Position numbers and translations under genes: made by a program
The notes under the pieces: model-generated
Seen by the model: the letters and a program-made list of their open reading frames with translations, nothing else
The model's database searches: none
Told to the model about the DNA's origin: nothing
Part shown: piece after piece, positions 1 to 64,000 of the stretch
Position numbering within the stretch: position 1 is the first letter of the stretch
Layout: each line of letters starts with the position of its first letter
Source: Phycisphaeraceae bacterium
GTDB lineage: Bacteria > Planctomycetota > Phycisphaerae > Phycisphaerales > SM1A02
Length of the DNA: 64,000 nt
Direction of reading: 5' to 3'
NCBI GenBank assembly: GCA_019636755.1
Contig: JAHBWZ010000003.1
Span: forward strand, 248,001 to 312,000

Positions 1-707
1 AGCGCGCACGCGTACGTTTCCACGTTGAGCTGGCCGGAGACGGTCAGGAACGCCTCCTTCCCGAAGAAGTCGTTCGAGAAGTCGACACCGCCGGCGGGCG
101 TCCGCGGAATATTCAGCATGTCCAGCGTCGAGACGCGGAACATGGCGCCCGCGCCCTCGCAGTCGCTCGCGGTGATGATCGGCGTGTGGATCCAGCAGAA
201 TCCCCGCTCGTGGAAGTACCGGTGGACCGCCTGGGCGAGGCAGTTGCGGACGCGGGCGATGGCGCCGAAGGTGTTCGTCCGCGGCCGGAGGTGGGCGATC
301 TCCCGGAGATACTCGAACGAATGCCGCTTGGCGGCGACCGGGTACGTCTCCGGATCATCCACCCAGCCGACGACCCGGACCGACGCCGCCTGCACCTCCA
401 CCGACTGCCCCGCGCCCGCGCTCGCCACCACGGTTCCGGTGACGTCGACCGAGCAGCCAGTCGTGAGACGCTGCACGTCCGAGGTGTAGTTCGGCAGGTC
501 CGACGGCGCGACGACCTGCACGGGATCGAAGCACGACCCGTCGTGCACGTGGAGGAAGGAGAGTCCCGCCTTCGAGTCCCGGCGCGTCCGGATCCATCCC
601 TGCACGCGGACGGCTGTTCCCACCGGGATCCGGCCGGCCAGGAGCGCCGTGACCGGGGTCGTCTGCATCGTCGTCGGTGTCGTCGTGTTCATCGGTGTCA
701 TCATCGC
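1..707 (-). CDS. asnS: Asparaginyl-tRNA synthetase, N-terminal 235 residues (runs off the window)
   Basis: This reading frame is open from position 707 to the window edge. It charges tRNA-Asn with asparagine in the cytoplasm. The N-terminal anticodon-binding OB fold is plain: [20 protein letters not shown] followed by [10 protein letters not shown]. The linker [20 protein letters not shown] and the start of the class II catalytic core follow, with motif 2-like residues beyond [19 protein letters not shown] and [13 protein letters not shown]. The C-terminal catalytic part lies outside the window. The start is uncertain: Met codons lie at 707, 704, 695 and further in, and none has a clear ribosome binding site. 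The OB fold begins about 25 codons after the first. A TATACT box about 35 nt upstream (743-748) fits transcription from there. Call confident, start tentative. Confidence 0.93.
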
Positions 708-742
708 CGGCCGCGGCGTTCCATGCCCGGTATCCGGCGCGG

Positions 743-748
743 AGTATA
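743..748 (-). promoter_or_regulatory. -10 box (TATACT) upstream of asnS
   Basis: The minus strand reads GGTATACT here, a good sigma70-type -10 hexamer preceded by GG as at several other genes in this window. No recognisable -35 hexamer lies 16-18 nt upstream. Transcription would begin near 736, giving a leader of about 30 nt before the first asnS start codon. Confidence 0.45.
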
Positions 749-863
749 CCGGTGCGTTGCGCGCCGCCCGACCGCCCTTCCGCCGGCCGGGCAATCGCCG
801 GACCGGCACCCCGTGACCGTCCGCGCGACGCACGGCGTCGCCGGAAGCGCGCGGCCCTGAGCG

Positions 864-2543
864 TCATCCCTCGAGGATCGCCCGGGCGCGGCCGAGCGCC
901 ATCGCGAAGCTCGCACATACGTTCGCCGGACCCAGCCGGAGGGTGAGGCCGGCGGCGCCGATCGCCCGCGCGGGCTGCGGCTGCACGCCGGAGAGGACGA
1001 GGTGGGTCCCCTGGTGCCGGCAGCGTTCGTGGATCTCCGACAGTGCGCGCAGGCCCGTGGCATCGACCACGGGCACGTGCCGCATGCGCAGGATGAGCAC
1101 CTTCGGCGGATGCTCGATCTCGAAGAGCATGTTCTGGAACCGCTCCGCCGCACCGAAGAAGAACGGCCCGTCGATCTCGAAGACCTCCACGCCGTGCGGA
1201 ATCTGGTGGGCGCTCGTCCGGTCCGGGTCATCGCTGCCGTTTCCTTCCCGCAATTCACGGGTGATGAAGCCGGCCTGGGTCGTCACGCTCATGCGGTGCA
1301 TGAACAGGAGCGACGCGAGCACGACGCCCACCTGGATGGCGACGACCAGGTCGACGAAGAGCGTCAGGCCGAAGGTCACCAGCATGACCAGCGCATCGCT
1401 GCGCGGTCCGCGGAACATCCGCGCGAAGAGATGCCAGTCGGCCATCCGCCACGCCACCACCAGGAGGATCGACGCGAGCGCGCACAGCGGGATCTCGCTT
1501 GCCCACCTGCCGGCGAAGAGCACGACCAGCAGCACGAACAGGGCATGCACGATGCCCGCGACCGGGGAGGTCGCGCCGCTGCGGACGTTCGTCCCGGTCC
1601 GCGCGATGGCGCCGGTGGCCGGGATGCCTCCGAAGATGGGCGCGGCCACGTTCGCCACGCCCTGCGCGACCAGTTCCGTGTTCGAGCGGTGCCGGCCGCC
1701 GGTCATGCCGTCCGCGACGACGCACGAGAGCAGCGACTCGATGCCCGCGAGCAGCGCGATCGACACCGCGGGCGAGAAGACCTGCCGGATCGTTTCCAGC
1801 GAGAGGTCGGGCAGCCGGGGCGCCGGCAGCGTGGACGGGATCTCGCCGAAGCGACCGCGGATCGTCTCGACGTCGAGGCCCAGCAGCTTCGCCGCAACGG
1901 TGGCGCCGACCACGACGAGGATCGGACCGGGCAGCTTCGTCGTCACCCGCGGCCAGAGGACGAGGAAGACGACGCCGCCTGCGGTCATGAGCGCGGCGGC
2001 CGGACTCGTCTCACCGATGTTGCGCCACCAGGACGCGACCTGTCCCGGCAGGTGCGCCGATGCCTCCTCGATGACGAGTCCGAGCGACGCGGGCACCTGC
2101 GACGCGAGGATGATGACGGCGATGCCGCTCGTGAAACCGACGATGACCGGATACGGCACGAACTTGATGATGCCGCCGAGCCGGAAGGCGCCCATCAGGA
2201 TCAGCATGAAGCCCGCGAGCATGGTCGCCGTCGCGAGCCCGCTGTAGCCGTGCGTCTGCACGACACCGAAGATGATCACGATGAACGCGCCGGTCGGGCC
2301 GCCGATCTGGAAGCGGCTGCCGCTCAGTCCGGAGATCAGGAACCCCGCGACGATCGCGGTGATGAGCCCCTGCTCCGGACGCACGCCGGAGGCGATCCCG
2401 AAGGCGATCGCCAGTGGAAGCGCCACGATGCCGACGACGATGCCGGCCAGGAGGTCCCGCCGGAGCCGGTCCAGCGAGTACCCGCCGCCGCGGAGGAGTG
2501 TGAGGAGCTGCGGCTCCAGTCGATCGGTGGGAACTCCGGCCAT
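864..2543 (-). CDS. SulP family anion transporter with C-terminal STAS domain
   Basis: A 559-residue inner-membrane transporter of the SulP/SLC26 family, which moves sulfate, bicarbonate or related anions; the substrate cannot be read from sequence. The N-terminus (LLAGIVVGIVALPLAIAFG) is the family signature before about 10-14 hydrophobic segments filling residues 20-430. Residues 450-555 form a cytosolic STAS domain, with the conserved VVDATGLRAL turn near residue 497. The length is normal for the family. The start at 2543 has a GAGGAG-type site about 12 nt upstream. It is monocistronic between asnS and a 462-nt gap. Assignment to family is firm; a bicarbonate or sulfate role would be guesswork. 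Confidence 0.92.
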   Translation of the reverse strand: MAGVPTDRLEPQLLTLLRGGGYSLDRLRRDLLAGIVVGIVALPLAIAFGIASGVRPEQGLITAIVAGFLISGLSGSRFQIGGPTGAFIVIIFGVVQTHGYSGLATATMLAGFMLILMGAFRLGGIIKFVPYPVIVGFTSGIAVIILASQVPASLGLVIEEASAHLPGQVASWWRNIGETSPAAALMTAGGVVFLVLWPRVTTKLPGPILVVVGATVAAKLLGLDVETIRGRFGEIPSTLPAPRLPDLSLETIRQVFSPAVSIALLAGIESLLSCVVADGMTGGRHRSNTELVAQGVANVAAPIFGGIPATGAIARTGTNVRSGATSPVAGIVHALFVLLVVLFAGRWASEIPLCALASILLVVAWRMADWHLFARMFRGPRSDALVMLVTFGLTLFVDLVVAIQVGVVLASLLFMHRMSVTTQAGFITRELREGNGSDDPDRTSAHQIPHGVEVFEIDGPFFFGAAERFQNMLFEIEHPPKVLILRMRHVPVVDATGLRALSEIHERCRHQGTHLVLSGVQPQPARAIGAAGLTLRLGPANVCASFAMALGRARAILEG

Positions 2544-3005
2544 GTGCGGGAGTGCTCCTCAGGTCTCAGCGCGCTCGTCCGGTGACGACGCGCGCGTCGG
2601 ACGCGGTACCGGCGGGTCTGCCGCCGCGCCGCCCAGCCTCGCCCGGACCGCGCACCATGCGCACCCACCGGGGTGCGTCGATCAGGCCGAAGCCGCCGAG
2701 CATACCGCGCACCGCCGTCCGGATCGCGCCTCGCCGCAGCGCGCCCGCGGCCCGGCAGGCGCCGGTCGCACGCGGCGGCATCGCCATCCACCGGGTTCGA
2801 AGGCCGGCCGGCCTCGTCGCTGTCGTCCGCCCGTGTCCGGGCGCGTCCCGGCCCCTCGGCCGCACGCCCCTCCGGTCGCCCGGTCGGCGCCGCCGTTCAT
2901 CGCCGCCAATTTGGCAGCAGACGGTCACGGGCGGGCACCGCGTGTCACGCGCGGAGTCACCGCACCGCCCGACGTGGTCGAATCCAGCCCGGCACGGCAG
3001 TTGCG
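2544..3005. other. 462-nt divergent intergenic region, no gene supported
   Basis: This lies between the leftward SulP gene and the rightward chaperonin operon. Several open frames cross it, but they are arginine- and proline-rich, which is what GC-rich noncoding DNA yields. A short leftward frame starting near 2790 looks slightly more protein-like but has no family resemblance I recognise. No CIRCE element (TTAGCACTC inverted repeat) is visible ahead of groES, and no convincing -35/-10 pair was found. Confidence 0.5.
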
Positions 3006-3539
3006 ATGTGCGGCGTTCCTCGCGCCATGGGCCTGTGCACCGACCAGTTCGACCACCCCGCTTCCGAGGAGCGTCCGGCGGCATCAACCGCCCGCCTGAC
3101 GCTCCTGCTGTCGTATACCGGCGGCGATCCTGCCCGGACGGTCGCCGATGCGGTCGAGCAGGTGGCCATGCTCCTGGCCCCGTTCGGGATTGCGAGCGTC
3201 GTCGCCGGCTCGGGCGAGGAGGCGGCCCAGGTCATTCAGCGCCAGCGGATCCACATCGCCGTCGTGGACTGGGGCATCCCGATGCGCCGCGAGGCGCAGC
3301 CCGGGACCCCGGCCGGCGGGCGCGTCCTCCAGCTTCTCCGCCGTCTCGATCCCGCCCCGCCGGTCGTTCTCGTCCGCCCGCCGCAGCCGGTGGCGCGCGA
3401 CAGCGCCCGCGGCCTCAGCGAGGCGCTGCGCGAGGGCGCCTTCGCGGTCGTCGACCGGCCGGTCCATCCGGAAACTCTGCTCGAAGTCCTGCGCCGGATC
3501 GTCCGGCGCCACTACCGGAATCACTGGCCCGCCGCCTGA
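3006..3539 (+). CDS. Receiver-like (pseudo-response-regulator) protein in the groESL operon
   Basis: A 177-residue protein. From residue 30 to 165 it follows the CheY fold: beta strand LTLLLSY, helix, ASVVAGSGEEAAQVIQ, then IHIAVVDWGIP with Asp88 where the phospho-acceptor sits, then VVLVRP, then AFAVVDRPVHPETLLEVLRR. The usual acidic pair at the end of strand 1 is missing, and the conserved lysine of strand 5 is replaced by arginine (DRPV), so phosphorylation is doubtful. There is no output domain. It ends 32 nt before groES in the same direction and is probably co-transcribed. The start could be 3006 or 3027; the open frame reaches back to 2673, but that part is arginine-rich and unlike coding sequence. 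Role unknown; regulation of the chaperonin operon is only a guess from position. Confidence 0.72.
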   Translation: MCGVPRAMGLCTDQFDHPASEERPAASTARLTLLLSYTGGDPARTVADAVEQVAMLLAPFGIASVVAGSGEEAAQVIQRQRIHIAVVDWGIPMRREAQPGTPAGGRVLQLLRRLDPAPPVVLVRPPQPVARDSARGLSEALREGAFAVVDRPVHPETLLEVLRRIVRRHYRNHWPAA

Positions 3540-3571
3540 CGCGGCGGGCGCATGCAAGGAGATTGAGGTCC

Positions 3572-3862
3572 ATGAAGGTTCGACCCCTCGGCGACAAGAT
3601 CCTCATCAAGCGGGACGAGGCAAAGTCCCGGACCGAGTCCGGCATCTTCCTCCCTGAGACGGCAAAGGACAAGCCGCGCCAGGGCAAGGTCGTGGCAACC
3701 GGCAGCGGTCTGCTGAACCGCGATACCGGCGAGTACATGCCGTTCACGGTGAAGAAGGGCGACACCGTCCTCTTCACCAGCTACTCGGGCACCGAGGTCA
3801 AGATCGACGGTGAGGAGTACCTCATCATGACCGAGGATGACGTCCTGGGCATCGTCGACTGA
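3572..3862 (+). CDS. groES: Co-chaperonin GroES
   Basis: A 96-residue 10-kDa chaperonin that caps the GroEL ring. It starts with MKVRPLGDKILIKRDEA and has the mobile loop (AKSRTESGIFLPETAKDKP, residues 17-35), the GKVVATGSG strand, and the end GEEYLIMTEDDVLGIVD, all canonical. The start has an AAGGAGATTGAGG purine stretch 3-17 nt upstream. It is followed not by groEL but by two small genes, with groEL starting 643 nt later. Full length, no odd residues. Confidence 0.98.
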   Translation: MKVRPLGDKILIKRDEAKSRTESGIFLPETAKDKPRQGKVVATGSGLLNRDTGEYMPFTVKKGDTVLFTSYSGTEVKIDGEEYLIMTEDDVLGIVD

Positions 3863-3961
3863 GCGCGTGACCACACGCGCCGCCGACCGTCACCAGGACA
3901 TGCTCCGACACCAGCGGCCCGATCTTCGCGGCCGCGCCGCCAGGAAAGCGACATACGCCAC

Positions 3962-4186
3962 ATGGAACGAGGCCCCCTCCTCGACATCCTCCGATCGATG
4001 AAGGACACGAACCTTGAACTCGATCTGATCCTGATGGGCGAGGATCATCCGATCCAGATCCGCAACGTGGTCGACGCCGAGCCGCTGCACAGTGCCCACG
4101 GCATCAAGATCACGACGAAGCAGAACTACATCTGGGTCGACGCAAGCCACGTCTCCGCGGCGTGGCAGGCGCGATCGGACATCTGA
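3962..4186 (+). CDS. Small unknown protein between groES and groEL (74 aa)
   Basis: A 74-residue protein I do not recognise. It is mixed in composition, acidic-leaning and not arginine-rich, so it looks like a real gene: MERGPLLDILRSMKDTNLEL, then a probable small beta-barrel with HPIQIRNVVDAEPLH and ending NYIWVDASHVSAAWQ. AGGAAAG stands about 12 nt before the ATG. Together with the next gene it resembles a pair of short beta-rich proteins: both contain a strand-turn-strand stretch ending in a W-x-(D/E) element (IWVDASH here, AWIEIGP there), so they may be distant paralogues. It sits inside the chaperonin operon. Function unknown. Confidence 0.68.
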   Translation: MERGPLLDILRSMKDTNLELDLILMGEDHPIQIRNVVDAEPLHSAHGIKITTKQNYIWVDASHVSAAWQARSDI

Positions 4187-4220
4187 ACGGACGAGTGACC
4201 GGAAGAAGGTATCTGGATCC

Positions 4221-4457
4221 ATGGCCATCTCATCCGAACAGCTCCGCGCCGCCCTTCACGACCTCAACGGTCAGCGGGACGTCCGCGTCCAGTTCGACCA
4301 TGCCGATTCCTGCATCATCCCGAAGGCGCTCGTCGTGCCGCTCGAGGAGGATCGTCTGCTCAAGCTGACCGACGGCGCACGCGAGTACCTGATCGACGTG
4401 CAGCGGGTCGCATGGATCGAGATCGGCCCCGCGCTGGGAAGCGGCCTTCGGGCCTGA
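4221..4457 (+). CDS. Small unknown protein directly upstream of groEL (78 aa)
   Basis: A 78-residue protein of unknown function, MAISSEQLRAALHDLNGQRD then VRVQFDHADSCIIPKALVVP, a DGAREYLIDVQRVAWIEIGP strand pair and a short tail. The open frame extends upstream to 4092, but the part before 4221 overlaps the previous gene and is arginine/serine-rich, so ATG 4221 is chosen. AGAAGG lies 12 nt upstream. It lies 34 nt after the previous small gene and 48 nt before groEL. Its beta-rich look and its W-x-E element recall the 74-residue neighbour. A link to chaperonin function is only positional. Confidence 0.7.
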   Translation: MAISSEQLRAALHDLNGQRDVRVQFDHADSCIIPKALVVPLEEDRLLKLTDGAREYLIDVQRVAWIEIGPALGSGLRA

Positions 4458-4505
4458 CCCGGCACCCACAGAGAACACCAACGGCCAGAACACCAGGAGT
4501 ACATC

Positions 4506-6140
4506 ATGGCTGCCAAGCAGATTGCCTACGACGTTGATGCCCGCGAGCGGATGCTCCGCGGCATCCAGAAGCTCGCCAAGGCGGTGAAGACGACGCTCGG
4601 TCCCTCCGGACGCGTCGTCATCCTCGAGAAGTCATTCGGTTCGCCCACCGTCACCAAGGACGGCGTCACCGTCGCGAAGGAGATCGAACTCGACGATCCC
4701 TACGAGAACATGGGCGCCCAGATGGTGAAGGAAGTCGCCCAGAAGTCGTCCAAGGATGCCGGTGACGGCACGACGACCGCGACCGTCTACGCGGAAGCGA
4801 TCTTCACCGAGGGACTGAAGAACATCACCGCCGGCGCGCATGCCCACGAGGTCAAGCGCGGCATCGACGCTGCCGTCGACGCGATCGTCGCCGAACTGAA
4901 GAAGATGTCGAAGCCCGTCAGGAGCTCGACGGAGATCGCCCAGGTCGGCATGTGCGCGGCCAACCAGGATCGTCGCATCGGCGAGATCATCGCCGAGGCG
5001 ATGGACAAGGTCGGCAAGGACGGCGTCATCACGGTCGAGGAGGGCAAGAGCCTGGACACGACCGTCGAACTCGTCGAGGGCATGCAGTTCGACAAGGGCT
5101 ACCTGAGCCCCCACTTCGTCACGAATCCCGCGCAGATGGAGTGCGTGCTCGAGGACTGCTACGTGCTTGTCCACGAGAAGAAGCTCTCCTCCGCCAAGGA
5201 CCTGCTTCCGATTCTCGGGAAGGTCGCCGAGAGCGGCCGGAGCCTGCTGATCGTCGCCGAGGACATCGAGGGTGAGTCTCTCGCCACGCTCGTCGTCAAC
5301 AAGCTCCGCGGCGTGCTCAAGGTGGCCGCCGTGAAGGCGCCCGGCTTCGGCGATCGCCGCAAGGAGATGCTCGGCGACATCGCGACCCTCACCGGCGGCA
5401 CGGCGATCATGGAGGAACTGGGGATCGACCTCGAGTCGATCGGCCTCAACGATCTCGGCCGCGCGAAGAAGATCACCATCGACAAGGACAGCACCACCAT
5501 CGTCGAGGGTGCCGGGAAGACGAAGGACATCCAGGGCCGGATCGAGCAGATCAAGTCCCAGATCGAGAACACCTCCAGCGACTACGACCGCGAGAAGCTC
5601 CAGGAGCGACTGGCGAAGCTGGCGGGCGGCGTGGCCCAGATCAACGTCGGCGCCGCGACCGAGGTCGAGATGAAGGAGAAGAAGGCCCGCGTCGAGGATG
5701 CGCTGCACGCGTGCCGCGCCGCGGTCGAGGAGGGCGTCCTGCCCGGCGGCGGCGTCGCCGTGCTCCGGGCGAGGAACGTGCTCGACGGGCTGCGGAAGAA
5801 GTCGAAGGGCGATGAGCAGGTGGGCGTGGACATCGTGCACCGCGCGCTCGCGGCGCCGCTGCGCCAGATCGCGACGAACTGCGGCCTCGAGGGATCGATC
5901 GTCGCCTCGAAGGTGGAGGAGGCGAAGGACACGAACTTCGGCTTCAACGCCGTCTCGCATGCCTACGAGGATCTCGTCAAGGCCGGCGTGATCGTGCCGA
6001 CCAAGGTGGAGCGCATCGCCCTTCAGAACGCGGCATCCATCTCCGGACTGCTCCTGACCACCGACTGCGCGATCACGGAGATCAAGGAGAAGAAGGAGAA
6101 GGCGCCGGCGGGCGGCGGCATGGAGGACTACGACTACTGA
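4506..6140 (+). CDS. groEL: Chaperonin GroEL (60 kDa)
   Basis: A 544-residue ATP-driven folding chaperonin, full length. The equatorial ATP site is intact ([13 protein letters not shown], residues 32-44; DGTTTATV near 87; PGGGVAVL near 413), and the apical and hinge segments are canonical ([17 protein letters not shown] near 276). The C-terminal tail is short and ends [12 protein letters not shown], so it has a single GGGM rather than the repeated GGM tail of E. coli GroEL. Genomes of this group often carry several groEL copies, so this may be one of more than one paralogue. It is the last gene of the operon and is followed at once by a strong terminator. Confidence 0.98.
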
Positions 6141-6180
6141 ACCGCCGGCCCGGTCGACCGACCGGTCCGATGACATCCCG

Positions 6181-6200
6181 ATGCCTGATCATGCCTGATC
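6181..6200 (+). repeat. Tandem 10-bp repeat (ATGCCTGATC x2)
   Basis: Two perfect copies of ATGCCTGATC, with ATGCC starting a third, lie between the groEL stop codon and its terminator. TGATCA within it is palindromic. Probably replication slippage; no function inferred. Confidence 0.6.
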
Positions 6201-6203
6201 ATG

Positions 6204-6244
6204 CCGCGGGCCGGACGACCGATCGTCCGGCCCGCGGTCTGTTT
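6204..6244 (+). terminator. Rho-independent terminator after groEL
   Basis: A perfect 15-bp stem (arm CCGCGGGCCGGACGA at 6204-6218, its exact complement at 6223-6237) closes a CCGA tetraloop and is followed by TCTGTTT. This ends the chaperonin operon 63 nt after the groEL stop. Confidence 0.9.
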
Positions 6245-6299
6245 CCGGCAGTCCCCGCGTATGCCGGGGCCGGCCACCGGAGCCGCCGCATCGCGCCGG

Positions 6300-6305
6300 T
6301 ATACT
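6300..6305 (+). promoter_or_regulatory. -10 box (TATACT) of a probable leaderless transcript
   Basis: GGTATACT ends 8 nt before the ATG of the oxidoreductase gene at 6314. With a normal -10 to start-site distance the mRNA would begin within about 2 nt of the start codon, and there is no Shine-Dalgarno sequence. No good -35 is seen. Confidence 0.65.
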
Positions 6306-6313
6306 CGCCGCCC

Positions 6314-7534
6314 ATGCTCGATGGGCGGGTGGATGACGCGAGGCTCCGGGTGGCCATGATCGGCGGCGGCCGCGGCGCGTTCATCGGCGCCGTCCACCGG
6401 GCCGCGATGCGCCTCGCGGGCGGCTTCCACCTGTGCGCGGGCGCGCTCTCGTCGGATCCGCAGCGGGCGGTCGCCGGCGCCGCGGATGTCGGCATTCCGC
6501 GCGGACGCGCGTCCGGGGACTGGCGATCACTCCTGGCCTCGGAATCGGCGCGGCCGGCCGACGACCGGGCGCGGCTCGTCGTCATCGTCACGCCCAATCA
6601 TCTCCACCACGCACCCGCCGACGCCGCGCTCCGCGCCGGCTTCGACGTCGTGGTGGACAAGCCGCTCGCGACCACGAGCACCGACGCCCTCGACCTTGCC
6701 CGGCGCGCCTGCGCGACCGGGCGTCTCCTCGCGGTCACGTACAACTACACCGGATACCCGATGATCCGCGCGGCCCGGACCCTGGTCCGGGACGGCGCCC
6801 TCGGCACGATCCGCAAGGTGCTCGTCGAGTATCACCAGGGGTGGCTCTCCCGACCCGTCGAGCAGGACGGCCAGAAGCAGGCGGCATGGCGCACGGATCC
6901 GGCGCAGGCGGGCGTCGGCGGCGCGATCGGCGACATCGGGTCACACGCGGAAAACCTGGTCGGGTTCGTGACGGGACTGGAGATCGCTTCGCTCTCGGCG
7001 ATGACGCGCGCCTTCGTCCCCGGTCGCCGACTCGATGACGACGCGAACGTCTTCCTGCGCTTCCACGGCGGCGCGGGCGGCGTCCTGATCGCCTCTCAGA
7101 TCTGCACGGGCCAGCGCAATGACCTGGTCCTGCGCCTCTGGGGGACGAAAGGCGGCCTGGAGTGGCGGCATGACGCGCCGGAGACGCTGATCCTGCGGCG
7201 CGAAGGCGGCTCGGAGGAACACCTGCACCGGGCCGATCCGGCGCTGCCGTCGGAGGCCGCGCACGCGTCGTCTCTCCCGGCCGGACACCCCGAGGGGTTC
7301 CTGGACGCGTTCGCGAATCTCTACCGCGGGATCGCGCGCACGCTGCGCGGCGGACACGATCCGCTGCTCCCCGGCGGCGTCGACGGTGCGAAGGGCGTCC
7401 GGTTCATCGAGTGCGTCGCCGCCAGCGCCGCGCGCGACGGCGCCTGGACCGAGGTGCCGCCCGTCCCTCACGACCTGTCACCCGGTCCGTCACGTGACCT
7501 TCAGACCGGATCCGCACCCGGAGTCACCCGATGA
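6314..7534 (+). CDS. Gfo/Idh/MocA family NAD(P)-dependent oxidoreductase
   Basis: A 406-residue cytosolic dehydrogenase of the glucose-fructose oxidoreductase / inositol dehydrogenase family. The Rossmann motif is RVAMIGGGRGAFIGAVHRAA (residues 12-31), then LVVIVTPNHLHHAPADAALR, then VVVDKPLATT with the catalytic-region lysine of the E/D-K-P motif, then NYTGYPMIRAAR. The C-terminal alpha/beta domain includes GGAIGDIGSHAENL with the conserved D-x-x-x-H pair. The precise sugar or polyol substrate is not readable. It overlaps the MFS transporter gene by 4 nt (ATGA), so uptake and oxidation of one substrate is a reasonable inference. The start is fixed by the -10 box immediately upstream. Confidence 0.9.
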   Translation: MLDGRVDDARLRVAMIGGGRGAFIGAVHRAAMRLAGGFHLCAGALSSDPQRAVAGAADVGIPRGRASGDWRSLLASESARPADDRARLVVIVTPNHLHHAPADAALRAGFDVVVDKPLATTSTDALDLARRACATGRLLAVTYNYTGYPMIRAARTLVRDGALGTIRKVLVEYHQGWLSRPVEQDGQKQAAWRTDPAQAGVGGAIGDIGSHAENLVGFVTGLEIASLSAMTRAFVPGRRLDDDANVFLRFHGGAGGVLIASQICTGQRNDLVLRLWGTKGGLEWRHDAPETLILRREGGSEEHLHRADPALPSEAAHASSLPAGHPEGFLDAFANLYRGIARTLRGGHDPLLPGGVDGAKGVRFIECVAASAARDGAWTEVPPVPHDLSPGPSRDLQTGSAPGVTR

Positions 7535-8922
7535 GCATGTACGCCGCCCCCGGCATGGACCGATCCGCCGCGACCATTCCGCCGTCGCTGACCTGGCGGC
7601 TGTCGCTCATGATGTTCCTCCAGTACGCGATCTGGGGCGCGTGGCTGCCGATCCTCTTCCCGTTCCTGCTGGGACATCGCGGGTTCTCGATGGCGCAGAC
7701 AGGCGGCATCTTCGCCGCCGGCGCCGCGGGCGCGATCCTCGGGCCGTTCATCGCCGGGCAGATCGCCGACCGCCACTTCGCGACGCAGAAGTTCCTCGCC
7801 GCGAGCCACTTCGCCGGTGCGATCCTCGTCTGGTTCCTCGCCACGATCGACCAGTACACGCCCTTCCTGGTGGTGTCGGTGTTCTACGGCATCATCTACG
7901 CGCCGACGCTCGCGCTGACGAACTCCCTGGCATTCCACCACCTCACCGACCGCGACCGGCAGTTCGGCCCGATCCGGCTCTGGGGCACGATCGGATGGAT
8001 CGCCGTCGGGATCGCGGTGGGTCAGTGGCTGCTGCACGCCCACTCCCCGGCGGCCGCGGAAGGCGAGGCGCTGACGGCCGCGTGGAACGCCGGTCGCGCG
8101 GACGCGTTCCGACTCTCGGCCGTCCTGGGCGTGATCATGGCCGTCTACTGCATGACGCTGCCGCATACGCCGCCGGCAGCGGACGCCGCGCAGCGGAACG
8201 CCACGCTGGAGGCGCTCGGCGAGATCCGTCGCCGTCCGCTCATCATCCTCTTCCTGCTGGCCATTCCGGTCAGCATGATCCACCAGTTCTACTTCGTCTA
8301 CACCTCCGACTTCCTCTCCGGCCTGCAGGCCGGGAGCGCCCGCGCCGACGCCTTCGCCGACGCCATCGGGCGCATCCTCGGCGTCGGCGGCGGCGGGCTC
8401 ATGACGATCGGGCAGATGTCCGAGATCGCCGTCCTGGCGCTCATCCCCATCCTGGCGAAGCACCTCTCGCGCAAGCAGCTGCTGGCGGTCGGACTGGCGG
8501 CGTATGCACTCCGCATGGCGATCTTCGCCTTCGTTCCGTCGATCGGCCCGGTCCTGCTGGGCGTGGCGCTGCACGGGTTCTGCTTCGGCTGCTTCATCTT
8601 CGTGGCGTTCATGGTGGTCGACGAGGAGACCACGCCGGACGTCCGCGCCACCGCGCAGAACCTCTTCAACATGGTCATCGTCGGCATCGGCATCGCGATC
8701 GGCTCCATGGTGGCGACGCGCATCGGCGCCTGGGCGACCGTCCCCCGCCTGGACGACGCGGGCGCTCCCATCCTGGGCGAGAACGGCGCGGTGCAGACGA
8801 CGCTCGACTATGTCCGGCTCTTCTCGTTCCCGATGTGGGCATCGATCGCGTGCCTGGTGCTGCTCGGGCTGTTCTATCCGGGCGGGAAGCGCGACCCGGG
8901 AGCGCCGGCGCCGCAGCGCTGA
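7531..8922 (+). CDS. MFS transporter, nucleoside/sugar:H+ symporter-like
   Basis: A 463-residue inner-membrane carrier with about 12 hydrophobic segments. The N-terminal signature MMFLQYAIWGAWLPILFPFL and later FGPIRLWGTIGWIAVGIAVG match the nucleoside:H+ symporter (NHS, NupG-like) branch of the major facilitator superfamily, which planctomycetes often place beside Gfo/Idh/MocA oxidoreductases. A cytosolic loop lies near residue 220 between the two halves (RNATLEALGEIRRRPLIILF). It is translationally coupled to the oxidoreductase by ATGA. The substrate is unknown: nucleoside or a sugar derivative. Confidence 0.87.
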   Translation: MSMYAAPGMDRSAATIPPSLTWRLSLMMFLQYAIWGAWLPILFPFLLGHRGFSMAQTGGIFAAGAAGAILGPFIAGQIADRHFATQKFLAASHFAGAILVWFLATIDQYTPFLVVSVFYGIIYAPTLALTNSLAFHHLTDRDRQFGPIRLWGTIGWIAVGIAVGQWLLHAHSPAAAEGEALTAAWNAGRADAFRLSAVLGVIMAVYCMTLPHTPPAADAAQRNATLEALGEIRRRPLIILFLLAIPVSMIHQFYFVYTSDFLSGLQAGSARADAFADAIGRILGVGGGGLMTIGQMSEIAVLALIPILAKHLSRKQLLAVGLAAYALRMAIFAFVPSIGPVLLGVALHGFCFGCFIFVAFMVVDEETTPDVRATAQNLFNMVIVGIGIAIGSMVATRIGAWATVPRLDDAGAPILGENGAVQTTLDYVRLFSFPMWASIACLVLLGLFYPGGKRDPGAPAPQR

Positions 8923-9247
8923 TGGTGCCGCCAGACCCCGATGACTGTGTGCCCGTCCGGCGAGGCGCACCGGTCTGCGGCGATGACATCGAGCCCTGCG
9001 GCTGCACGCGTGTGCCGGGCCTGGCGCGAGCGTACATGCACCCTGTCCTGGATCGGATCGGCACGACGAGGGAGCGCATGACGACCGGGAGTCGCACGAC
9101 GCGAGGGTCGCGCATGACCACACGGGAACGCATGCATGCGCAGGGGACTGCGTCCCCCCGCACCCACGCAGCGCCGGCAGTCCATCGAGCTGCACCGTAC
9201 GTCCGAGCGCCCTTCCGGTGCAGCGCGATCGCACTCGGCGACGAAGC
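8923..9247. other. Intergenic region, no gene supported
   Basis: About 325 nt between the MFS gene and the terminator of tRNA-Ser. It has short imperfect repeats built on CGCATGAC and GGGAGTCGCACGACGCGAGGG near 9076-9120, but no coding frame with protein-like composition on either strand, and no recognisable RNA gene. Confidence 0.45.
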
Positions 9248-9276
9248 AGCCCCGAGCCCGGGTCGGGCGCGGGGCT
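9248..9276 (-). terminator. Putative terminator of tRNA-Ser
   Basis: Downstream of the tRNA on the minus strand, an outer AGCCCCG/CGGGGCT pairing encloses an inner GCCCG/CGGGC stem. It begins 6 nt after the tRNA 3' end. The following T-tract is poor. Confidence 0.55.
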
Positions 9277-9282
9277 GACAAG

Positions 9283-9369
9283 CGGACAGGGTGGGATTCG
9301 AACCCACGTTACCCCGAAGGGTAAACCGGTTTTCGAGACCGGCGCGTTCAACCGCTCTGCCACCTGTCC
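9283..9369 (-). tRNA. tRNA-Ser (anticodon CGA)
   Basis: An 87-nt class II tRNA. The acceptor stem is GGACAGG/CCTGTCC with discriminator G. The anticodon arm reads CCGGT-CTCGAAA-ACCGG, giving anticodon CGA for codon UCG. The long variable arm (TTTACCC-TTCG-GGGTAAC) and the T arm with GGTTCGAATCC are complete. The 3' CCA is not encoded (CTT follows the discriminator base) and must be added enzymatically. Confidence 0.97.
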
Positions 9370-9478
9370 GGGCGGGTCGGGGATTGTCGCGGATGCCGGG
9401 TGATCCGTCAACGCTCCGGAACGCGCGGTGATGCCGTGTCCCTGCGGCCCGCGGAACGCCATCCATGGCGCAGGAAAC

Positions 9479-9511
9479 GCGGGAGCCCGGAGTGATCCTC
9501 CGGGCTCCCGC
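9479..9511 (-). terminator. Rho-independent terminator of the subtilase gene
   Basis: A 14-bp stem (GCGGGAGCCCGGAG and its complement) with a 5-nt loop lies 37 nt after the subtilase stop codon. On the minus strand it is followed by GTTTCC, a short T-run. Confidence 0.8.
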
Positions 9512-9547
9512 ACTGCACTCGTCCCGGTCACCGCGGGTCGGCGGCCG

Positions 9548-12199
9548 TCAGTCGCACGGCCCCCACGCCGACAGCAGCGCCAGCAGGTCATTGAAGTCGG
9601 CCGTGCCGTTTCCATCGATGTCCGCGGGGCACCCGCCCGGGCACGGTCCCCAGGCCGACAGCAGCGCCAGCAGGTCATTGAAGTCCGTGGTCCCGCTTCC
9701 GTCGATGTCGGTCGGACACGACGGCGGCGGCGGTGCCTCGCACTCGATGACCAGCGTGCCGGAACCCGTCGCGCTGCCGTTGCCGCCCACGCGGATCAGG
9801 TACGTCAGTCCGACCGAACCCGGCAGCACGATCTGCGTCGCGCATCCGGTGCCGCACGCGACGACGTTCTGCCCGGGCTGCGTCGGACAGGAGCCGCCGA
9901 AGTACACGGCGATGCGTGCGTCGTAGTCGACATCGCAGAGCGAGATCGTCACGTTTCCGCCGCAGTCCGGCGCGTACAGGAACCAGATGTCCTGCTGGAT
10001 GAGCGTCGGGCTGGTGCAGTTGAGAACCTCATCAGGACCATCGGTCGTCGCGCTGATCGTCGTGAAGCCGTGGCTGCCCGCACCGACCACCTGCGCCGCG
10101 GCGCAGGCGTTGTTCGCGGGCGGCGGCGGCGGCGGTTCGCTGCCGATGTCCTCGATCTGGCCGCTGACCACCAGCGCATACCCCTGCTTGAGCTGGTTGA
10201 CCGCGTGTGCCCGGACGCGGATCGTCCACGTGCCCACGGGCGGACTGTTGAGATGGACCTGCTCCACGTTGTTCCGGTCATCCCGGCTGCCGCCCGTCGT
10301 GGAGGATCCTCCGGAGAAGACGTTGCCGCGGTACAGCGTGCCCGACGGGGAGTACACCTCCAGGTCGAGATCGTTGATCGGCGTGAAGGAGGCACCCGCC
10401 GTGGCGCCACGGTCGGTGAACACCATCGTCACCTTGAGGCGCTGCGCCGATCCCAGGACCTGGACCTGGTGATCCTCCTGCTGGCCGGTCGTGAAACCGT
10501 CCGCATTGCGCCGCTGGCGCACGACCACCTGCCGCGACGAGCCGGGAAGCGTCATCGCGTCACGGGCGAGGATCCGGCCCCATCCCTCCAGGTTGCTCGG
10601 GTACCCGGACACGCCGGTCATGTCCGTCGCGGAGTTGACGAGCATCGCCTTGACGAGCGCCCCGGTCGGCGTGAATGCGTTTCCGGGCGTCGCCACGCCC
10701 GTGGGGTAGTAACCGTCCACGAAGTACTGCCGCATGAGCAGGCCCGCGCCGGCGACCGCCGGGCTGGCCATCGAGGTGCCGGACTCCGAGATCGTGCTGC
10801 ACGACGTTCCGGAACGCGACGAATTGGTGCTGCACCCGGGCGCGTAGACCTCGGGCTTGCGGCGCTGGTCGGCGGTGGGTCCGGCCCCGCCCGTGCAGTG
10901 CTGATGCTGGTTCGGCGTCGGGTTCGTGGCGCCGACCGCCAGCAGGTTCTTCGCGTTCTCCGGATTCTTCAGCGTGCTCGTATTCGTCACGGCGAGGCAG
11001 CAGAGCGAATCCTCGTAGTCCCACGAGAAGGTGTCGAACCCACGGGCCAGGCTGTTGTAGGCCGTCGTCGAGTCATCGCCCCACGAGTTCGTGTGCACCC
11101 GGGCCCCCTGGTTGTGGTGCGTGATCAGGGCATTCCGGATCGACGTCTCGTTGTAGGAGGGCGTCAGGTTGTAGACGAGTTTCGCCGCATACGCGACGCC
11201 GCGCGTGTTCGCGTTCGAGTTCGCATCACCGACCGCCGTTCCCGCCACGTGCGTTCCGTGCGACGAGGCGCCGGCCGACGCGTTGTACGCGAGGATCTTC
11301 CGGTGGAGCGGCCCGATGGGCTGCGTGTCGGAGAACGAGCAGTGATTGCGGTCGACGCGCGTATCGAGGATGCCGACGACCTGCCCCTCGCCGCGCAGTC
11401 CGTTCGTGTACAGGGGGAACGTGCCGCTCTGGTTGCTCTGCACGATCCAGCGGGCATTGTTGTTCCGCAGCGTGATGTCCGGACCTTCCTCGACGTACTG
11501 GATCCACGGAACGGACCGCAGCGCTTCCAGCTGCTCGAACGCGATCGTCGCCGCGACGATGTGCGTCCCGCCCATCGAGTCGGTGAAGTGGACCGCCGCG
11601 CCGAGCGCCGCCAGTTCCGCCGCGGCGGACCCGGGATCGACATCCTCGAACAGGGTCACGTCCACCGGGATGAGCCCGGCGTCGTACAGCGCCTGCCGCG
11701 CGTCCGAGACGCCGGCGCGCCGCCCGAGTTCGGGGTCCAGCCGCCATGCATCGTCGTACTCGCCCGCCCAGACGACGAAGTCCATCCGGCGGAGCGCCGC
11801 GGCGTCGGCCGCGCGGAAGTCCGTCAGCCAGGCGAACGCCGGGAGATACGCCCCGGGTACCACCCCCGCCTGCTGCAGCATGCGCTCACGGGCCGGGGTC
11901 ATCGGCCCGTCCAGCGCGATCACGCCGCGGTGGACGGCGCGCAGCGCATCCGCCGGGCCGAACCGCAGATCGCCTCGCATCGCCAGGTCCTGCACGCCGA
12001 CCCGCAGGTACAGCCGCCCGGGCTCGATCGGTCCGCTCAGGTCCACCACCATCGCGCCCTCGTCGAATCCGGGCTGACCGTGGCGTCCGCCGGGATCGGC
12101 GAGCGGATCCTGCCCGAACCGGGCCGACGCGAGTCCGGCGGCCATCAGGATGACCGCAGGAACGATACCGACCCCGGAACGGGTGCGCATCCGCATCAT
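9548..12199 (-). CDS. Secreted S8 (subtilisin-like) peptidase with C-terminal dockerin-like tail
   Basis: An 883-residue exported serine protease. It starts at 12199 behind a GAGGA site 6 nt away; the longer open frame to 12586 is not used. The signal peptide is residues 1-26 (VPAVILMAAGLASA). A propeptide-like region follows. The catalytic triad is intact: Asp279 (VVGILDTRVD), His314 (SSHGTHVAG) and Ser476 (SESGTSMASPAVAGAG), with Asn371 (HTNSWGDD) for the oxyanion hole. Next come a beta-sandwich with NDLDLEVYSPSGTLYRGN, as in P/homo-B-type domains, and a pre-peptidase-like domain around DIWFLYAPDCGGNVTISLC. Residues 830-883 are two EF-hand-like units ending in LLALLSAWGPC. Likely degrades extracellular protein; the tail may anchor it. 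Confidence 0.92.
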   Translation of the reverse strand: MMRMRTRSGVGIVPAVILMAAGLASARFGQDPLADPGGRHGQPGFDEGAMVVDLSGPIEPGRLYLRVGVQDLAMRGDLRFGPADALRAVHRGVIALDGPMTPARERMLQQAGVVPGAYLPAFAWLTDFRAADAAALRRMDFVVWAGEYDDAWRLDPELGRRAGVSDARQALYDAGLIPVDVTLFEDVDPGSAAAELAALGAAVHFTDSMGGTHIVAATIAFEQLEALRSVPWIQYVEEGPDITLRNNNARWIVQSNQSGTFPLYTNGLRGEGQVVGILDTRVDRNHCSFSDTQPIGPLHRKILAYNASAGASSHGTHVAGTAVGDANSNANTRGVAYAAKLVYNLTPSYNETSIRNALITHHNQGARVHTNSWGDDSTTAYNSLARGFDTFSWDYEDSLCCLAVTNTSTLKNPENAKNLLAVGATNPTPNQHQHCTGGAGPTADQRRKPEVYAPGCSTNSSRSGTSCSTISESGTSMASPAVAGAGLLMRQYFVDGYYPTGVATPGNAFTPTGALVKAMLVNSATDMTGVSGYPSNLEGWGRILARDAMTLPGSSRQVVVRQRRNADGFTTGQQEDHQVQVLGSAQRLKVTMVFTDRGATAGASFTPINDLDLEVYSPSGTLYRGNVFSGGSSTTGGSRDDRNNVEQVHLNSPPVGTWTIRVRAHAVNQLKQGYALVVSGQIEDIGSEPPPPPPANNACAAAQVVGAGSHGFTTISATTDGPDEVLNCTSPTLIQQDIWFLYAPDCGGNVTISLCDVDYDARIAVYFGGSCPTQPGQNVVACGTGCATQIVLPGSVGLTYLIRVGGNGSATGSGTLVIECEAPPPPSCPTDIDGSGTTDFNDLLALLSAWGPCPGGCPADIDGNGTADFNDLLALLSAWGPCD

Positions 12200-12510
12200 G
12201 CTCATTCCTCGCTGCATGCCTCGCTGCATGTCTCTGGCCTGGTGGATCGACCCAGGACGGTCCGGCCGCACCCCTGCGACCGGCACCCCGTCGTGTCTCG
12301 ATCCCCCGTATGTGTCCCTGTCCTGGACCGGGCGTGACCCGATCCCACGGCTTCCGAGGACAACATACGCGCACGCGGACGCGAGGTGGCCTGATTCCTG
12401 ACGGAAAGTGCCGCCGTTCGCAGGAGTCCCCCGCATCGGCCTGCGCCACTGCGGGCGACGTCGATGCCCGCGCGCCGATCCCGGCGGGCCCGGGCAGGCC
12501 CCGGCGCGCC
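12200..12510. other. 311-nt intergenic region upstream of the subtilase
   Basis: It contains the subtilase 5' region on the minus strand, with ATGCAGCGAGG twice in tandem just before the start (12206-12229), which places alternative Met codons at 12229, 12217 and 12205. No convincing promoter hexamers, hairpin or second gene seen. Confidence 0.45.
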
Positions 12511-13620
12511 TTATCGACCCTGGACGTTGGGACCGAAACGCCAGGGAAGGTCGGGCGGTCGCGCGGCATTCAGGAGACGCAGCCACGGACTCTCCCGACC
12601 CTCCTCGGTCAGGAGCGCCGGATCGGGGAAGAGGACGCTCTCCAGCGACGGGTCCAGCGCGAGCAGGGAGCGCCCGAAGCTGGTCCAGGCGGGCAGTCCC
12701 CAGTTCTGCATTGCTCCGATCCGGACTTCGAGCACCGCCCCGCCCTCACCCTCGATGAGCAGGCGCGACACGCCATCGCCGCCGAGTCCGTGCTCGCCGA
12801 CCCGCGTGGGATCCACGACCGAGACGATCGGCGTCCGGAGCAGATACATGCTGTAGGCCATCGCCGCGATGCTCATCGCCGGCACCTCCCGCCCATCGGG
12901 ATGTCGGACCACCCACCGGGATCCGGACTCCGCCGGATCGCCGGCGTCGATGCGGCGCAGGTCGAACGCCGGACCGGCGTGCGGCCGGACCTGGACCTGC
13001 CTCGGTGCCCCGCCGGCGCCGGGCCAGGACGCGGGGACAAGGTGCGGATCGACCAGCGGCGGGATGCCCGGCGCGGGCGTCCGGAGTTCGGCGTCCAGGT
13101 CCGCTTCCAGCACCAGGACCGCCGTCTCTCCGACGACCCGAAGGAACGTCTGGTCCTCGTCGGGAAGCGCATGGCCGATCTCGATCTCCAGCAGCGCGGG
13201 CAGGTCCTCCGCGCGCTCCCCGTCGCCCGCGCGCGGATACAGCGCGATGACCGGCGTCTGGTCGAGGCCGACACCGTACGCGCCGGGGTCGGCGGGCCGA
13301 TCACTCCGGAGGCGCACCGGCGCCGTCAGCATCTTGTCGAAGAGACGATTCATGATGCGGAGGTCGACGACGGCGCCGGTCGTGGTGAGGCAGCGCCACA
13401 CGCCGTCGATGCGATTGCTGTAGATCAGGTCCGCGCCGCCGCTGTCATAGAGCCGGATGGCGCCGATGCCGCGCTCGCCGGGCGCCAGTCGCTCCATCAG
13501 GCGCGCCGGCGGCGCTGCCGCGGAGGCCGCTTCACGCGCACGCTCCTCCAGCCGGCTGCCGGCGGACCACGCCGCGACGAGCACGATCACCCCGGCCAGG
13601 AGCACACCGGCGCGCACCAT
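12511..13620 (-). CDS. DUF4340-like membrane-anchored protein of the ABC/Gld cluster
   Basis: A 369-residue protein with one N-terminal membrane segment (residues 5-18, VLLAGVIVLVAAW) and a large extracytoplasmic part. Two similar beta-rich halves include LIYSNRIDGVWRCLTTTGAV, NRLFDKMLTAPVRL and later DGREVPAMSIAAMAYSMYLL, the layout of DUF4340 proteins that accompany GldG-type ABC systems. The start codon overlaps the stop of the GldG-like gene by 1 nt (TGATG). It is the last gene of a four-gene operon. I infer that it works with the GldG-like partner outside the membrane; the substrate is unknown. Confidence 0.72.
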   Translation of the reverse strand: MVRAGVLLAGVIVLVAAWSAGSRLEERAREAASAAAPPARLMERLAPGERGIGAIRLYDSGGADLIYSNRIDGVWRCLTTTGAVVDLRIMNRLFDKMLTAPVRLRSDRPADPGAYGVGLDQTPVIALYPRAGDGERAEDLPALLEIEIGHALPDEDQTFLRVVGETAVLVLEADLDAELRTPAPGIPPLVDPHLVPASWPGAGGAPRQVQVRPHAGPAFDLRRIDAGDPAESGSRWVVRHPDGREVPAMSIAAMAYSMYLLRTPIVSVVDPTRVGEHGLGGDGVSRLLIEGEGGAVLEVRIGAMQNWGLPAWTSFGRSLLALDPSLESVLFPDPALLTEEGRESPWLRLLNAARPPDLPWRFGPNVQGR

Positions 13621-16600
13621 CACGCCGCCACCTCCGGCGCCGGTGACCCGCGCCTCCGGTCGAGGCCATCCTGGCGCCGCGCGGCCGCCGACCGATCCCG
13701 GCGCAGCAGCAGCCACCGGAGCAGGCCGCCGGCAAGCAGCGCCACCGGGCCGAGTCCGACGATCAGCGTGCGCCAGGCAAGACGATCGGCCGGCGGGACG
13801 TAATCGAATCCGCGCGATTCCGGACGGCGCGCCGCGATCGCGCCGAGTGCCGGACCGCCCCCCAGGTGGGCGACCGCGTTGACGAGCAGATGATCGGCGC
13901 GGAAGTCCGGATCGGTCAGGCGATGGTCCTTGAACATCTCCGAGCAGCCGATGAGCAGCAGCGCCGAGGCCGGCTGCGACGGATCCGGCGGCGCCAGGGT
14001 GCCTCCCTGGCGCGGCACGCCGCTGTCGTCCGGGGGCAGCGGCGACCACGCACCGAACCGCCCCTCGGCGAGGACGACGAGCGGACGTGATCCGCGGGTC
14101 GGCGCGGGCGCGTCGTCGCCGTCGGCCGGCGGTGCCACGGGACCTTCAAGCACCTCCGGCGGGAGGAAGCCGCGCGCCCATGGGTACGTCCAGGCGTGCG
14201 ACGACGTCCGCACGAGCGCCCTCGCTTCCAGGCCTGCCGCCGCGAGCGCCGGCGCATCCAGCCGGATCCACGACGGCCAGATGAAGGCCTGGTCGCCGAT
14301 TCCCCGGACAATCTCCGACGGCGCCTCCATGTTCGCGCTCGCCGCGCGGATCAGGAAACTCTCGGCCGAGTCCTGCACCTGCTCCATCCGCGCGCTGCCG
14401 CGATAGACCTGGGACTCCGCGCGGAGCGCCAGTCGCATCGAATCGAACACGACTTCACGTGGAACGACCAGGCCGATCGTCTCCAGCCAGAGCGTGTCGA
14501 TCTCCGGGAACTGCGGCTGCGGCCAGTAGACGATGGCATGGCCGCGACCCGGATACTGCCGCGCCTGCATGTTGAAATGCTGCAGGGCGATGATGCCCGG
14601 CGTGCCGCGCGAAAGCGCGCCCGTGAATGCCTCGAGCATCGGTGTCGCCGGACGGCGCGGCTGGAGCCAGACCACGCAGTCAGCCTGTTCCGGAATCTCC
14701 GGCGCCGCGGGATCTGGATGCACCACGTCGAAGCCTGCATCGATCAGCAGGCGTCGCGCCCGTGCGTAGGGATCGGCGCCGGTCGGCGCGATCAGCCCCC
14801 GCTGCTGGAAGAGTTCGTGGGCCTCCGCGGGCGTGAGCCTCGGGACATCGGAGGCCAGCGCCACCAGCGGCGCGCGGCCGTCACGCACGCGGCGCAGCGC
14901 CAGCATCGCCCGCAGTTCCACCTGCGCCAGCGCGGACGGGTCCGCGAAGCGGACGGCCGCCGTCCTGCCGCCCGACTCGAAGAGGACCGAACACCAGGCG
15001 TGACGGACGCGCGTCACCTCCTCTTCCCGGTCGGTGAATGCCACCGGTCCGGCGCCGATCGCCTCCAGCCGCGCGATTCCGGAAGCGTCGAGCGACCGCG
15101 GTGCCACACGCTCGAAGCGCATGCCGCCGCGCCGCGCGATGGTCCGCATGACGGACTCCGCCTCCCGCACCGGTCCGCGCAGGCGCGGCGGAAGGGACGC
15201 CGGGTCGGAGAAGATCACGCGGATCCGACCATTCTCCGCGGCGACCTCGCGCGCCAGCGTGACGATTCCGGCGGGAATCGTGTGGATGCCGGCCGCGGTC
15301 AGGTCGATCCGCCCCGGCACCTGCGCCAGTCCCGCACCGGTCACGATCGCCGCCAGGGCGATCGCGGCGGTGACGGCGGCGCGCCGCACGGCGAGGCGGC
15401 CGGCACCCGCCGGTGTGCGCGGGTCCTCGCGCCGATCCCGGTCACGGCGCCGCATCCGCACCACCGCGACCACGATCAGCGCGGCCGCGGGAAGTCCGAC
15501 GCCGATCCCGCGCCACAGCGCGCGGGTCCCGGCCGGGAACTCCTCCAGCGGCACCGCGTGCTGCGCGATCACCTCGGCGGCGATCAGCCGCTCTTCGGAG
15601 GCAACGGCGCCGAGAATCACCTCCAGCATGCGCCGGTGCGCGTATCCCTCCAGCACCAGGCCCTCGTCGCGAAGCGGCGTGCTCGCGCCCAGGATGATGA
15701 TCGTGCCGCGCCACGGGTCGTCCGGGCGCAGCGCGATCGCGATCGCCTGCTTGGGCGCCGGGGCGGCGCGGGCAAAGCCCGACGCGAGGCGCTCGGCGGG
15801 AATCGACTCGGTGTCGACGGCAAGCAGACGGGATCGGTCGCTGCTCGTGGCGAGCACGACGGCGTTCCAGCCGTCCCGGACGCCCCGTTCGGACGAGGGC
15901 ACGATCGGCGTCGGCAGTGCGAAGAGCAGGTTGCCGCTCACCGGTTCGGCCAGCTGATCGAAGCGCAGATTCGACGGCATCGCGCGGACCAGGAACGGCT
16001 GCTCACCCTCGCCTGCACGCTCGAGACGCCCGGCGACGGTGTCGAGCAGGACATCCGGAACGCTCTCGAGGCCGAACGCGGCCAGCAGCGACTCGAGGCC
16101 GTATGGAACCCGGACCGCATCGAGCAGGCGCGGCGCCGCCTCGTCCGCGGAGATCGGCGCGGCTGCCGGTGCGGTGCGCAGCGAGCGCCGGCTCCCGGCC
16201 ACCACGACGCTCCCGCCGCGATCGACGAACCGTTCGACCTCGCGCAGCGATGCGGCATCGATCGACTCCGGATCCACCAGAAAGAGAACGTCGGCGCGAT
16301 CCGGGATCCGCAGCGACCGGGTATCGGCCGTCCCGGCGCGTGGCGACTCGATCTCGATGACCTCTCCGGACCGGCTGAGCGCGGCCGCGAGCTGCGCCGT
16401 GCCGGCGCCGGCCACGGCGAAGGTCGGGCGCGACGGCGCGTCCGCGCGGTCTGCCCAGGCGAGGATGAGCGACTGGACGCGCGGCAGGTGACGCGGCTCG
16501 ATGCCGTTGATCGTGGCGACGGGCCTCGGCCCGTGCGCCACCGTCAGGCTGGACCAGACAAGCCGCTCATCGTGCCCGTCGCGCGTGACGGTGCGCATCC

Positions 16601-16970
16601 GGTACGGCGCGGCGCGGTCGCGGATCGCCAGCGCCTCCTGGTCCCCGCCGTCGGCGGGATGCAGCACCTCGTAGCGGAGCCGGCCGCCGGATGCGGCGGC
16701 GAGCGACTGCAGGATCCGCGTCACGTCCCGCGCCATGTGACGCATCGCCGCAGGAAGCGCCTCCGGCGGACTGACCCGGTAGGTGACGGTGATCGTCTCC
16801 GTCGAACCGCGGAGCCGCTCCCGCGTCGCGGCGTCCACCGTGAAGGCGCGACGGCCGGCGATCTCGATCCGCGCCCCGGGAAGCAGGTCGGCCAGGCGGA
16901 CGACGGCCAGCGTCGCGGCCAGCCAGACGCCGATCGTGACCAGGGCGACAACGGTGGTGAGGCGTCGCAT
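13620..16970 (-). CDS. Double GldG-like auxiliary component of an ABC transporter (1116 aa)
   Basis: A very large membrane protein made of two GldG-like units in one chain. Unit 1: membrane segment at residues 5-25 (VVALVTIGVWLAATLAVV), extracytoplasmic domain, second membrane segment near residues 488-508. A basic cytosolic linker (RMRRRDRDRREDPRTPAG) then leads to unit 2: membrane segment near 530-550, extracytoplasmic domain with VVWLQPRRPATPMLEAFTGA, and a last membrane segment near 1075-1097. Each unit carries the strand-loop-strand typical of the GldG family (ADVLFLVDPESIDAASLREVE in unit 1). Usual GldG proteins have one such unit of about 500 residues, so this is a duplication and fusion. 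TGATG overlaps tie it to the permease before it and the DUF4340-like gene after it. Confidence 0.8.
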   Translation of the reverse strand: MRRLTTVVALVTIGVWLAATLAVVRLADLLPGARIEIAGRRAFTVDAATRERLRGSTETITVTYRVSPPEALPAAMRHMARDVTRILQSLAAASGGRLRYEVLHPADGGDQEALAIRDRAAPYRMRTVTRDGHDERLVWSSLTVAHGPRPVATINGIEPRHLPRVQSLILAWADRADAPSRPTFAVAGAGTAQLAAALSRSGEVIEIESPRAGTADTRSLRIPDRADVLFLVDPESIDAASLREVERFVDRGGSVVVAGSRRSLRTAPAAAPISADEAAPRLLDAVRVPYGLESLLAAFGLESVPDVLLDTVAGRLERAGEGEQPFLVRAMPSNLRFDQLAEPVSGNLLFALPTPIVPSSERGVRDGWNAVVLATSSDRSRLLAVDTESIPAERLASGFARAAPAPKQAIAIALRPDDPWRGTIIILGASTPLRDEGLVLEGYAHRRMLEVILGAVASEERLIAAEVIAQHAVPLEEFPAGTRALWRGIGVGLPAAALIVVAVVRMRRRDRDRREDPRTPAGAGRLAVRRAAVTAAIALAAIVTGAGLAQVPGRIDLTAAGIHTIPAGIVTLAREVAAENGRIRVIFSDPASLPPRLRGPVREAESVMRTIARRGGMRFERVAPRSLDASGIARLEAIGAGPVAFTDREEEVTRVRHAWCSVLFESGGRTAAVRFADPSALAQVELRAMLALRRVRDGRAPLVALASDVPRLTPAEAHELFQQRGLIAPTGADPYARARRLLIDAGFDVVHPDPAAPEIPEQADCVVWLQPRRPATPMLEAFTGALSRGTPGIIALQHFNMQARQYPGRGHAIVYWPQPQFPEIDTLWLETIGLVVPREVVFDSMRLALRAESQVYRGSARMEQVQDSAESFLIRAASANMEAPSEIVRGIGDQAFIWPSWIRLDAPALAAAGLEARALVRTSSHAWTYPWARGFLPPEVLEGPVAPPADGDDAPAPTRGSRPLVVLAEGRFGAWSPLPPDDSGVPRQGGTLAPPDPSQPASALLLIGCSEMFKDHRLTDPDFRADHLLVNAVAHLGGGPALGAIAARRPESRGFDYVPPADRLAWRTLIVGLGPVALLAGGLLRWLLLRRDRSAAARRQDGLDRRRGSPAPEVAA

Positions 16971-17746
16971 CAGGCGCGGAGCCGTTCAAGCAGGAGCGCG
17001 TTCAGGGCGAGCAGCACGGCGGCGAGCAGGATGAACCAGGCAACCGCACCGAGCTCGACGAGGCCGCGGACGAACGCCTCGAATCGCGGCGTGACCGAGA
17101 TCGCGTCCCGCAGGATGCTACCGACGTGGAACGCCGGAACCAGTCCGTCCAGGATCGTGGCCACGCGATCATCACCGAGCAGCACCAGGAAGACGCCGAT
17201 GACCGTGCTCAGTACGAACGCGACGATCTGGTCTCCGGAGAGCGCGGAGAGACACATGCCCAGCGCGATGAGCAGTCCTCCCAGCAGGATGGCACCGAGA
17301 TATCCACCGGCGATCAGGCCGGGATCCGGCTCACCCAGCACGACGAGCATGACCGGGATCGGAAGCGATCCGGCCAGGAAGACGAAGTGCAGCGAGAGGG
17401 CCGCGAGGTACTTCCCGGCGATCGCCTGCAGGGGCACGATCGGCAGCGTCAGCAGCGACTCCAGCGTGCGCTGCTTGCGCTCTTCCGCCCACAGACGCAT
17501 CGTGACCGCCGGGAGGAACACGGCCAGCATGAGCGGCAGCGACTCGAACCATGCGGTCATCTCCGCCCGCCCGGCGAGGAAGAAGTCGTTCATGAATACC
17601 GCGTTCGCCAGCACGATGAACCCGGTGAGGTACACGTACGCGATGCTGGAGTCGAAGTAGGCGCCCAGTTCCCGTCGCGCCACCAGCAGGATCGCGCGGA
17701 ACCATCCCGCGTGCGCGGCACCGGCCGGGACCGTCGACGCGCTCAT
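16970..17746 (-). CDS. ABC-2 type permease, GldF/NosY-like
   Basis: A 258-residue inner-membrane permease with about six hydrophobic segments. It begins VARRELGAYFDSSIAYVYL, a signature of GldF/NosY-type permeases, and has MRLWAEERKQRTLESLLTLP, the conserved coupling segment of this group. Its ATG overlaps the stop of the ATPase gene (ATGA), and its stop overlaps the next start by 1 nt. With the ATPase and the GldG-like protein it would form an exporter or a gliding-type machine. Cargo unknown. Confidence 0.88.
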   Translation of the reverse strand: MSASTVPAGAAHAGWFRAILLVARRELGAYFDSSIAYVYLTGFIVLANAVFMNDFFLAGRAEMTAWFESLPLMLAVFLPAVTMRLWAEERKQRTLESLLTLPIVPLQAIAGKYLAALSLHFVFLAGSLPIPVMLVVLGEPDPGLIAGGYLGAILLGGLLIALGMCLSALSGDQIVAFVLSTVIGVFLVLLGDDRVATILDGLVPAFHVGSILRDAISVTPRFEAFVRGLVELGAVAWFILLAAVLLALNALLLERLRA

Positions 17747-18525
17747 GCCGGCCCTCCCGCGGCGCGGACCGCAGCGCCGGCGCCCGCCTCCTCGCGTTCC
17801 ATCCCCGTCCCGCCCACCATCTCCAGGAAGATGCCCTCCAGGTCCGTCCCCTTCCGTGCCGCACGGTCCCGCATCTCGGTGAGCGGCGCATCCGCCAGGA
17901 GCCGGCCGCGGTTGATGATCAGGAGTCGATCGGAGATGGACGCCACCTCGCTGAGGATGTGGCTGGAGAAGAGGATGGTCCGCGCCTCGCGCAGGGACCG
18001 CAGGAAATTCCTGAAGGCGACGACCTGCCGGGGGTCGAGCCCGTGCGTCGGCTCATCGAGCACGATGACCGCCGGGTCGTGGATCAGCGCGGAGGCCACG
18101 CCGATCCGCTGGCGGAACCCCTTGGAGCACTCGTTGAGCCGCTTGCGCAGGACCGTCTCCAGGGAGAGACCGGAGACCACCCATGCGAACCGGTCGTCCA
18201 GCCGCCGTCCGGTCAGTCCTCGCATGGATCCGACGAAGCGCAGCAGCCGGTCGACGCGCATCCCCTCCCAGAGTGCGCTGTGCTCGGGCAGATACCCCAG
18301 CCGGCGCCGGACCTCCAGCGGATGCCGTTCGACATCGAAGCCCGCAACCTCGGCGCGCCCCGAAGTCGGGCGCAGCCAGGTCGAGAGGATCCTGAGGAGC
18401 GTGCTCTTGCCCGCGCCGTTGGGGCCGAGGAACCCGACGATCTCCCCCGCGCCGATCCGGAACGACACCCGGTCGACGGCGAGCGTCGGCCCGTAGCGCT
18501 TGGTGACGTCGTGCACGGCGATCAT
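17743..18525 (-). CDS. ABC transporter ATP-binding protein of the Gld-type cluster
   Basis: A 260-residue cytosolic ATPase. Walker A is GPNGAGKSTLL (near residue 38), the signature is CSKGFRQRIGVASAL (an SKG variant of LSGGQ), Walker B is AVIVLDEPTHGLDP and the switch is ILFSSHILSEV. It is closest to GldA/NosF-type ATPases. Start at 18525: GGAGGG lies 10 nt upstream; an open frame continues upstream to 18615, but that stretch crosses the promoter. First gene of the four-gene operon down to 12511. Confidence 0.93.
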   Translation of the reverse strand: MIAVHDVTKRYGPTLAVDRVSFRIGAGEIVGFLGPNGAGKSTLLRILSTWLRPTSGRAEVAGFDVERHPLEVRRRLGYLPEHSALWEGMRVDRLLRFVGSMRGLTGRRLDDRFAWVVSGLSLETVLRKRLNECSKGFRQRIGVASALIHDPAVIVLDEPTHGLDPRQVVAFRNFLRSLREARTILFSSHILSEVASISDRLLIINRGRLLADAPLTEMRDRAARKGTDLEGIFLEMVGGTGMEREEAGAGAAVRAAGGPA

Positions 18526-18575
18526 GGCAGGTTTCCCTCCCGGACGCATGCATGCACGTCGCCGGGAGGGGCGGG

Positions 18576-18581
18576 AGTATA
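18576..18581 (-). promoter_or_regulatory. -10 box (TATACT) of the ABC/Gld operon
   Basis: The minus strand reads GGTATACTCCCG, about 50 nt before the ATPase start codon. Here, unlike the leaderless cases, a leader with a GGAGGG ribosome binding site (18535-18540) follows. No clear -35. Confidence 0.55.
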
Positions 18582-18704
18582 CCGGCGGGGTGCATGCGCC
18601 GGACCGCTGAGTCACGCGTCAGCGCACCGTGCGGCCGGTCGCGAGCCCCCGGCGGTCGCACCCGGCAGGTCGATCCGGAGCACCCGTGTGCCGATCGGCC
18701 GGTC

Positions 18705-19499
18705 TCAGGGCGACGCCTCCGCCAGCCGGTGGCGCAGCAGCGCGGTCAGCCGCGCGCCGCCGCGCGACAGCGACCGGTCGCGGCGCCGGATGCACGCGAT
18801 CTCGCGCCACGGGGCAGGCCCGGACCCGGCACCGGCATGACCGTCGGGCTCTGCGGAACCAGCAATGCCCGCGAGCGGAACCGCGCGGATCGCGCGCGAC
18901 CTGCCGGCGCGCGCCGCCATCGCGGGCACGATCGAGACGCCGAGTCCCACCGCCACGAGTTCGAAGATCGTCGCAAGCTGCGCCGTCCGGCAGACCACGG
19001 ATCGACGCACGCCGCCCGCCGCGCAGAGTGATTCGAATCGACTCATGATCGATCGGCGTGCTCACGATGGCCAGGTCCAGTTCGTTATCGATCACCGCCT
19101 GCACCAGGTCCGCGGTGAATGCCTCGCGGATCGTGACGGCAAGGTCCGGCATCTCCCGTCGCAGCGACCCGATCGCCGCCGGCAGGAGGTACGGCGCCAT
19201 GGTCGGGATCGCCCCGAGTGTGATCGAGCCCGCGCCGCGCTCGAGTCCGTGCGACAGGTCCGCGCGGACCCGGCTCATCACGCGCAGGATCGCGCGGGCG
19301 CGCGGCAGCAGCGCCGTCCCGGCGTCGGTCAGCCTCGTTCGCGTGCGGTCCGATCGAACAGCCGGACGCCGAGGTCCTCCTCGAGCCGCCGGACGTGCTG
19401 GCTGACCGAGGGCTGCGCGACGCCGAGGACGTGCGCGGCCCGGGTCACGGACCCGCTCTCGGCCACGGCCACGAAGACGCGGAGCTGGCGGATGTCCAT
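18705..19499 (-). pseudogene. Decayed LysR-family (OxyR-like) regulator beside catalase
   Basis: Three pieces of one LysR protein lie in two frames. Piece 1 (19499 to stop at 19329, 56 codons) is a perfect helix-turn-helix: [51 protein letters not shown]. Piece 2, in another frame to about 19046, resumes at [20 protein letters not shown] and covers the first half of the effector domain to LDLAIVSTPIDHES. Piece 3, back in the first frame, resumes at SLCAAGGVRRSVVCRTAQLA, TIFELVAVGLGVSIVPAMAA and runs to the end. Compared by eye with OxyR, about 50 residues between pieces 2 and 3 (the segment that would hold the first regulatory cysteine) are absent. A single missing base near 19335 explains the first shift. 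The gene is divergent from the catalase gene. Confidence 0.85.
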
Positions 19500-19534
19500 A
19501 CGTTTTCCCTATGGGAGCGTGAGGATAGCCATCT

Positions 19535-19563
19535 TTGACGCCTCTGGCCTGCCGCCCTACCTT
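19535..19563 (+). promoter_or_regulatory. Sigma70-type promoter of the catalase gene
   Basis: TTGACG (19535-19540), a 17-nt spacer, then TACCTT (19558-19563). Transcription would begin near 19570, giving a leader of about 50 nt. Just upstream, CTAT (19508-19511) and ATAG (19524-19527) form a small inverted pair of the kind LysR/OxyR proteins use; this is weak evidence for an operator. Confidence 0.7.
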
Positions 19564-19619
19564 GCCCCTTGACCGCGACCGATCAACCGTCGGACGCACA
19601 CCCCTCCGGAGCCAGAACC

Positions 19620-21137
19620 ATGACGCAGACCCCCGTACCGCCCGCCGCCGGCTGTCCCCGACTCACCACCGCCGACGGCGCCCCGATCGCCGAGCAGCAG
19701 GCACTGACCGCCGGCCCCCGCGGCCCGGTCCTCCTTCAGGACGTGGCGCTGCTGGAGCAGATGCAGCACTTCAATCGCGAGCGGATTCCCGAGCGCGTCG
19801 TGCACGCGAAGGGCTCCGGCGCCTACGGCACGTTCACCGTGACCGGCGACATCACCAAGTACTCGCGCGCCCGGATCTTCGAGAAGGTCGGGAAGCGGAC
19901 GGACCTCTTCCTGCGCTTCTCGACCGTCGCCGGAGAACGCGGCGCGGCCGACGCCGAGCGCGACGTCCGCGGTTTCGCGATCAAGTTCTACACGGAGGAC
20001 GGCAACTGGGATCTCGTCGGCAACAACACGCCGGTCTTCTTCGTCCGTGATCCGTACAAGTTCCAGAACTTCATCCACACGCAGAAGCGCCATCCGCAGA
20101 CCAACATGCGCGACATGGACATGCAGTGGGACTTCTGGTCGCTCTGCCCCGAATCGCTTCACCAGGTCACGATCCTCTTCTCGGATCGCGGCATTCCCGC
20201 CTCGTACCGGCACCTGCACGGCTTCGGCAGTCACACCTACTCGCTCGTCAGCGCGACTGGCGAGCGGACGTGGTGCAAGTTCCACTTCAAGTCGATGCAG
20301 GGCATCCGCAATCTCACCGACGACGAGGCGGCCGCGCTCATCGGCCGCGATCGGGAGAGTCACCAGCGCGATCTCTACGAGGCCATCGCGCGGCGAGAAT
20401 TCCCGAAGTGGCGCGTCTGCATCCAGGTCATGTCGGCGGCCCAGGCCCGGACCTTCCGCTGGAACCCCTTCGACCTGACCAAGGTCTGGCCGCACGGAGA
20501 GTTCCCGCTGATCGAGGTCGGCGTCATGGAACTGAACCGCAATCCGGAGAACTACTTCGCCGAGGTCGAGCAGGCCGCGTTCAAGCCGGGTGCGTTCGTC
20601 CCGGGCATCGGTCCCAGCCCGGACAGGATGCTGCAGGCGCGTCTCATGTCCTATGCGGACACGCACCTGCATCGCCTGGGCGTGAATCACCACCAGATCC
20701 CCGTCAACCGGCCGCGCTGCCCCGTGATGAACTACATGCGGGACGGCCGGCAGGCGGACGCCGCGAACTCCGGCGGCCGGCCGAACTACTGGCCCAACTC
20801 GCTGGCGGGAACCCCGATGCCCGATCCGTCCGTCCGGGATCCCGCGTGGGACCTGGGCGCGACGGTCGTGGACCGGTACGACTCCACCGTGGATCACGAC
20901 GACTTCACGCAGGCAGGCAATCTCTACCGGCTGTTCGACGACGGCCATCGGGAACGGCTCGCGCAGCGCATCGCAGGTGTGCTCGGACAGGCCCGACGCG
21001 AGGTCCGGCTCCGCCAGCTGTGCCACTTCTTCCGGGCCGACGAGGACTACGGGCGGCGCGTCGCGCGACACCTGGGCATCGATGACGTGCAGTCGATCCT
21101 GACGGAGATCAAGCCGCGCGAGACGTCCCGCGTGTGA
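19620..21137 (+). CDS. katA: Monofunctional haem catalase
   Basis: A 505-residue catalase that turns hydrogen peroxide into water and oxygen. Active-site residues are present: His62 (RVVHAKGSGAYG), Asn135 (DLVGNNTPVFFVRDP) and the proximal haem ligand Tyr345 (RLMSYADTHLHRLG). The length fits the small-subunit (clade 3-type) catalases. The start at 19620 has CGGAG 8 nt upstream; a TTG start at 19569 is ruled out because it would precede or coincide with the transcription start predicted from the promoter at 19535-19563. It is monocistronic and convergent with gdhA, with 18 nt between the stop codons. Its apparent regulator next door is broken, so expression may now be constitutive or under another factor. 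Confidence 0.97.
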   Translation: MTQTPVPPAAGCPRLTTADGAPIAEQQALTAGPRGPVLLQDVALLEQMQHFNRERIPERVVHAKGSGAYGTFTVTGDITKYSRARIFEKVGKRTDLFLRFSTVAGERGAADAERDVRGFAIKFYTEDGNWDLVGNNTPVFFVRDPYKFQNFIHTQKRHPQTNMRDMDMQWDFWSLCPESLHQVTILFSDRGIPASYRHLHGFGSHTYSLVSATGERTWCKFHFKSMQGIRNLTDDEAAALIGRDRESHQRDLYEAIARREFPKWRVCIQVMSAAQARTFRWNPFDLTKVWPHGEFPLIEVGVMELNRNPENYFAEVEQAAFKPGAFVPGIGPSPDRMLQARLMSYADTHLHRLGVNHHQIPVNRPRCPVMNYMRDGRQADAANSGGRPNYWPNSLAGTPMPDPSVRDPAWDLGATVVDRYDSTVDHDDFTQAGNLYRLFDDGHRERLAQRIAGVLGQARREVRLRQLCHFFRADEDYGRRVARHLGIDDVQSILTEIKPRETSRV

Positions 21138-21155
21138 GCGGCCGGCGCCGCCGGG

Positions 21156-22580
21156 TCAGGTCAGCCCCTGCTCCAGCATCGCCTGCGCGACCTTCGTGAA
21201 CCCCGCGATGTTCGCACCGGCGAGGTAATTCCCCGGGACACCGAAGGCCTCCGCGGCGTCCCACGCCTGGTCATGCACGCGGCGCATGATCTCGCGCAGC
21301 CGTCGATCGACCTCCTCCGCGGTCCATGAGGTCCACTGCGCATTCTGGCTCATCTCGAGCCCGCTCGTCGCGACCCCGCCGGCGTTCGCGGCCTTGCCCG
21401 GCGCGAAGAGCACGCCCTGCGCCATGAGATCGTGGGCCGCCTCCAGGGTGCATGGCATGTTGGCACCCTCCACGACGAGCCGGACGCCGCCGGCGACCAG
21501 CGCCCGCGCGCCGGCGCGATCGATCTCGTGCTGCGTCGCGCAGGGAAACGCCGCATCCGCCGGCACCTGCCACTGACCCGGACCGCTGCCGGTGCCCTCC
21601 GACGCCGTGAACGTCGCGCGCGGATACCGCGTCACGTACTCCGAGATCCGACCCCGCAGGCGGTTCTTCAGGTCCATGACGAAGGCAAGTTTCTCCGGGT
21701 CGATGCCGTCCTGGTCGTGGATGAATCCGCCCGAGTCCGAGAGCGTGACCGGCACGGCGCCCAGGTCCAGGAGCCTGTGGCAGGTGTACTGCGCCACGTT
21801 GCCCGATCCGGAGATCAGGCAGCGCATCCCGGCAAGATGCCGGCCCGTCCGCTCCAGCATGTTCTGCGCGAAGTACACGACACCGTATCCCGTCGCTTCC
21901 GGCCTGATCCGGCTGCCGCCCCACGTGAGTCCCTTGCCCGTGAACACCCCGTTGAACGTGCCGGTCAGGCGGCGGTACTGGCCGAACAGGTACCCGACCT
22001 CGCGCGTGCCGACGCCGATGTCGCCCGCGGGCACGTCGCGATCCGCGCCGATGTGCCGGAAGAGTTCCGTCATGAAGGACTGGCAGAAGCGCATGACCTC
22101 GTCGTCGCTCCGACCCTTGGGATCGAAGTCGCTGCCGCCCTTTCCGCCGCCCATCGGGAGTGTCGTCAGCGCATTCTTGAAGATCTGCTCGAAGCCGAGG
22201 AACTTCAGCACGCTCAGGGTCACCGTGGGATGGAACCGGATGCCCCCCTTGTACGGCCCGATCGCGCTGGAGAACTGGACGCGATACCCGCGATGGACGC
22301 GGTACCGGCCGGTGTCATCGATCCACGGGACGCGGAACATGACGACGCGTTCCGGTTCGACCAGCCGCTCCAGGATCCGCGCGCGAAGGAACTCGGGGTG
22401 GCGGTCCAGCACCGGGCCGACGGTGCGCAGGATCTCCTCCGCGGCCTGGAGAAACTCCGTCTCATGACCGAGGCGCCGCGCGAGATCGTTCAGGACATTC
22501 TCGATCGCACCGGCCGCCGCCGTGCTGCACGGCAGCATCGTGCCTGCACCACCGGCCCCCGATGCAGTCACCTGTGTCAT
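21156..22580 (-). CDS. gdhA: Glutamate dehydrogenase (probably NADP-specific)
   Basis: A 474-residue hexameric-type enzyme making glutamate from 2-oxoglutarate and ammonia. Family marks: YKGGIRFHPTVTLSVLKFLG, FEQIFKNALTTLPMGGGKGG with the catalytic lysines, SDFDPKGRSDDEVMRFCQSF, DIGVGTREVGYLFGQYRRLT, and the nucleotide-binding turn CLISGSGNVAQYTCHRLLDL. The SGSGNVA fingerprint and overall length fit the NADP-dependent GdhA class. The ATG at 22580 stands 6 nt after a TATCAT -10 box, so the transcript is probably leaderless. Confidence 0.96.
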   Translation of the reverse strand: MTQVTASGAGGAGTMLPCSTAAAGAIENVLNDLARRLGHETEFLQAAEEILRTVGPVLDRHPEFLRARILERLVEPERVVMFRVPWIDDTGRYRVHRGYRVQFSSAIGPYKGGIRFHPTVTLSVLKFLGFEQIFKNALTTLPMGGGKGGSDFDPKGRSDDEVMRFCQSFMTELFRHIGADRDVPAGDIGVGTREVGYLFGQYRRLTGTFNGVFTGKGLTWGGSRIRPEATGYGVVYFAQNMLERTGRHLAGMRCLISGSGNVAQYTCHRLLDLGAVPVTLSDSGGFIHDQDGIDPEKLAFVMDLKNRLRGRISEYVTRYPRATFTASEGTGSGPGQWQVPADAAFPCATQHEIDRAGARALVAGGVRLVVEGANMPCTLEAAHDLMAQGVLFAPGKAANAGGVATSGLEMSQNAQWTSWTAEEVDRRLREIMRRVHDQAWDAAEAFGVPGNYLAGANIAGFTKVAQAMLEQGLT

Positions 22581-22586
22581 ATCGCC

Positions 22587-22592
22587 ATGATA
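22587..22592 (-). promoter_or_regulatory. -10 box (TATCAT) of leaderless gdhA mRNA
   Basis: The minus strand reads GGTATCAT, then GGCGAT, then the ATG of gdhA. The 6-nt gap leaves no room for a leader or ribosome binding site. It lies between gdhA and the end of the upstream hydantoinase gene. Confidence 0.62.
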
Positions 22593-22610
22593 CCTGCACC
22601 GGGGACGGCT

Positions 22611-25600
22611 TCATGCGCCGACGGGAACGCCCCATCCGCCGCCGCCCGGTGTCGCGACCTCGAGTCGATCACCGGCGCCGACCTCCACCACGGTGCACCA
22701 CGCGAGCGGTTCGATCGTGCCGCCGGAACGGATGATCCGCTGGCTTCCCGGCGCTCCGGACGCGCCGCCCGCGGCGCCGGCCGGACCCCGGACGCGATCC
22801 TGTGTCAGCAGCGACAGCGTCATCGGCGCGAGGAACCGGTACACGCGTCGCAGACCATCGCCACCCGGCCAGCGACCCTTCCCGCCGGAGCCGCGCCGGA
22901 TCGCGAAGGACTCGATCTCCACCGGGAAGCGCGCCGCCAGGACCTCGGGGTCCGTGATGCGCGTGTTCGTCATGTGCACGTGGCGCCCGTGCACGCCGGC
23001 ATGTCCGTCGCCCGCCCCGCCGCCGCCGCCGATCGTCTCGTAGTGACAGCGCGCGTCGCCGACGGCCGCGGCGCCACCGAACAGGACATTGTTCATCGTG
23101 CCCTGCGACGCGGCCGCCAGTCCGAACGCGCGCACCAGCGCGTTGGCGAGTCGCTGGCTGGTTTCCACGTTTCCGCCGGCGACCGCGTGACACGCCGCCG
23201 GGTCCGCCGAGAGGGGCGGCGCGACGATCGAGGGATCCGCCAGGACATGCACGCGTCTCAGCAGTCCTTCGCTCAGCGGCAGGTCCTGGCCGGCGACCAG
23301 CCGAAGCACGTAGAGAACCGCGCCGGAGACGACCGCGGGTGCGGCGTTGAGATTGCCGGGGTGCGGCGGCGTTGACCCCCGCAGATCGATCGTCGCATGA
23401 CCGGACTCGACCCGCACGGTCACCGCGATCCGCGCGCCGTCATCGAAGGTCTCCTCGGCGGCACCGGCGTATCCCTCCAGGCCCTTCAGCGCGCGCCCGG
23501 CGGCATCCTCGGCGCGATCGAGCTGATCGGCCGCACGCTCCATGAACGTCGCGGCCCCGATCTCCGACGCGAATCGCTCCGCCGCCCCGATTCCAAGCCG
23601 GATGGCGGCGATCTGCGCGCGAAGGTCCGCCAGGTTCTCCGCGGGTGAGCGCGAGGGGAAGGGACCGCGGCGCAGTCCGGCGTCGATGGCGCGGAGATCG
23701 ACGCGCCCGGCGCGGGCACAGCGCGTGGGCGGAATCACCACGCCCTCGTCCGCGAGGACGCGGGCGGTCGGCGGCATCGAGCCCGGGGTGCGCCCACCGA
23801 TCTCCGCGTGGTGGGCACGACAGGCGACCCACGCGACCCGTTCCTGCCGGACGCAGACCGGTGCGAGCACCGTCACATCCGGCAGGTGCGATCCGCCGAA
23901 GGCCGGATGATTGACCACCGCGATGTCGCCGGGGCCGAGTGACAGCACACCGTTCACGGTCCGGACACAGACGCCCAGTGCCCCAAGATGCACGGGCACG
24001 TGCGGGGCATTGACCAGCAGGGCGCCGTCGGCCGTGAGCACGGCGCAGGAGAAGTCCAGCCGCTCCCGGATGTTCGTCGAGAGCGCGAGCCGGCGCAGCA
24101 GTTCTCCCATCTCGAGCGCGATGTGCTCCAGTCGTGCCGCGAAGATGGCGCGCGCCACGGGATCGGCACGCCGCGCAAGGCCCGCGGAGACCGGAGGCGC
24201 CCCCGCGACGTCCCGATCGGCGCGGATGGTGCCGGCCGGTGTCCGCGTCGCGTGCCAGCCGACCGGGACCAGCAGCGATGTCCCGGCCGCGGTGATCAGC
24301 GCCGGTCCGTCGACGCGGTCACCGGCCGCGATCGACTCGCCGCGCCGGACGGATGCCTCGACCACGCGCCCGGCCAGGCGCAGGCGTCGCGACACGCCGT
24401 GCGACGCATCACGGACCGGCGCGGTCCCGTCGCCGTGACCCGACGGACGCCTGCGCCGCCGCGGCGCGCGCTCGCGGACGACCACCTCCAGCCGGATCAC
24501 CTCCAGCCCGCGCGCCGGCGGCGGCTCCCCGAAGATCCGGCGATACGCGCGGTGGAACGCGCGGACCGGATCGGCGCCGGGGCGCCACGCGAGTCCGATG
24601 GGTTCATCGCCGCCCTCCAGCCGGACCGCGATGCGGCGCCGGACCGGCATCATGCGGGCCTCGACGACCCCGTCGGCGCGAAGGTCCGCCCGCGCCTCCG
24701 CTTCCGGCGCCGCAAAGAGCCCGGCACCCTCGACCGCCATCCGGGCAAGCGGCAGCGAGACCGCGCGCACGGAGCGCCGTTCCGCGCGCGCGGTGCCGAG
24801 GCCGACGGCGGAGAGGACCGATGCCGCGGAGGGCACCAGGACGGTCCGCATGCCGAGCCGGTCCGCGACCGCGCAGGCGTGCTGCCCGCCGGCGCCGCCG
24901 AATGCGACGAGCGCCGACGCGCGCGGATCGAAACCGCGGCGCACGGAGATGCGCTCGATGGCGGCGGCCATGCGCTCATTCGCGAGTTCGACGAATCCCT
25001 CCAGCAGCGCTTCGCCCGCGTCGTCGATGCGCTCGCGCGCCACCGCCGCGAGTGCCGCGCGCGCCGCCGTCTCGCTGACGGGCAGCGCGAACTCCCCCGG
25101 CTCCAGCCGGCCGAGCAGCAGGTTGACGTCGGTCAGCGTGAGCGGTCCGCCCGCGCCGTAGCACGCCGGACCCGGACACGCGCCCGCGCTGTGCGGCCCC
25201 ACCTCCGGGCGATCCTCACGGAGCGTGCAGAGGGATCCGCCGCCCGCGGCCACCGTTTCGATCGCCAGCGCGGGCCGCGCCACCCGGAGGCCGGCGACCG
25301 TGTGCTCCGGCCGGATCTCCGGTTCACCCGACCAGCGCACGACATCCGTACTCGTGCCGCCCATGTCGAAGCCGATCGCGGTGGCGAATCCCTCCGACTG
25401 TGCGATCATGCCCACGCCGAGCACGCCGCCCGCCGGCCCGCTCAGGAGTGCATCGGTCGCCGCGAGGCGCCGCCAGGGCCGCAGGGCTGCACTGCTCGTC
25501 AGCACGTGCAGTCGATCTGTCCCCCGGGCCACGTCGGCCAGGAACGACGCCAGGACGGGCCGGAGATAGGCCTCGACCACGCCGCCCTCGGTGCGCCCGA

Positions 25601-26477
25601 GCAGTCCCGTCAGCGGCGCGATCTCCGCGGCAGAGACGACGGGGTCGAATCCGTGCGATCGGAGCAGGCCGCAGACCTCCGCCTCCAGGCCCGGTGCCCG
25701 GATGCCGTGCAGCAGTGAAACGCAGACCGCGGTCACACCGGCCGCGCGGAGCGCCTGCGCCACGGCGCGCACCTCCGCAGGATCGATCGGCTCGATGATC
25801 CCGCCGGCGCTGTCGGCTCGACCGCGGATCTCCGCGACATGCGCCGGCAGCGGTGCCGGAGGCGGGAGAAAGGGCTCGAAGAGTGCGGGCCGGCGCTGAT
25901 CGCCGATGGCGAGGATGTCGGCGAAGCCGCGCGTGGTGACCAGCGCCGTGCATGCACCGCGCCGTTCCAGCAGCGCATTCGTCGCGCGGGTCGTCGCCAG
26001 TCGGAGGTCCAGCGGCGGCGGCGCCGCGCCGAGCGGCGTCCGCGTGGCGCAGTGGACCGCGAGCAGCGGCGCCGGCACCGGCGCGCGGATTTCGACGACA
26101 TCGCCCGCATCGCGCCCGGATGCCGGACGCCGCACCGCCGCGCCGCTGATGCCTCCCGGCGCGGCCGGATCGATCCGCCCGATCACCGCGCTCCCGTCGG
26201 GCCGGTAGAGCGGGAGTCCGGCCAGCACCGGAAGCCGGTCGGACCACCAGGCATCGGCAAGGCCGGCGGCACCGTCGGATCGCGGAATGAGCCTGGCGCG
26301 CAGCGCGGCGGTCGAGAGCACCTTGAATGTCTCGACGCGGCCCGCGGGATCGACGGCGACACAGTCGGTGAACGTGCCGCCCGTGTCGACGCTGATGCGC
26401 CAGCGACGGGGTCGCGCCGCGCGGATCTCCGTCGGATCGGCGTGCGCGGCCGGTGGAACTGTGGCGGTGGAGGTCAC
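22611..26477 (-). CDS. Fused HyuA-HyuB type hydantoinase / 5-oxoprolinase
   Basis: A 1288-residue cytosolic ATP-dependent enzyme that would open 5-oxoproline or a hydantoin ring. The N-terminal HyuA part starts with the phosphate-binding SVDTGGTFTDCVAVDPAGRV (residues 29-48), has ATTRATNALLERRG and the second nucleotide motif AIGFDMGGTSTDVV, and GAGGPLTLTDVNLLLGRL. The HyuB part starts near residue 780 (DPVARAIFAARLEHIALEMG) and has AVVNHPAFGGSHLPDVTV and IESFAIRRGSGGKGRWPGGD. A single fused chain of this length matches eukaryotic-type 5-oxoprolinase; many bacteria split it into two genes. The start is GTG at 26477 without a clear ribosome binding site. No glutathione or hydantoin genes are next to it. 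Confidence 0.88.
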   Translation of the reverse strand: MTSTATVPPAAHADPTEIRAARPRRWRISVDTGGTFTDCVAVDPAGRVETFKVLSTAALRARLIPRSDGAAGLADAWWSDRLPVLAGLPLYRPDGSAVIGRIDPAAPGGISGAAVRRPASGRDAGDVVEIRAPVPAPLLAVHCATRTPLGAAPPPLDLRLATTRATNALLERRGACTALVTTRGFADILAIGDQRRPALFEPFLPPPAPLPAHVAEIRGRADSAGGIIEPIDPAEVRAVAQALRAAGVTAVCVSLLHGIRAPGLEAEVCGLLRSHGFDPVVSAAEIAPLTGLLGRTEGGVVEAYLRPVLASFLADVARGTDRLHVLTSSAALRPWRRLAATDALLSGPAGGVLGVGMIAQSEGFATAIGFDMGGTSTDVVRWSGEPEIRPEHTVAGLRVARPALAIETVAAGGGSLCTLREDRPEVGPHSAGACPGPACYGAGGPLTLTDVNLLLGRLEPGEFALPVSETAARAALAAVARERIDDAGEALLEGFVELANERMAAAIERISVRRGFDPRASALVAFGGAGGQHACAVADRLGMRTVLVPSAASVLSAVGLGTARAERRSVRAVSLPLARMAVEGAGLFAAPEAEARADLRADGVVEARMMPVRRRIAVRLEGGDEPIGLAWRPGADPVRAFHRAYRRIFGEPPPARGLEVIRLEVVVRERAPRRRRRPSGHGDGTAPVRDASHGVSRRLRLAGRVVEASVRRGESIAAGDRVDGPALITAAGTSLLVPVGWHATRTPAGTIRADRDVAGAPPVSAGLARRADPVARAIFAARLEHIALEMGELLRRLALSTNIRERLDFSCAVLTADGALLVNAPHVPVHLGALGVCVRTVNGVLSLGPGDIAVVNHPAFGGSHLPDVTVLAPVCVRQERVAWVACRAHHAEIGGRTPGSMPPTARVLADEGVVIPPTRCARAGRVDLRAIDAGLRRGPFPSRSPAENLADLRAQIAAIRLGIGAAERFASEIGAATFMERAADQLDRAEDAAGRALKGLEGYAGAAEETFDDGARIAVTVRVESGHATIDLRGSTPPHPGNLNAAPAVVSGAVLYVLRLVAGQDLPLSEGLLRRVHVLADPSIVAPPLSADPAACHAVAGGNVETSQRLANALVRAFGLAAASQGTMNNVLFGGAAAVGDARCHYETIGGGGGAGDGHAGVHGRHVHMTNTRITDPEVLAARFPVEIESFAIRRGSGGKGRWPGGDGLRRVYRFLAPMTLSLLTQDRVRGPAGAAGGASGAPGSQRIIRSGGTIEPLAWCTVVEVGAGDRLEVATPGGGGWGVPVGA

Positions 26478-26525
26478 GCGTGACTCATCGCCCGTCGGAC
26501 CACGGAGCCGTGCGGCCCGCCCGCG

Positions 26526-26792
26526 TCAGTCCTTCCTGTCGATCTCATCCTCGACCGCGCGGTTGTAGTCCTGGATGCGATCCCGCGTGCGCTCGCCGGC
26601 GTCATACGCCTTCCCGAGCGTCGACTGCCGCTGCAGGCCGCTCGACGTCGAGTCGTCCGAGGACGGCGCATCGGGTGCGGCCGGCGGTGGCGGCCCCCCT
26701 TCCTCCTCGCATCCGGACCCCGCCAGGACCATGACCGCGGACAGGAGGCAGGACGGAAGCACGCGCGGACGTCGTCGGCGGTTCGGGGACAT
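26526..26792 (-). CDS. Small predicted lipoprotein
   Basis: An 88-residue protein with a lipoprotein signal peptide: basic start, hydrophobic LLSAVMVLAG, lipobox A-G-S-G-C with the modified cysteine near residue 28. The mature part is proline- and serine-rich, then a helical stretch GKAYDAGERTRDRIQDYNRA ending in acidic residues. Probably attached to a membrane facing the periplasm. No known family recognised. The ATG lies 6 nt after a TAGACT -10 box, so the mRNA is probably leaderless; the hydantoinase gene starts 48 nt downstream of its stop codon and could be read from the same promoter. Confidence 0.75.
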   Translation of the reverse strand: MSPNRRRRPRVLPSCLLSAVMVLAGSGCEEEGGPPPPAAPDAPSSDDSTSSGLQRQSTLGKAYDAGERTRDRIQDYNRAVEDEIDRKD

Positions 26793-26798
26793 GCGAGG

Positions 26799-26804
26799 AG
26801 TCTA
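26799..26804 (-). promoter_or_regulatory. -10 box (TAGACT) of a leaderless transcript
   Basis: The minus strand reads GGGTAGACT, then CCTCGC, then ATG of the small lipoprotein gene. No Shine-Dalgarno sequence is possible in the gap. Confidence 0.6.
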
Positions 26805-27058
26805 CCCGTCCGGCGCGGGCCGGCGGGCGCGGACCGGCGGGAAGGGCCGGGCGCGGTCCCGGTCGAAGACCGCCTGACGGCTGGATCGCGCACGGTCCCG
26901 GAGGTATCGTCCCGCCGGTCGACCCGGTCGCGGGCGGTTCTCTCCGCACGGCGCTTGATTAATCGCATCGCGTGGCGTCCTGTGTGCGGAGCCCCTGCCC
27001 GTTCGACGGACATGCCGCGCGACGGTACCCCGGGGCCGCTGCCGGAAGGAGTCCCCGG

Positions 27059-28666
27059 ATGATGCCACTTCGAAGCGTGTTCTCGCGCATCACGGCCCTG
27101 GCGATGATCGGCGTCGTCACACAGGCCGCGCCGGCGCAGTTCGGCCCGCGTTCAACCATGACATCCGACGGGCCGGAAGGCCGCACCGTCCTCTCGTTCG
27201 TACAGCCGGATATCCGGGTGGTGACCGCCCCGCGGATCTCGCGGCCCGATCTGCCGGATGCGTCCCGCCTTCTCCTGCTGAGCGAGGACCAGGTCGGCGC
27301 CCTGCGCGCGATGATCGAGACGTACCTCGAGCGGCTCGCCGGAATCGAGTGGGATCGAACGCTGGTCGAGCGCGGCCCCGGGGCCTCGCGATCCGGAACC
27401 GACCAGGACCGCCGGCAGCAGTTCATGCAGCTGATCGAGCGCGAACTCGGTGCGGCCGGCATCGAGATGAAGCGTGTGCGCGGCGGCGATCTGGATCTCT
27501 CGATCGGTGTATCGATCTCGCAGGAGGACGGAAGCGACGCCGCGCACGCGCGCGTCGAGGTCTCGATCGGGCCGCGCGACGGCGTCCTGATCTCGGCCGA
27601 GGAGCGGGCGAAACTGGCCGCCGCCGCGGAGCGGCTGGCGGATGCACTGGACCGGTCCGGACTGCTCAGTGACACCGGTCCGATTGCGGAGCGATCCGAC
27701 GGAGCCGGTGAGCGCGAGAGCGATCGCCGGCAGCGCATGCGGGCGGAGATCGAGCAGATGCACCGGACGGTGCGGGCCCATCGACGGGCGCACGACGCGC
27801 TCTATTCGTCGTTCGTCGCCGATGCGCACTCGATTCTCGCGGAGTCTCAGCGGGAGGCGTGGCCGGCGCTGGAGCGACTGCTCCGCCGGCGCCAGACGAT
27901 CTCACGCGGCGTACTGTCCGGAGAGTCGGTCGATCTCGTCGCGCTGGCGACGACGTTCACCGGGGACAGCGCACTCCCGCCGCCGGTCGCGGACCTGCTG
28001 TCGTCCTACGACCTCGACCTGGATCCGGCCCTGATCGCCCGGAACGCCGCGCTCGATTCCGTGGACGGGGACATCGACCTCGCGATCCTGGACGGCGATG
28101 CCGCCCGCATCGTGCGTGCGGCGGACACCACGATCGCCGCGTGCACGCGCGTCCGGGAGATCAATCTCCGGTACATGGAGGCGATCACGCACGCGTCGAC
28201 GGAGTTCGGCGAAGCGTGGCGCTCCCTGGTGATGAAAGCCGCCTTCCCGGACATCCGCTGGCGCGGACTGTCGGACGAGGCGTTCGACCGGCTGGCCGGC
28301 ATCGATGGACTGCCGCCGGAACTGCATGATCCTCTCGCGGAGATGCGCGCGGCGTGGGCGGTGGAGTGGAGCGACGCGCGGGGCTCCGTCATGCGGGCCA
28401 CGCTCCGGTCCCAGCCGGCCGAGCGACGTGCGTCGCTGCGCGGCATCGTCGAATCCTTCGATCCGGAGCGCGCCGATCGGATGGCGGCGGGAACCGATCC
28501 GGTCCCCGCCGCGCGGCAGAGACAGTCAGCGCTTGACCTCCGTACGCTCCGCACTCTCCGCGCCATCGTGCCTCCGGAGATCGCGGCATCCCTGCCGGTC
28601 CCGGTGGACGCCGGGAATGACCCGGTCATCCGGGTCGAGCGCGACGTCTCCGAGGGGATGCGGTAG
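27059..28666 (+). CDS. Exported protein of unknown function (535 aa)
   Basis: Not recognised. ATG 27059 has a GGAAGGAG site 8 nt upstream. Residues 1-27 form a signal peptide (SRITALAMIGVVTQAAPAQ). The mature part is strongly helical and rich in charged residues and alanine, with long amphipathic stretches (GRDRRQQFMQLIERELGAAG-like near 118-137; SDRRQRMRAEIEQMHRTVRA near 220-239) that suggest coiled coils. There are no membrane segments after the signal and almost no cysteine. It is probably periplasmic. It stands alone, convergent with the trypsin-like protein gene (47 nt between stop codons). Confidence 0.72.
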   Translation: MMPLRSVFSRITALAMIGVVTQAAPAQFGPRSTMTSDGPEGRTVLSFVQPDIRVVTAPRISRPDLPDASRLLLLSEDQVGALRAMIETYLERLAGIEWDRTLVERGPGASRSGTDQDRRQQFMQLIERELGAAGIEMKRVRGGDLDLSIGVSISQEDGSDAAHARVEVSIGPRDGVLISAEERAKLAAAAERLADALDRSGLLSDTGPIAERSDGAGERESDRRQRMRAEIEQMHRTVRAHRRAHDALYSSFVADAHSILAESQREAWPALERLLRRRQTISRGVLSGESVDLVALATTFTGDSALPPPVADLLSSYDLDLDPALIARNAALDSVDGDIDLAILDGDAARIVRAADTTIAACTRVREINLRYMEAITHASTEFGEAWRSLVMKAAFPDIRWRGLSDEAFDRLAGIDGLPPELHDPLAEMRAAWAVEWSDARGSVMRATLRSQPAERRASLRGIVESFDPERADRMAAGTDPVPAARQRQSALDLRTLRTLRAIVPPEIAASLPVPVDAGNDPVIRVERDVSEGMR

Positions 28667-28713
28667 CGCCGATACGCCGGCTGTCGGGGCAGCCGGGCGG
28701 GGGGCGACCGGCC

Positions 28714-30879
28714 TCAGGACCAGTTCGACAGCACTTCCAGCAGGTCCAGGAAGTCCACCGTGCCGCTGCCGTCAAGGTCGGCCGGGCAGCCCGGGCACGG
28801 ACCCCACGAGGCCAGGATCTCCAGCGCATCCGCGAAGTCCACGTACCCGTCGCCGTTGACGTCACCCGGTACCGCGGCCGTGCACACCGGGATGCGCAGT
28901 TCCACCGCATCGACACCGGCCTCGACCAGCGACGCCGGCGCGAAGTCCGACGCGATGAACCGGATCCGGAAGGCCGCCGTGTTCGTGATGCCCGGGATGT
29001 CGCCGACGCGGTACGCCCGGTGGATCCATCCGCCGCTGACCTCGGGACCATCCGGACCGACGATCTCGAGCGTGACCCAGGAGGATCCGCCGTCGTCGCT
29101 GACCTCCACGACGAACTCATCCATGAACGGGTTGAGACCGGCGCTGTTGCTGAACCAGCGGAAATAGGAAACCTCCGTGTCGGGATGCGTGGCGTCCAGG
29201 ACGGGCGAGATGAGCGTCGTCGCGCCGTCGTCGACGTCGGAGTTCCCCGGCCGGTTCGCGGTCAGGTAGCTCCGGCTGCTGCCATCGGCATCCAGCGTCG
29301 GATCGCCGCGCGTGCCATCTCCCAGGGGGACCCCCCGCTCCCATGATCCATCGGTGATGAACGCGTCGTCCTCGACGGTCCAGCCGAAGTCCGCCTCCAT
29401 GTCATCGCGCAGCGCGAACGCGACGGACGACGCGACCACGCGCTGGTGGACGGACACCGGTGCGCCGACCGGATGCGTGTACGGGATGTCGGACGCCGCG
29501 CGCACGGTGAAGTAGAAGCGGACCTGCGTGCCGCAGGGCATCGACGGGAAGTGCGCGTCATAGAGACCGCTGGAGATCCCCGTCATGGGAATCTCCACCC
29601 ATCCGCTGCCGTCGTCGAAGGCGAGCAGCCCGCTGTCCGCCTTCGGCATGGAGCCGTTGATTCCGGTCGCGTGGACCCGGATCACGGCCCCGTCCGGATG
29701 CAGCGCATCCGGGAACCCGTCTGGAAAGGAGAAGGAGAGTTCGGCGAACGGCTGACACTGGCCCAGCGGATTCGCGATGGCGTTCTGGAGGTTGAGGTTG
29801 CCCAGCGAGGTCCCGAGATTCACGCTCACGGTGTCGCAGCCACCGTTGGTGTGCACGCCGATGACCTCGCCGGTCGACGTCGATTCGATCGGGGATCCGC
29901 TGTTGCCGCCGGTGGTGTCCACCTGGTGACGGATCGTCGTGCCGAGCAGCGAGGTGTAGGGTCCGCTGTGCTCCGTCAGGACACCGTTCCACGTCGCCGG
30001 CATCGGCGGCGACACCAGGCCGTACCCCGCCACGCGGACGGTGCCTCCGGGCGCGGGTGTGACGTACTGCGCCGTGAACCAGGCGCCCTGGATGACGTAC
30101 GGCCGGAATCCGGTGACGCTGTTCGCGAAGACGCCGAAGTACGTCCAGTCGTTGCCCGTGGAGTTGGCCGGCGGTCGCTGAATGGAGGACGCGTCGACGG
30201 CGTACTGGTGCTCCGGCCCGGGATGCTGGTAGACGCCCCCGGGCGTCGACAGCGGCACGTTGAACTGGACGGTCTGAAGCTGCGCCGCGGCACCGCAGTG
30301 CCCGGCGGTCAGGAACGACCGCCGCCAGTCATCGATCATGAACGCCGTGCATCCCAGCGGCATCGTCCGCGCGATGCGCGGATCGGAGACGAGCACGCGG
30401 TCATCCACGCCACCGCAGATCGAGGAGACGGAGATCCCGCCGTCCGACGGCTCCATCCACGCCAGGTCGACGACCACGCGGCTCGGCGCCGCGCCGGGGT
30501 CCGAGACGATCTCCACCAGCACCGCGGGCCCGTTGAAGTAGGCGCTCGTGTTCCGCCACTGCTCGACGTGGTGCTGCTGCATCGTCTGTACGCCGCCGTC
30601 GAGCAGCGATGTGATCCGCAGCAGGGTGGGCGCGCCCCCGATCGGCGCTGCGCCGAGGACGACCTCGCCGAACCGCAGGCGCAGCCACGCGGCGTCCTCG
30701 TCACCCACGACGGTCGCGAACGTGACGGCGCGTGCCTTCCGCGGGGCCTTGACCCAGCCGGAGTCGACGTCGACCGGGATCTCGAAGTGCGGAACCGGGT
30801 TCGGTTGCGGGTCCGACGCGGACGCACCGGCCGCGCATGCGGCGATGCACAGGACACGGGCGATCTCACGAATCCGCAC
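28714..30879 (-). CDS. Secreted trypsin-like serine protease with dockerin-like tail
   Basis: A 721-residue exported protein starting at GTG 30879 behind GGAGGG. Signal peptide to about residue 22. The chymotrypsin-fold protease domain lies near residues 150-370, with His194 (FLTAGHCG), Asp244 (TGNDWTYFG) and Ser327 (TTGGNSGSP). It resembles lysyl-endopeptidase-like bacterial proteases. Then follows a beta-rich domain, and a module (near 500-670) beginning DGSWERGVPLGDGTRGDPTL and containing LTANRPGNSDVDDGATTLIS, which the next gene also has. The last 50 residues are two calcium-loop units, GDVNGDGYVDFADALEILAS and PADLDGSGTVDFLDLLEVLS, ending NWS. Likely acts outside the cell. Confidence 0.88.
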   Translation of the reverse strand: MRIREIARVLCIAACAAGASASDPQPNPVPHFEIPVDVDSGWVKAPRKARAVTFATVVGDEDAAWLRLRFGEVVLGAAPIGGAPTLLRITSLLDGGVQTMQQHHVEQWRNTSAYFNGPAVLVEIVSDPGAAPSRVVVDLAWMEPSDGGISVSSICGGVDDRVLVSDPRIARTMPLGCTAFMIDDWRRSFLTAGHCGAAAQLQTVQFNVPLSTPGGVYQHPGPEHQYAVDASSIQRPPANSTGNDWTYFGVFANSVTGFRPYVIQGAWFTAQYVTPAPGGTVRVAGYGLVSPPMPATWNGVLTEHSGPYTSLLGTTIRHQVDTTGGNSGSPIESTSTGEVIGVHTNGGCDTVSVNLGTSLGNLNLQNAIANPLGQCQPFAELSFSFPDGFPDALHPDGAVIRVHATGINGSMPKADSGLLAFDDGSGWVEIPMTGISSGLYDAHFPSMPCGTQVRFYFTVRAASDIPYTHPVGAPVSVHQRVVASSVAFALRDDMEADFGWTVEDDAFITDGSWERGVPLGDGTRGDPTLDADGSSRSYLTANRPGNSDVDDGATTLISPVLDATHPDTEVSYFRWFSNSAGLNPFMDEFVVEVSDDGGSSWVTLEIVGPDGPEVSGGWIHRAYRVGDIPGITNTAAFRIRFIASDFAPASLVEAGVDAVELRIPVCTAAVPGDVNGDGYVDFADALEILASWGPCPGCPADLDGSGTVDFLDLLEVLSNWS

Positions 30880-31038
30880 GGCGACTCCCTCCAGGCATCT
30901 CGACAGCGGGCCCTCAGCAGCGATGCAGCGACCACCGGGCCATCGCTCTGCCGCGTGCTGCGGATTCAGGATAGCCGCGGATCGGGCCCGCTCCAGTGAA
31001 ACCGGACCAAAGGCCGCGCGCCGCCCCTTATCGGACGA

Positions 31039-33300
31039 TCAGCCCCAGTTCGAGAGCAGGAGGAGCAGGTCATCGAAGCCAACGGTGCCGTCACCGCTGA
31101 GATCGGCGTCGCAGGGAGGCGTGCACGGTCCCCAGGCCGCCAGCAGGATCAGCAGGTCGTCGAAGCCGACCGTGCCGTCCCCGTTCAGGTCACCGGTCGC
31201 GGGCGGCGCCGTGCAGTCGAGGTCGACGATGCGGAGGGCATCGATCGCGGCTTCGGTCACCGAGTCGTTGGGGTTGTCCACCGCGGAGAACCGGAACCGG
31301 GTCGCGGCCGTCGGCACCACGTAGTCGCGGAGCCGGTACGTCCGCTCGACCCAGAGGTTGCCCTGATGCGGAATCGCCTCGATCGTGATCCACGGTCCGG
31401 CATCGACGGACACCGCGATGGTCAGTCGATCCTGATCCTGGTCGTCGTTGTAGAACCAAGTCGCGACCGACATGGTCGGATCCGCCAGACCCGCGAGGTT
31501 GAGGACCGGCGACAGCAGATGCGTCGGACCTCCGTCCACGTCGGAGTTCCCGGGACGGTTCGCCGTCAGCCAGCAGGCCCCGGAACCGTCGAAGTCCGTG
31601 GTGGGATCACCGCGCGTTCCATCCCCGGCGGGAACGCCGCGTTCCCACGCGCCGTCCGTGAGCTGCACGTTCTGCACGGACCAGTCGAAGCCGCTCTCCA
31701 TGGTGTAGCGGAGGTCGATCGCAAGATCCCAGGCGATGACCGCGTCGAAGGTGTTCTGCGGCGCGCCGGCGGGGTATGTGATCGTCAGCCCGTCCGACTG
31801 CTGCGCCGAGAACCAGAGGTCGACGAGCGCGCCGCAGGGAAGCGGCGGAATCACGCCGGTGAACCGGCCAGGCTCTCCCCCGACCGGCGACATGGGCGCG
31901 TCGAACGCGTCATCGTCGATGCGCCAGTGAACTCTCGGACTTCCCGCGACGAGGGCGCCGGCGAAGTCCTCCAGGATGTCCACGGTCAGCGACCCGCCGG
32001 CGGGCGAGATCATCCCGGGCAGCGGATCCGGCAGTTCAAAGGCGATCTGCGGCAGTTCCAGCCGCCACACGAAGAGCCCCTTCTCCAGGTCGCTCCCGAT
32101 CACGGTCCCGCTTGGAAAATAGGGATAGACGCTCCAGAGCCCGTTGAAATTGGGGTTGTCGTCCGCCGGCCACGTGTCGAAGTACGCGACCTCCACGGGA
32201 TGTTCCGGATCCCCGGACCGGTCGAATACACGGAGACCGCTGCGGTAGTTCGCCGCGAAGATGTAGTCCCCGAGCGTGTAGAGATTGTGCGTCACCGCGG
32301 TGCTCTGGTTCGCGTACCAGCCGCGATACTGCACGCTGTTCAGGTCGTCGACGCGGAAGACGTGCGTCCGCGAATAGATCACCTCGCTGGAATCCAGTTC
32401 ATCGTTGAGATAGGCGAACGTCCGATCCTCGGAGAGCCAGACCTGGTGGGAGTAGTTCGTGTTCGCGTAGAACCAGTGCCCGATCTCGACGATGTTCGCC
32501 TTGTTGGTCACGTCCAGGATGGTCAGGCCGGTCTCCACGGAGCCGCCATTGAACCCGGCGCAGCAGAACGCGATCTGTCTTCCCGCCAGCGGCCCGCTGG
32601 TGTACGTCACCACCTGTGCGTCATGCACATAGCGGAAATGCCATTCGCCGACGAGCGGCGGATTGACCGGGTTGAGGCCGAGGTTGTAGATCCGGAGACC
32701 GAGCGACGGGCCGCCGCAGCGGTACAGGAATCCGCTCGTCTCGTCGATCGCGACATTGTGCGTCCGCGTCGAACCGCCCGTGTTCACGGTGTTCACCAGG
32801 GTGAAGACGCCGTTGTCGGCGTTCGACATGTCGACCACCTGGATCCCGGCATCCGTGCCCTCGGTCACGATGTAGGCGTAGTGCTGGAAGACCTTGGCGT
32901 CCCGCCAGAGGCTCACCGGTCCGGGGATGAAGGTGATGACCTGCGCGTCGGCGGGATCGGTCACTTCGACGAAACCGGTGCCGGACGACGTACACATGAT
33001 CGCGTACTCGCGCCCGGACGGAGACGTCCAGCCCCAGCAGTCGTTTCCGTTGGCGGCGCCGCCCAGCTGCGAGAGCGGGATCCATGACTTGAGCGCCAGG
33101 TTCTGCGACGGGAACGCCATGCCGCCCGCCTGCGCCCGCTCGCCGGGTGCGGCGGTCGAGGCCCGCCAGCCGGCGCCCTGGTACCCGGGACGGCGATCCC
33201 GGACCTTCGGATCGTCGGGATGGGCGTGCGCACTGCCGACGAGCGAATGCGCGACGCACGCGATGAGAAGCAATCCGACGAGCCGCTGAGTCCGGTGCAT
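31039..33300 (-). CDS. Choice-of-anchor-B / LVIVD-repeat secreted protein with dockerin-like tail
   Basis: A 753-residue exported protein. ATG 33300 is preceded by AGAGGG; signal peptide MHRTQRLVGLLLIACVAHSL and on to about residue 27. Residues 60-420 are a beta-propeller-like region of LVIVD type: NDCWGWTSPSGREYAIMCTS, GFVEVTDPADAQVITFIPGP, AGIQVVDMSNADNGVFTLVN, TGLTILDVTNKANIVEIGHW. Residues 560-700 carry the module shared with the upstream protease (DGAWERGVPAGDGTRGDPTT). Two dockerin-like units close the chain (GDLNGDGTVGFDDLLILLAA; DADLSGDGTVGFDDLLLLLS). No catalytic residues seen. Probably a surface or extracellular structural or binding protein. Confidence 0.86.
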   Translation of the reverse strand: MHRTQRLVGLLLIACVAHSLVGSAHAHPDDPKVRDRRPGYQGAGWRASTAAPGERAQAGGMAFPSQNLALKSWIPLSQLGGAANGNDCWGWTSPSGREYAIMCTSSGTGFVEVTDPADAQVITFIPGPVSLWRDAKVFQHYAYIVTEGTDAGIQVVDMSNADNGVFTLVNTVNTGGSTRTHNVAIDETSGFLYRCGGPSLGLRIYNLGLNPVNPPLVGEWHFRYVHDAQVVTYTSGPLAGRQIAFCCAGFNGGSVETGLTILDVTNKANIVEIGHWFYANTNYSHQVWLSEDRTFAYLNDELDSSEVIYSRTHVFRVDDLNSVQYRGWYANQSTAVTHNLYTLGDYIFAANYRSGLRVFDRSGDPEHPVEVAYFDTWPADDNPNFNGLWSVYPYFPSGTVIGSDLEKGLFVWRLELPQIAFELPDPLPGMISPAGGSLTVDILEDFAGALVAGSPRVHWRIDDDAFDAPMSPVGGEPGRFTGVIPPLPCGALVDLWFSAQQSDGLTITYPAGAPQNTFDAVIAWDLAIDLRYTMESGFDWSVQNVQLTDGAWERGVPAGDGTRGDPTTDFDGSGACWLTANRPGNSDVDGGPTHLLSPVLNLAGLADPTMSVATWFYNDDQDQDRLTIAVSVDAGPWITIEAIPHQGNLWVERTYRLRDYVVPTAATRFRFSAVDNPNDSVTEAAIDALRIVDLDCTAPPATGDLNGDGTVGFDDLLILLAAWGPCTPPCDADLSGDGTVGFDDLLLLLSNWG

Positions 33301-33511
33301 GGTGTTCCCTCTGGCAACACCCCCCAATGCGAACCCCGCCGGCAAGCGTAAGCCGGAATGCCCGGGGCGCCAAGGACGCGGACCGCCGATTCCCCCGGCA
33401 GGGAGGCCGGAGGTCCGCCGACGCCGGCACACGTCCGGAAAGCCGGAGCGCGGGCGCCGGCCGGCGTCGAGCGGCACCGCGCCGGCCCGGGGCGCGGACC
33501 GCCTGATGCCG

Positions 33512-34927
33512 TCACTCCGGATCCGGGGCCTCACGCCACGCCGCGGGCGGCGGTTCACCCGTCAGAGACTCCAGGAATGCGATGAGATCCTCCAGTCGAT
33601 CATCCGTGAGATGGAGCGGGCGGAGCACCGTTTCCTGGTGATGCGACGGCAGCACGGCGCCCTCCAGCGTGTTGTAGTGCCGCAGGACCTCGCGCAGCGT
33701 CTCGAACTGTCCTTCGTGCATGTACGGCGCCGTTCCCGCCACACCGCGCAGCGAGGGTGTCCGGAACGCGCCCCAGAGCGAGGGATCGTGCACCACGCCG
33801 CGGGAGAGCGCGGCGCGCGGACCGTCCGGGTCGTCACTGAAGGGACCGGATGCGGTGAACTCACCCGCGCGGAGCCGTTCGACACCGCGGAACCGTCCCG
33901 GATCCCGCAGCGGCCCCCCGCCGAGCGGTGGAACACCGGTGGAGTGGAACTCGCTGTCCGAGAGCAGGACACCGGAGTGACAGTTGCGGCAGCCGGCGTC
34001 GCCGATGAAGAGCGCGAGTCCGCGGCGTGCCGCCGGCGAGAGCGCCGACAGCCCCGCCGCATCCCCGTCGCGTAGCGCGCGGGCGAAGCGGTCGAACGGC
34101 GACTCGCCACTTCGCAGCCGCCGCTGGTAGGCCGCGAGCGCCTTGCCGATGTTGGCGTACGCCGCGCTGATCTCGCGCCGGTCGTCCGCCGCCATCGCAT
34201 CCCAGGCGATCACGCGGGGATCGCGGTGGTCACCGGCGGGTTTCGGACGCTTCGGGCGCGCGGCACGGGGAATGCCCGGTCGGTCCAGATCGGGCAGCGG
34301 CCCGAAGACTTCCTCGTAGTTCCCCCGGAGCACCGGATCATCGCGGACGACCCGGAGGACCGAGATGCGATCGAACCCGTGCTCCAGCGGATCCTCCAGC
34401 GGGTCCAGTGCCTGTCCCCAGAGCGTGTCGGCACGACCATCCCAGAAGAACCAGCGGTGCCACGCGACGTTCTGCACCGTCGGCGTGTGCCTGTCGAGCC
34501 CGCCGATCCCGGCGGCCACGGCGACGCCGTCGGTGAAGGCCATGGACGGATCGTGGCAGAACGCGCACGACACCGTGCCCGTCTGCGAAAGGGCGCGTTC
34601 GAAGAACAGCCGGTGCCCGAGGGTTGCCGCCCGTGGATCATCCGCGACGCGATTGGTCGGGTCGGGCGGCGGGACGTCCGGAAGCGGGCCGAGCGAGAGG
34701 ATCCGCCGGATCTCCTCCCCGGTGAGCGGCGGCGCCTCCAGAGCGGCAGCGCCGATGCCGGCCCGGACATCGCCCGAGGTGCCCGGCGGCGCCCCCGGGT
34801 CGCGCGGCGGCGCCCCCGCGTCGCGCGGCGGGGCGGCCAGGCGGGCGCCGACGAACGCGGCGCCGGTCAGGACCAGCAGCAACGGCAGGCCGAGTCGCCG
34901 GAACCGGTGTCGGGGCCGCGCGCGCAT
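33512..34927 (-). CDS. Di-haem cytochrome c peroxidase / MauG-family protein
   Basis: A 471-residue periplasmic di-haem protein with an N-terminal signal or anchor (residues 11-31). A low-complexity spacer of A-P-P-R-D-x-G repeats follows (34-50). Haem 1 site: CAFCH at residues 121-125, in SQTGTVSCAFCHDPSMAFTD. Haem 2 site: CRNCH at 313-317. It also has GRADTLWGQALDPLEDPLEH and SLRGVAGTAPYMHEGQFETL, both characteristic of the cytochrome c peroxidase/MauG family. An insert of roughly 30 residues near 215-245 is basic and proline-rich. Its start overlaps the stop of the lipoprotein gene by 1 nt. It may reduce peroxide or oxidise a partner; the partner is unknown. Confidence 0.9.
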   Translation of the reverse strand: MRARPRHRFRRLGLPLLLVLTGAAFVGARLAAPPRDAGAPPRDPGAPPGTSGDVRAGIGAAALEAPPLTGEEIRRILSLGPLPDVPPPDPTNRVADDPRAATLGHRLFFERALSQTGTVSCAFCHDPSMAFTDGVAVAAGIGGLDRHTPTVQNVAWHRWFFWDGRADTLWGQALDPLEDPLEHGFDRISVLRVVRDDPVLRGNYEEVFGPLPDLDRPGIPRAARPKRPKPAGDHRDPRVIAWDAMAADDRREISAAYANIGKALAAYQRRLRSGESPFDRFARALRDGDAAGLSALSPAARRGLALFIGDAGCRNCHSGVLLSDSEFHSTGVPPLGGGPLRDPGRFRGVERLRAGEFTASGPFSDDPDGPRAALSRGVVHDPSLWGAFRTPSLRGVAGTAPYMHEGQFETLREVLRHYNTLEGAVLPSHHQETVLRPLHLTDDRLEDLIAFLESLTGEPPPAAWREAPDPE

Positions 34928-35451
34928 CAGTCGATCACGAGCGCGATCTGCGCCCGCTCCACGCGCGTGCCGCTCGCGATGTCGAAGGTGAGTTCCCAGT
35001 AGCCCGGCATGTGCAGCAGCATCCCGTCCACGCGGAAGACGCCGGGCCCGAGCCGCTCGATCGCGGGACGGACGACCATGCCGTGACGATGCTCCGGCAT
35101 CCGCGCATCGACCTGCAGCGAGATGCCTTCATCACCCGCGTCCTCCCCGGACCGACTGACCTGCACGGCCAGCGAGAACGGCGTGTTGAGCGGTATCGGA
35201 TCGGGGTCCGGCGTGAACACGACGATCCACCCGCCGCCGTTGCTGACGATGCGTCCCGCGCCGGGCGGCGAGAGAACCGGCTCCGTCACCGCATCGACCG
35301 CGCCGGACCCGGGCGACATGCGCTGCGGCGACTCTTCGCCGGTGCGTGCGGCCGGACCCGCGGCGCCCGGCGCCGCGCCCGGCCGTTCGCATCCGGGCAC
35401 GATCGACAGGGCGCCCGCCAGGAGCATGCCCGCGGCGGCAGGGCGCCTCAT
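34927..35451 (-). CDS. Lipoprotein with YtkA-like domain
   Basis: A 174-residue protein with a lipoprotein signal (LLAGALSIVPGC, cysteine near residue 21). The mature part, after a low-complexity linker, is a small beta-sandwich: WIVVFTPDPDPIPLNTPFSL, EGISLQVDARMPEHRHGMVV with the conserved M-P-x-H-x-H-G-M element, and LLHMPGYWELTFDI. This is the YtkA-like pattern, where the Met/His cluster could bind copper. It is coupled to the NHL protein gene by ATGA and to the di-haem peroxidase gene by TGATG, so the three products probably act together in the periplasm. Confidence 0.82.
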   Translation of the reverse strand: MRRPAAAGMLLAGALSIVPGCERPGAAPGAAGPAARTGEESPQRMSPGSGAVDAVTEPVLSPPGAGRIVSNGGGWIVVFTPDPDPIPLNTPFSLAVQVSRSGEDAGDEGISLQVDARMPEHRHGMVVRPAIERLGPGVFRVDGMLLHMPGYWELTFDIASGTRVERAQIALVID

Positions 35452-37478
35452 GGCAGCGGTCCCCGCGTCTCCGGACGGCGCACGGGCGGCGGCGACTCCG
35501 GCGTATAGGCGCGTCCCGTGCCGTAGATCACCAGCCACGTTCCGTCGGGCGAGAAGATCTGCATCCTGTGATTGCCGTGATCGATCACGTGGACGCGGCC
35601 GTCGCCGTCGCGCACGATCCCTGCCGGCTTCCAGAGCTGTCCCGGATCCTCGCCGCGCGAACCGAAGGAGCCGCGCCAGGTACCATCGGCGTCGAAGACG
35701 AGCACACGACCGGCCGCGCGATCCGTCACGTGCACCAGGCCGTCGGCCCCGATCGACACGCCGAACGGATCCCCCAGGTGTTCGGCGCCGGCGAAGACCC
35801 CCAGCGGCTGTCCATCGGCGCCGATGCGGAGCACCGATCGCGCCGCGCCGTCGACCACCAGCATGTGCGCCTCGGCGTCGGCGAGGACCCCGCTGACATC
35901 GACGGCGAAGTCGGTCGCGCGGACGAACGGCGGCGCCTCGCCGCCAAGAACACGGGTCGCCCCGCTGGCGCGGTCGATCCGGAGGAGGCGTCCGCGACGC
36001 GGATCGAGTGCATACAGCGAGCCCGCGCCGCCGTCGCGGAGAATCAGCGGCTCATGCACGCCCGCGCCCTCGAGCTGGTCGAACGATCGGGCCTCGACAA
36101 GCCGCAGGCGCCTCGTCGAGAATCCGATCGGCGCCGTCGCGTCGAAATCGAACGTCAGTCGTTCGAGTCTCCGCTGCGCTGCGTCGACCACGAACAGGTC
36201 ACGGCTGTCCGTGCACAGCGCCAGCGACATGGGATCCACGTAGAGCCCCGCGCCGCTTCCGCGTTCACCGAACTGGGCGATCCCGATCGGGATCCGCCGC
36301 GCCGAGTGGAACAGCCAGACGGAGTGGGCCTCGGGCTCCGTGATCGCCAGCAGCGGACCGTCGGCGCTCGCGTACTGGCCGAAGTGCGTCTGGCGCGGAA
36401 TGAGCCCCGGCTCCCACGGCGCCTCCGGCGGCGTTTCGCCAGGCAGGAGCGCCCGGATGACCTGGAGGCGATCCTCGAACGACTCGCCGATCACGGCGAA
36501 GGAACCGTCGGGCGCCACCGCGATCGACTCCGGATAGTGGAAGCGACCTTCACCCTCGCGCGGGACGAGCGCATGTACACCGAATGAGCCCAGCGTGCCC
36601 CCGTCGTCGTCGAAGAGGGCGATCCGATGGTTGCGCATGTCCGCGACCAGGAGCACGCCGTGCCACGCCAGACCCGCCGGGTCATCGAGGAGCCCGTCGA
36701 AGGGTCCGTAGGCTCCGAAGGCGCCCGTGAACCGTCCGGCCGTGTCGAACCGGAGGATCCGTGACGCCGACCCGTCCGCGACCAGCAGTGTTCCGTCCGG
36801 CATGTACGCGCAGCCGGCCGGGCGACCGAGCGCCGCATCACCCGCGCGTTCGATGGTCAGGAGAGGTTCGCCGGCGGCGGTGAAGATGGACACGCGCCGC
36901 GCGCCGGCGTCCGCCACCGCGATCCGATCGCCGGACGCCGCGATCGCCACCGGGGCAATGAAGCGACCGGCGGACTCGCCGCGGCCGCCGAATCCGTATG
37001 CGTGTGTGCCGTCGGGCCGGAAGACCTCGACGCGCCGCCGGGCTCGATCCAGGACCGCGATGCGGTCGTCATCCAGGAGGGTGACCGCCACCGGTTCCCG
37101 GAGCGGTCCGGTCAGCGCCTCCAGCCGACGGCCGTCCCGCGCCGCGCGTGCTACGCGTGCGGCCCCCGCTTCCGCCACCAGGATCGTCCCGGTGCGATCG
37201 ATGGCCACGCCGAGCGGCTCGACGAATCCGTCCAGCGTCCGCTCATAGCCGCCGGGGCGGAAGGACGATCCTGGCGCCGTCGGCGGAGCCCCGGCGGCCG
37301 GCGCATCGCGCGGCGCTCCGACGGTCTGTTGCGCGGCTGCATGCAGCAGGAGCGGCGGCAGTGCGAACACCACCGCGACGGTCAGTGCGCAGATGGACGC
37401 GGGAGCGGCGGCGGGCATCGATGCAGGAGGCCTCCGTGAAGCAGTCCCGACCGGGCGCGACTGCATCCGGATCGGCAT
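35448..37478 (-). CDS. NHL-repeat beta-propeller protein
   Basis: A 676-residue exported protein: signal sequence near residues 20-55 (ALTVAVVFALPPLLLHAAAQ), then at least ten NHL-type blades, for example VEPLGVAIDRTGTILVAEAG, RPAGCAYMPDGTLLVADGSA, DPAGLAWHGVLLVADMRNHR, FGVSIGADGLVHVTDRAAG and KPAGIVRDGDGRVHVIDHGN. Propellers of this kind bind ligands or partner proteins. Start choice: ATG 37478 lies 8 nt after a TATGCT box; ATG 37466 is an alternative. First gene of a three-gene operon with the YtkA-like lipoprotein and the di-haem peroxidase. Confidence 0.85.
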   Translation of the reverse strand: MPIRMQSRPVGTASRRPPASMPAAAPASICALTVAVVFALPPLLLHAAAQQTVGAPRDAPAAGAPPTAPGSSFRPGGYERTLDGFVEPLGVAIDRTGTILVAEAGAARVARAARDGRRLEALTGPLREPVAVTLLDDDRIAVLDRARRRVEVFRPDGTHAYGFGGRGESAGRFIAPVAIAASGDRIAVADAGARRVSIFTAAGEPLLTIERAGDAALGRPAGCAYMPDGTLLVADGSASRILRFDTAGRFTGAFGAYGPFDGLLDDPAGLAWHGVLLVADMRNHRIALFDDDGGTLGSFGVHALVPREGEGRFHYPESIAVAPDGSFAVIGESFEDRLQVIRALLPGETPPEAPWEPGLIPRQTHFGQYASADGPLLAITEPEAHSVWLFHSARRIPIGIAQFGERGSGAGLYVDPMSLALCTDSRDLFVVDAAQRRLERLTFDFDATAPIGFSTRRLRLVEARSFDQLEGAGVHEPLILRDGGAGSLYALDPRRGRLLRIDRASGATRVLGGEAPPFVRATDFAVDVSGVLADAEAHMLVVDGAARSVLRIGADGQPLGVFAGAEHLGDPFGVSIGADGLVHVTDRAAGRVLVFDADGTWRGSFGSRGEDPGQLWKPAGIVRDGDGRVHVIDHGNHRMQIFSPDGTWLVIYGTGRAYTPESPPPVRRPETRGPLP

Positions 37479-37486
37479 GGCTCCTG

Positions 37487-37492
37487 AGCATA
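37487..37492 (-). promoter_or_regulatory. -10 box (TATGCT) of the NHL/YtkA/peroxidase operon
   Basis: The minus strand reads GCGTATGCT, then CAGGAGCC, then ATG. AGGAG stands only 2 nt from the ATG, too close for a normal ribosome binding site, so a leaderless mRNA is more likely, though initiation at the later ATG (37466) with AGGAG 14 nt upstream cannot be excluded. Confidence 0.5.
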
Positions 37493-37694
37493 CGCCAACC
37501 CCGCCCGCGCACCACACCCGCCCGGTTCAGGAACCCCGCCCCGAATCTGCGGCACCCCGGGCAGGCCCCGGTGACGCACGCGACCGCTCGGCGCGGGTAT
37601 CTTCCCCGGCCCGGTGTGCACCGCCCGCGGGATGTCCCCGGCACCGGCATGCACGCCGGGGCGCACGCGGAATGCCCGCGGTCGCCCGCCAGCG

Positions 37695-39176
37695 ATGCAC
37701 GACACTCCCGCATCCTCCGGCCGCCCGCGAACCGGCTGGCTCTTCAGGACGACGATCGCCCTGTCGGGGCTCGTCGTGCTGCTGCTGCTCTTCGAGGACA
37801 TCCTGCATCACGGCGCGCATCCACCCGCGCGCGACGCCGGGCCACCCCCGCTCTGGGGCATCGGCATCCTTCCGTTCGTGCTGCTGCTCGCCGCCATCGC
37901 CGTCATGCCGCTCGTCCCGCGCACGCGGCACTGGTGGGAACACAATCGAAACCGCTTCCTGCTCTCGCTCACGCTCTCCGGGGCGACGCTGCTCTACATC
38001 GCCCTGGTCCAGGGGCCCGCGCTCGTCGCGCCCACGCTTCAGCACGCGATTCCCGGCGAGTACGTGCCGTTCATCGTGCTGCTCTTCAGCCTGTACGTCG
38101 TCACCGGCGGCATCCACATCCAGGGCGGGCTGACCGGAACACCGCTCTCGAACGCGTCGCTGCTGGCGTTCGGCGCGGGCATCGCCAGCGTCGTCGGCAC
38201 GACCGGCGCCAGCATGCTGCTCATCCGTCCGCTCCTCCGCGCCAATCGCGGACGCGTCCGGGTCGGCCACACCCTCGTCTTCTTCATCTTCCTCGTGAGC
38301 AACATCGGCGGCACGCTGCTGCCCGTCGGGGATCCGCCGCTCTACCTGGGATACCTGGCCGGTGTCCCGTTCTTCTGGACGCTGGGGCTCTGGAAGCCGT
38401 GGCTGCTGACCTGCGTCGTCCTGCTGGCGCTCTACGTCGCCTGGGACACCGTCGCGTGGCGGGACGAGCGGCGGAGACACCCGGAGCGGACGCCACCGCC
38501 GCGCGAACCGCTCCGCGCCGCGGGCCTGTGGAATGTCCCGCTGCTCGTGGGTGTGATCGGCGCGGTCGCGTTCATCGAGCCGAGCCGTCCTCTCCCGCTT
38601 CTGGGCGTGCACCCGTTCCCGTACCTTCGTGAACTGGTGATGCTCATGCTTGCCGCGGCGTCGCTGCGGTTCACGCCGCGCCCGGTCCGGGAAGCGAACG
38701 GATACTCCTACGCCGCGATCGCGGAGGTCGCGGCGCTCTTCTGCGGCATCTTCATCACGATGCAGGTCCCCATCGCCCTGCTGCGGTCGAACGCGGATGT
38801 GCTCCAGTCCGTCCTCTCCCATCCGGCCCAGTTCTTCTGGAGCACGGGATCGCTCTCCTCCGTACTCGACAACGCGCCGACGTACATCGTGTTCTTCGAA
38901 CTCGGCAGGCTCAGCCCGGCCGGAGCGGACGTCGTCGCGCTCGGGGAAGCCGGCGCGAAAGGCGCCATCCCCGCCGCGGTCCTCACGGCGGTCAGCCTCG
39001 GCGCCGTATTCATGGGTGCGATGACCTATATCGGGAACGGCCCCAACTTCATGGTGAAGGCGATCGCGGAGCAGCAGGGCGTGCGCATGCCGACGTTCTT
39101 CGGCTACGTGTTCCGCTACAGCATCCCGATCCTGGTGCCGGTCTTCGCGCTGATGTCGATGCTGTTCCTGCGATGA
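37695..39176 (+). CDS. nhaD: NhaD-type Na+/H+ antiporter
   Basis: A 493-residue inner-membrane antiporter of the NhaD/ArsB superfamily with about 12 hydrophobic segments. Family marks: GIGILPFVLLLAAIAVMPLV, YVVTGGIHIQGGLTGTPLSN, LLAFGAGIASVVGTTGASML, FFIFLVSNIGGTLLPVGDPP and LSSVLDNAPTYIVFFELGRL. It would expel sodium in exchange for protons. The start is uncertain: ATG 37695 begins a plausible chain, while a GTG at 37614 adds 27 polar residues and lies 10 nt after TATCTT (37598-37603), the same pattern as the leaderless genes. It is divergent from the NHL operon. Confidence 0.9.
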   Translation: MHDTPASSGRPRTGWLFRTTIALSGLVVLLLLFEDILHHGAHPPARDAGPPPLWGIGILPFVLLLAAIAVMPLVPRTRHWWEHNRNRFLLSLTLSGATLLYIALVQGPALVAPTLQHAIPGEYVPFIVLLFSLYVVTGGIHIQGGLTGTPLSNASLLAFGAGIASVVGTTGASMLLIRPLLRANRGRVRVGHTLVFFIFLVSNIGGTLLPVGDPPLYLGYLAGVPFFWTLGLWKPWLLTCVVLLALYVAWDTVAWRDERRRHPERTPPPREPLRAAGLWNVPLLVGVIGAVAFIEPSRPLPLLGVHPFPYLRELVMLMLAAASLRFTPRPVREANGYSYAAIAEVAALFCGIFITMQVPIALLRSNADVLQSVLSHPAQFFWSTGSLSSVLDNAPTYIVFFELGRLSPAGADVVALGEAGAKGAIPAAVLTAVSLGAVFMGAMTYIGNGPNFMVKAIAEQQGVRMPTFFGYVFRYSIPILVPVFALMSMLFLR

Positions 39177-39231
39177 CCGGGGTTCGCCGCCCCGCCCCGC
39201 CCTCGCCCGCACGGGATCGCGACGGACCGGC

Positions 39232-40254
39232 TCATCCGATCGCGTGGCGTCCCGCGGGGTCGACGAGCCAGAGCCAGTCCTCGAACAGGAACTCCAGACG
39301 CATCGCGAGCAGCGCGATGCGGCCCATCACCGTGTACCCGAATGCGGCGCCGAAGGTGATCATCAGGAACCAGATGCCGACACGCGCGGTCCGGCCGACG
39401 ACGCCCTTGTGCTCGATCGAGAAGAAGAAGTAGACCAGGCACGCGAGCACGCCGGCAATGAGCGTGATGTTCTCCAGCGACGACCAGATGTCGAACGTCT
39501 GCGTCGCCGGGTCCACGACCCAGAGCGGGATGATGCTGTTGCTGATCTGGCTGAGGAAGTCCGCGTGCAGGAACGCGATGAGTCGAAGGCCGCAGAATGC
39601 ACCGATGATGAAGGCCATCGGCCACCGCGAGATCCAGCCACCCTTCGGCAGGAGCCGGCAGAGCAGCAGCGCTCCCAGCACGAGCGCGACGAGCGCCTTG
39701 ATCCGCGCGTCCATCGCGGGCGAATCAGAGATTCCCGGCATCACCGTGCCCTTCACGAGTTCCGGCACGATGTTCGCAAAGAGAATGGGAACCAGCGTGT
39801 CCCAGAACCCGACGACCATCCAGTAGGCCGCCGACACGCCGACGATGATCGACTCCGCGGACTTGTAGAACGGGTTGTCGCGATAGAGGAACGAGAGAAT
39901 CGCCAGCGTGAACAGCGCGGCCAGCCAGGTCCCCACCGTCCGGGAGAGACTGAAGACGATGGTGCGCTGGCCCGGGTCTGCCCGCTCCGCTTCCGCCCAC
40001 ACGCGGGCATCCACGGTCGAGGACGTCTTCCATGAGACCCGGCGGTCGGCGGAGATGGTCGCCGCATCGTGATCCAGGATGTCATCCGAACCGGCGTTGA
40101 CCCACTTCGGGTCGTCGTCCGTACCGACGTTCACGAACGCGCGTTCATCGACCCGGACGTACTGGTTTCCCGCGCCCCGCAGGAACGCGTTGGCCAGCAG
40201 CATCACGCCGCCGATCACGAACACGATGGTCCAGACCAGGGTTTCCCGCTTCAC
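39232..40254 (-). CDS. Polytopic membrane protein, last gene of the MutL/DUF6754 cluster
   Basis: A 340-residue membrane protein I cannot assign. GTG start at 40254 overlaps the previous stop (GTGA). One N-terminal segment (residues 6-25) is followed by an extracytoplasmic stretch of about 75 polar residues (DERAFVNVGTDDDPKWVNAG), then about seven hydrophobic segments, including YWMVVGFWDTLVPILFANIV and AFIIGAFCGLRLIAFLHADF. Charged and aromatic residues inside the membrane region (SAAYWMVVGFWDT) hint at a transport or assembly role, not just anchoring. Part of the tightly coupled eight-gene set ending here; 55 nt separate it from the convergent nhaD. Confidence 0.72.
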   Translation of the reverse strand: MKRETLVWTIVFVIGGVMLLANAFLRGAGNQYVRVDERAFVNVGTDDDPKWVNAGSDDILDHDAATISADRRVSWKTSSTVDARVWAEAERADPGQRTIVFSLSRTVGTWLAALFTLAILSFLYRDNPFYKSAESIIVGVSAAYWMVVGFWDTLVPILFANIVPELVKGTVMPGISDSPAMDARIKALVALVLGALLLCRLLPKGGWISRWPMAFIIGAFCGLRLIAFLHADFLSQISNSIIPLWVVDPATQTFDIWSSLENITLIAGVLACLVYFFFSIEHKGVVGRTARVGIWFLMITFGAAFGYTVMGRIALLAMRLEFLFEDWLWLVDPAGRHAIG

Positions 40255-41132
40255 GACCGCGCCTCCCGCCGGCGACCGACGAAGTAGATGACGTTCCCGG
40301 CGATGATCAGGATGACCATGAGCACATGGGCAATGAGCTGCGGCCCCATGCGCCGGCGTCCTTCCGCATAGATGCCGGAGACCCGGCCGTCCTCCGCGTG
40401 CACGAGGTGCCCGTACCTGTCCATCACCAGTTTCTCGTATTCCGCGGCACCCTTGATCGCCGCAAGAAGTCCCGGCAGCTGTGACGGGATATAGGGATAC
40501 ATGAGCGGAGCCTGGACGCCGGTGCAGCCCGCGACGATCCGGATGTCGCTGGGGTTCGGCGTGACCGCGTACTGGATCCACTCCTTGGTGCCCGGATATC
40601 CCGCGGACACGTTGGCGATCAGGTCCAGGTCGAGCAGGTTCCGGATGCCCTGCATCATGGGGATGTCGGAGACCGGCGTGCCCTGGATGTCCGCCGGGAA
40701 TGCCCGCGGGAAGTCGCTCACGATGAGCTTGATGACGCCCTCGTTGCCGGTCTTGAACCCGAGGTTCACATAATCCTGTCCGTAGACGAGGTGCGGGAAG
40801 TCCGCACGGAGCACGCTGTCGATCTTCTGCTCGATCATCCGCGTCCCGACCGGCCAGAGGGCGAGGAAGTACATCCGATGGCCCTTCGCCGCGCAGTGCA
40901 GGACGAAGGACGTCGCCATCGGTCCCAGTTCCCCTTCGCTCGCCGGGTCATAGTCGAAAGCGAGAAGAACCCTTGATCCCGGCGGAAGATCGTCGATTTC
41001 CCGGAACGTGCTTTCCGCGAGCCCGGTGGGCTTCTCGGGGAACTGCAATTGGGCGAGGATCGGCACGGAGACGGCGAGGAACATCAGCAGGAAGATCCAG
41101 CGCCGGTCCAGGTCACGGAAGAACTCATACAT
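40251..41132 (-). CDS. Membrane-anchored protein with central soluble domain, MutL/DUF6754 cluster
   Basis: A 293-residue protein not recognised by name. It has a membrane segment at each end (residues 11-27 and about 267-285), placing a 240-residue alpha/beta domain between them on one side of the membrane. That domain looks Rossmann-like: PPGSRVLLAFDYDPASEGEL, CAAKGHRMYFLALWPVGTRM, NEGVIKLIVSDFPRAFPADI, IRIVAGCTGVQAPLMYPYIP. No classical nucleotide-binding glycine loop is visible. Gap to the upstream gene is 3 nt and overlap with the downstream gene 4 nt. It may pair with the DUF6754-type protein, which has a similar anchored alpha/beta domain. Confidence 0.72.
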   Translation of the reverse strand: MYEFFRDLDRRWIFLLMFLAVSVPILAQLQFPEKPTGLAESTFREIDDLPPGSRVLLAFDYDPASEGELGPMATSFVLHCAAKGHRMYFLALWPVGTRMIEQKIDSVLRADFPHLVYGQDYVNLGFKTGNEGVIKLIVSDFPRAFPADIQGTPVSDIPMMQGIRNLLDLDLIANVSAGYPGTKEWIQYAVTPNPSDIRIVAGCTGVQAPLMYPYIPSQLPGLLAAIKGAAEYEKLVMDRYGHLVHAEDGRVSGIYAEGRRRMGPQLIAHVLMVILIIAGNVIYFVGRRREARS

Positions 41133-41135
41133 GGC

Positions 41136-41834
41136 TCAGCCCCTTCCTCCGCCGAGGTATGACCGATCGACCCCGAGCAGGATCTTGAGGGAGACCGACG
41201 CGGTGCCGAGCGCGATGCCGATCATGATCGCGCGGCTGCCCGCGGTGTTGAAGACGTTCATGATCGTCATCGTGAGATTCTCGAAGCGCAGTCCCGAGAG
41301 ACTGTCGGGCAGCCAGTCCGTCAGGATGACGCCGGCATAGGTCCGCCCGAGCAGGATGATGAACGCGGTACCGAGCAGCAGCACCGCCTCCGTGTTCTTC
41401 GCGCGGAATGCCCGGAATGCCGCCGATGCGACGTAGAACGCGAGCATCGCGAACATCGTGGCCGTGATCGGCTTGAAGACGAACTCGTAGATCCACCAGA
41501 ACGCACTGCCGGTCTCCGAGTACTCGCCGGACCATGCATGGCCCGGGTACCGGTCCGCCGGGTTCGCGCCGATCTTGAACAGGCCGACGCACAGCGTGAG
41601 GAGGAACGCGGTGACCGTGATCAGCGAGTACCCCCAGCCCGCGGCCTGGTCGGAGACCTTCTTGAGATGGATCTTCAGCAGGTTGCCGCCGCCGAGCACG
41701 AATGCGACCGCCGCGAGGATGTTGAAGATTTCCGCGACGTCATCGCCCGACCGCTGGGCGGCCGGTATGAAGAACGACACGATCATCGTGAACCCGCAGA
41801 CGATGGCGATCAGGAGAGGGACGGTCCGTTGCAT
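41136..41834 (-). CDS. Polytopic membrane protein, MutL/DUF6754 cluster
   Basis: A 232-residue integral membrane protein with about six hydrophobic segments (for example LLIAIVCGFTMIVSFFIPAA at 7-26 and EAVLLLGTAFIILLGRTYAG near 150-169) and no sizeable soluble part. Two loops carry the basic stretch LLKIHLKKVSDQAAGWGY and the aromatic stretch FWWIYEFVFKPITATMFA. No transporter family recognised. A GAGGAG site precedes the start at 41834, 14 nt after the DUF6754-type gene, the largest gap in the cluster. Confidence 0.72.
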   Translation of the reverse strand: MQRTVPLLIAIVCGFTMIVSFFIPAAQRSGDDVAEIFNILAAVAFVLGGGNLLKIHLKKVSDQAAGWGYSLITVTAFLLTLCVGLFKIGANPADRYPGHAWSGEYSETGSAFWWIYEFVFKPITATMFAMLAFYVASAAFRAFRAKNTEAVLLLGTAFIILLGRTYAGVILTDWLPDSLSGLRFENLTMTIMNVFNTAGSRAIMIGIALGTASVSLKILLGVDRSYLGGGRG

Positions 41835-41848
41835 CGGAAGAGCGCTCC

Positions 41849-43342
41849 TCAGGCGAGTACGGTGTCACGGAGGAAGCCGACCCAGGCGGCAAGCGTCCTT
41901 CCGAGGTCGCTGTCCGCGCCGGCCATGGCGCCGGCGGTGGCGAGCACCACGCCGATCACCAGGACCACCGCCACGATGATCTTGCCGACGTCCTGCCCCT
42001 TCAGGCTTCCAAGTTCCTCGGCGGATCCGGAGAGGTACGCCGACGCGGCGAAGAACTCCTCGCCGATCAGCGTGTAGTCGCACGCCGCGACGAAGAACGG
42101 CAGCTGCGCGGGCTGGGCCGTGCCCGCGACCTGGATCGCGCCGATCGAGTTCCCGGTCTCGGCGAGGATCAGCGACTCGGCGTAGAACATGCCCATGTAG
42201 ATGCATGCCGCGGGCTTCTCGCGGACCATCATGCCGGAGAGGTACGCGACGTAGCCGAACTGCTCATCCGTCACGTAGTAGATGAGGTCCTCGTTGTACG
42301 CGTCCGGACGCCCGGCGGCGAGGAACGCCGCCTGCACGGTCTCCCGCGCGGTGGTCATGACGAGCGAGCGTGCGGTCGGCACCTCCACGCGGGCGTCGTA
42401 CTCCGCGGCGGTCTTCGCCACGCGCGACAGCACCGTGATGCCGGCGATCGTCTGCATCTCGTTCATGTCCTGGATGCCGGGCACGAAGAGAACGGATCGT
42501 CCCATTTCGGTCGCGCGGCCGACGGCCTCGTCGATCGCCTCCAGCCCGGCGATCCGCCGGACGCGGAGCGGCCGACCCGATCGGGCGATGAGAATGAAGG
42601 CCACGACGGCGCCGCAGAAGACCAGTGCGATGCCGAAGAACCAGAGTCGGCTGATGTCGACGGGCTCGAGTGTGGTCGTGACCGGCGCGGCCTCCGCGGG
42701 CGTGCCCGCCGCCGTTCCCGTCCAGGGAATCACCCGGAACCGGTAGGACTCGCCGCGCACCAGGCGATCGACCACGAACCGGTACTCCGTCTGCGCCGCG
42801 TCCGCCTCCACGCGGTCGACGAACATCCATCGCGCGACGTCGAACGCGTCATCCGGGAGCGCATCGATCCCGGCCGCCGCCTCCGCGCGGACGCTTCGAA
42901 GCCGGCTCGCGAGTCCCGGCTCGATGGCCATGGGCCGGGCGAGGATCGAGTCATCCAGTCCCCGGTCGGCAAGGACCGCCTGCATCGCCGTCCGCTGTGC
43001 CGCGCGCCGGCGCTCCAGGCGGGCGGTGGCGAGATCGCCGGCGACCTCCGCCTCGGACATCGCGCGTTCGATCATGAAGAACTCCGGAACCGCGCCGGCC
43101 GCCACGGTCCACTCGAGAACCACGGCCGTTCCGCCGTCTCCCCAGCGATCGGCCGCCGTGATCCCGGTGACCGCCGGCGGCGCGTCGGACGGCGCCGCCA
43201 GCAGCGGCCGCGTGAGGGCCAGCAGCGGCAGCGTGAGAGCCACCAGCAGCAGCCCGGGGGCCAGCCCGGGGACCAGTACGCTGACGATCGGGATGAGCCG
43301 GCAGGCCGCCGCCCGTCGTCCGAGCCGCTCAGGACTGTTCAT
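41849..43342 (-). CDS. DUF6754-type membrane protein with N-terminal Fn3-like domain
   Basis: A 497-residue protein: signal or anchor segment (residues 17-50), a fibronectin-III-like extracytoplasmic domain (55-225; VVLEWTVAAGAVPEFFMIER and TEYRFVVDRLVRGESYRFRV, interrupted by a charged helical insert), a membrane segment (232-253, LWFFGIALVFCGAVVAFILI), then a cytosolic alpha/beta domain (258-450) with GRSVLFVPGIQDMNEMQTIA, GITVLSRVAKTAAEYDARVE, ACIYMGMFYAESLILAETGN and SIGAIQVAGTAQPAQLPFFV, and a final membrane segment (453-476). From memory this pattern belongs to the DUF6754 family; that naming needs checking. The repeated G-A-x-Q/M-x-A-G type turns recall a repeated fold. Coupled to the upstream gene by ATGA. 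Confidence 0.74.
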   Translation of the reverse strand: MNSPERLGRRAAACRLIPIVSVLVPGLAPGLLLVALTLPLLALTRPLLAAPSDAPPAVTGITAADRWGDGGTAVVLEWTVAAGAVPEFFMIERAMSEAEVAGDLATARLERRRAAQRTAMQAVLADRGLDDSILARPMAIEPGLASRLRSVRAEAAAGIDALPDDAFDVARWMFVDRVEADAAQTEYRFVVDRLVRGESYRFRVIPWTGTAAGTPAEAAPVTTTLEPVDISRLWFFGIALVFCGAVVAFILIARSGRPLRVRRIAGLEAIDEAVGRATEMGRSVLFVPGIQDMNEMQTIAGITVLSRVAKTAAEYDARVEVPTARSLVMTTARETVQAAFLAAGRPDAYNEDLIYYVTDEQFGYVAYLSGMMVREKPAACIYMGMFYAESLILAETGNSIGAIQVAGTAQPAQLPFFVAACDYTLIGEEFFAASAYLSGSAEELGSLKGQDVGKIIVAVVLVIGVVLATAGAMAGADSDLGRTLAAWVGFLRDTVLA

Positions 43343-44466
43343 GCTTCAATGAGCTCCACATTCGCGCGGGGGATGATGACCTTCTCGCCGGAGTCGAACG
43401 TGACTTCCAGCACGCGGGCCTTCGACTCCGAGTCGAGGATCCGCGGTTCAGGCGGAAGCGCGCTCACGGCGCCGATGAGTCCGAAGTGCGGATCGCGGAT
43501 GATCCGGACCGGACGACCGGGCTCGAGCTGTCCCTCCGGCCACCGGCGGTCGAACTCGGGAAGCACCGCGTCGGGTGTGACCGGGATGAGGATCTCCGGC
43601 CGCATGACACCGGCCCGGATCTGCGTCGCGCCGTTGACCGAGGCGAGCGATCCGGCACGGGCGCGAAGGAGCTGCCACGTGCGGTCCGCCATGGCGATGT
43701 CGCCGAATCCCTCGGTGACGATCACGGTCGTGGGAATCGATTCGCTGCCGGTGATCGCGACCCCCAGGTCGTAGCCCAGGATCTCGCGCAGATCCTGGTC
43801 ATCGATGCCACCCGCGACCACCGCCGCCGCGCCGACCTTCATCGCCTTCGCGACGGCCTCGTGCCACACCCGTCCGCCGCCGACCACCACGCATCCCTTC
43901 ATGTCGGGCGTGATCATGTCCGCGACGAGTTCCTGGGACGGGTCCTTGACGGCGAGCACGACGCGACCGGATCGCTCGCCGCCGACGCCGAAGATGCCCT
44001 GGATGAGCGTGATCTCCGCCTCCACCACCACGCCCTCGCCCGGGAGCACCTGGGCGACGGTCCCCGACAGGTAGGCGCGCACTTCGACCGGAATCGGTTC
44101 GCCGCGCAGGATGAGCTGCCCGGTCACGTCCGAGATGGTCTCGATGGTGCCGCCGTGCGGACTCTTCACGGTCCGCCGCATCATGCCGAAGATGCCGCGC
44201 GTCTGCGCGATCGCATCGTCGCGCCGGACGCGTTCGCCCTCCTTCCGGAGCATGCAGCCATGGACGTCCGCCGGCGGAACGCCGAGCAGGTTGGCCATGT
44301 TGACCGGCATCACGTCACCGGGCAGGAACGTCCGCGCCACCGGCGTATCCGCCTCGACGCGGTCTCCCTGCGCCACCAGCACCTCGCCACGGATCGGGAG
44401 GATGCGCCGGCAGCGATGCACGGTGCGCCCGGTGACCTTGAGTCCCGGCGTATACGCCTTGGCCAT
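43339..44466 (-). CDS. Soluble barrel-sandwich / KOW-like protein, MutL/DUF6754 cluster
   Basis: A 375-residue soluble protein with no signal or membrane segment. Residues 23-50 (PIRGEVLVAQGDRVEADTPV) look like a lipoyl/biotinyl-type barrel-sandwich hybrid, as at the start of RnfC or NqrA; the usual modified lysine is missing. A second such region is VKSPHGGTIETISDVTGQLI (100-119) to YLSGTVAQVLPGEGVVVEAE (132-151). The middle has a glycine-rich alpha/beta segment (GCVVVGGGRVWHEAVAKAMK, VGAAAVVAGGIDDQDLREIL, TTVIVTEGFGDIAMADRTWQ). The C-terminus (316-373) is KOW/NusG-like: PGRPVRIIRDPHFGLIGAVS ending EKVIIPRANVELIEA. Coupled to MutL upstream (TGATG) and the DUF6754-type gene downstream (ATGA). 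Function unknown. Confidence 0.75.
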   Translation of the reverse strand: MAKAYTPGLKVTGRTVHRCRRILPIRGEVLVAQGDRVEADTPVARTFLPGDVMPVNMANLLGVPPADVHGCMLRKEGERVRRDDAIAQTRGIFGMMRRTVKSPHGGTIETISDVTGQLILRGEPIPVEVRAYLSGTVAQVLPGEGVVVEAEITLIQGIFGVGGERSGRVVLAVKDPSQELVADMITPDMKGCVVVGGGRVWHEAVAKAMKVGAAAVVAGGIDDQDLREILGYDLGVAITGSESIPTTVIVTEGFGDIAMADRTWQLLRARAGSLASVNGATQIRAGVMRPEILIPVTPDAVLPEFDRRWPEGQLEPGRPVRIIRDPHFGLIGAVSALPPEPRILDSESKARVLEVTFDSGEKVIIPRANVELIEA

Positions 44467-46328
44467 CAGCCTCGTCTCCTGTCCGCGCCGCCGACGGCGT
44501 GCAGTTCGCGATCCGGGTACATCGAGACCGCGCTCAGCCAGCGTGCCATCGCCGCGCGACATTCATTGCGTGACTCGGGGAGTACGAGCGGACGCCCGCG
44601 CCCGTCGAGAAGGAGCCCGACCGTTCCTCCGCGGACGCTCCGCGCCACCCGCTTGCCCGGCCCGTTCCCGAGGTCGAACCCGCGCGCCGGCTCGACGGTG
44701 ACCGTGGCGCTCTCGCCCGGTCCCAGCGGCAGGAGCTTCAGATCGCCGCAGGTGATCTCTCCGGACTCCCGGAGCGTCTCGCCGGTGACCTCGTACCGGA
44801 AGCAGGTGCGTCCCGCCTTCCCCGCCCCCTTCGCGGCAACGCACGTTCCGAGGTAGATCAGGCAGTCCCGCTCGAAGACCTCCAGCGATGCCTGCGGGTG
44901 CACCTCGGCCAGCACACCCAGGTGCGGCATCATGAAGATGCTGTCCTTGGCGAGCGTCGTGAAGCCCTCGGGCTCGAAGGCGTCGATCAGCATGAGCGCG
45001 GTCTGCTGCATCCGCGGCGCGTGCGAGAGAACTCCGCCGGATGCGACCAGCAGGTCGAGTTTCATGTTGTCGACGATCGTCTGGCCGCTCGTCTGCTGGC
45101 TGAACGTGTCGCCGACCGTCCTCTGCTGCTGCACACCCTTGAGCGTCGTGGCGAACTCCTTGTGCTGCTGATACGCGAGCCGCAGCGCCTCCCGCGCCAC
45201 CGCCTGCTCGAAGACCAGCGCCTCCAGCGACTGCGGGATCGTCGTCGGACGGATCATCTTGTTCTTGACGCGGTTCCGGAGTTCCCGCTCGTCCATGTCG
45301 AAGTGGACCCAGCGGAGAACGTTCGCCATCGTCGCCTCGGCGCAGACGTTGGAGATCGAGTAGCTCATCCCCAGGTTCGCCGAAACCGTCCGGTTGAAGG
45401 TTCCGTCGAAGACCGAGAACACGTCCGTGGTCGCGCCGCCGATGTCGACGCCGACCGCGTTGATGCCCTGTCGCTCCGCGATCGTCCGGAGGATGTTGCC
45501 GACCGCGCCGGGAGTCGGCATGATCGGCGCATCGGTCCAGTTCATCAGGATGTCGTAGCCCGGCGCATGCGCCATGACGTGCTCCAGGAACATGTCATGG
45601 ATCGCGTCCCGCGCCGGGCCCAGGTTCTCCCGCTCCAGCACCGGCCGGAGATTGTCGACCACCTTGAGGTCGATGGGCTCGTCCTCGAACGCCTTCGCCA
45701 CCAGCGACGCTGCATCCCGGTTGCCGGCGAAGATGACCGGCATCCGGTACTCACCGCCGAATCGCGGCTGCGGGCGGGCGGGGCCGATGAGTTCGGCGAT
45801 CTCCACGACCTTCTTGACGTCGCCGCCGTCGGTGCCGCCGGAGACCAGGATCATGTCCGGCCGCAGTTCACGGATCCGCTGGATCTGCTCGTAGGGCCGG
45901 CGCCGGTCGTTCGACGCGATCGTGTCCATGACGATCGCGCCGGCGCCGAGCGCCGCGCGCTTCGCGCTCGCCGCGGTCATCTCCCGGACGACGCCCGCGA
46001 CCATCATCTGGAGACCGCCGCCCGCCGACGACGTGGAGATGTAGAGGTCGCACCCCTCCGGTCCGTCGGGCCCGGTGCGGGCCGGCTGGATGATCCGGCC
46101 GTTCCCGTCCACCAGGCGACGTCCGGCGAGTTCGCCGATCTCCGTCACCGAGTTGATCACGCCGATGGTCACGTTCGCGAACGGCTCTTCGACGGTCGTC
46201 GGCGCCTCGCCGCGGTGTGTCTGTCGGTACACCCCTTCAACGCGCTGGATGAGGATCGCCTTCGTCGTGGTCGAGCCGCAGTCCGTGGCGAGAATGACCG
46301 TGACCTTCTCTGGTTCGATTCGCGTCAT
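44466..46328 (-). CDS. MutL/GlmL-like ASKHA-fold ATPase without its mutase
   Basis: A 620-residue cytosolic protein of the MutL (glutamate mutase L) family, which has the actin/Hsp70 fold. Phosphate loop 1: ILATDCGSTTTKAILIQRVE (residues 12-31). Phosphate loop 2: GVDIGGATTDVFSVF (293-307), and MILVSGGTDGGDVKKVVEIA (159-178). GlmL normally sits beside GlmS and GlmE and is thought to reactivate the cobalamin enzyme. Here neither a B12-binding DxHxxG protein nor a mutase catalytic subunit lies in the window. Instead it is sandwiched in an operon of membrane proteins (ATGA before, TGATG after). The name MutL here has nothing to do with DNA mismatch repair. I infer an ATPase driving or gating the membrane complex encoded around it. 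Confidence 0.88.
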   Translation of the reverse strand: MTRIEPEKVTVILATDCGSTTTKAILIQRVEGVYRQTHRGEAPTTVEEPFANVTIGVINSVTEIGELAGRRLVDGNGRIIQPARTGPDGPEGCDLYISTSSAGGGLQMMVAGVVREMTAASAKRAALGAGAIVMDTIASNDRRRPYEQIQRIRELRPDMILVSGGTDGGDVKKVVEIAELIGPARPQPRFGGEYRMPVIFAGNRDAASLVAKAFEDEPIDLKVVDNLRPVLERENLGPARDAIHDMFLEHVMAHAPGYDILMNWTDAPIMPTPGAVGNILRTIAERQGINAVGVDIGGATTDVFSVFDGTFNRTVSANLGMSYSISNVCAEATMANVLRWVHFDMDERELRNRVKNKMIRPTTIPQSLEALVFEQAVAREALRLAYQQHKEFATTLKGVQQQRTVGDTFSQQTSGQTIVDNMKLDLLVASGGVLSHAPRMQQTALMLIDAFEPEGFTTLAKDSIFMMPHLGVLAEVHPQASLEVFERDCLIYLGTCVAAKGAGKAGRTCFRYEVTGETLRESGEITCGDLKLLPLGPGESATVTVEPARGFDLGNGPGKRVARSVRGGTVGLLLDGRGRPLVLPESRNECRAAMARWLSAVSMYPDRELHAVGGADRRRG

Positions 46329-46714
46329 GCATCCGGTTCCGGGGCCGTGTCCGCCTGCGCAGCGTCGCCTGCCGGCGGACGGGCGGACTCCGATTCGAAG
46401 TGTTCGATGCGCCGGCTGAGGTACTCGAAGGCGCCGCGATGCTCGAGGAACTCGGCGAGCCTTCGGTACGCCTCGTGATTCTCGCGCCGCGCGAGCGACC
46501 AGACGACCGGTGACAGCGCATGCATCGCCTGGCTTGCGAGGTAGCCGAGCGGCCGGCTCATCTCCAGCGCCACGAGCCCGGGCACCGTGAGACGTCGCCG
46601 GGCCAGGGCGCGGCACAGTCGATCGACCACCGGCGCCTGGTCAGGCGTCGGTTCGTGCGGCCCCGGCGCCTCGATGGCGAACGCGTGCCGGAGGGCGGTG
46701 CGGAGCCTGCTCAT
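46325..46714 (-). CDS. Small helical protein, MutL/DUF6754 cluster (129 aa)
   Basis: A 129-residue, mostly helical protein not recognised. Core: DQAPVVDRLCRALARRRLTV, PGLVALEMSRPLGYLASQAM, HALSPVVWSLARRENHEAYR, then an amphipathic helix to HFESESARPPAGD. No signal, but the middle (LGYLASQAMHALSPVVW) is hydrophobic enough for membrane contact. Start 46714 overlaps the stop of the upstream gene (ATGA), and its stop overlaps the MutL start in the same way, so it is probably made in step with MutL. Confidence 0.7.
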   Translation of the reverse strand: MSRLRTALRHAFAIEAPGPHEPTPDQAPVVDRLCRALARRRLTVPGLVALEMSRPLGYLASQAMHALSPVVWSLARRENHEAYRRLAEFLEHRGAFEYLSRRIEHFESESARPPAGDAAQADTAPEPDA

Positions 46715-47274
46715 CGGGCAGGATCTCCCGCGCAGGGCGCGGCCGCGACCGGCGGGTCGACGGACGGTGCGGCGCTGTCCGTGTTGCGCGCGTGTACCGC
46801 GGCATGGGCGGCGCCGAGCCATCCGCTCGACGTCGCCGGATCGGCGCCGAGAAGAACATGAAGACCGGGATCGGGGCCGAAGCGCGGCCGCGCCGGTCGG
46901 CGCGCGAGCAGGGCCGCATGGCTCCCCAGGTCCAGCCGACCGACCTCCTGCCACCGGATCGAACGGCGCGTCAGCGGCGTCGTCACTTCGACGCCGTCAT
47001 CCGTCACCAGGTATCTCGAAGGAAGGAAGAACCGGCGGAGGACGGCCGCCAGCACGCCCGCCGACGCGAGCCCCCACCCGGGATCGCCTCCGACGCGTGC
47101 GATCAGGAGCGCCAGACCGGCGATGACCGTCACGGCGAGCAGCGTCCTGGGTGGATGCTCCCGCGCCGGATGCGCCGTCCACGCCCGACGCTCGATCGGG
47201 CGCACGAGGCTGGTCACGCGGGTGGCTGTCACTCGGTCGCTGTCTCCTGCCGGTGGCCGGGCGAAGCGGGCCAT
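46711..47274 (-). CDS. Membrane protein with PH-like domain, first gene of the MutL/DUF6754 cluster
   Basis: A 187-residue protein. After about 50 polar residues come one or two hydrophobic segments (LLAVTVIAGLALLIARV; LASAGVLAAVLRRFFLP), then a small beta domain like the bacterial PH fold: RYLVTDDGVEVTTPLTRRSI, RWQEVGRLDLGSHAALLARR, PGLHVLLGADP. The C-terminal 40 residues are alanine/proline-rich. The start is uncertain: ATG 47274 is used, while GTG 47304 adds 10 residues. It begins 84 nt after nadC ends, and no separate promoter is obvious, so the cluster may be transcribed from the nadC promoter. Confidence 0.68.
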   Translation of the reverse strand: MARFARPPAGDSDRVTATRVTSLVRPIERRAWTAHPAREHPPRTLLAVTVIAGLALLIARVGGDPGWGLASAGVLAAVLRRFFLPSRYLVTDDGVEVTTPLTRRSIRWQEVGRLDLGSHAALLARRPARPRFGPDPGLHVLLGADPATSSGWLGAAHAAVHARNTDSAAPSVDPPVAAAPCAGDPAR

Positions 47275-47358
47275 GTCCGCCGCCGGGACGCCGACGGCGG
47301 CCACCGACGCCGCGGTGCCGGGGCGACAGCGTACCGGATCACGGCGCAGCCGTGGCGG

Positions 47359-48306
47359 TCATGCATCCAGGCCGACATCGAGCGAGCGGATGCCATGGGT
47401 CAGCGCCCCGACCGAGATTCGATCAACCCCGGTCTCCGCGACCTCCCGGACGTTCTCGAGGGTGATACCGCCGGATGCCTCCAACCGGATCCCGGGCGCC
47501 CGGGCATCGCGGCGCGCCACCGCCGCACGCAGGCATGGCGGCGGCATGTTGTCCAGGAGGACGATGTCCACCAGCCCCGGCCCCGCGCCGAGGATCGCCT
47601 CGAGCTGATCGAGTCGATCGACCTCGACCTCGACGAACTGCAGCGGCGCCGGCGCGCGCACGCGACGGATCGCATCGGACAGGCTCCCCGCCCAGGACGC
47701 CGCGGGCAGGGCGGCGAGATGATTGTCCTTATAGAGGGCCGCGTCGAAGAGCCCGAGTCGATGCGGCACGCCTCCGCCGCACGCCACCGCGTGCTTCTCG
47801 GGACCGCGCAGTCCCGGCGTGGTCTTGCGGGTCTCGCAGATCACCGCCCGTGTCCCCCGGATGCGGTCGACGAATCGCCGCGTGACCGTCGCAATTCCGG
47901 ACAGTCGTCCGATGAAGTTGAGCAGCGGTCGCTCGATCGCGAGCAGGAGATGCAGCGGCGCCGTGAGGTGCGCCACGACGGCCCCCGCCTCCAGGGACAT
48001 GCCGTCCTGCGCACGGACGGTCCCGCGCAGCGATCCGCCGAGTCGCCGTTCATACTCGGTCGCCAGCGCGGGAAGCATCGCGAGCCCGCTCAGGACGCCT
48101 GGCTCCCGCATGACGATGGACATCGTCACGTGCCGGCGCGAATCGGGCAGACTGTCGGTCGTCACGTCGCCGCGGTCGCCCAGGTCCTCCTGCATCGCCA
48201 GGTGCATGAGCGGCGCAAGCAGCGCGTCCGGGCAGCGTGCCTGGAATGCATCGCGCAGAACGGGCAGCATGAGTTGCCCCGGATCGTCGAACGGCGTCTG
48301 CGGCAC
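47359..48306 (-). CDS. nadC: Nicotinate-nucleotide pyrophosphorylase (quinolinate phosphoribosyltransferase)
   Basis: A 315-residue cytosolic enzyme of NAD synthesis that joins quinolinate and PRPP. Motifs: MQEDLGDRGDVTTDSLPDSR near the N-terminus, ERPLLNFIGRLSGIATVTRR, VICETRKTTPGLRGPEKHAV, ACGGGVPHRLGLFDAALYKD NH, VEVEVDRLDQLEAILGAGPG, DIVLLDNMPP, and the C-terminal RLEASGGITLENVREVAETG phosphate-binding end. The start is GTG at 48306, 7 nt after a TACACT -10 box, so the mRNA looks leaderless with a GTG start. The MutL/DUF6754 cluster follows downstream on the same strand. Confidence 0.95.
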   Translation of the reverse strand: MPQTPFDDPGQLMLPVLRDAFQARCPDALLAPLMHLAMQEDLGDRGDVTTDSLPDSRRHVTMSIVMREPGVLSGLAMLPALATEYERRLGGSLRGTVRAQDGMSLEAGAVVAHLTAPLHLLLAIERPLLNFIGRLSGIATVTRRFVDRIRGTRAVICETRKTTPGLRGPEKHAVACGGGVPHRLGLFDAALYKDNHLAALPAASWAGSLSDAIRRVRAPAPLQFVEVEVDRLDQLEAILGAGPGLVDIVLLDNMPPPCLRAAVARRDARAPGIRLEASGGITLENVREVAETGVDRISVGALTHGIRSLDVGLDA

Positions 48307-48313
48307 GGAGGCC

Positions 48314-48319
48314 AGTGTA
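48314..48319 (-). promoter_or_regulatory. -10 box (TACACT) of nadC
   Basis: The minus strand reads GGTACACT, then GGCCTCC, then GTG of nadC. No ribosome binding site at normal spacing. It may also drive the downstream eight-gene cluster. Confidence 0.58.
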
Positions 48320-48421
48320 CCGGTGCGGCCGATGTGCCAGAGACGCGGTCCGGCGCCGTCTCCGGCGGGCGCCAGCCCGGGGCGCCTCGCCGCGGCCGGG
48401 CAGGCCCGACGTCACAAGGAT

Positions 48422-48449
48422 CGCGGGCGGGCCCGAAGGCCCGCCCGCG
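48422..48449 (-). terminator. Hairpin terminator after the OmcB-like gene
   Basis: A 12-bp perfect stem (CGCGGGCGGGCC and complement) with a CGAA tetraloop, 68 nt after the stop codon of the OmcB-like gene. The T-run on the minus strand is weak (GATCCTTG), so efficiency is uncertain. Confidence 0.7.
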
Positions 48450-48517
48450 CTGGCGTGCAACGTGATGTCGAGCCGGTCCGGCCCGATCGTCCGGACGGGG
48501 TGCCGGAGACCCGCTGC

Positions 48518-50113
48518 TTACCGGTAGAAGTTGGTCGTCTCGACCTTCACCAGCGGCCGCGTGATCTCGTTGCTCGACGCCTCGCCACGGAACTGCACCT
48601 GGCCATCACCCTTCGCGCGGACCACGATGCGATAGGTCCGTCGCTCCTTGGGCTCGAGTCGCGCAATCGGCTCGAACCGGACGGTGCGGGCGCTGACCGC
48701 CGCCGCCGTCGGCCCCGTGGAGGTGACGTACTCCATGAGCGTCAGTTCATCCATCGTGCAGACCAGCCGGACGTTGGTCAGCGGCGCCGTTCCCTGGTTC
48801 GTCACGTGGAGGATGTAGGTCACGGTCTCGCCGACCTGCACCGGGTCCGGTTCGTCCGTGCCGTCGAGGAGCAGCGCGGGGATACCGACGAATGCAGTCT
48901 GGCAGGCGGTGCTCACCAGTGCGGCGCAGACGCCCTCGGCGGTCGCGGTGTACCGGATGACCGCCGCCGCGTCCGACGCGAAGCTCGCCGACACGGATCG
49001 CGCCTCGTTCGGGCGGAGCCGTCCGACGCGCCACGTGATCCGGCCTGCGGCGACCTCGCCGCCGGCGGAGGCGCGGACGAAGCGGGCGTTGGCCGGGACC
49101 GGCATCGCGACGACGGTGTCGGCGGAGTCGCCGTCACCGGTGTTCTTCACAGTGACCTCGAATGAACCCTCACGGCCGAGGAACATCTGCTCGGGCGACG
49201 CGCATTCGATCGTCAGCACCGGCTGCCTGACGACGGTGCCGGCGCGCGGCGCCTCCGCTGTGAGATTCCCGGCGGCGACCGCGGTCGCCGGACTCTGGAA
49301 CGTTCCGGTCCGGGCCGCCTTCGCCTGCACGGTGATGACCCTCGACTCGCCGGCACCGAGCGTGCCGACCTCCGCTTCGACGAGCGACCGATTGCCCTCG
49401 ACGGTGGTGAGGCCCGCGGGGAGCTGGTCGCGCACACGCACGCTCTCGGCCGCGCCCGTCCCGGGATTGCGCACCTCGTAGCGCAGCGTGATCGGATCGC
49501 AGACGAGGACTTCGGGCGTGGCGCTCTTCACGATCGTCAGGCCGGGCTCCACGACCTGCGCCGCGACGCAGAGCGCGTTGTTGTACGAGACGCTCACGCA
49601 ATTGGAACTCGTGCCGACCTTGTCCGCCTTCGCGGAGACGCGGATGACCTCGGTCTTCTGGGCGCCGAGGTCGCCGATGAACCACTGGAGCGAACCATCG
49701 CTTCCGCGGTTCGCCGCCGGCTGGGACTCCGTGACCTCCGCGTTCTGCAGGCTCGATGTCGTCAGCAGAACGTTCTGCAGCGTCCCATGCGTCAGGTTGG
49801 TGACATGCAGCTCGTACGTGTACGGCACCGTACGACGCACCTGCGCCGGAATGACCTGGTGGATCATGAGCGCGCTGGACTGGATCTCACCGGTTGGGAA
49901 CGCGAGCGCTGCCACGTTGTGTCCGCGCGGAACCTGCGGCCGATACTCCGCGCCCACTCCCGCACGACGCGGCGCCTCCTCTCGCGGTGCCGCCTGTGCT
50001 GCCGGCCTGGATTCTTCCTTCTGTACCGATGTGCAACCCGTCCCGGCCGCGGCGGCGGCGAGCGCCGCGCATGCCAGCCCGACCGTCATGATGGAACGAT
50101 GCCTGGTCTTCAC
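48518..50113 (-). CDS. OmcB-like / DUF11-repeat outer-surface lipoprotein
   Basis: A 531-residue lipoprotein: start GTG 50113 with AAGGAG 6 nt upstream; signal GLACAALAAAAAGTGC with the lipidated cysteine near residue 27. After a charged linker come at least four immunoglobulin-like conserved repeats of the DUF11 type: RRTVPYTYELHVTNLTHGTL, GLTIVKSATPEVLVCDPITL plus RYEVRNPGTGAAESVRVRDQ, EGSFEVTVKNTGDGDSADTV, and GETVTYILHVTNQGTAPLTN. Several repeats hold paired cysteines (VCDPI, CVSVSYNNALC, IECASPEQ, GVCAALVSTACQ). This is the domain plan of chlamydial OmcB, a disulfide-linked envelope protein, and homologues occur in the PVC superphylum. Probably a structural protein of the cell envelope. 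Confidence 0.88.
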   Translation of the reverse strand: MKTRHRSIMTVGLACAALAAAAAGTGCTSVQKEESRPAAQAAPREEAPRRAGVGAEYRPQVPRGHNVAALAFPTGEIQSSALMIHQVIPAQVRRTVPYTYELHVTNLTHGTLQNVLLTTSSLQNAEVTESQPAANRGSDGSLQWFIGDLGAQKTEVIRVSAKADKVGTSSNCVSVSYNNALCVAAQVVEPGLTIVKSATPEVLVCDPITLRYEVRNPGTGAAESVRVRDQLPAGLTTVEGNRSLVEAEVGTLGAGESRVITVQAKAARTGTFQSPATAVAAGNLTAEAPRAGTVVRQPVLTIECASPEQMFLGREGSFEVTVKNTGDGDSADTVVAMPVPANARFVRASAGGEVAAGRITWRVGRLRPNEARSVSASFASDAAAVIRYTATAEGVCAALVSTACQTAFVGIPALLLDGTDEPDPVQVGETVTYILHVTNQGTAPLTNVRLVCTMDELTLMEYVTSTGPTAAAVSARTVRFEPIARLEPKERRTYRIVVRAKGDGQVQFRGEASSNEITRPLVKVETTNFYR

Positions 50114-50131
50114 GATGTTCTCCTTGAAGGT

Positions 50132-50175
50132 CGGAGGTCCGGCGGCACAGTGACACCCGGGCACGCGGACCTCCG
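50132..50175 (-). promoter_or_regulatory. Leader hairpin of the OmcB-like gene
   Basis: A 10-bp inverted repeat (CGGAGGTCCG at 50132-50141 and CGGACCTCCG at 50166-50175) with a 24-nt loop lies within the 5' leader, ending just upstream of the ribosome binding site. It could affect mRNA stability or translation. Matching of the arms is perfect; function is inferred. Confidence 0.5.
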
Positions 50176-50197
50176 TACATGGATCTGAATGGCCGCG

Positions 50198-50225
50198 AGT
50201 CTACGGCCCCCCCCATCCGTGTCAA
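50198..50225 (-). promoter_or_regulatory. Consensus-like sigma70 promoter of the OmcB-like gene
   Basis: On the minus strand, TTGACA (complement of 50220-50225), a 16-nt spacer containing a run of eight G, and TAGACT (complement of 50198-50203). This is the best -35/-10 pair in the window and predicts transcription from about 50191 with a leader of about 78 nt, suggesting high expression of the envelope protein. Confidence 0.82.
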
Positions 50226-50437
50226 GGAGCCGAAGGGGGTGCCTTCCCCGCATCTCATCGCGGATTCAGGCATGGCGCTGCGGGCCCCGGCGGTTCCGGG
50301 GGCCGGAAGCGCGGCGGAATACCGTCATCGAACCCGTTGCCCAGGCAACGGTTCCGTCCGACGCCCCCATCCGCTGCACCTCGGCGCGGACGCACGCGGA
50401 CGCGCCACGATGATCGCAGGGACGCCGCATCCGGCGA

Positions 50438-51724
50438 TCAGTCGTCGGACCTTTCCGACGCGTCAAATGCCATGACGACCTGTGATCCGTACACGGGATA
50501 CTCGATCGCGCATCGATAGCTGCGGAACGCCAGCTCATCCCATCCCGTCCGTGCGAAGACTGCACGAAGCATGTCGATGTATCGCGGAACAACGCCGGTC
50601 CGCAGACCGGCGATGCCGGACCCCATGGACTGGAGCGTCTCGATCATGTCCAGGCGGCTGATGTCCCGGCTGCGATCATTCACGCTCGCGATTCCGTCGA
50701 TCGCCGTGTCGTAGATCACGAGCGAGGGATCGCGCCCGTCGTACAGGTCACGATGGACGAGCGCATCGAACACGAGCGTGCGCACCGGGATCGAGACCGA
50801 CGCGAAGACGTAGCTTCGGCGACCCGATCCACGCGGCACGAACCGGGGGATCTCGTTGAGATTCACCTCGGCCAGCAGGAAGTCCACCGACGACTCGGGG
50901 CCGAACGCATCGCCTGCGAGCGCGTAATGGACGGAGGCGCCCGCGCGATCGACGACCATGCGCGGCAGCGGGTCGACGCAGAACTCGGGGAGCATCGCAT
51001 CCTCGATCGACTCGATCGGCAGTCCGCTGAGCGTCATCGGTCGCCGCGCTTCCTCGTCCTGGTCCAGGCGGCGCGTGGCGAACCGCGCGGTGGCACCGGG
51101 TCGAAGCCGCTGCAGGCCGAGATGCCCCATGATCCAGACGACATCGATCCGATCGGTGCTGGCGCCGGGGTGCAGCAGGGCGGTCGCCAGGTTCACGCGT
51201 GCTTCGACGCCCTTGAGCTGGCTCATGGCGCGGAACGCCGACTGCTTGCGACGGAGTTCGAACTCGCGCCGGGCCTCGGGCAGCCACGCACTGATGACCG
51301 CGTCGAGCCCCGCTCGATCGCCGGCGCCTGAGCGGATCAGTGCCTCGAACCGATCCACCGCGGCGAGCGCGGGGTCCACCCGATCCACGGGGACCCCCGT
51401 GCGGCGGGCCGCCAGCAGAAGCCGGCGGAGCGGCTCCGGCCCCGGAAGGTGGTGCACCACCGCCATCGGGTCGCCGGCCCGCATGGCCTTCAGCACCCGG
51501 CTCGCGAGCACCTTGTCGAGTCCCAGCGCGCCGGCCAGCGCCTGCGGGCCGCGCGGCGCCCCCGGAACCATCGCCAGGACCCCTCCCATGGAGTCGGCGA
51601 GGGCCTGTCCCAGGGCCACGACCCGCGCCTCGAGCCCTGTCGCGGCACCGGCCGACCCGATCGGTGGCTCCGCCACGGGCGTGGTGCCCCGGCTGCGGTC
51701 GGTCGTCGTGGCGTCCTGTCTCAT
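50438..51724 (-). CDS. Unknown cytosolic protein with winged-helix-like N-terminus
   Basis: A 428-residue soluble protein. ATG 51724 has AAAGGG 10 nt upstream. Residues 30-110 look like a helix-turn-helix: ARVVALGQALADSMGGVLAM, PQALAGALGLDKVLASRVLK and AMRAGDPMAVVHHLPGPEPL, the pattern of a winged-helix DNA-binding region. The long remainder (DRFEALIRSGAGDRAGLDAV, IDVVWIMGHLGLQRLRPGAT, SVHYALAGDAFGPESSVDFL) is mixed alpha/beta, with no motif I can name. Possibly a transcription regulator. It is divergent from a dockerin-tailed protein gene, and a perfect 10-bp inverted repeat lies between them, so auto- or cross-regulation is conceivable. Specific function unknown. Confidence 0.7.
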   Translation of the reverse strand: MRQDATTTDRSRGTTPVAEPPIGSAGAATGLEARVVALGQALADSMGGVLAMVPGAPRGPQALAGALGLDKVLASRVLKAMRAGDPMAVVHHLPGPEPLRRLLLAARRTGVPVDRVDPALAAVDRFEALIRSGAGDRAGLDAVISAWLPEARREFELRRKQSAFRAMSQLKGVEARVNLATALLHPGASTDRIDVVWIMGHLGLQRLRPGATARFATRRLDQDEEARRPMTLSGLPIESIEDAMLPEFCVDPLPRMVVDRAGASVHYALAGDAFGPESSVDFLLAEVNLNEIPRFVPRGSGRRSYVFASVSIPVRTLVFDALVHRDLYDGRDPSLVIYDTAIDGIASVNDRSRDISRLDMIETLQSMGSGIAGLRTGVVPRYIDMLRAVFARTGWDELAFRSYRCAIEYPVYGSQVVMAFDASERSDD

Positions 51725-51833
51725 CGGGCATCCCTTTCCATGGCACCTGCACCACGCCGTCGGCGCCTCTCCTGCTCGACGGGCCCCCGACCATCCACTC
51801 TACCGCCGTGGAATTGATTCAGCAAAGGATTCC

Positions 51834-51854
51834 GGAAGTTTCCGGGAAACTTCC
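51834..51854. promoter_or_regulatory. Perfect 10-bp inverted repeat, candidate operator
   Basis: GGAAGTTTCC (51834-51843), one G, then its exact reverse complement (51845-51854). It covers the place where the -35 element for the TATACT box at 51868 should be, so a bound dimeric protein would block or replace the -35 contact. It is also AT-richer than its surroundings. Confidence 0.6.
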
Positions 51855-51867
51855 TTGAAGAACCTCG

Positions 51868-51873
51868 TATACT
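51868..51873 (+). promoter_or_regulatory. -10 box (TATACT) of the dockerin-tailed protein gene
   Basis: CGTATACTG at 51866-51874. The region 17 nt upstream (GGAAAC) is not a -35 consensus and lies in the inverted repeat. The leader would be about 80 nt, with AGAAGGA about 10 nt before the ATG at 51961. Confidence 0.6.
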
Positions 51874-51960
51874 GTGACCGGCGGACCGCTCACGGACCGT
51901 CCGCCGACCAACCATGACCCCGGGCCGCTTCGACCCGCGACTTCAGAAGGATCGACCCTC

Positions 51961-52785
51961 ATGCGAAACCACCTTCGACGAGCCCTCCTCACCTCCACGA
52001 CCATGCTCGCCTGCGCCGCCACGGCGCTCGGCACCACGCTCCACCAGGAGTCGTTCGACAGCGGCGCCGCGAATGACGGTGCCTGGCAGTTCTTCGGCAC
52101 GGACTCGTTCCCCGCAGCCGGGGGCAACCCGGGTGCCTGGCTCCGGTCGCAGAACCTCGACACGTTCGCACCGCGCGCCCGGACGACCGCGTCCCTGAGC
52201 ACGTTCGTCGGTGACTACCGCGCCAAGGGCGTCACGGCCTTCGGGTTCGACCTGCGCACCGATTACGTGGACTTCAGCGCCGCCGGCCGCCCCGCGACGC
52301 TCATGCTCATCCACGACAACGGCACGCCCGGCAACGTCTTCGACGACACGGCGGCGTATTACGTCGGACCCGATGTCCCCGTCCCGGGGGACGGCTGGGT
52401 CTCGTTCGACTATCCCCTGCCCGCCGACAGTGACGTCCTTCCGGCGGGATGGGCACTGCTGAACCTCGGCGATTCCGGCGCACCCGCGGCGCACACCTGG
52501 TCGCAGGTGGTCCAGTCCGTCAGCCGCGTCGAGATCCTCTACGGCCACCCCGAGTTCTTCTACATCTTCCAGATGTGGCACGTGGGACTCGACAATCCGC
52601 GGATCGACATCATGAAGGAGCCCACCAACCCCGCGGACATCAACGGCGACGGCACCGTCGACCTCCAGGACCTGCTGGTGCTGCTCGCCTCATGGGGCCC
52701 CTGCGCAGACTGCCCCGCGGACATCGACGGCAGCGGCGAGGTCGACTTCGCCGACCTCCTGGCACTGCTGACCGCATGGGACTGA
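51961..52785 (+). CDS. Secreted dockerin-tailed protein of unknown function (274 aa)
   Basis: A 274-residue exported protein: signal peptide MRNHLRRALLTSTTMLACAA to about residue 24, then a beta-sandwich-like domain (TLHQESFDSGAANDGAWQFF; VTAFGFDLRTDYVDFSAAGR; WSQVVQSVSRVEILYGHPEF; MWHVGLDNPRIDIM) resembling carbohydrate-binding or PEP-CTERM-type lectin-like sandwiches. Residues 220-274 are two calcium-loop units, ADINGDGTVDLQDLLVLLAS and ADIDGSGEVDFADLLALLTA, with W-G-P-C between. AGAAGGA precedes the ATG. No enzyme motif. Divergent from the winged-helix-like gene. Confidence 0.82.
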   Translation: MRNHLRRALLTSTTMLACAATALGTTLHQESFDSGAANDGAWQFFGTDSFPAAGGNPGAWLRSQNLDTFAPRARTTASLSTFVGDYRAKGVTAFGFDLRTDYVDFSAAGRPATLMLIHDNGTPGNVFDDTAAYYVGPDVPVPGDGWVSFDYPLPADSDVLPAGWALLNLGDSGAPAAHTWSQVVQSVSRVEILYGHPEFFYIFQMWHVGLDNPRIDIMKEPTNPADINGDGTVDLQDLLVLLASWGPCADCPADIDGSGEVDFADLLALLTAWD

Positions 52786-52892
52786 GCCCGGACTGAGGCG
52801 CCGCAGCCGCCAGGGCGCGTCCCGCGCATCGTTCTCCTTCCTCCGCGCGTCCCGGCGTCCCCCTCCCCGACGGACCCGGCACGCCCGAAGCA

Positions 52893-52933
52893 CGGCCCGG
52901 ACCGGACTGAGTCGCTCAGGATGGTCCGGGCCG
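52893..52933 (+). terminator. Hairpin terminator after the dockerin-tailed protein gene
   Basis: An 11-bp outer stem (CGGCCCGGACC with its complement) encloses a second CTGAG/CTCAG stem, about 108 nt after the stop codon. Followed by CTTC, so a weak T-run. Confidence 0.65.
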
Positions 52934-52977
52934 CTTCATGCGCCGCGCGACCACCGCGCGACGCTCGGATCGCCCTG

Positions 52978-52983
52978 TATTCT
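52978..52983 (+). promoter_or_regulatory. -10 box (TATTCT) of a leaderless transcript
   Basis: CCTGTATTCT, then CCGCGGC, then ATG at 52991. The 7-nt gap predicts an mRNA starting at or next to the A of the start codon; no ribosome binding site. Confidence 0.62.
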
Positions 52984-52990
52984 CCGCGGC

Positions 52991-53968
52991 ATGCGGCGAC
53001 CGGCGCACCTGCATCCGATCGAGGCATCCCAGCTGCATGCACGCCGGGAGCGTGTGTTCCTGGTGCTCGCGGGGATCTTCATCGGCGCGATGGCGATGCT
53101 CAACATCCTGGGCATCACGAAGTTCATCCACTTCGGGCCGCTCGAACTCGCGGTCGGCGTGCTGCCGTACCCGCTCACGTTTCTCTGCACCGACTTCATC
53201 AGCGAACTCTACGGTCGGCGCCGGGCGAACTTCGTGGTCCTGGTCGGCCTGCTGATCAACGTGATGGTGCTGGGATTCATCTGGATCGGCGAGAACACGG
53301 AGTCGATCCCGTTCCGCACACCGGTCCAGCGGATCGTGACGATGGACTCGGTGGATCTCCGCAGCATCGACGGGGCGCCGCTGATCGATCGCGCCAGCGG
53401 CGCGCCGTTCGTCCGGCCCGCCGTGCCCGACGGGCGCGGCGGCCTTCGCGCGGTGGATCGGTTCGCCCTGGAGCCGGTCCCCGGCGGCGACGAGCGGGCG
53501 CTCCGCCTGGTCGATGCCGACACGGGCATCCCGATCATCCGGGAGGAGTCCCTCTTCTCGCGGATCTCGACCACCACGCGGCAGGCCATGCTGGCCAGCA
53601 TGATCGCGTACCTGGCGGCGCAGTTCATCGACGTCTGGCTGTTCCACTTCTGGAAGCGCCTGACGCGCGGCCGCCATCTCTGGCTCCGGAACAACGGCTC
53701 GACGCTGGTCAGCCAGTTCGTCGACACGTCCTGCGTCGTCCTCATCACGTTCTGGGCACAGATCACGGCCGGTGACGTGCCGTTCACGCAGGTGATGACG
53801 TGGATCGCGGGCGGTTATGCCTTCAAACTGGTCGTCGCGCTGCTGGACACGATCCCGTTCTATCTCGGCGTCAGCTGGCTCAGCCGGTACCTGGAGATCG
53901 ATCCGCGACGCGAACACGACGCAGACGTCGAGGAGAGCGACCGGGACGACAGGATCATTCTGCAATGA
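52991..53968 (+). CDS. VUT family queuosine-precursor transporter (YhhQ/QPTR-like) with large loop
   Basis: A 325-residue inner-membrane protein. The family region is clear: FIGAMAMLNILGITKFIHFG, ELAVGVLPYPLTFLCTDFIS, ELYGRRRANFVVLVGLLINV, then after the loop SRISTTTRQAMLASMIAYLA, AQFIDVWLFHFWKRLTRGRH, NGSTLVSQFVDTSCVVLITF. YhhQ-type proteins import queuosine precursors (preQ0/preQ1) for tRNA modification. Unusually, about 85 polar residues (about 105-190) sit between two membrane segments; typical members are about 220-240 residues. Overlaps the HIT gene by ATGA. Confidence 0.88.
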   Translation: MRRPAHLHPIEASQLHARRERVFLVLAGIFIGAMAMLNILGITKFIHFGPLELAVGVLPYPLTFLCTDFISELYGRRRANFVVLVGLLINVMVLGFIWIGENTESIPFRTPVQRIVTMDSVDLRSIDGAPLIDRASGAPFVRPAVPDGRGGLRAVDRFALEPVPGGDERALRLVDADTGIPIIREESLFSRISTTTRQAMLASMIAYLAAQFIDVWLFHFWKRLTRGRHLWLRNNGSTLVSQFVDTSCVVLITFWAQITAGDVPFTQVMTWIAGGYAFKLVVALLDTIPFYLGVSWLSRYLEIDPRREHDADVEESDRDDRIILQ

Positions 53969-54381
53969 CACTCTTCGCGAAGATCATCACCGGCGAGATC
54001 CCCTGCCACCGCGTCTACGACGATGCGCACGTACTCGCGTTCCTCGACATCAATCCGCTGAGCCGGGCACACACGCTCGTCATCCCGAAGGAGCGCTGCG
54101 CGTCGCTGCGCGATCTTTCCGACGACGCGGGTGCGGCCATCGGTCGCGTGCTGCCTCGAATCGTGCGTGCGGCCATGGCGGCGAGCGGTGGCACCGGCTG
54201 CAACGTCCTCTGCAACGACGGCGCCGACGCGGGCCAGGAGGTCATGCACGTGCACTTCCACGTCATTCCGCGCGTCGGCGACCATGGCCTGCGCAGGACA
54301 TGGCGGCCGGGGCGCCTGGACCCGGAGGACGTGGCGGAGATCCTGGACGTGATGCACCAGAGTATGGCGCGGATCGGATGA
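53965..54381 (+). CDS. HIT-family nucleotide hydrolase
   Basis: A 138-residue cytosolic protein of the histidine triad superfamily (HINT/Hit branch). It starts TLFAKIITGEIPCHRVYDDA, has FLDINPLSRAHTLVIPKERC, and the active-site triad HVHFHVIPR with His95, His97 and His99 (the nucleophile is the second or third by family numbering). Such enzymes cleave AMP-linked substrates. Its ATG overlaps the transporter stop, and its stop overlaps the next start (ATGA), so three genes are made together. Confidence 0.93.
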   Translation: MTLFAKIITGEIPCHRVYDDAHVLAFLDINPLSRAHTLVIPKERCASLRDLSDDAGAAIGRVLPRIVRAAMAASGGTGCNVLCNDGADAGQEVMHVHFHVIPRVGDHGLRRTWRPGRLDPEDVAEILDVMHQSMARIG

Positions 54382-54965
54382 TGCCGGCACCGCAGCGCCG
54401 TGCCGGTCGCCCGCGCTGGCCCATCGTGCTGGCCGCGCTGCTCGGGTCATGGCTGCTGGTCGCCGCGGCCTCCGAGACCGCCATCGCGTTCGGCCTCCAG
54501 GCACTGCCGGACGGCGCGCGCGGCGGCCGTGCCGGGGCCGGCCCGGGCGGATGGGCGGCCTGGGCAGCGGCATCGACCACGTGGCGGGAATGGATGGGAT
54601 GGATGGGATGGCCCGTCGTGGTCGTGGGGCTCCAGGCGGCCGGGGCCCTGCTCCTCCTGCGCCGAAGACGGTCGGCGCTGCCCGTCCTGCTCGCCTGGGC
54701 CGGCCTGGTCGTGCTGAGAACAGCGCTTCTCAGCCGGATCGTGCTCAGGGTCCTCCGGGACGCCGCCGTGACCGGCGCAGCGGACCCTGCACACCCCTCC
54801 GACGACGCCCTGCGCGCCGGCGAGGCATGGGTGCGCGCGGTCATGTCGATCGGACAGGGCCTGGTCGGCGCCGCCGCGCTGCTGCACATCCTCGTCCCGG
54901 TGCTCATCGTGGCATGGATGCTGCGCGCCGAGTCCCGCCGGCAGATGCGCACCTGGCGCTGGTGA
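54378..54965 (+). CDS. Membrane protein of unknown function (195 aa)
   Basis: A 195-residue protein with four likely membrane segments: IVLAALLGSWLLVAAASETA (15-34), GWPVVVVGLQAAGALLLLRR (75-94), LPVLLAWAGLVVLRTALLSR (100-119) and GAAALLHILVPVLIVAWMLR (about 162-181). Glycine- and tryptophan-rich loop WREWMGWMGWP. No family recognised. The start at 54378 overlaps the HIT stop (ATGA); the adjacent ATG 54381 is an alternative. Last gene of the three-gene operon. Confidence 0.7.
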   Translation: MMPAPQRRAGRPRWPIVLAALLGSWLLVAAASETAIAFGLQALPDGARGGRAGAGPGGWAAWAAASTTWREWMGWMGWPVVVVGLQAAGALLLLRRRRSALPVLLAWAGLVVLRTALLSRIVLRVLRDAAVTGAADPAHPSDDALRAGEAWVRAVMSIGQGLVGAAALLHILVPVLIVAWMLRAESRRQMRTWRW

Positions 54966-55447
54966 GAGGACGACCCGCGCCGCCGCGGCGCGTGCGTCCG
55001 CCGGTTCGACCGTCCAGAGGCACGATGCACGACTCCAGTCGCCGGACCGACCGCTCACAGTCCCCGTGCGCGCACGGGGGTTGCAGGGGGCGGAGCCCCA
55101 TGCGCAAGCGCCGGAGATCCGGAGATTCGGGCATGTCGATGACGGATGCGCTGTCCGGCGCCGGCCGTGAACGGGTCCGCGAGCGCGCCGCACAATGCGC
55201 CATCGCGCTGTGCAGCGATCGCGCCGTCCGTGGCGTCGCGATCCCGACCGCGATGGGCGCAGCCAGCAGGACCGGTTCCGGAACAGCGCGCATGCCGCCG
55301 CACACCGACACCTCATGCGCCCCTGTACCCCACTCGGCGGGGACAGGGACGGAACCCATCGCCCCCGAGACAGCGATGCCACCGGACCACCATGCCGCAG
55401 ACCGCACCCGGCCCACGCGGGTACACCCGTTCAGGCCACGATGACAC
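54966..55447. other. Intergenic region, no gene supported
   Basis: About 480 nt between convergent genes. It holds GTGCGCGCACGGGG followed by a GGGGGTTGCAGGGGGCGGAG stretch near 55068-55097, a sequence type often found as a dispersed element in GC-rich genomes, which can pair as a hairpin. Open frames here are proline- and arginine-rich in all phases. No RNA gene recognised. Confidence 0.45.
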
Positions 55448-55476
55448 GGCCCCGGCGTGGAGTGCACGCCGGGGCC
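55448..55476 (-). terminator. Hairpin terminator of the beta-helix protein gene
   Basis: An 11-bp perfect stem (GGCCCCGGCGT and complement) with a 7-nt loop, 34 nt after the stop codon on the minus strand. No T-run, so possibly a stability hairpin. Confidence 0.6.
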
Positions 55477-55510
55477 GGGGAGTGTCGACACGATCACGCG
55501 AGACCATCCG

Positions 55511-56887
55511 TCACTGCGGGCAGGCGCCCCAGGCGGAGATGAGTTCCAGCACATCGTTCATGCCGACGGCGCCGCTGCCGTCCACGTCCTGCGGGCAGCC
55601 GCTGCACGTCATGCCGAACGCCTGGAGCACCGCGAGCAGATCGTGGAAGTCCACGACGCTGTCGGCGTTCACGTCCGCGGGACACGCCGGAGGCAGCGAG
55701 ATCTCATCATCGCCGCCCTCGGCCACGCCCTGGAACTCGTACGGCCCCATGTCCACCACCGGGACCAGGAGTTCCATGCCGGGCACGCTCGCGACGAAGC
55801 GGGGATTCCCGTCCAGATCGAACTGGATGTCGGCCGGCACGAGCGCGTTGTTGCCCGCATCGATGCACGGCGAGTCGGGGCGCAGGCGGTAGTCGCCATT
55901 GTCCGGGTCGACGAAGCGCGGATCGGCGTCGAGGTTGCCTTCGCCGGGCCAGCCGAACTCGATGAGGGAGTGCTGGGCGTCGATGAAGCCGGTGCTCACA
56001 ACCTTGAACGGATGCACCGTCGGCGGTCCGCCCTCGAAGGAGTTGCCGTGAACAACGACGTTCCTGACCAGGATTCCCGCGTTGGCGGCCCCGGCGACTC
56101 CCGGCCCATCCCAACGTGCCATGTTGCGCACGACGGATGAGTTGACGATCGCGAACGGGCCGCCCCACACGACGACCGCCCCGCCGATGCCGCCCGCGTT
56201 CGAGGACAGTCGGGAGTTGTGCACGGTGGTGGCCCCGCCCTGCTGGAAGAGGGCGCCACCGTCACTCCAGTTGCTGTCGTTCGAAGACACGATGGAGTCC
56301 TGCACCGCGAGGGAGTAGTGCCCCCACGCGTAGATGCCCGCGCCACCCGTATAGGCGCCCCCCCATGCCGTGTTGCCGTGAATGTGGCATCGATCAATGA
56401 GCGCACCCTCGGCGAACGAGCCGCTGCTGACGCCGATGCCTCCACCACACGATGCGTGATTCGCCGTGATGATGCAGCCACGGATGATCGGACGGCTCCC
56501 GTAGATCGCGACGCCTCCACCCAGCGGACCCCGGAAAAACGAGGAGCCCTTGCCGCCCCGGATCGTGAATCCCTCCACGATCGTGGCTCGGGTGGCGCCG
56601 CCGGCGATGCGGATCACGCTCCCGGTCTCGAAGGTGGATGCATCGAGCGTGGTGAACGCAGGCCCGGCCTCCGAGACCAGTTCCAGGTTCTTTCCCTCGA
56701 TCACGACCTTCTCGTGATAGGTACCCGGCGCGACAAGGACCCGCGCATAGGGCGGCGCCGCGTCGATCGCCGCCTGGACCGTTGCGTACTCGGACGGAAC
56801 GCGAAGCACGACCGTGTTCGCGAACGCCGTTTCCGTCACCAGTGCGGCAAGCAGTGCGACGCCTGCCGACGGAATTCCCTTTCGCAT
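55511..56887 (-). CDS. Secreted right-handed beta-helix protein with dockerin-like tail
   Basis: A 458-residue exported protein; ATG 56887 has AGGAGG 9 nt upstream; the signal peptide is about residues 1-22. It begins with the common start of such helices, VLRVPSEYATVQAAIDAAPP and YARVLVAPGTYHEKVVIEGK. It continues with repeated parallel coils (ATIVEGFTIRGGKGSSFFRG, RGCIITANHASCGGGIGVSS, ALIDRCHIHGNTAWGGAYTG, VHNSRLSSNAGGIGGAVVVW), the polymorphic-outer-membrane-type GG-(A/I/V) pattern. Then the conserved DADPRFVDPDNGDYRLRPDS, SPCIDAGNNALVPADI segment. Two calcium-loop units end the chain (PADVNADSVVDFHDLLAVLQ; QDVDGSGAVGMNDVLELISA). Likely binds or cuts polysaccharide; no catalytic site identified. 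Confidence 0.87.
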   Translation of the reverse strand: MRKGIPSAGVALLAALVTETAFANTVVLRVPSEYATVQAAIDAAPPYARVLVAPGTYHEKVVIEGKNLELVSEAGPAFTTLDASTFETGSVIRIAGGATRATIVEGFTIRGGKGSSFFRGPLGGGVAIYGSRPIIRGCIITANHASCGGGIGVSSGSFAEGALIDRCHIHGNTAWGGAYTGGAGIYAWGHYSLAVQDSIVSSNDSNWSDGGALFQQGGATTVHNSRLSSNAGGIGGAVVVWGGPFAIVNSSVVRNMARWDGPGVAGAANAGILVRNVVVHGNSFEGGPPTVHPFKVVSTGFIDAQHSLIEFGWPGEGNLDADPRFVDPDNGDYRLRPDSPCIDAGNNALVPADIQFDLDGNPRFVASVPGMELLVPVVDMGPYEFQGVAEGGDDEISLPPACPADVNADSVVDFHDLLAVLQAFGMTCSGCPQDVDGSGAVGMNDVLELISAWGACPQ

Positions 56888-57182
56888 GGCGGTTTCCTCC
56901 TGCCGCCGGACGACCACACGAGTCATCCGGGTGCGAGACGGAGTCACCGTACGATGATGGGGCAGGATCGCGAAGCCGGAGGATCGAGGCAAGGCGTTAC
57001 GAGACAACGAGTTCCACACGGATTCCAGCGGGGCAAAGTGTGTGGGTGGTGCGCCCCGGTTCTCGGTCCAGGCGCGCTGAAATGCCGTCGCTGAGCCTCA
57101 GCAGGGCGACTCTCGAACTCGATGAAGGTCGACTTCCCGGGAAGGTCCGATCATCCTCGGGACTGCAGGGCCGTGAATCGAA
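56888..57182. other. 295-nt intergenic region upstream of the beta-helix gene
   Basis: It contains the beta-helix gene's ribosome binding site at its left edge. GCTGAGCCTCAGC near 57089-57102 can form a small hairpin. No promoter pair, RNA gene or coding frame is convincing. Confidence 0.4.
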
Positions 57183-57213
57183 GGAGCCCGGCCCCACGTG
57201 GGGACCGGGCTCC
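57183..57213 (-). terminator. Terminator of the Cys-rich protein gene
   Basis: A 13-bp stem with one bulged A (GGAGCCCGG then CCCC, paired to GGGG and CCGGGCTCC) closed by an ACGT loop, 62 nt after the stop codon on the minus strand. Followed by TTCGATT. Confidence 0.7.
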
Positions 57214-57275
57214 GAAGGAGATTAACCGTCAGCGGTCGCGCCATGGCGCGCCGTACTCCCGTTCAGCCGCGGAGG

Positions 57276-60200
57276 TTACCGGCCGGTCGTCACCGCCCGC
57301 CGCCGCGCCCGCTGCAGGGCGTCCCGGATGAAGTCATCCGCGACCTCGAAGGGCCTCCGCTCCGGCATCGCGTACCGCGCGGGCGACTCCTTCGGCGGCA
57401 CCGTCGGGCTCCAGCGGATCACCGCCGGCATGCCGCCCTGCCCCTGCATGTGGCTGCCTGCCTTCGCGAACGGGATCCCGGGGATGGTCGGATCCTCGCC
57501 CAGCGGGACCAGGGGAAGGGAAATCTCCCGCGCATACACACCAAGCAGCGCGAGGTCCTGGCTGACCAGTCCCTTCACGTTGCACAGCGGGTTCGCGCGC
57601 CCGCAGAGCCGTGCCTTGGCGTGGTCCGTCTGGAGGAACACGATGCCGAGCGGGTTGCCGAGATACCGGGAGAGGACCTGCTGCTCCCAGCACGAGAGAC
57701 AGCGGATGTAGCAGAACTTGTCCTCGTTCTCGTTGTAGATCTCGAAGATCACCGCGGTGGTCGGTGGTGCGGGCGGGTCGGGCATCGGCTCATTGAGCCT
57801 GAAATCCGCGGAGAGCGGATGCAGCGTCACGTCCGTGTCGACGGTGACCGCGGGCGCGAATGGCGGATCCGATGGCGTCCACGCCAGCGAGCCCACCGTC
57901 TGGAAATTGAAAAGCAGCGCCTCGGCAGGCAGGCAGTACTCGATCCCGTTCAGCAGGATCGTCTCCGGCACGCCGACCGGAGAGCCATGCTCCACGTTCG
58001 CCACCGACTGGAGCGCGCAGGCGTTGTACTCCCACGCGGTCTGCCGGTCATAGCGCACCAGCGTGGCCTGGCCGGCAAGGTGATTCCACCGGATCTGCCG
58101 GCCATCGCCGTCGATCGCCCACGCGTAGATGGCGCCGCGCAGCATGCGCTCGTCGCTGCCGTCGTCGGCCGGGCGCCCGGGTGGTGGCCCCGGATCGAGC
58201 GACGTCCACGGCGCGACGTCGTACGGCGCGCCGCTCGAGGCCGCCCAGACGACCGGCTGGTTCCCGGTCAGCGTGAGTTCCACGTCCATGAAGTTCCAGC
58301 CGGGGTGCGCCCGCTCGTCGCCGTCCTCCTCGAGCGGCGGATCGCCGTTCAGGAAGATCATGTAGATGCGCACGTCCTCCGGCCAGTCGTTCGAAAGCGT
58401 GACGAAGGTGTCCTGGAGCAGGCGCCCGGAGGCATCCCACCGGACCTCGATCTTGGAGAACACGACGATCGAGCCCTTGTCACCGCAGTTGCAGTCCACG
58501 GTCTCCTTGGGCGGGCAGTCGGGGCAGTCGAACGTGCACGGCTCGTCCGGGCAGGGCTCCTCCGAGAAGTAGACGAAGACGTACTCGCCTCCCGCCGTGA
58601 TGTTCTCGCAGCAGTACTTCGAGATGCCGGACAGGCAGAGATACTGCGGTGTCGTGCCGACCTGTACGCAGCAGTACCCGATGATGTCGCAGTACTCGCG
58701 GTTGAGGTCGTCATCGGGATCGATGCACGAGTCGTTCTCGACCGCGGTCCAGGAGATCACGGTCCCGCCCAGCGTGCCCGCCAGGTAGTCGCAGCAGACC
58801 TCGGTGATCGGGCAGACGCAGTCGTAGGTTCCGTCCGGCATCTCGATGCAGCAGACGCCGTCGTCGCCGCAGGGGCCGTCGTAGAACTGGCCGCCGAGGA
58901 CTTCCTCGCAGCAGTAGATCGAGATCGGATAGATGCAGTACGGCTCTTCCGGGATGCAGCAGGAACCGAGGTAGCACTCGCTCTTCGGGTCGGTCTCGAC
59001 ATCATCACATGTCACGAAGGGTGTGAAGATGGCGTCGAGGCCGTACTGGTCGTAACACTCCTCCTCGCTGATACCGTCGACACAGTAGATCGCGTCCGGC
59101 CTTCCGATGTCATCCGGGCAGAAGCAGCAGGCGCCGAGCGGGACCCACTCGTAGAGCAGGGTGACCGTGCCTCGCGCGACATGCGGAAAGTCGCGGAAGT
59201 CGAAGTTCACGCCGGCCCCGAGCACCTGAGCGGTGCCATCGAACTCGAAGACAACACACTCGGCAGCGCCGGCGCCCGGGCAGGCGGCCGAGGGACTGGC
59301 GCCACCGCAGGCGGGTGGCGCATTCACAATGAACGGCGCCAGACCTGCATTGACGCAGTACGGGCCGAAGAAGCCCTCATCGCAGATCATCGGTCGGCCG
59401 CCCGGCCCCTGAACCATGCCCACTCCACCGACCTGATAGCGGTTCACCAGGAAGTCGCACTCGTTCCGCATGAGTTCGCAGGTCCCGCCAAGCCCCGTAT
59501 TGTTCGCGGGATCCTCGCAGAACCGGAACACACGGAACTGATTCGGATCGCCCTGCGCGTCGAACTCCACGACCGTGATCGGGAACACCAGTCCGGGCAA
59601 CGCCGGCGTCGTCTGGACCAGGCGGATGCGCTCGAGCAGATCCTGCACAACGACGGACTGGCCGACATTCGCACAGAAGCTACCGTCCGTGGAAACCCGC
59701 CCGTCCACGAGCGTCCGAATGCGCTCGAGACGTCGGAAGCCGCCCTGATCGTCGAATCGAGGCAGGCAGACGAACTGGAACATGCCCGCTGGAATGGGCT
59801 GCCCATCTTCAGGCAGTACGAAGTGAAAGAGACCGCTGTGCGCCTCGATCAGGTGCGGCGCCGGAATGGCAGGACAATCCGGTGCCAGCACGACATCCGC
59901 GCACAGCACCCCCGGGCCGAAGAACTCGCCACCCGCGGCGAAGCACGCGTACGCCGTCATGTCCACGCAGGTGCCGAGGTCGGGGCGCCAGCATCCTCCG
60001 GGCCTCACGCAGGGCTGCGCGATCGGATCGTCCGGGCAGAAGGGGAACCGGTAGTTCGGGCCGACATCACCGTCGCAGGTATACCCGGGGCCGAGAAAGA
60101 CGCCACCGCTGTTCTCGCACTCTGCCTTGGTCAGACCGTCGCAGTCATCGCCCGGCAGACAGCAGGCGAAGCGACACGGCTGTGCAACACCGTTGCCCTG

Positions 60201-60683
60201 GAAGAAACCGCCTCGCCGCACACACACGAACTCGCTCGTCTGCACGAACGTGCCGTCCAGCAGACAGCAGCGCCCGGTGCATCCGCCCGGCGGCGGACAG
60301 GTGGTGCCGTCGCCCTGGTATACCCCGCCGCGATTGTGGCACTCGGCCTCGGCCGCGGTCAGGATGCACTGGCCGTCGTCGAGGCAGCATGCCCCGTTCT
60401 GCCCGGTCGGCTGAACGTCCGGCATGCCCGGCACCGTCCCGGTCTTCGCGCCGCCCGCGCTGGAACCCGACCCCGTCTTCGGCGGCACCGGATCCGCGAA
60501 CGCGGCCGATGCTCCGAACAGCAGGACCGACGCCACGATCACGACGTGCCACGCCGCACCCCGGGCGTGTGCCGGGTGTACCGCGCCCGCCGCCGCCGAG
60601 CTCGCCGCCGGGCGACGAGCCGTACCGCCGTGCTGCGTCGCGCCGCGCACGAGGCAACGCGCCAACTTCTCGCGCACTGTCAT
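57276..60683 (-). CDS. Giant secreted Cys-rich repeat protein (1135 aa)
   Basis: A 1135-residue exported protein with a long basic start and a signal core WHVVIVASVLLFGASAAFA (about 45-63). GGGGAG lies 9 nt before ATG 60683. Array 1 (residues 97-270): four repeats of the form G-A-C-C-x-x-D-G-x-C...C-x-x-x-G-G-x-x-x-G-x-G-x-x-C, for example GACCLDDGQCILTAAEAECH then NRGGVYQGDGTTC. Array 2 (517-733): about seven units of paired cysteines (GACCFCPDD, GSCCIPEEP, GVCCIEMPD, GYCCVQVGT, KYCCENI). A cysteine-poor domain at 270-510 and a beta-rich C-terminal 400 residues are of no known type. No dockerin tail. Likely disulfide-rich and extracellular or surface-bound; function unknown. Confidence 0.82.
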   Translation of the reverse strand: MTVREKLARCLVRGATQHGGTARRPAASSAAAGAVHPAHARGAAWHVVIVASVLLFGASAAFADPVPPKTGSGSSAGGAKTGTVPGMPDVQPTGQNGACCLDDGQCILTAAEAECHNRGGVYQGDGTTCPPPGGCTGRCCLLDGTFVQTSEFVCVRRGGFFQGNGVAQPCRFACCLPGDDCDGLTKAECENSGGVFLGPGYTCDGDVGPNYRFPFCPDDPIAQPCVRPGGCWRPDLGTCVDMTAYACFAAGGEFFGPGVLCADVVLAPDCPAIPAPHLIEAHSGLFHFVLPEDGQPIPAGMFQFVCLPRFDDQGGFRRLERIRTLVDGRVSTDGSFCANVGQSVVVQDLLERIRLVQTTPALPGLVFPITVVEFDAQGDPNQFRVFRFCEDPANNTGLGGTCELMRNECDFLVNRYQVGGVGMVQGPGGRPMICDEGFFGPYCVNAGLAPFIVNAPPACGGASPSAACPGAGAAECVVFEFDGTAQVLGAGVNFDFRDFPHVARGTVTLLYEWVPLGACCFCPDDIGRPDAIYCVDGISEEECYDQYGLDAIFTPFVTCDDVETDPKSECYLGSCCIPEEPYCIYPISIYCCEEVLGGQFYDGPCGDDGVCCIEMPDGTYDCVCPITEVCCDYLAGTLGGTVISWTAVENDSCIDPDDDLNREYCDIIGYCCVQVGTTPQYLCLSGISKYCCENITAGGEYVFVYFSEEPCPDEPCTFDCPDCPPKETVDCNCGDKGSIVVFSKIEVRWDASGRLLQDTFVTLSNDWPEDVRIYMIFLNGDPPLEEDGDERAHPGWNFMDVELTLTGNQPVVWAASSGAPYDVAPWTSLDPGPPPGRPADDGSDERMLRGAIYAWAIDGDGRQIRWNHLAGQATLVRYDRQTAWEYNACALQSVANVEHGSPVGVPETILLNGIEYCLPAEALLFNFQTVGSLAWTPSDPPFAPAVTVDTDVTLHPLSADFRLNEPMPDPPAPPTTAVIFEIYNENEDKFCYIRCLSCWEQQVLSRYLGNPLGIVFLQTDHAKARLCGRANPLCNVKGLVSQDLALLGVYAREISLPLVPLGEDPTIPGIPFAKAGSHMQGQGGMPAVIRWSPTVPPKESPARYAMPERRPFEVADDFIRDALQRARRRAVTTGR

Positions 60684-61373
60684 TTCGAGTTCTCCCCGCC
60701 CTTCCGGGCGTCGCGCGCTGTCCCGGGGTCATCCACCCGACCGCGCACCTGACCTGGTAAGTCGCGCTTCACGTCACTTCGAGGGCCGCCGGAGCGATCA
60801 GCGCTGCAACGCCGGAAACCCTTTCTCACCCGCGGCATATGGTGCGCGCAGCGCCGCCGACGCGCCAAGCGCGATCCGGCCGATTTGCGCAGGATCTGCG
60901 ACGCTGTCGCGCAAGTTGCATGAGTCGACTCGCAATGAGAGATGCAAGCCCGTTCTGAACAGATGTTTACGACGCATGCGACCCGCCATCGCACTCGACT
61001 TGCGCGCCCGACATGCCTGCGCCGTCGACTGTGGATAACCGGCGTCCGCGTGGTGACTTCCGCGTTCAGTCGCCCGCAGCCCGGTTCGGAGATGGATCGC
61101 GTCGATCGTTCCGGACGGGTGCGCGGGTCGGCGCACCGCCTCGGCAGTGCGTATCGAACCCACTGTCAGGCATCGACTTGCGACTGGTTGCCAAGTGCGT
61201 CACCCGCGCCGCTCGGGGTGCCCGGGGCCGACGTCACCTTCGGACGGCGCCCGCTCGCGGCGCAGCGCCAGCGCCGAGGGGCCCCATCCACGGGCATCGC
61301 GATCCCACGGGACAGCGAGGCCGCGGCGTGGCAGCCCGCCCCGGTCCCGCGGTCGACGCGCGGTCGTGTTCGC
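60684..61373. other. 690-nt intergenic region between two leftward genes
   Basis: The longest gap in the window. Its left third is somewhat AT-richer. It holds the upstream region of the Cys-rich protein gene. At 61030-61038 lies TGTGGATAA, a perfect DnaA-box nonamer, but it is the only one. Short partial repeats of CGACTTGCG and GCAAGTTGC are scattered from 60900 to 61190. No tRNA, tmRNA or RNase P features were recognised. A small structured RNA cannot be excluded by eye. Confidence 0.45.
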
Positions 61374-63995
61374 TCAGCCCAGCGCCGCCTGCGCCGCCAC
61401 CAGCCGCGCGATCGGCACACGGAACGGCGAGCAGGAGACGTAGTCCAGCCCGACCTGGTGGAAGAACCGCACGGAGGAGGGATCTCCGCCGTGCTCACCG
61501 CAGATCCCGACCTTGAGGTCCGGGCGGGTGGCGCGGCCGCGCTCGCAGGAGATCCGCACCAGTTCGCCCACGCCGTCCTGGTCGATCGCCTGAAACGGGT
61601 CCCTCTCCAGCACCGCCTGCTCCAGGTAGTGCGGCAGGAACGAGTTGATGTCGTCGCGGCTGAAGCCGAAGGCCAGCTGCGTCAGGTCGTTGGTGCCGAA
61701 CGAGAAGAAGTCCGCGTCCTTCGCGATCTCGTCGGACCGCAGCGCCGCCCGCGGAATCTCGATCATCGTGCCGATCGGGATGTCGAGTTTCCCGGTGAAC
61801 TTCTTCGCCGCGCGGACGCGCTCGATCGTTTCTTCCGTGCGTCGGCGGAGCAGGTGCAGTTCGGACCGCATCCCGACGAGCGGGATCATGATCTCGGGCC
61901 GGGCGTCGATCTTCTTCTGCCGGCACGCGATCGTCGCCTCGACGATCGCCGTCACCTGCATCTCCAGGATTTCCGGATACGTGACGGCCAGCCGGCACCC
62001 ACGATGTCCGAGCATCGGGTTGAGTTCGTGCAGCATCGCCACGCGCTGCTGGATCTTCTTCACCGGGACACCCAGTTCCGCCGCCAGTTCCTTCTGCTGG
62101 GCAGGCTCGTTGGGCAGGAACTCGTGCAGCGGCGGATCGAGCAGGCGCACCGTGACCGGCAGCCCGTTCATGGCCGTGAAGATGCCGATGAAGTCCTTCC
62201 GCTGGTAGGGAAGCAGGGACTTCAGGGCGACGCGGCGATCGTGCTCGGACTCCGCCAGGATCATCTTCCGCATCGCCTTGATGCGATCGCCCTCGAAGAA
62301 CATGTGCTCGGTCCGCGTGAGACCGATGCCTTCCGCGCCGAACTCCCGGGCGCGCTTCGCGTCCGCGGGCGTATCGGCATTCGTCCGGACGCCGAGCTTC
62401 CGGTACCTGTCCGCCCACTTCATGATGGTCTGGAAGTCGCCGGTGAGTTTCGGCGTCGTCTTCTCGATCGCGCCGACCATGATCTCCCCGGTCGAACCGT
62501 CGATCGAAAGCACCGCGTCGGGCCCGAACGTCTTCCCTCCCACCGACAGGCGCCGCGCCTTGACGTCGATCTGGAGTTCGCCCGCGCCGACGACACAGCA
62601 CTTGCCCCAGCCGCGCGCCACGACCGCCGCGTGACTGGTCATGCCGCCGGTCGACGTCAGGATGCCGACGGCCAGATGCATGCCCTCCACGTCCTCCGGG
62701 CTCGTCTCCTTGCGGACCAGGAGGACCTTCTCCCCGGCGCGAGCACGCTCGACGGCATCCTCCGCGGTGAACGCGAGCGTTCCGGTCGCGGCGCCGGGCG
62801 ATGCCGGCAGGCCGCGGGCGATCACCTTCGCGCCCTTCTTGGCCGCGGGCGAGAAACTGGGCAGCAGCAGCTGCGTGAGGTCCTCGGCCGGAATGCGCCT
62901 GAGCGCCCGCTCCTCGGTGACGAGTCCCTCCTTCACCATGTCCACCGCGATGCGCACGGCGGCGGCGCCGGTGCGCTTGCCGTTCCGCGTCTGGAGCATG
63001 TACAGCGTGCCGCGCTCGATGGTGAACTCGATGTCCTGCATGTCCAGGTAGTGGCGCTCAAGGATGTCCTTGATCTCCAGCAGCCGCGCATGGACCTTCG
63101 CGTTCCACTTCTTCATCTCCACGACCGGCCGGGGCGTGCGGATGCCGGCCACCACGTCCTCGCCCTGGGCGTTGATGAGGAACTCGCCGTAGAACTCGTT
63201 CTGGCCCGTGGAGGGATTCCGGGTGAACGCCACGCCCGTGCCGCTGTCCTCGCCCATGTTGCCGAAGACCATCGCCTGCACGTTGACCGCGGTTCCGATC
63301 AGGCCGGTGATCTCGTTGATCCGGCGGTAGACGATCGCGCGATCGCTGTTCCAGCTCCGGAAGACCGCTTCGATCGCCAGTTCGAGCTGGCGCATCGGGT
63401 CCTGCGGGAAGTCCTCGCCCACGAATTTCCGGTACACCCGGCGATAGGACTCGCAGAGACGGATCAGCCCCTCGGTCGGGACATCGGTATCCGCCTTCGC
63501 GTGGAACTGCCGCTTGATCCGGTCGAACTCCGCCTCGAACACCTCGTGGGAGACGTCCATCACGACGCCGCCGAACATGTTGATGAGCCGGCGATACGCG
63601 TCGTAGGCGAATCGATCATTGCCGGTGCGCCGCGCGAGCGCGAGGACCGTCTCGTCGGTCAGCCCGAGATTCAGCACCGTGTCCATCATGCCCGGCATCG
63701 ACACGGCCGCGCCGGACCGCACCGAGACGAGCAGCGGATCATCCCCCGATCCGAATCGCTTGCCGGTCTCCGCTTCCAGCCGGCGCATCGCCCGCGCAAC
63801 AGCTTCCATGAGACCGTCCGGCATCACGTCCCCGCCGCGCGTGTACGCGTCGCACATCTCGGTCGTGATCGTGAAGCCGGGCGGAACGGGCAGACCGATC
63901 GAACACATGTCGGCGAGATTCGCGCCCTTGCCGCCGAGGAGCAGTTTCTGATCGGCGCGGCCCTCGGAGCCGGACGGTCCGAATGAATAGACCAT
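61374..63995 (-). CDS. ppdK: Pyruvate, phosphate dikinase
   Basis: An 873-residue cytosolic enzyme converting pyruvate, ATP and phosphate to phosphoenolpyruvate, AMP and diphosphate (reversible). N-terminal ATP-grasp part: KLLLGGKGANLADMCSIGLP (18-37), SVRSGAAVSMPGMMDTVLNL (91-110), and GVAFTRNPSTGQNEFYGEFL (254-273). Swivelling phosphohistidine domain: GGMTSHAAVVARGWGKCCVV with His455. C-terminal PEP-binding barrel: GIGLTRTEHMFFEGDRIKAM, FFSFGTNDLTQLAFGFSRDD and KVGICGEHGGDPSSVRFFHQ. Full length. The start lies 5 nt from the window edge (ATG 63995), and the chain begins VYSFGPSGSEGRADQKLLLG as usual, so little is missing. Confidence 0.97.
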   Translation of the reverse strand: MVYSFGPSGSEGRADQKLLLGGKGANLADMCSIGLPVPPGFTITTEMCDAYTRGGDVMPDGLMEAVARAMRRLEAETGKRFGSGDDPLLVSVRSGAAVSMPGMMDTVLNLGLTDETVLALARRTGNDRFAYDAYRRLINMFGGVVMDVSHEVFEAEFDRIKRQFHAKADTDVPTEGLIRLCESYRRVYRKFVGEDFPQDPMRQLELAIEAVFRSWNSDRAIVYRRINEITGLIGTAVNVQAMVFGNMGEDSGTGVAFTRNPSTGQNEFYGEFLINAQGEDVVAGIRTPRPVVEMKKWNAKVHARLLEIKDILERHYLDMQDIEFTIERGTLYMLQTRNGKRTGAAAVRIAVDMVKEGLVTEERALRRIPAEDLTQLLLPSFSPAAKKGAKVIARGLPASPGAATGTLAFTAEDAVERARAGEKVLLVRKETSPEDVEGMHLAVGILTSTGGMTSHAAVVARGWGKCCVVGAGELQIDVKARRLSVGGKTFGPDAVLSIDGSTGEIMVGAIEKTTPKLTGDFQTIMKWADRYRKLGVRTNADTPADAKRAREFGAEGIGLTRTEHMFFEGDRIKAMRKMILAESEHDRRVALKSLLPYQRKDFIGIFTAMNGLPVTVRLLDPPLHEFLPNEPAQQKELAAELGVPVKKIQQRVAMLHELNPMLGHRGCRLAVTYPEILEMQVTAIVEATIACRQKKIDARPEIMIPLVGMRSELHLLRRRTEETIERVRAAKKFTGKLDIPIGTMIEIPRAALRSDEIAKDADFFSFGTNDLTQLAFGFSRDDINSFLPHYLEQAVLERDPFQAIDQDGVGELVRISCERGRATRPDLKVGICGEHGGDPSSVRFFHQVGLDYVSCSPFRVPIARLVAAQAALG

Positions 63996-64000
63996 CCGGC

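Follow-up and report, generated by a model that had tools for sequence, protein, structure and literature searches.

The window analysed here, a 64,000-nucleotide stretch of DNA from a Phycisphaeraceae bacterium, carries on its minus strand eight genes that belong to a conserved, apparently undescribed membrane system combining a MutL-family ATPase with a DUF6754 protein. We consider it rather probable that these genes specify an inner-membrane machine of two parts, namely a unit of four membrane proteins and a soluble ASKHA ATPase that works on it with an adaptor. Such a system, with no described counterpart, had been proposed in the sequence-only reading; this was borne out by the conserved modules and by a literature search, conducted largely without subscription papers, in which no description of the eight-gene system was found. 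Taken as a whole, that reading is partly supported.

The genes run from position 47274 to 39232, with the limits and starts recomputed. In the order g1 to g8, the junctions are overlaps of 4, 4, 1 and 4 nt, gaps of 14 and 3 nt, and a final overlap of 4 nt, which confirmed the tight leftward spacing described earlier (overlaps of 1-4 nt or gaps of 3-14 nt). The same arrangement occurs in many genomes and in several phyla, and chance therefore does not explain the cluster. The treatment of all eight genes as one set stood with regard to a conserved core; the set is not fixed, as g5 to g8 form a module, g3 and g4 are separable from it, and g1 and g2 are optional. The g1 product (46711..47274) is a small membrane protein, part of which is PH-like (bPH_6, E 0.022, below the cut-off); relatives of it (P1) were found no more than 1.2 kb from MutL in 19 of the 53 testable cases. 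The g2 gene (46325..46714; 129 codons) encodes a small protein, relatives of which (P2) are frequent MutL neighbours (38/53 testable cases).

The conservation of gene order was analysed in 115 loci fetched for carrying DUF6754. Some of these are not independent: the domains of L061 and L076 are identical and their contigs equally long, and a single chromosome supplied three loci. One of the loci, L076, is a record of Thalassoglobus neptunius, a cultivable carrier, and includes g4 and g5. Of at least 517 relatives in the genome contigs, the 80 best were used, and Chloroflexota was not among the phyla sampled. Genes 5-6-7-8 make up a collinear module that hardly varies: 131 complete copies occur in 98 of the 115 loci, with one exception to the order (5-5-7-6-8, in L058). 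The module occurs in one to three tandem copies per locus, and there are up to six DUF6754 copies per genome. In 22 multi-module loci, comprising 55 modules, the distance matrices of proteins 5, 6, 7 and 8 correlated at 0.845-0.892, and for all six pairs the observed correlation was reached by none of 500 within-locus shuffles. The members of a module are thus co-inherited. The planctomycete family f30 retains the parts even though they are spread over separate loci. The expectation that a core would keep its company and order in distant phyla was upheld by the 131 modules in several phyla, and homologues scattered without a conserved neighbourhood were not the pattern in the sampled genomes. 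The names of some metagenome-assembled genomes may reflect mis-binning, since L069, L073, L084 and L100 sit within the mainly planctomycete part of the tree.

The genes around the cluster relatives were varied housekeeping genes, none of them consistent, and pointed to no substrate. By recognition, these neighbours presumably include NadC, TatD, fatty-acid genes, PPDK and MetK, and in two Cloacimonadota what we take to be Lgt, a small lipoprotein-like ORF and PurB.

Among 199 Planctomycetota genomes, DUF6754 (50 genomes) and the specific MutL (49) share 45 (Fisher p 4e-34), and DUF6754 and the g4 relative P4 (48) likewise share 45 (Fisher p 3e-35), in tests that ignore shared ancestry. The MutL count comprises genomes with matches of at least 400 bits (partial in G073) and leaves out matches of about 110 bits in G010, G098 and G197; the P4 count takes in a short fragment in G053 (E 5.9e-5). 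P4 was counted by search only in Planctomycetota, and elsewhere was seen in maps. The g7 relative P7 is present in all 50 DUF6754 genomes plus one. Counting against the linkage, five of the 50 DUF6754 genomes have no detected P4 and five no detected MutL, while P4 occurs without DUF6754 in three genomes and MutL without it in four; G153 (99% complete) is among the genomes with parts and no DUF6754, and P7 is missing there too. DUF6754 and MutL lie within 20 kb of each other in 29 of the 45 shared genomes and at separate places in 16, a count that takes the first listed place of each gene and in which different contigs may reflect an assembly break. In G024, G088 and G122 the two share a contig but are separated by about 250 kb or more.

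DUF6754 was found in 60/60 sampled Zixibacteria and 47/49 Cloacimonadota genomes, with a matching MutL in all 49 of the latter. It is present in 24 of 25 genomes of the window's own family, is patchy across planctomycete families, and was absent from all 14 well-known control genomes. Outside the genomes labelled Planctomycetota, all 30 further carriers have a MutL match, which reaches at least 830 bits in 27 (G228 has only a MutL end beside a run of N, and in G209 and G221 MutL is in pieces); the fetched stretches of 19 of these carriers held no MutL.

The ATPase and barrel-sandwich genes, g3 and g4, form a second unit, mostly adjoining 5-8, sometimes divergent or elsewhere, and fused in some genomes. 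MutL and the g4 relative are one ORF in L069 and L084, and in L188 a second fused MutL-P4 paralogue lies directly upstream of a 5-6-7-8 module. Several DUF6754 copies may accompany one canonical MutL (six in G226, five in G202), as would be expected of a shared helper. MutL-family proteins are reactivases, and the g3-g4 pair might accordingly serve only to assemble or reactivate, in the manner of a chaperone, a 5-8 complex with its own, unrelated energy source. This is the strongest of the alternatives, and one that we regard as possible though not favoured; the fused paralogue adjoining a module fits a dedicated motor at least equally well.

Within the membrane module, the g5 product (41849..43342) is a full member of DUF6754 (PF20539; 397.8 bits against a gathering score of 27, E 2.1e-119), a family titled by Pfam as of unknown function, for which the partners g3, g4 and g6-g8 are reported here. 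The same search, largely without subscription papers, turned up no literature in which DUF6754 or PF20539 is named. The predicted topology comprises an N-terminal hydrophobic segment, an extracytoplasmic Fn3 region preceding the family match, a transmembrane (TM) segment, the cytoplasmic DUF6754 domain and a further TM. The Fn3 fold of the N-terminal half was supported by profile matches and by structural comparison across residues 53-226 (Z up to 11.5). Because Fn3 matches dominated the Foldseek results for the complete g5 model, the DUF6754 domain was modelled alone, giving a predicted Rossmann-like fold (pLDDT 94.5) with invariant residues near the strand ends, where a ligand pocket may lie. 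Foldseek returned nothing for this domain at E up to 0.001 (best 1.6e-3, 4-phosphopantoate-beta-alanine ligase, TM-score 0.31), and the common Rossmann-like arrangement was visible only in a second structural comparison. There, the best match was Sir2 (Z 11.6, rmsd 3.4, 138 aligned residues, 9% identity), and the Rossmann-type domains of Sir2 and RCK proteins gave Z of 11.6 to 8.6, including the MthK RCK ligand-gating domain (Z 9.3); at 9-11% identity, the similarity is one of fold only.

The remaining module proteins, like g2, gave no Pfam or NCBIfam match over the cut-off. The g6 product (41136..41834) is predicted to have about six TMs with the N terminus inside, and showed only a sub-threshold ABC2_membrane_5 match. 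Weak matches of its relatives were scattered over 27 families, for example TMD0_ABC (6/46) and DUF7521 (9/46). The g7 product (40251..41132) has a domain, predicted to be extracytoplasmic, flanked by two membrane anchors, and g8 (39232..40254) encodes a polytopic protein with a predicted N-terminal anchor, then an insert, then the other TMs. No relatedness was detectable between g6 and g8 or between g7 and the DUF6754 stretch, and searches with sequence profiles gave no convincing PDB relatives of g3, g4, g6, g7, g8 or DUF6754.

These features could also describe transmembrane signalling, with Fn3 and g7 sensing the envelope, DUF6754 binding a cytoplasmic ligand and the ATPase pair serving as an output switch. 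The g5 ORFs of Cloacimonadota (921-1025 aa), in which the outer regions are long and variable and the inside domain is conserved, agree with such a role, as does the presence of the MthK domain among the structural matches. However, a recognisable signalling domain was identified in none of the eight proteins, and two conserved polytopic subunits would seem more than a sensor needs. We consider a sensor unlikely.

The g4 product (43339..44466) is a soluble protein with a putative barrel-sandwich domain (RnfC_N/NqrA_N/biotinyl-like) and a putative KOW domain, and is proposed to be the adaptor of the ATPase. The barrel-sandwich matches of the g4 in the window were all below their cut-offs (RnfC_N 16.1 against 25.6 bits), and its relatives match RnfC_N better. 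Among 35 family members, at E up to 0.1, matches to part of the protein were noted for Biotin_lipoyl in 23, RnfC_N in 20, KOW in 8 and NqrA_N in 6. The cluster could thus encode a redox- or ion-coupled complex resembling Rnf or Nqr, with g4 as the peripheral subunit and a dinucleotide-binding DUF6754 domain, the fold of which is nearest to NAD-binding Sir2. However, g5 has a single cysteine column above 60%, and g4, g6, g7 and g8 have none, so that conserved Fe-S ligands were not found in the membrane or peripheral subunits; no other protein of the cluster matched an Rnf or Nqr subunit, an ATPase would be superfluous, and barrel-sandwich domains are common to many unrelated adaptors. Such a complex is in our view improbable.

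The g3 product (44466..46328) is a MutL-family (PF13941) ASKHA ATPase, matching all 450 positions of the family model (423 bits against a gathering score of 27, E 1.8e-126) and carrying about 130 extra C-terminal residues. Its ATP-site motifs are intact: residues 14-25, 294-302 and 430-437 (433 excepted), which we take to be the ASKHA phosphate-1, phosphate-2 and adenosine motifs, are invariant in six aligned members. Four cysteine columns above 60% were present, two of them invariant in the six-row alignment. The single PHROGs match, a weak one of g3 to a partition protein (E 0.007), is as expected between actin-fold ATPases.

The family match and the motifs are shared with GlmL and with the OR-4 ornithine degradation protein, and g3 might on that basis be an ordinary GlmL-type reactivase of the B12-dependent glutamate mutase (GlmES), by chance upstream of an unrelated membrane operon. 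However, g3 scores below both cut-offs (222 bits against 475 for the GlmL equivalog model NF040745, 195 against 600 for OR-4), and the cluster MutL accompanies g4, its partner and occasional fusion, and DUF6754 in many genomes. GlmE (PF06368) gave seven matches at E up to 0.001 in the 199 genomes, three of them over the cut-off; none fell among the 50 planctomycete DUF6754 carriers, the window's genome included, which indicates that the cluster MutL is not a GlmES reactivase. GlmE occurs in G010 and G098, two of the three genomes with a GlmL-like match of about 110 bits, on the same contig as that match in G098. A cluster MutL beside glmS/glmE, the arrangement that the sequence-only reading had named as counting against its proposal, was not seen in the sampled genomes, and the GlmES explanation is very unlikely. 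An anti-phage defence or mobile system, which would suit the patchy presence across planctomycete families, is the least credible, since none of the eight proteins matched a PADLOC model (E up to 0.01) and the system is near-universal, among the genomes sampled, both in two phyla and in the window's own family.

For the two-part machine that we prefer, the membrane unit would consist of a polytopic core of g6 and g8, of g5 with its Fn3 arm outside and Rossmann-like ligand domain inside, and of the g7 domain outside. The soluble unit, g3 with its adaptor g4, would act from the cytoplasmic side, with the DUF6754 domain as its most likely target. Driven by ATP, g3 would open and close, and g4 would relay this motion, powering or resetting a cycle of conformational changes in the membrane unit and so coupling its inside and outside domains. 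The most likely task would be the moving or handling of an envelope component or a small solute. The physical complex, the ATP coupling, the direction and, above all, the substrate are what we infer. The proposal resembles, in logic only, the ECF transporters, where many membrane modules share one energising module; here, too, one ATPase unit would go with several membrane modules, in cis or in trans. None of the eight cluster proteins gave an ABC ATPase or ECF match.

With its core parts together across several phyla, the cluster is probably basic cell-envelope machinery. On balance, we lean slightly towards a new class of ATP-powered inner-membrane machine that combines a MutL-type ASKHA ATPase and a barrel-sandwich adaptor with one to several old, paralogous membrane modules of four proteins each. 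This machine would be core equipment of Zixibacteria, Cloacimonadota and whole planctomycete families, for an envelope task done otherwise or not at all in model bacteria. MutL-family proteins are known for the repair of soluble enzymes, and the named MutL-type ATPases, to our knowledge, work on these and not on membrane complexes; if the proposal is correct, a MutL-type ATPase would here be tied to a membrane unit. A system kept in nearly all sampled genomes of two phyla represents a gap in the knowledge of bacterial envelopes.

Eight minus-strand genes (g1 to g8) run from 47274 to 39232. The starts and stops were recomputed, and the genes lay where the sequence-only reading had placed them, tightly coupled as it had described: in order from g1 to g8, the genes overlap by 4, 4, 1 and 4 nt, are then separated by 14 and 3 nt, and overlap again by 4 nt at the last junction. 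Two proposed family assignments were borne out, g3 being a MutL-family protein (full PF13941 match, E 1.8e-126) and g5 a DUF6754-type protein (full PF20539 domain, E 2.1e-119). The description of g1 as PH-like found a PH domain match at sub-threshold level only, and the barrel-sandwich family matches of g4 were present, just under their cut-offs for the window protein. Family searches of the window proteins g2, g6, g7 and g8 gave nothing above cut-off. The window's genome contains one MutL match and one DUF6754 match.

A gene that we take to be nadC-like (47359-48306, minus strand) ends 84 nt before g1, and relatives of this gene adjoin the cluster or lie close to it in L068, L071 and L089. 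Convergent with g8 is the gene of a polytopic membrane protein (37614-39176, plus strand), presumably resembling an NhaD-type sodium/proton antiporter. Two secreted-looking proteins (31039-33558 and 51874-52785) have C-terminal repeats such as GDLNGDGTVGFDDLLILLAAWG, presumably a dockerin-like motif.

PF20539 was present in 50/199 Planctomycetota genomes and in none of the 14 control genomes. It was near-universal in the window's own family (24/25 genomes, the window's genome counted) and patchy in the remainder of the order (5/16). Gene order was mapped by iterated profiles of the eight proteins in 115 loci, all selected for DUF6754 (34 places, 80 named records that were the best 80 of at least 517 relatives, and the window). 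The proposal that a core co-occurs in kept order across distant phyla was supported by 131 complete consecutive 5-6-7-8 modules in 98/115 loci (one module in 76 loci, two in 11 and three in 11), the titles of the 80 best records naming Planctomycetota, Zixibacteria, Cloacimonadota, Latescibacterota, Gemmatimonadota, Neomarinimicrobiota and others. Gene 6 directly followed the DUF6754 ORF in 140/158 cases. The order is 5-5-7-6-8 in one exception (L058), and four other ORFs separate 5 and 6 in another (L084).

A tandem of three modules was common in Zixibacteria. Three separate parts of the DUF6754-domain tree, built by a quick method that left 56 of 150 inner branches without support, held 12/13 first, 11/13 second and 11/13 third copies, and the window's domain was placed in the part with the second copies, where most planctomycetes with a single copy also fall. 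Across 22 multi-module loci, proteins 5, 6, 7 and 8 gave correlations of 0.845-0.892, which were reached in 0/500 within-locus shuffles of module membership; the four proteins of each module in these loci share one common history. Near tandem modules, presumed pyruvate-phosphate-dikinase-like genes were seen in ten loci (L086, L095, L097, L107, L108, L120, L122, L127, L130, L139), as was what we take to be a small basic protein (L086, L095, L097, L107, L120, L122, L127, L130, L139, L144). In two loci (L058, L181), two tandem DUF6754 genes that lack the long outer region precede a single 6/7/8 set (7-6-8 in L058), which hints that one membrane unit may be common to two different g5 chains.

Protein 4 was close after MutL, or fused to it, in 55/58 testable cases. 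Relative to the module, the pair is found upstream, downstream (L051, L052) or elsewhere, and in several Zixibacteria it is on the opposite strand. Single ORFs encode 3 and 4 in L069 and L084, which argues that the two proteins would touch each other. A more distant fused paralogue (824-1057 aa) was found in Cloacimonadota, Zixibacteria, an Armatimonadetes-labelled bin and one planctomycete; in one case it immediately precedes a 5-6-7-8 module. In five loci (L108, L127, L130, L131, L139; Zixibacteria, an FCB-group bin and one unnamed bacterium), a protein of ~255 aa lies between MutL and protein 4; the one sequence inspected opens with a signal-like stretch and carries a membrane segment at its C terminus, and the protein is possibly an extra subunit.

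The set is divided in the planctomycete family f30, with 3-4-5 and 6-7-8 at two places in G087 and G105, and 3, then 4-5, then 7 at three separate places in G024, G137 and G194. Gene 6 was near 7 in G137 and G194 and was not found near 7 in the G024 stretch; g8 was not recognised in the stretches of these three genomes. As the dispersed parts are nevertheless co-retained, they argue for a shared function over operon inertia.

Of the 199 Planctomycetota genomes, 48 contained protein 4, 49 the specific MutL (at least 400 bits) and 51 protein 7. DUF6754 occurred together with protein 4 in 45 genomes (p 3e-35), with MutL in 45 (p 4e-34) and with protein 7 in 50 (p 1e-46), p values that ignore ancestry. 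DUF6754 and MutL were within 20 kb on one contig in 29/45 genomes, and otherwise placed in 16/45. Four DUF6754 carriers (G014, G037, G050, G145) gave no match to MutL or to protein 4; MutL alone was missing from G041, and protein 4 alone from G099. Conversely, MutL was present without DUF6754 in G053, G067, G073 and G153, with protein 4 in all except G073 (a fragment in G053) and with protein 7 in G067. The G153 locus (genome 99% complete) has 2-3-4 without 5-8, and is either a true exception or a gap. Thirty further carriers, none labelled Planctomycetota, all had a MutL match (at least 830 bits in 27/30), absent from the fetched stretch itself in 19/30, several of these stretches being short. 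In the phylum of a Cloacimonadota record, DUF6754 was present in 47/49 genomes (1-3 copies), canonical MutL in 49/49 (>920 bits) and a second MutL match (368-505 bits) in 37/49; in that of a Zixiibacteriota record, DUF6754 was present in 60/60 genomes (2-6 copies).

A role for the cluster MutL as a glutamate-mutase helper is very unlikely within Planctomycetota: GlmE gave 7 matches in the 199 genomes, 3 above cut-off, and none in DUF6754 carriers or the window's genome. GlmL-like matches of ~110 bits were found in G010, G098 and G197, with GlmE in G010 and G098.

MutL, DUF6754, Fn3 and barrel-sandwich domains are already known pieces. The eight proteins had no match among the PADLOC defence models and a single weak match in PHROG, and the open-licence literature held no paper naming DUF6754 or PF20539 and, on other topics around the system, no system of such composition. 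The combination was therefore rated new as a system.

Hydropathy and charge on the alignments suggest that g5 has an N-terminal hydrophobic segment, an extracytoplasmic Fn3 region, a transmembrane segment (TM), a cytoplasmic DUF6754 domain and another TM; that g6 crosses the membrane about six times from a cytoplasmic N terminus; and that g7 has its domain outside and both ends inside. The topology of g8, predicted to be polytopic, was less clear. The outer parts were highly variable: in Cloacimonadota the g5 ORFs measure 921-1025 aa, and in f30 several hundred residues are inserted between TMs of g6. The inner parts were conserved, with a mean column identity of 52% in the DUF6754 stretch versus 25% in whole g5, and with 59-80% identity of the window's MutL to five relatives. 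The ATP-site motifs of MutL were invariant. Protein 4 relatives matched Biotin_lipoyl (23/35), RnfC_N (20/35), KOW (8/35) and NqrA_N (6/35) at E ≤ 0.1.

Modelled alone, the DUF6754 stretch (pLDDT 94.5, pTM 0.86) has alternating helices and strands. Its best structural match was Sir2 (Z 11.6, 138 residues, 9% identity), followed at Z 8-9.5 by a UDP-sugar epimerase, the MthK RCK domain and many more; direct Foldseek gave no matches at E ≤ 0.001. The modelled domain is a Rossmann-like arrangement with no specific relative. Invariant residues (e.g., G62, P95, Q134-F135, G157-F159-E162, G180-T181 and G200-E201-E202, domain numbering) sit at the ends of strands or directly behind them, the place at which such folds bind ligands, so we infer a putative ligand pocket.

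The economical reading is that a soluble ATPase-adaptor pair, 3-4, would work on a membrane unit, 5-8. The DUF6754 domain would be the cytoplasmic site accessible to the pair, ATP-driven closure of g3 would drive or reset the membrane unit, and its outer parts (Fn3, g7, loops) would extend into the envelope. As a genome with a single canonical MutL may have several copies of DUF6754 (six in G226, five in G202), this MutL probably serves several modules in trans. In two Cloacimonadota loci (L154, L158), the 2-3-4 unit lies near what we take to be an Lgt-like gene and a small lipoprotein-like ORF, a weak hint of a connection to lipoproteins. The main rivals are that 3-4 is purely a chaperone, or that the system signals. 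The job of the system may be transport, assembly or signalling; the one favoured would be the handling of an envelope component, because both polytopic subunits accompany the rest in every complete module.
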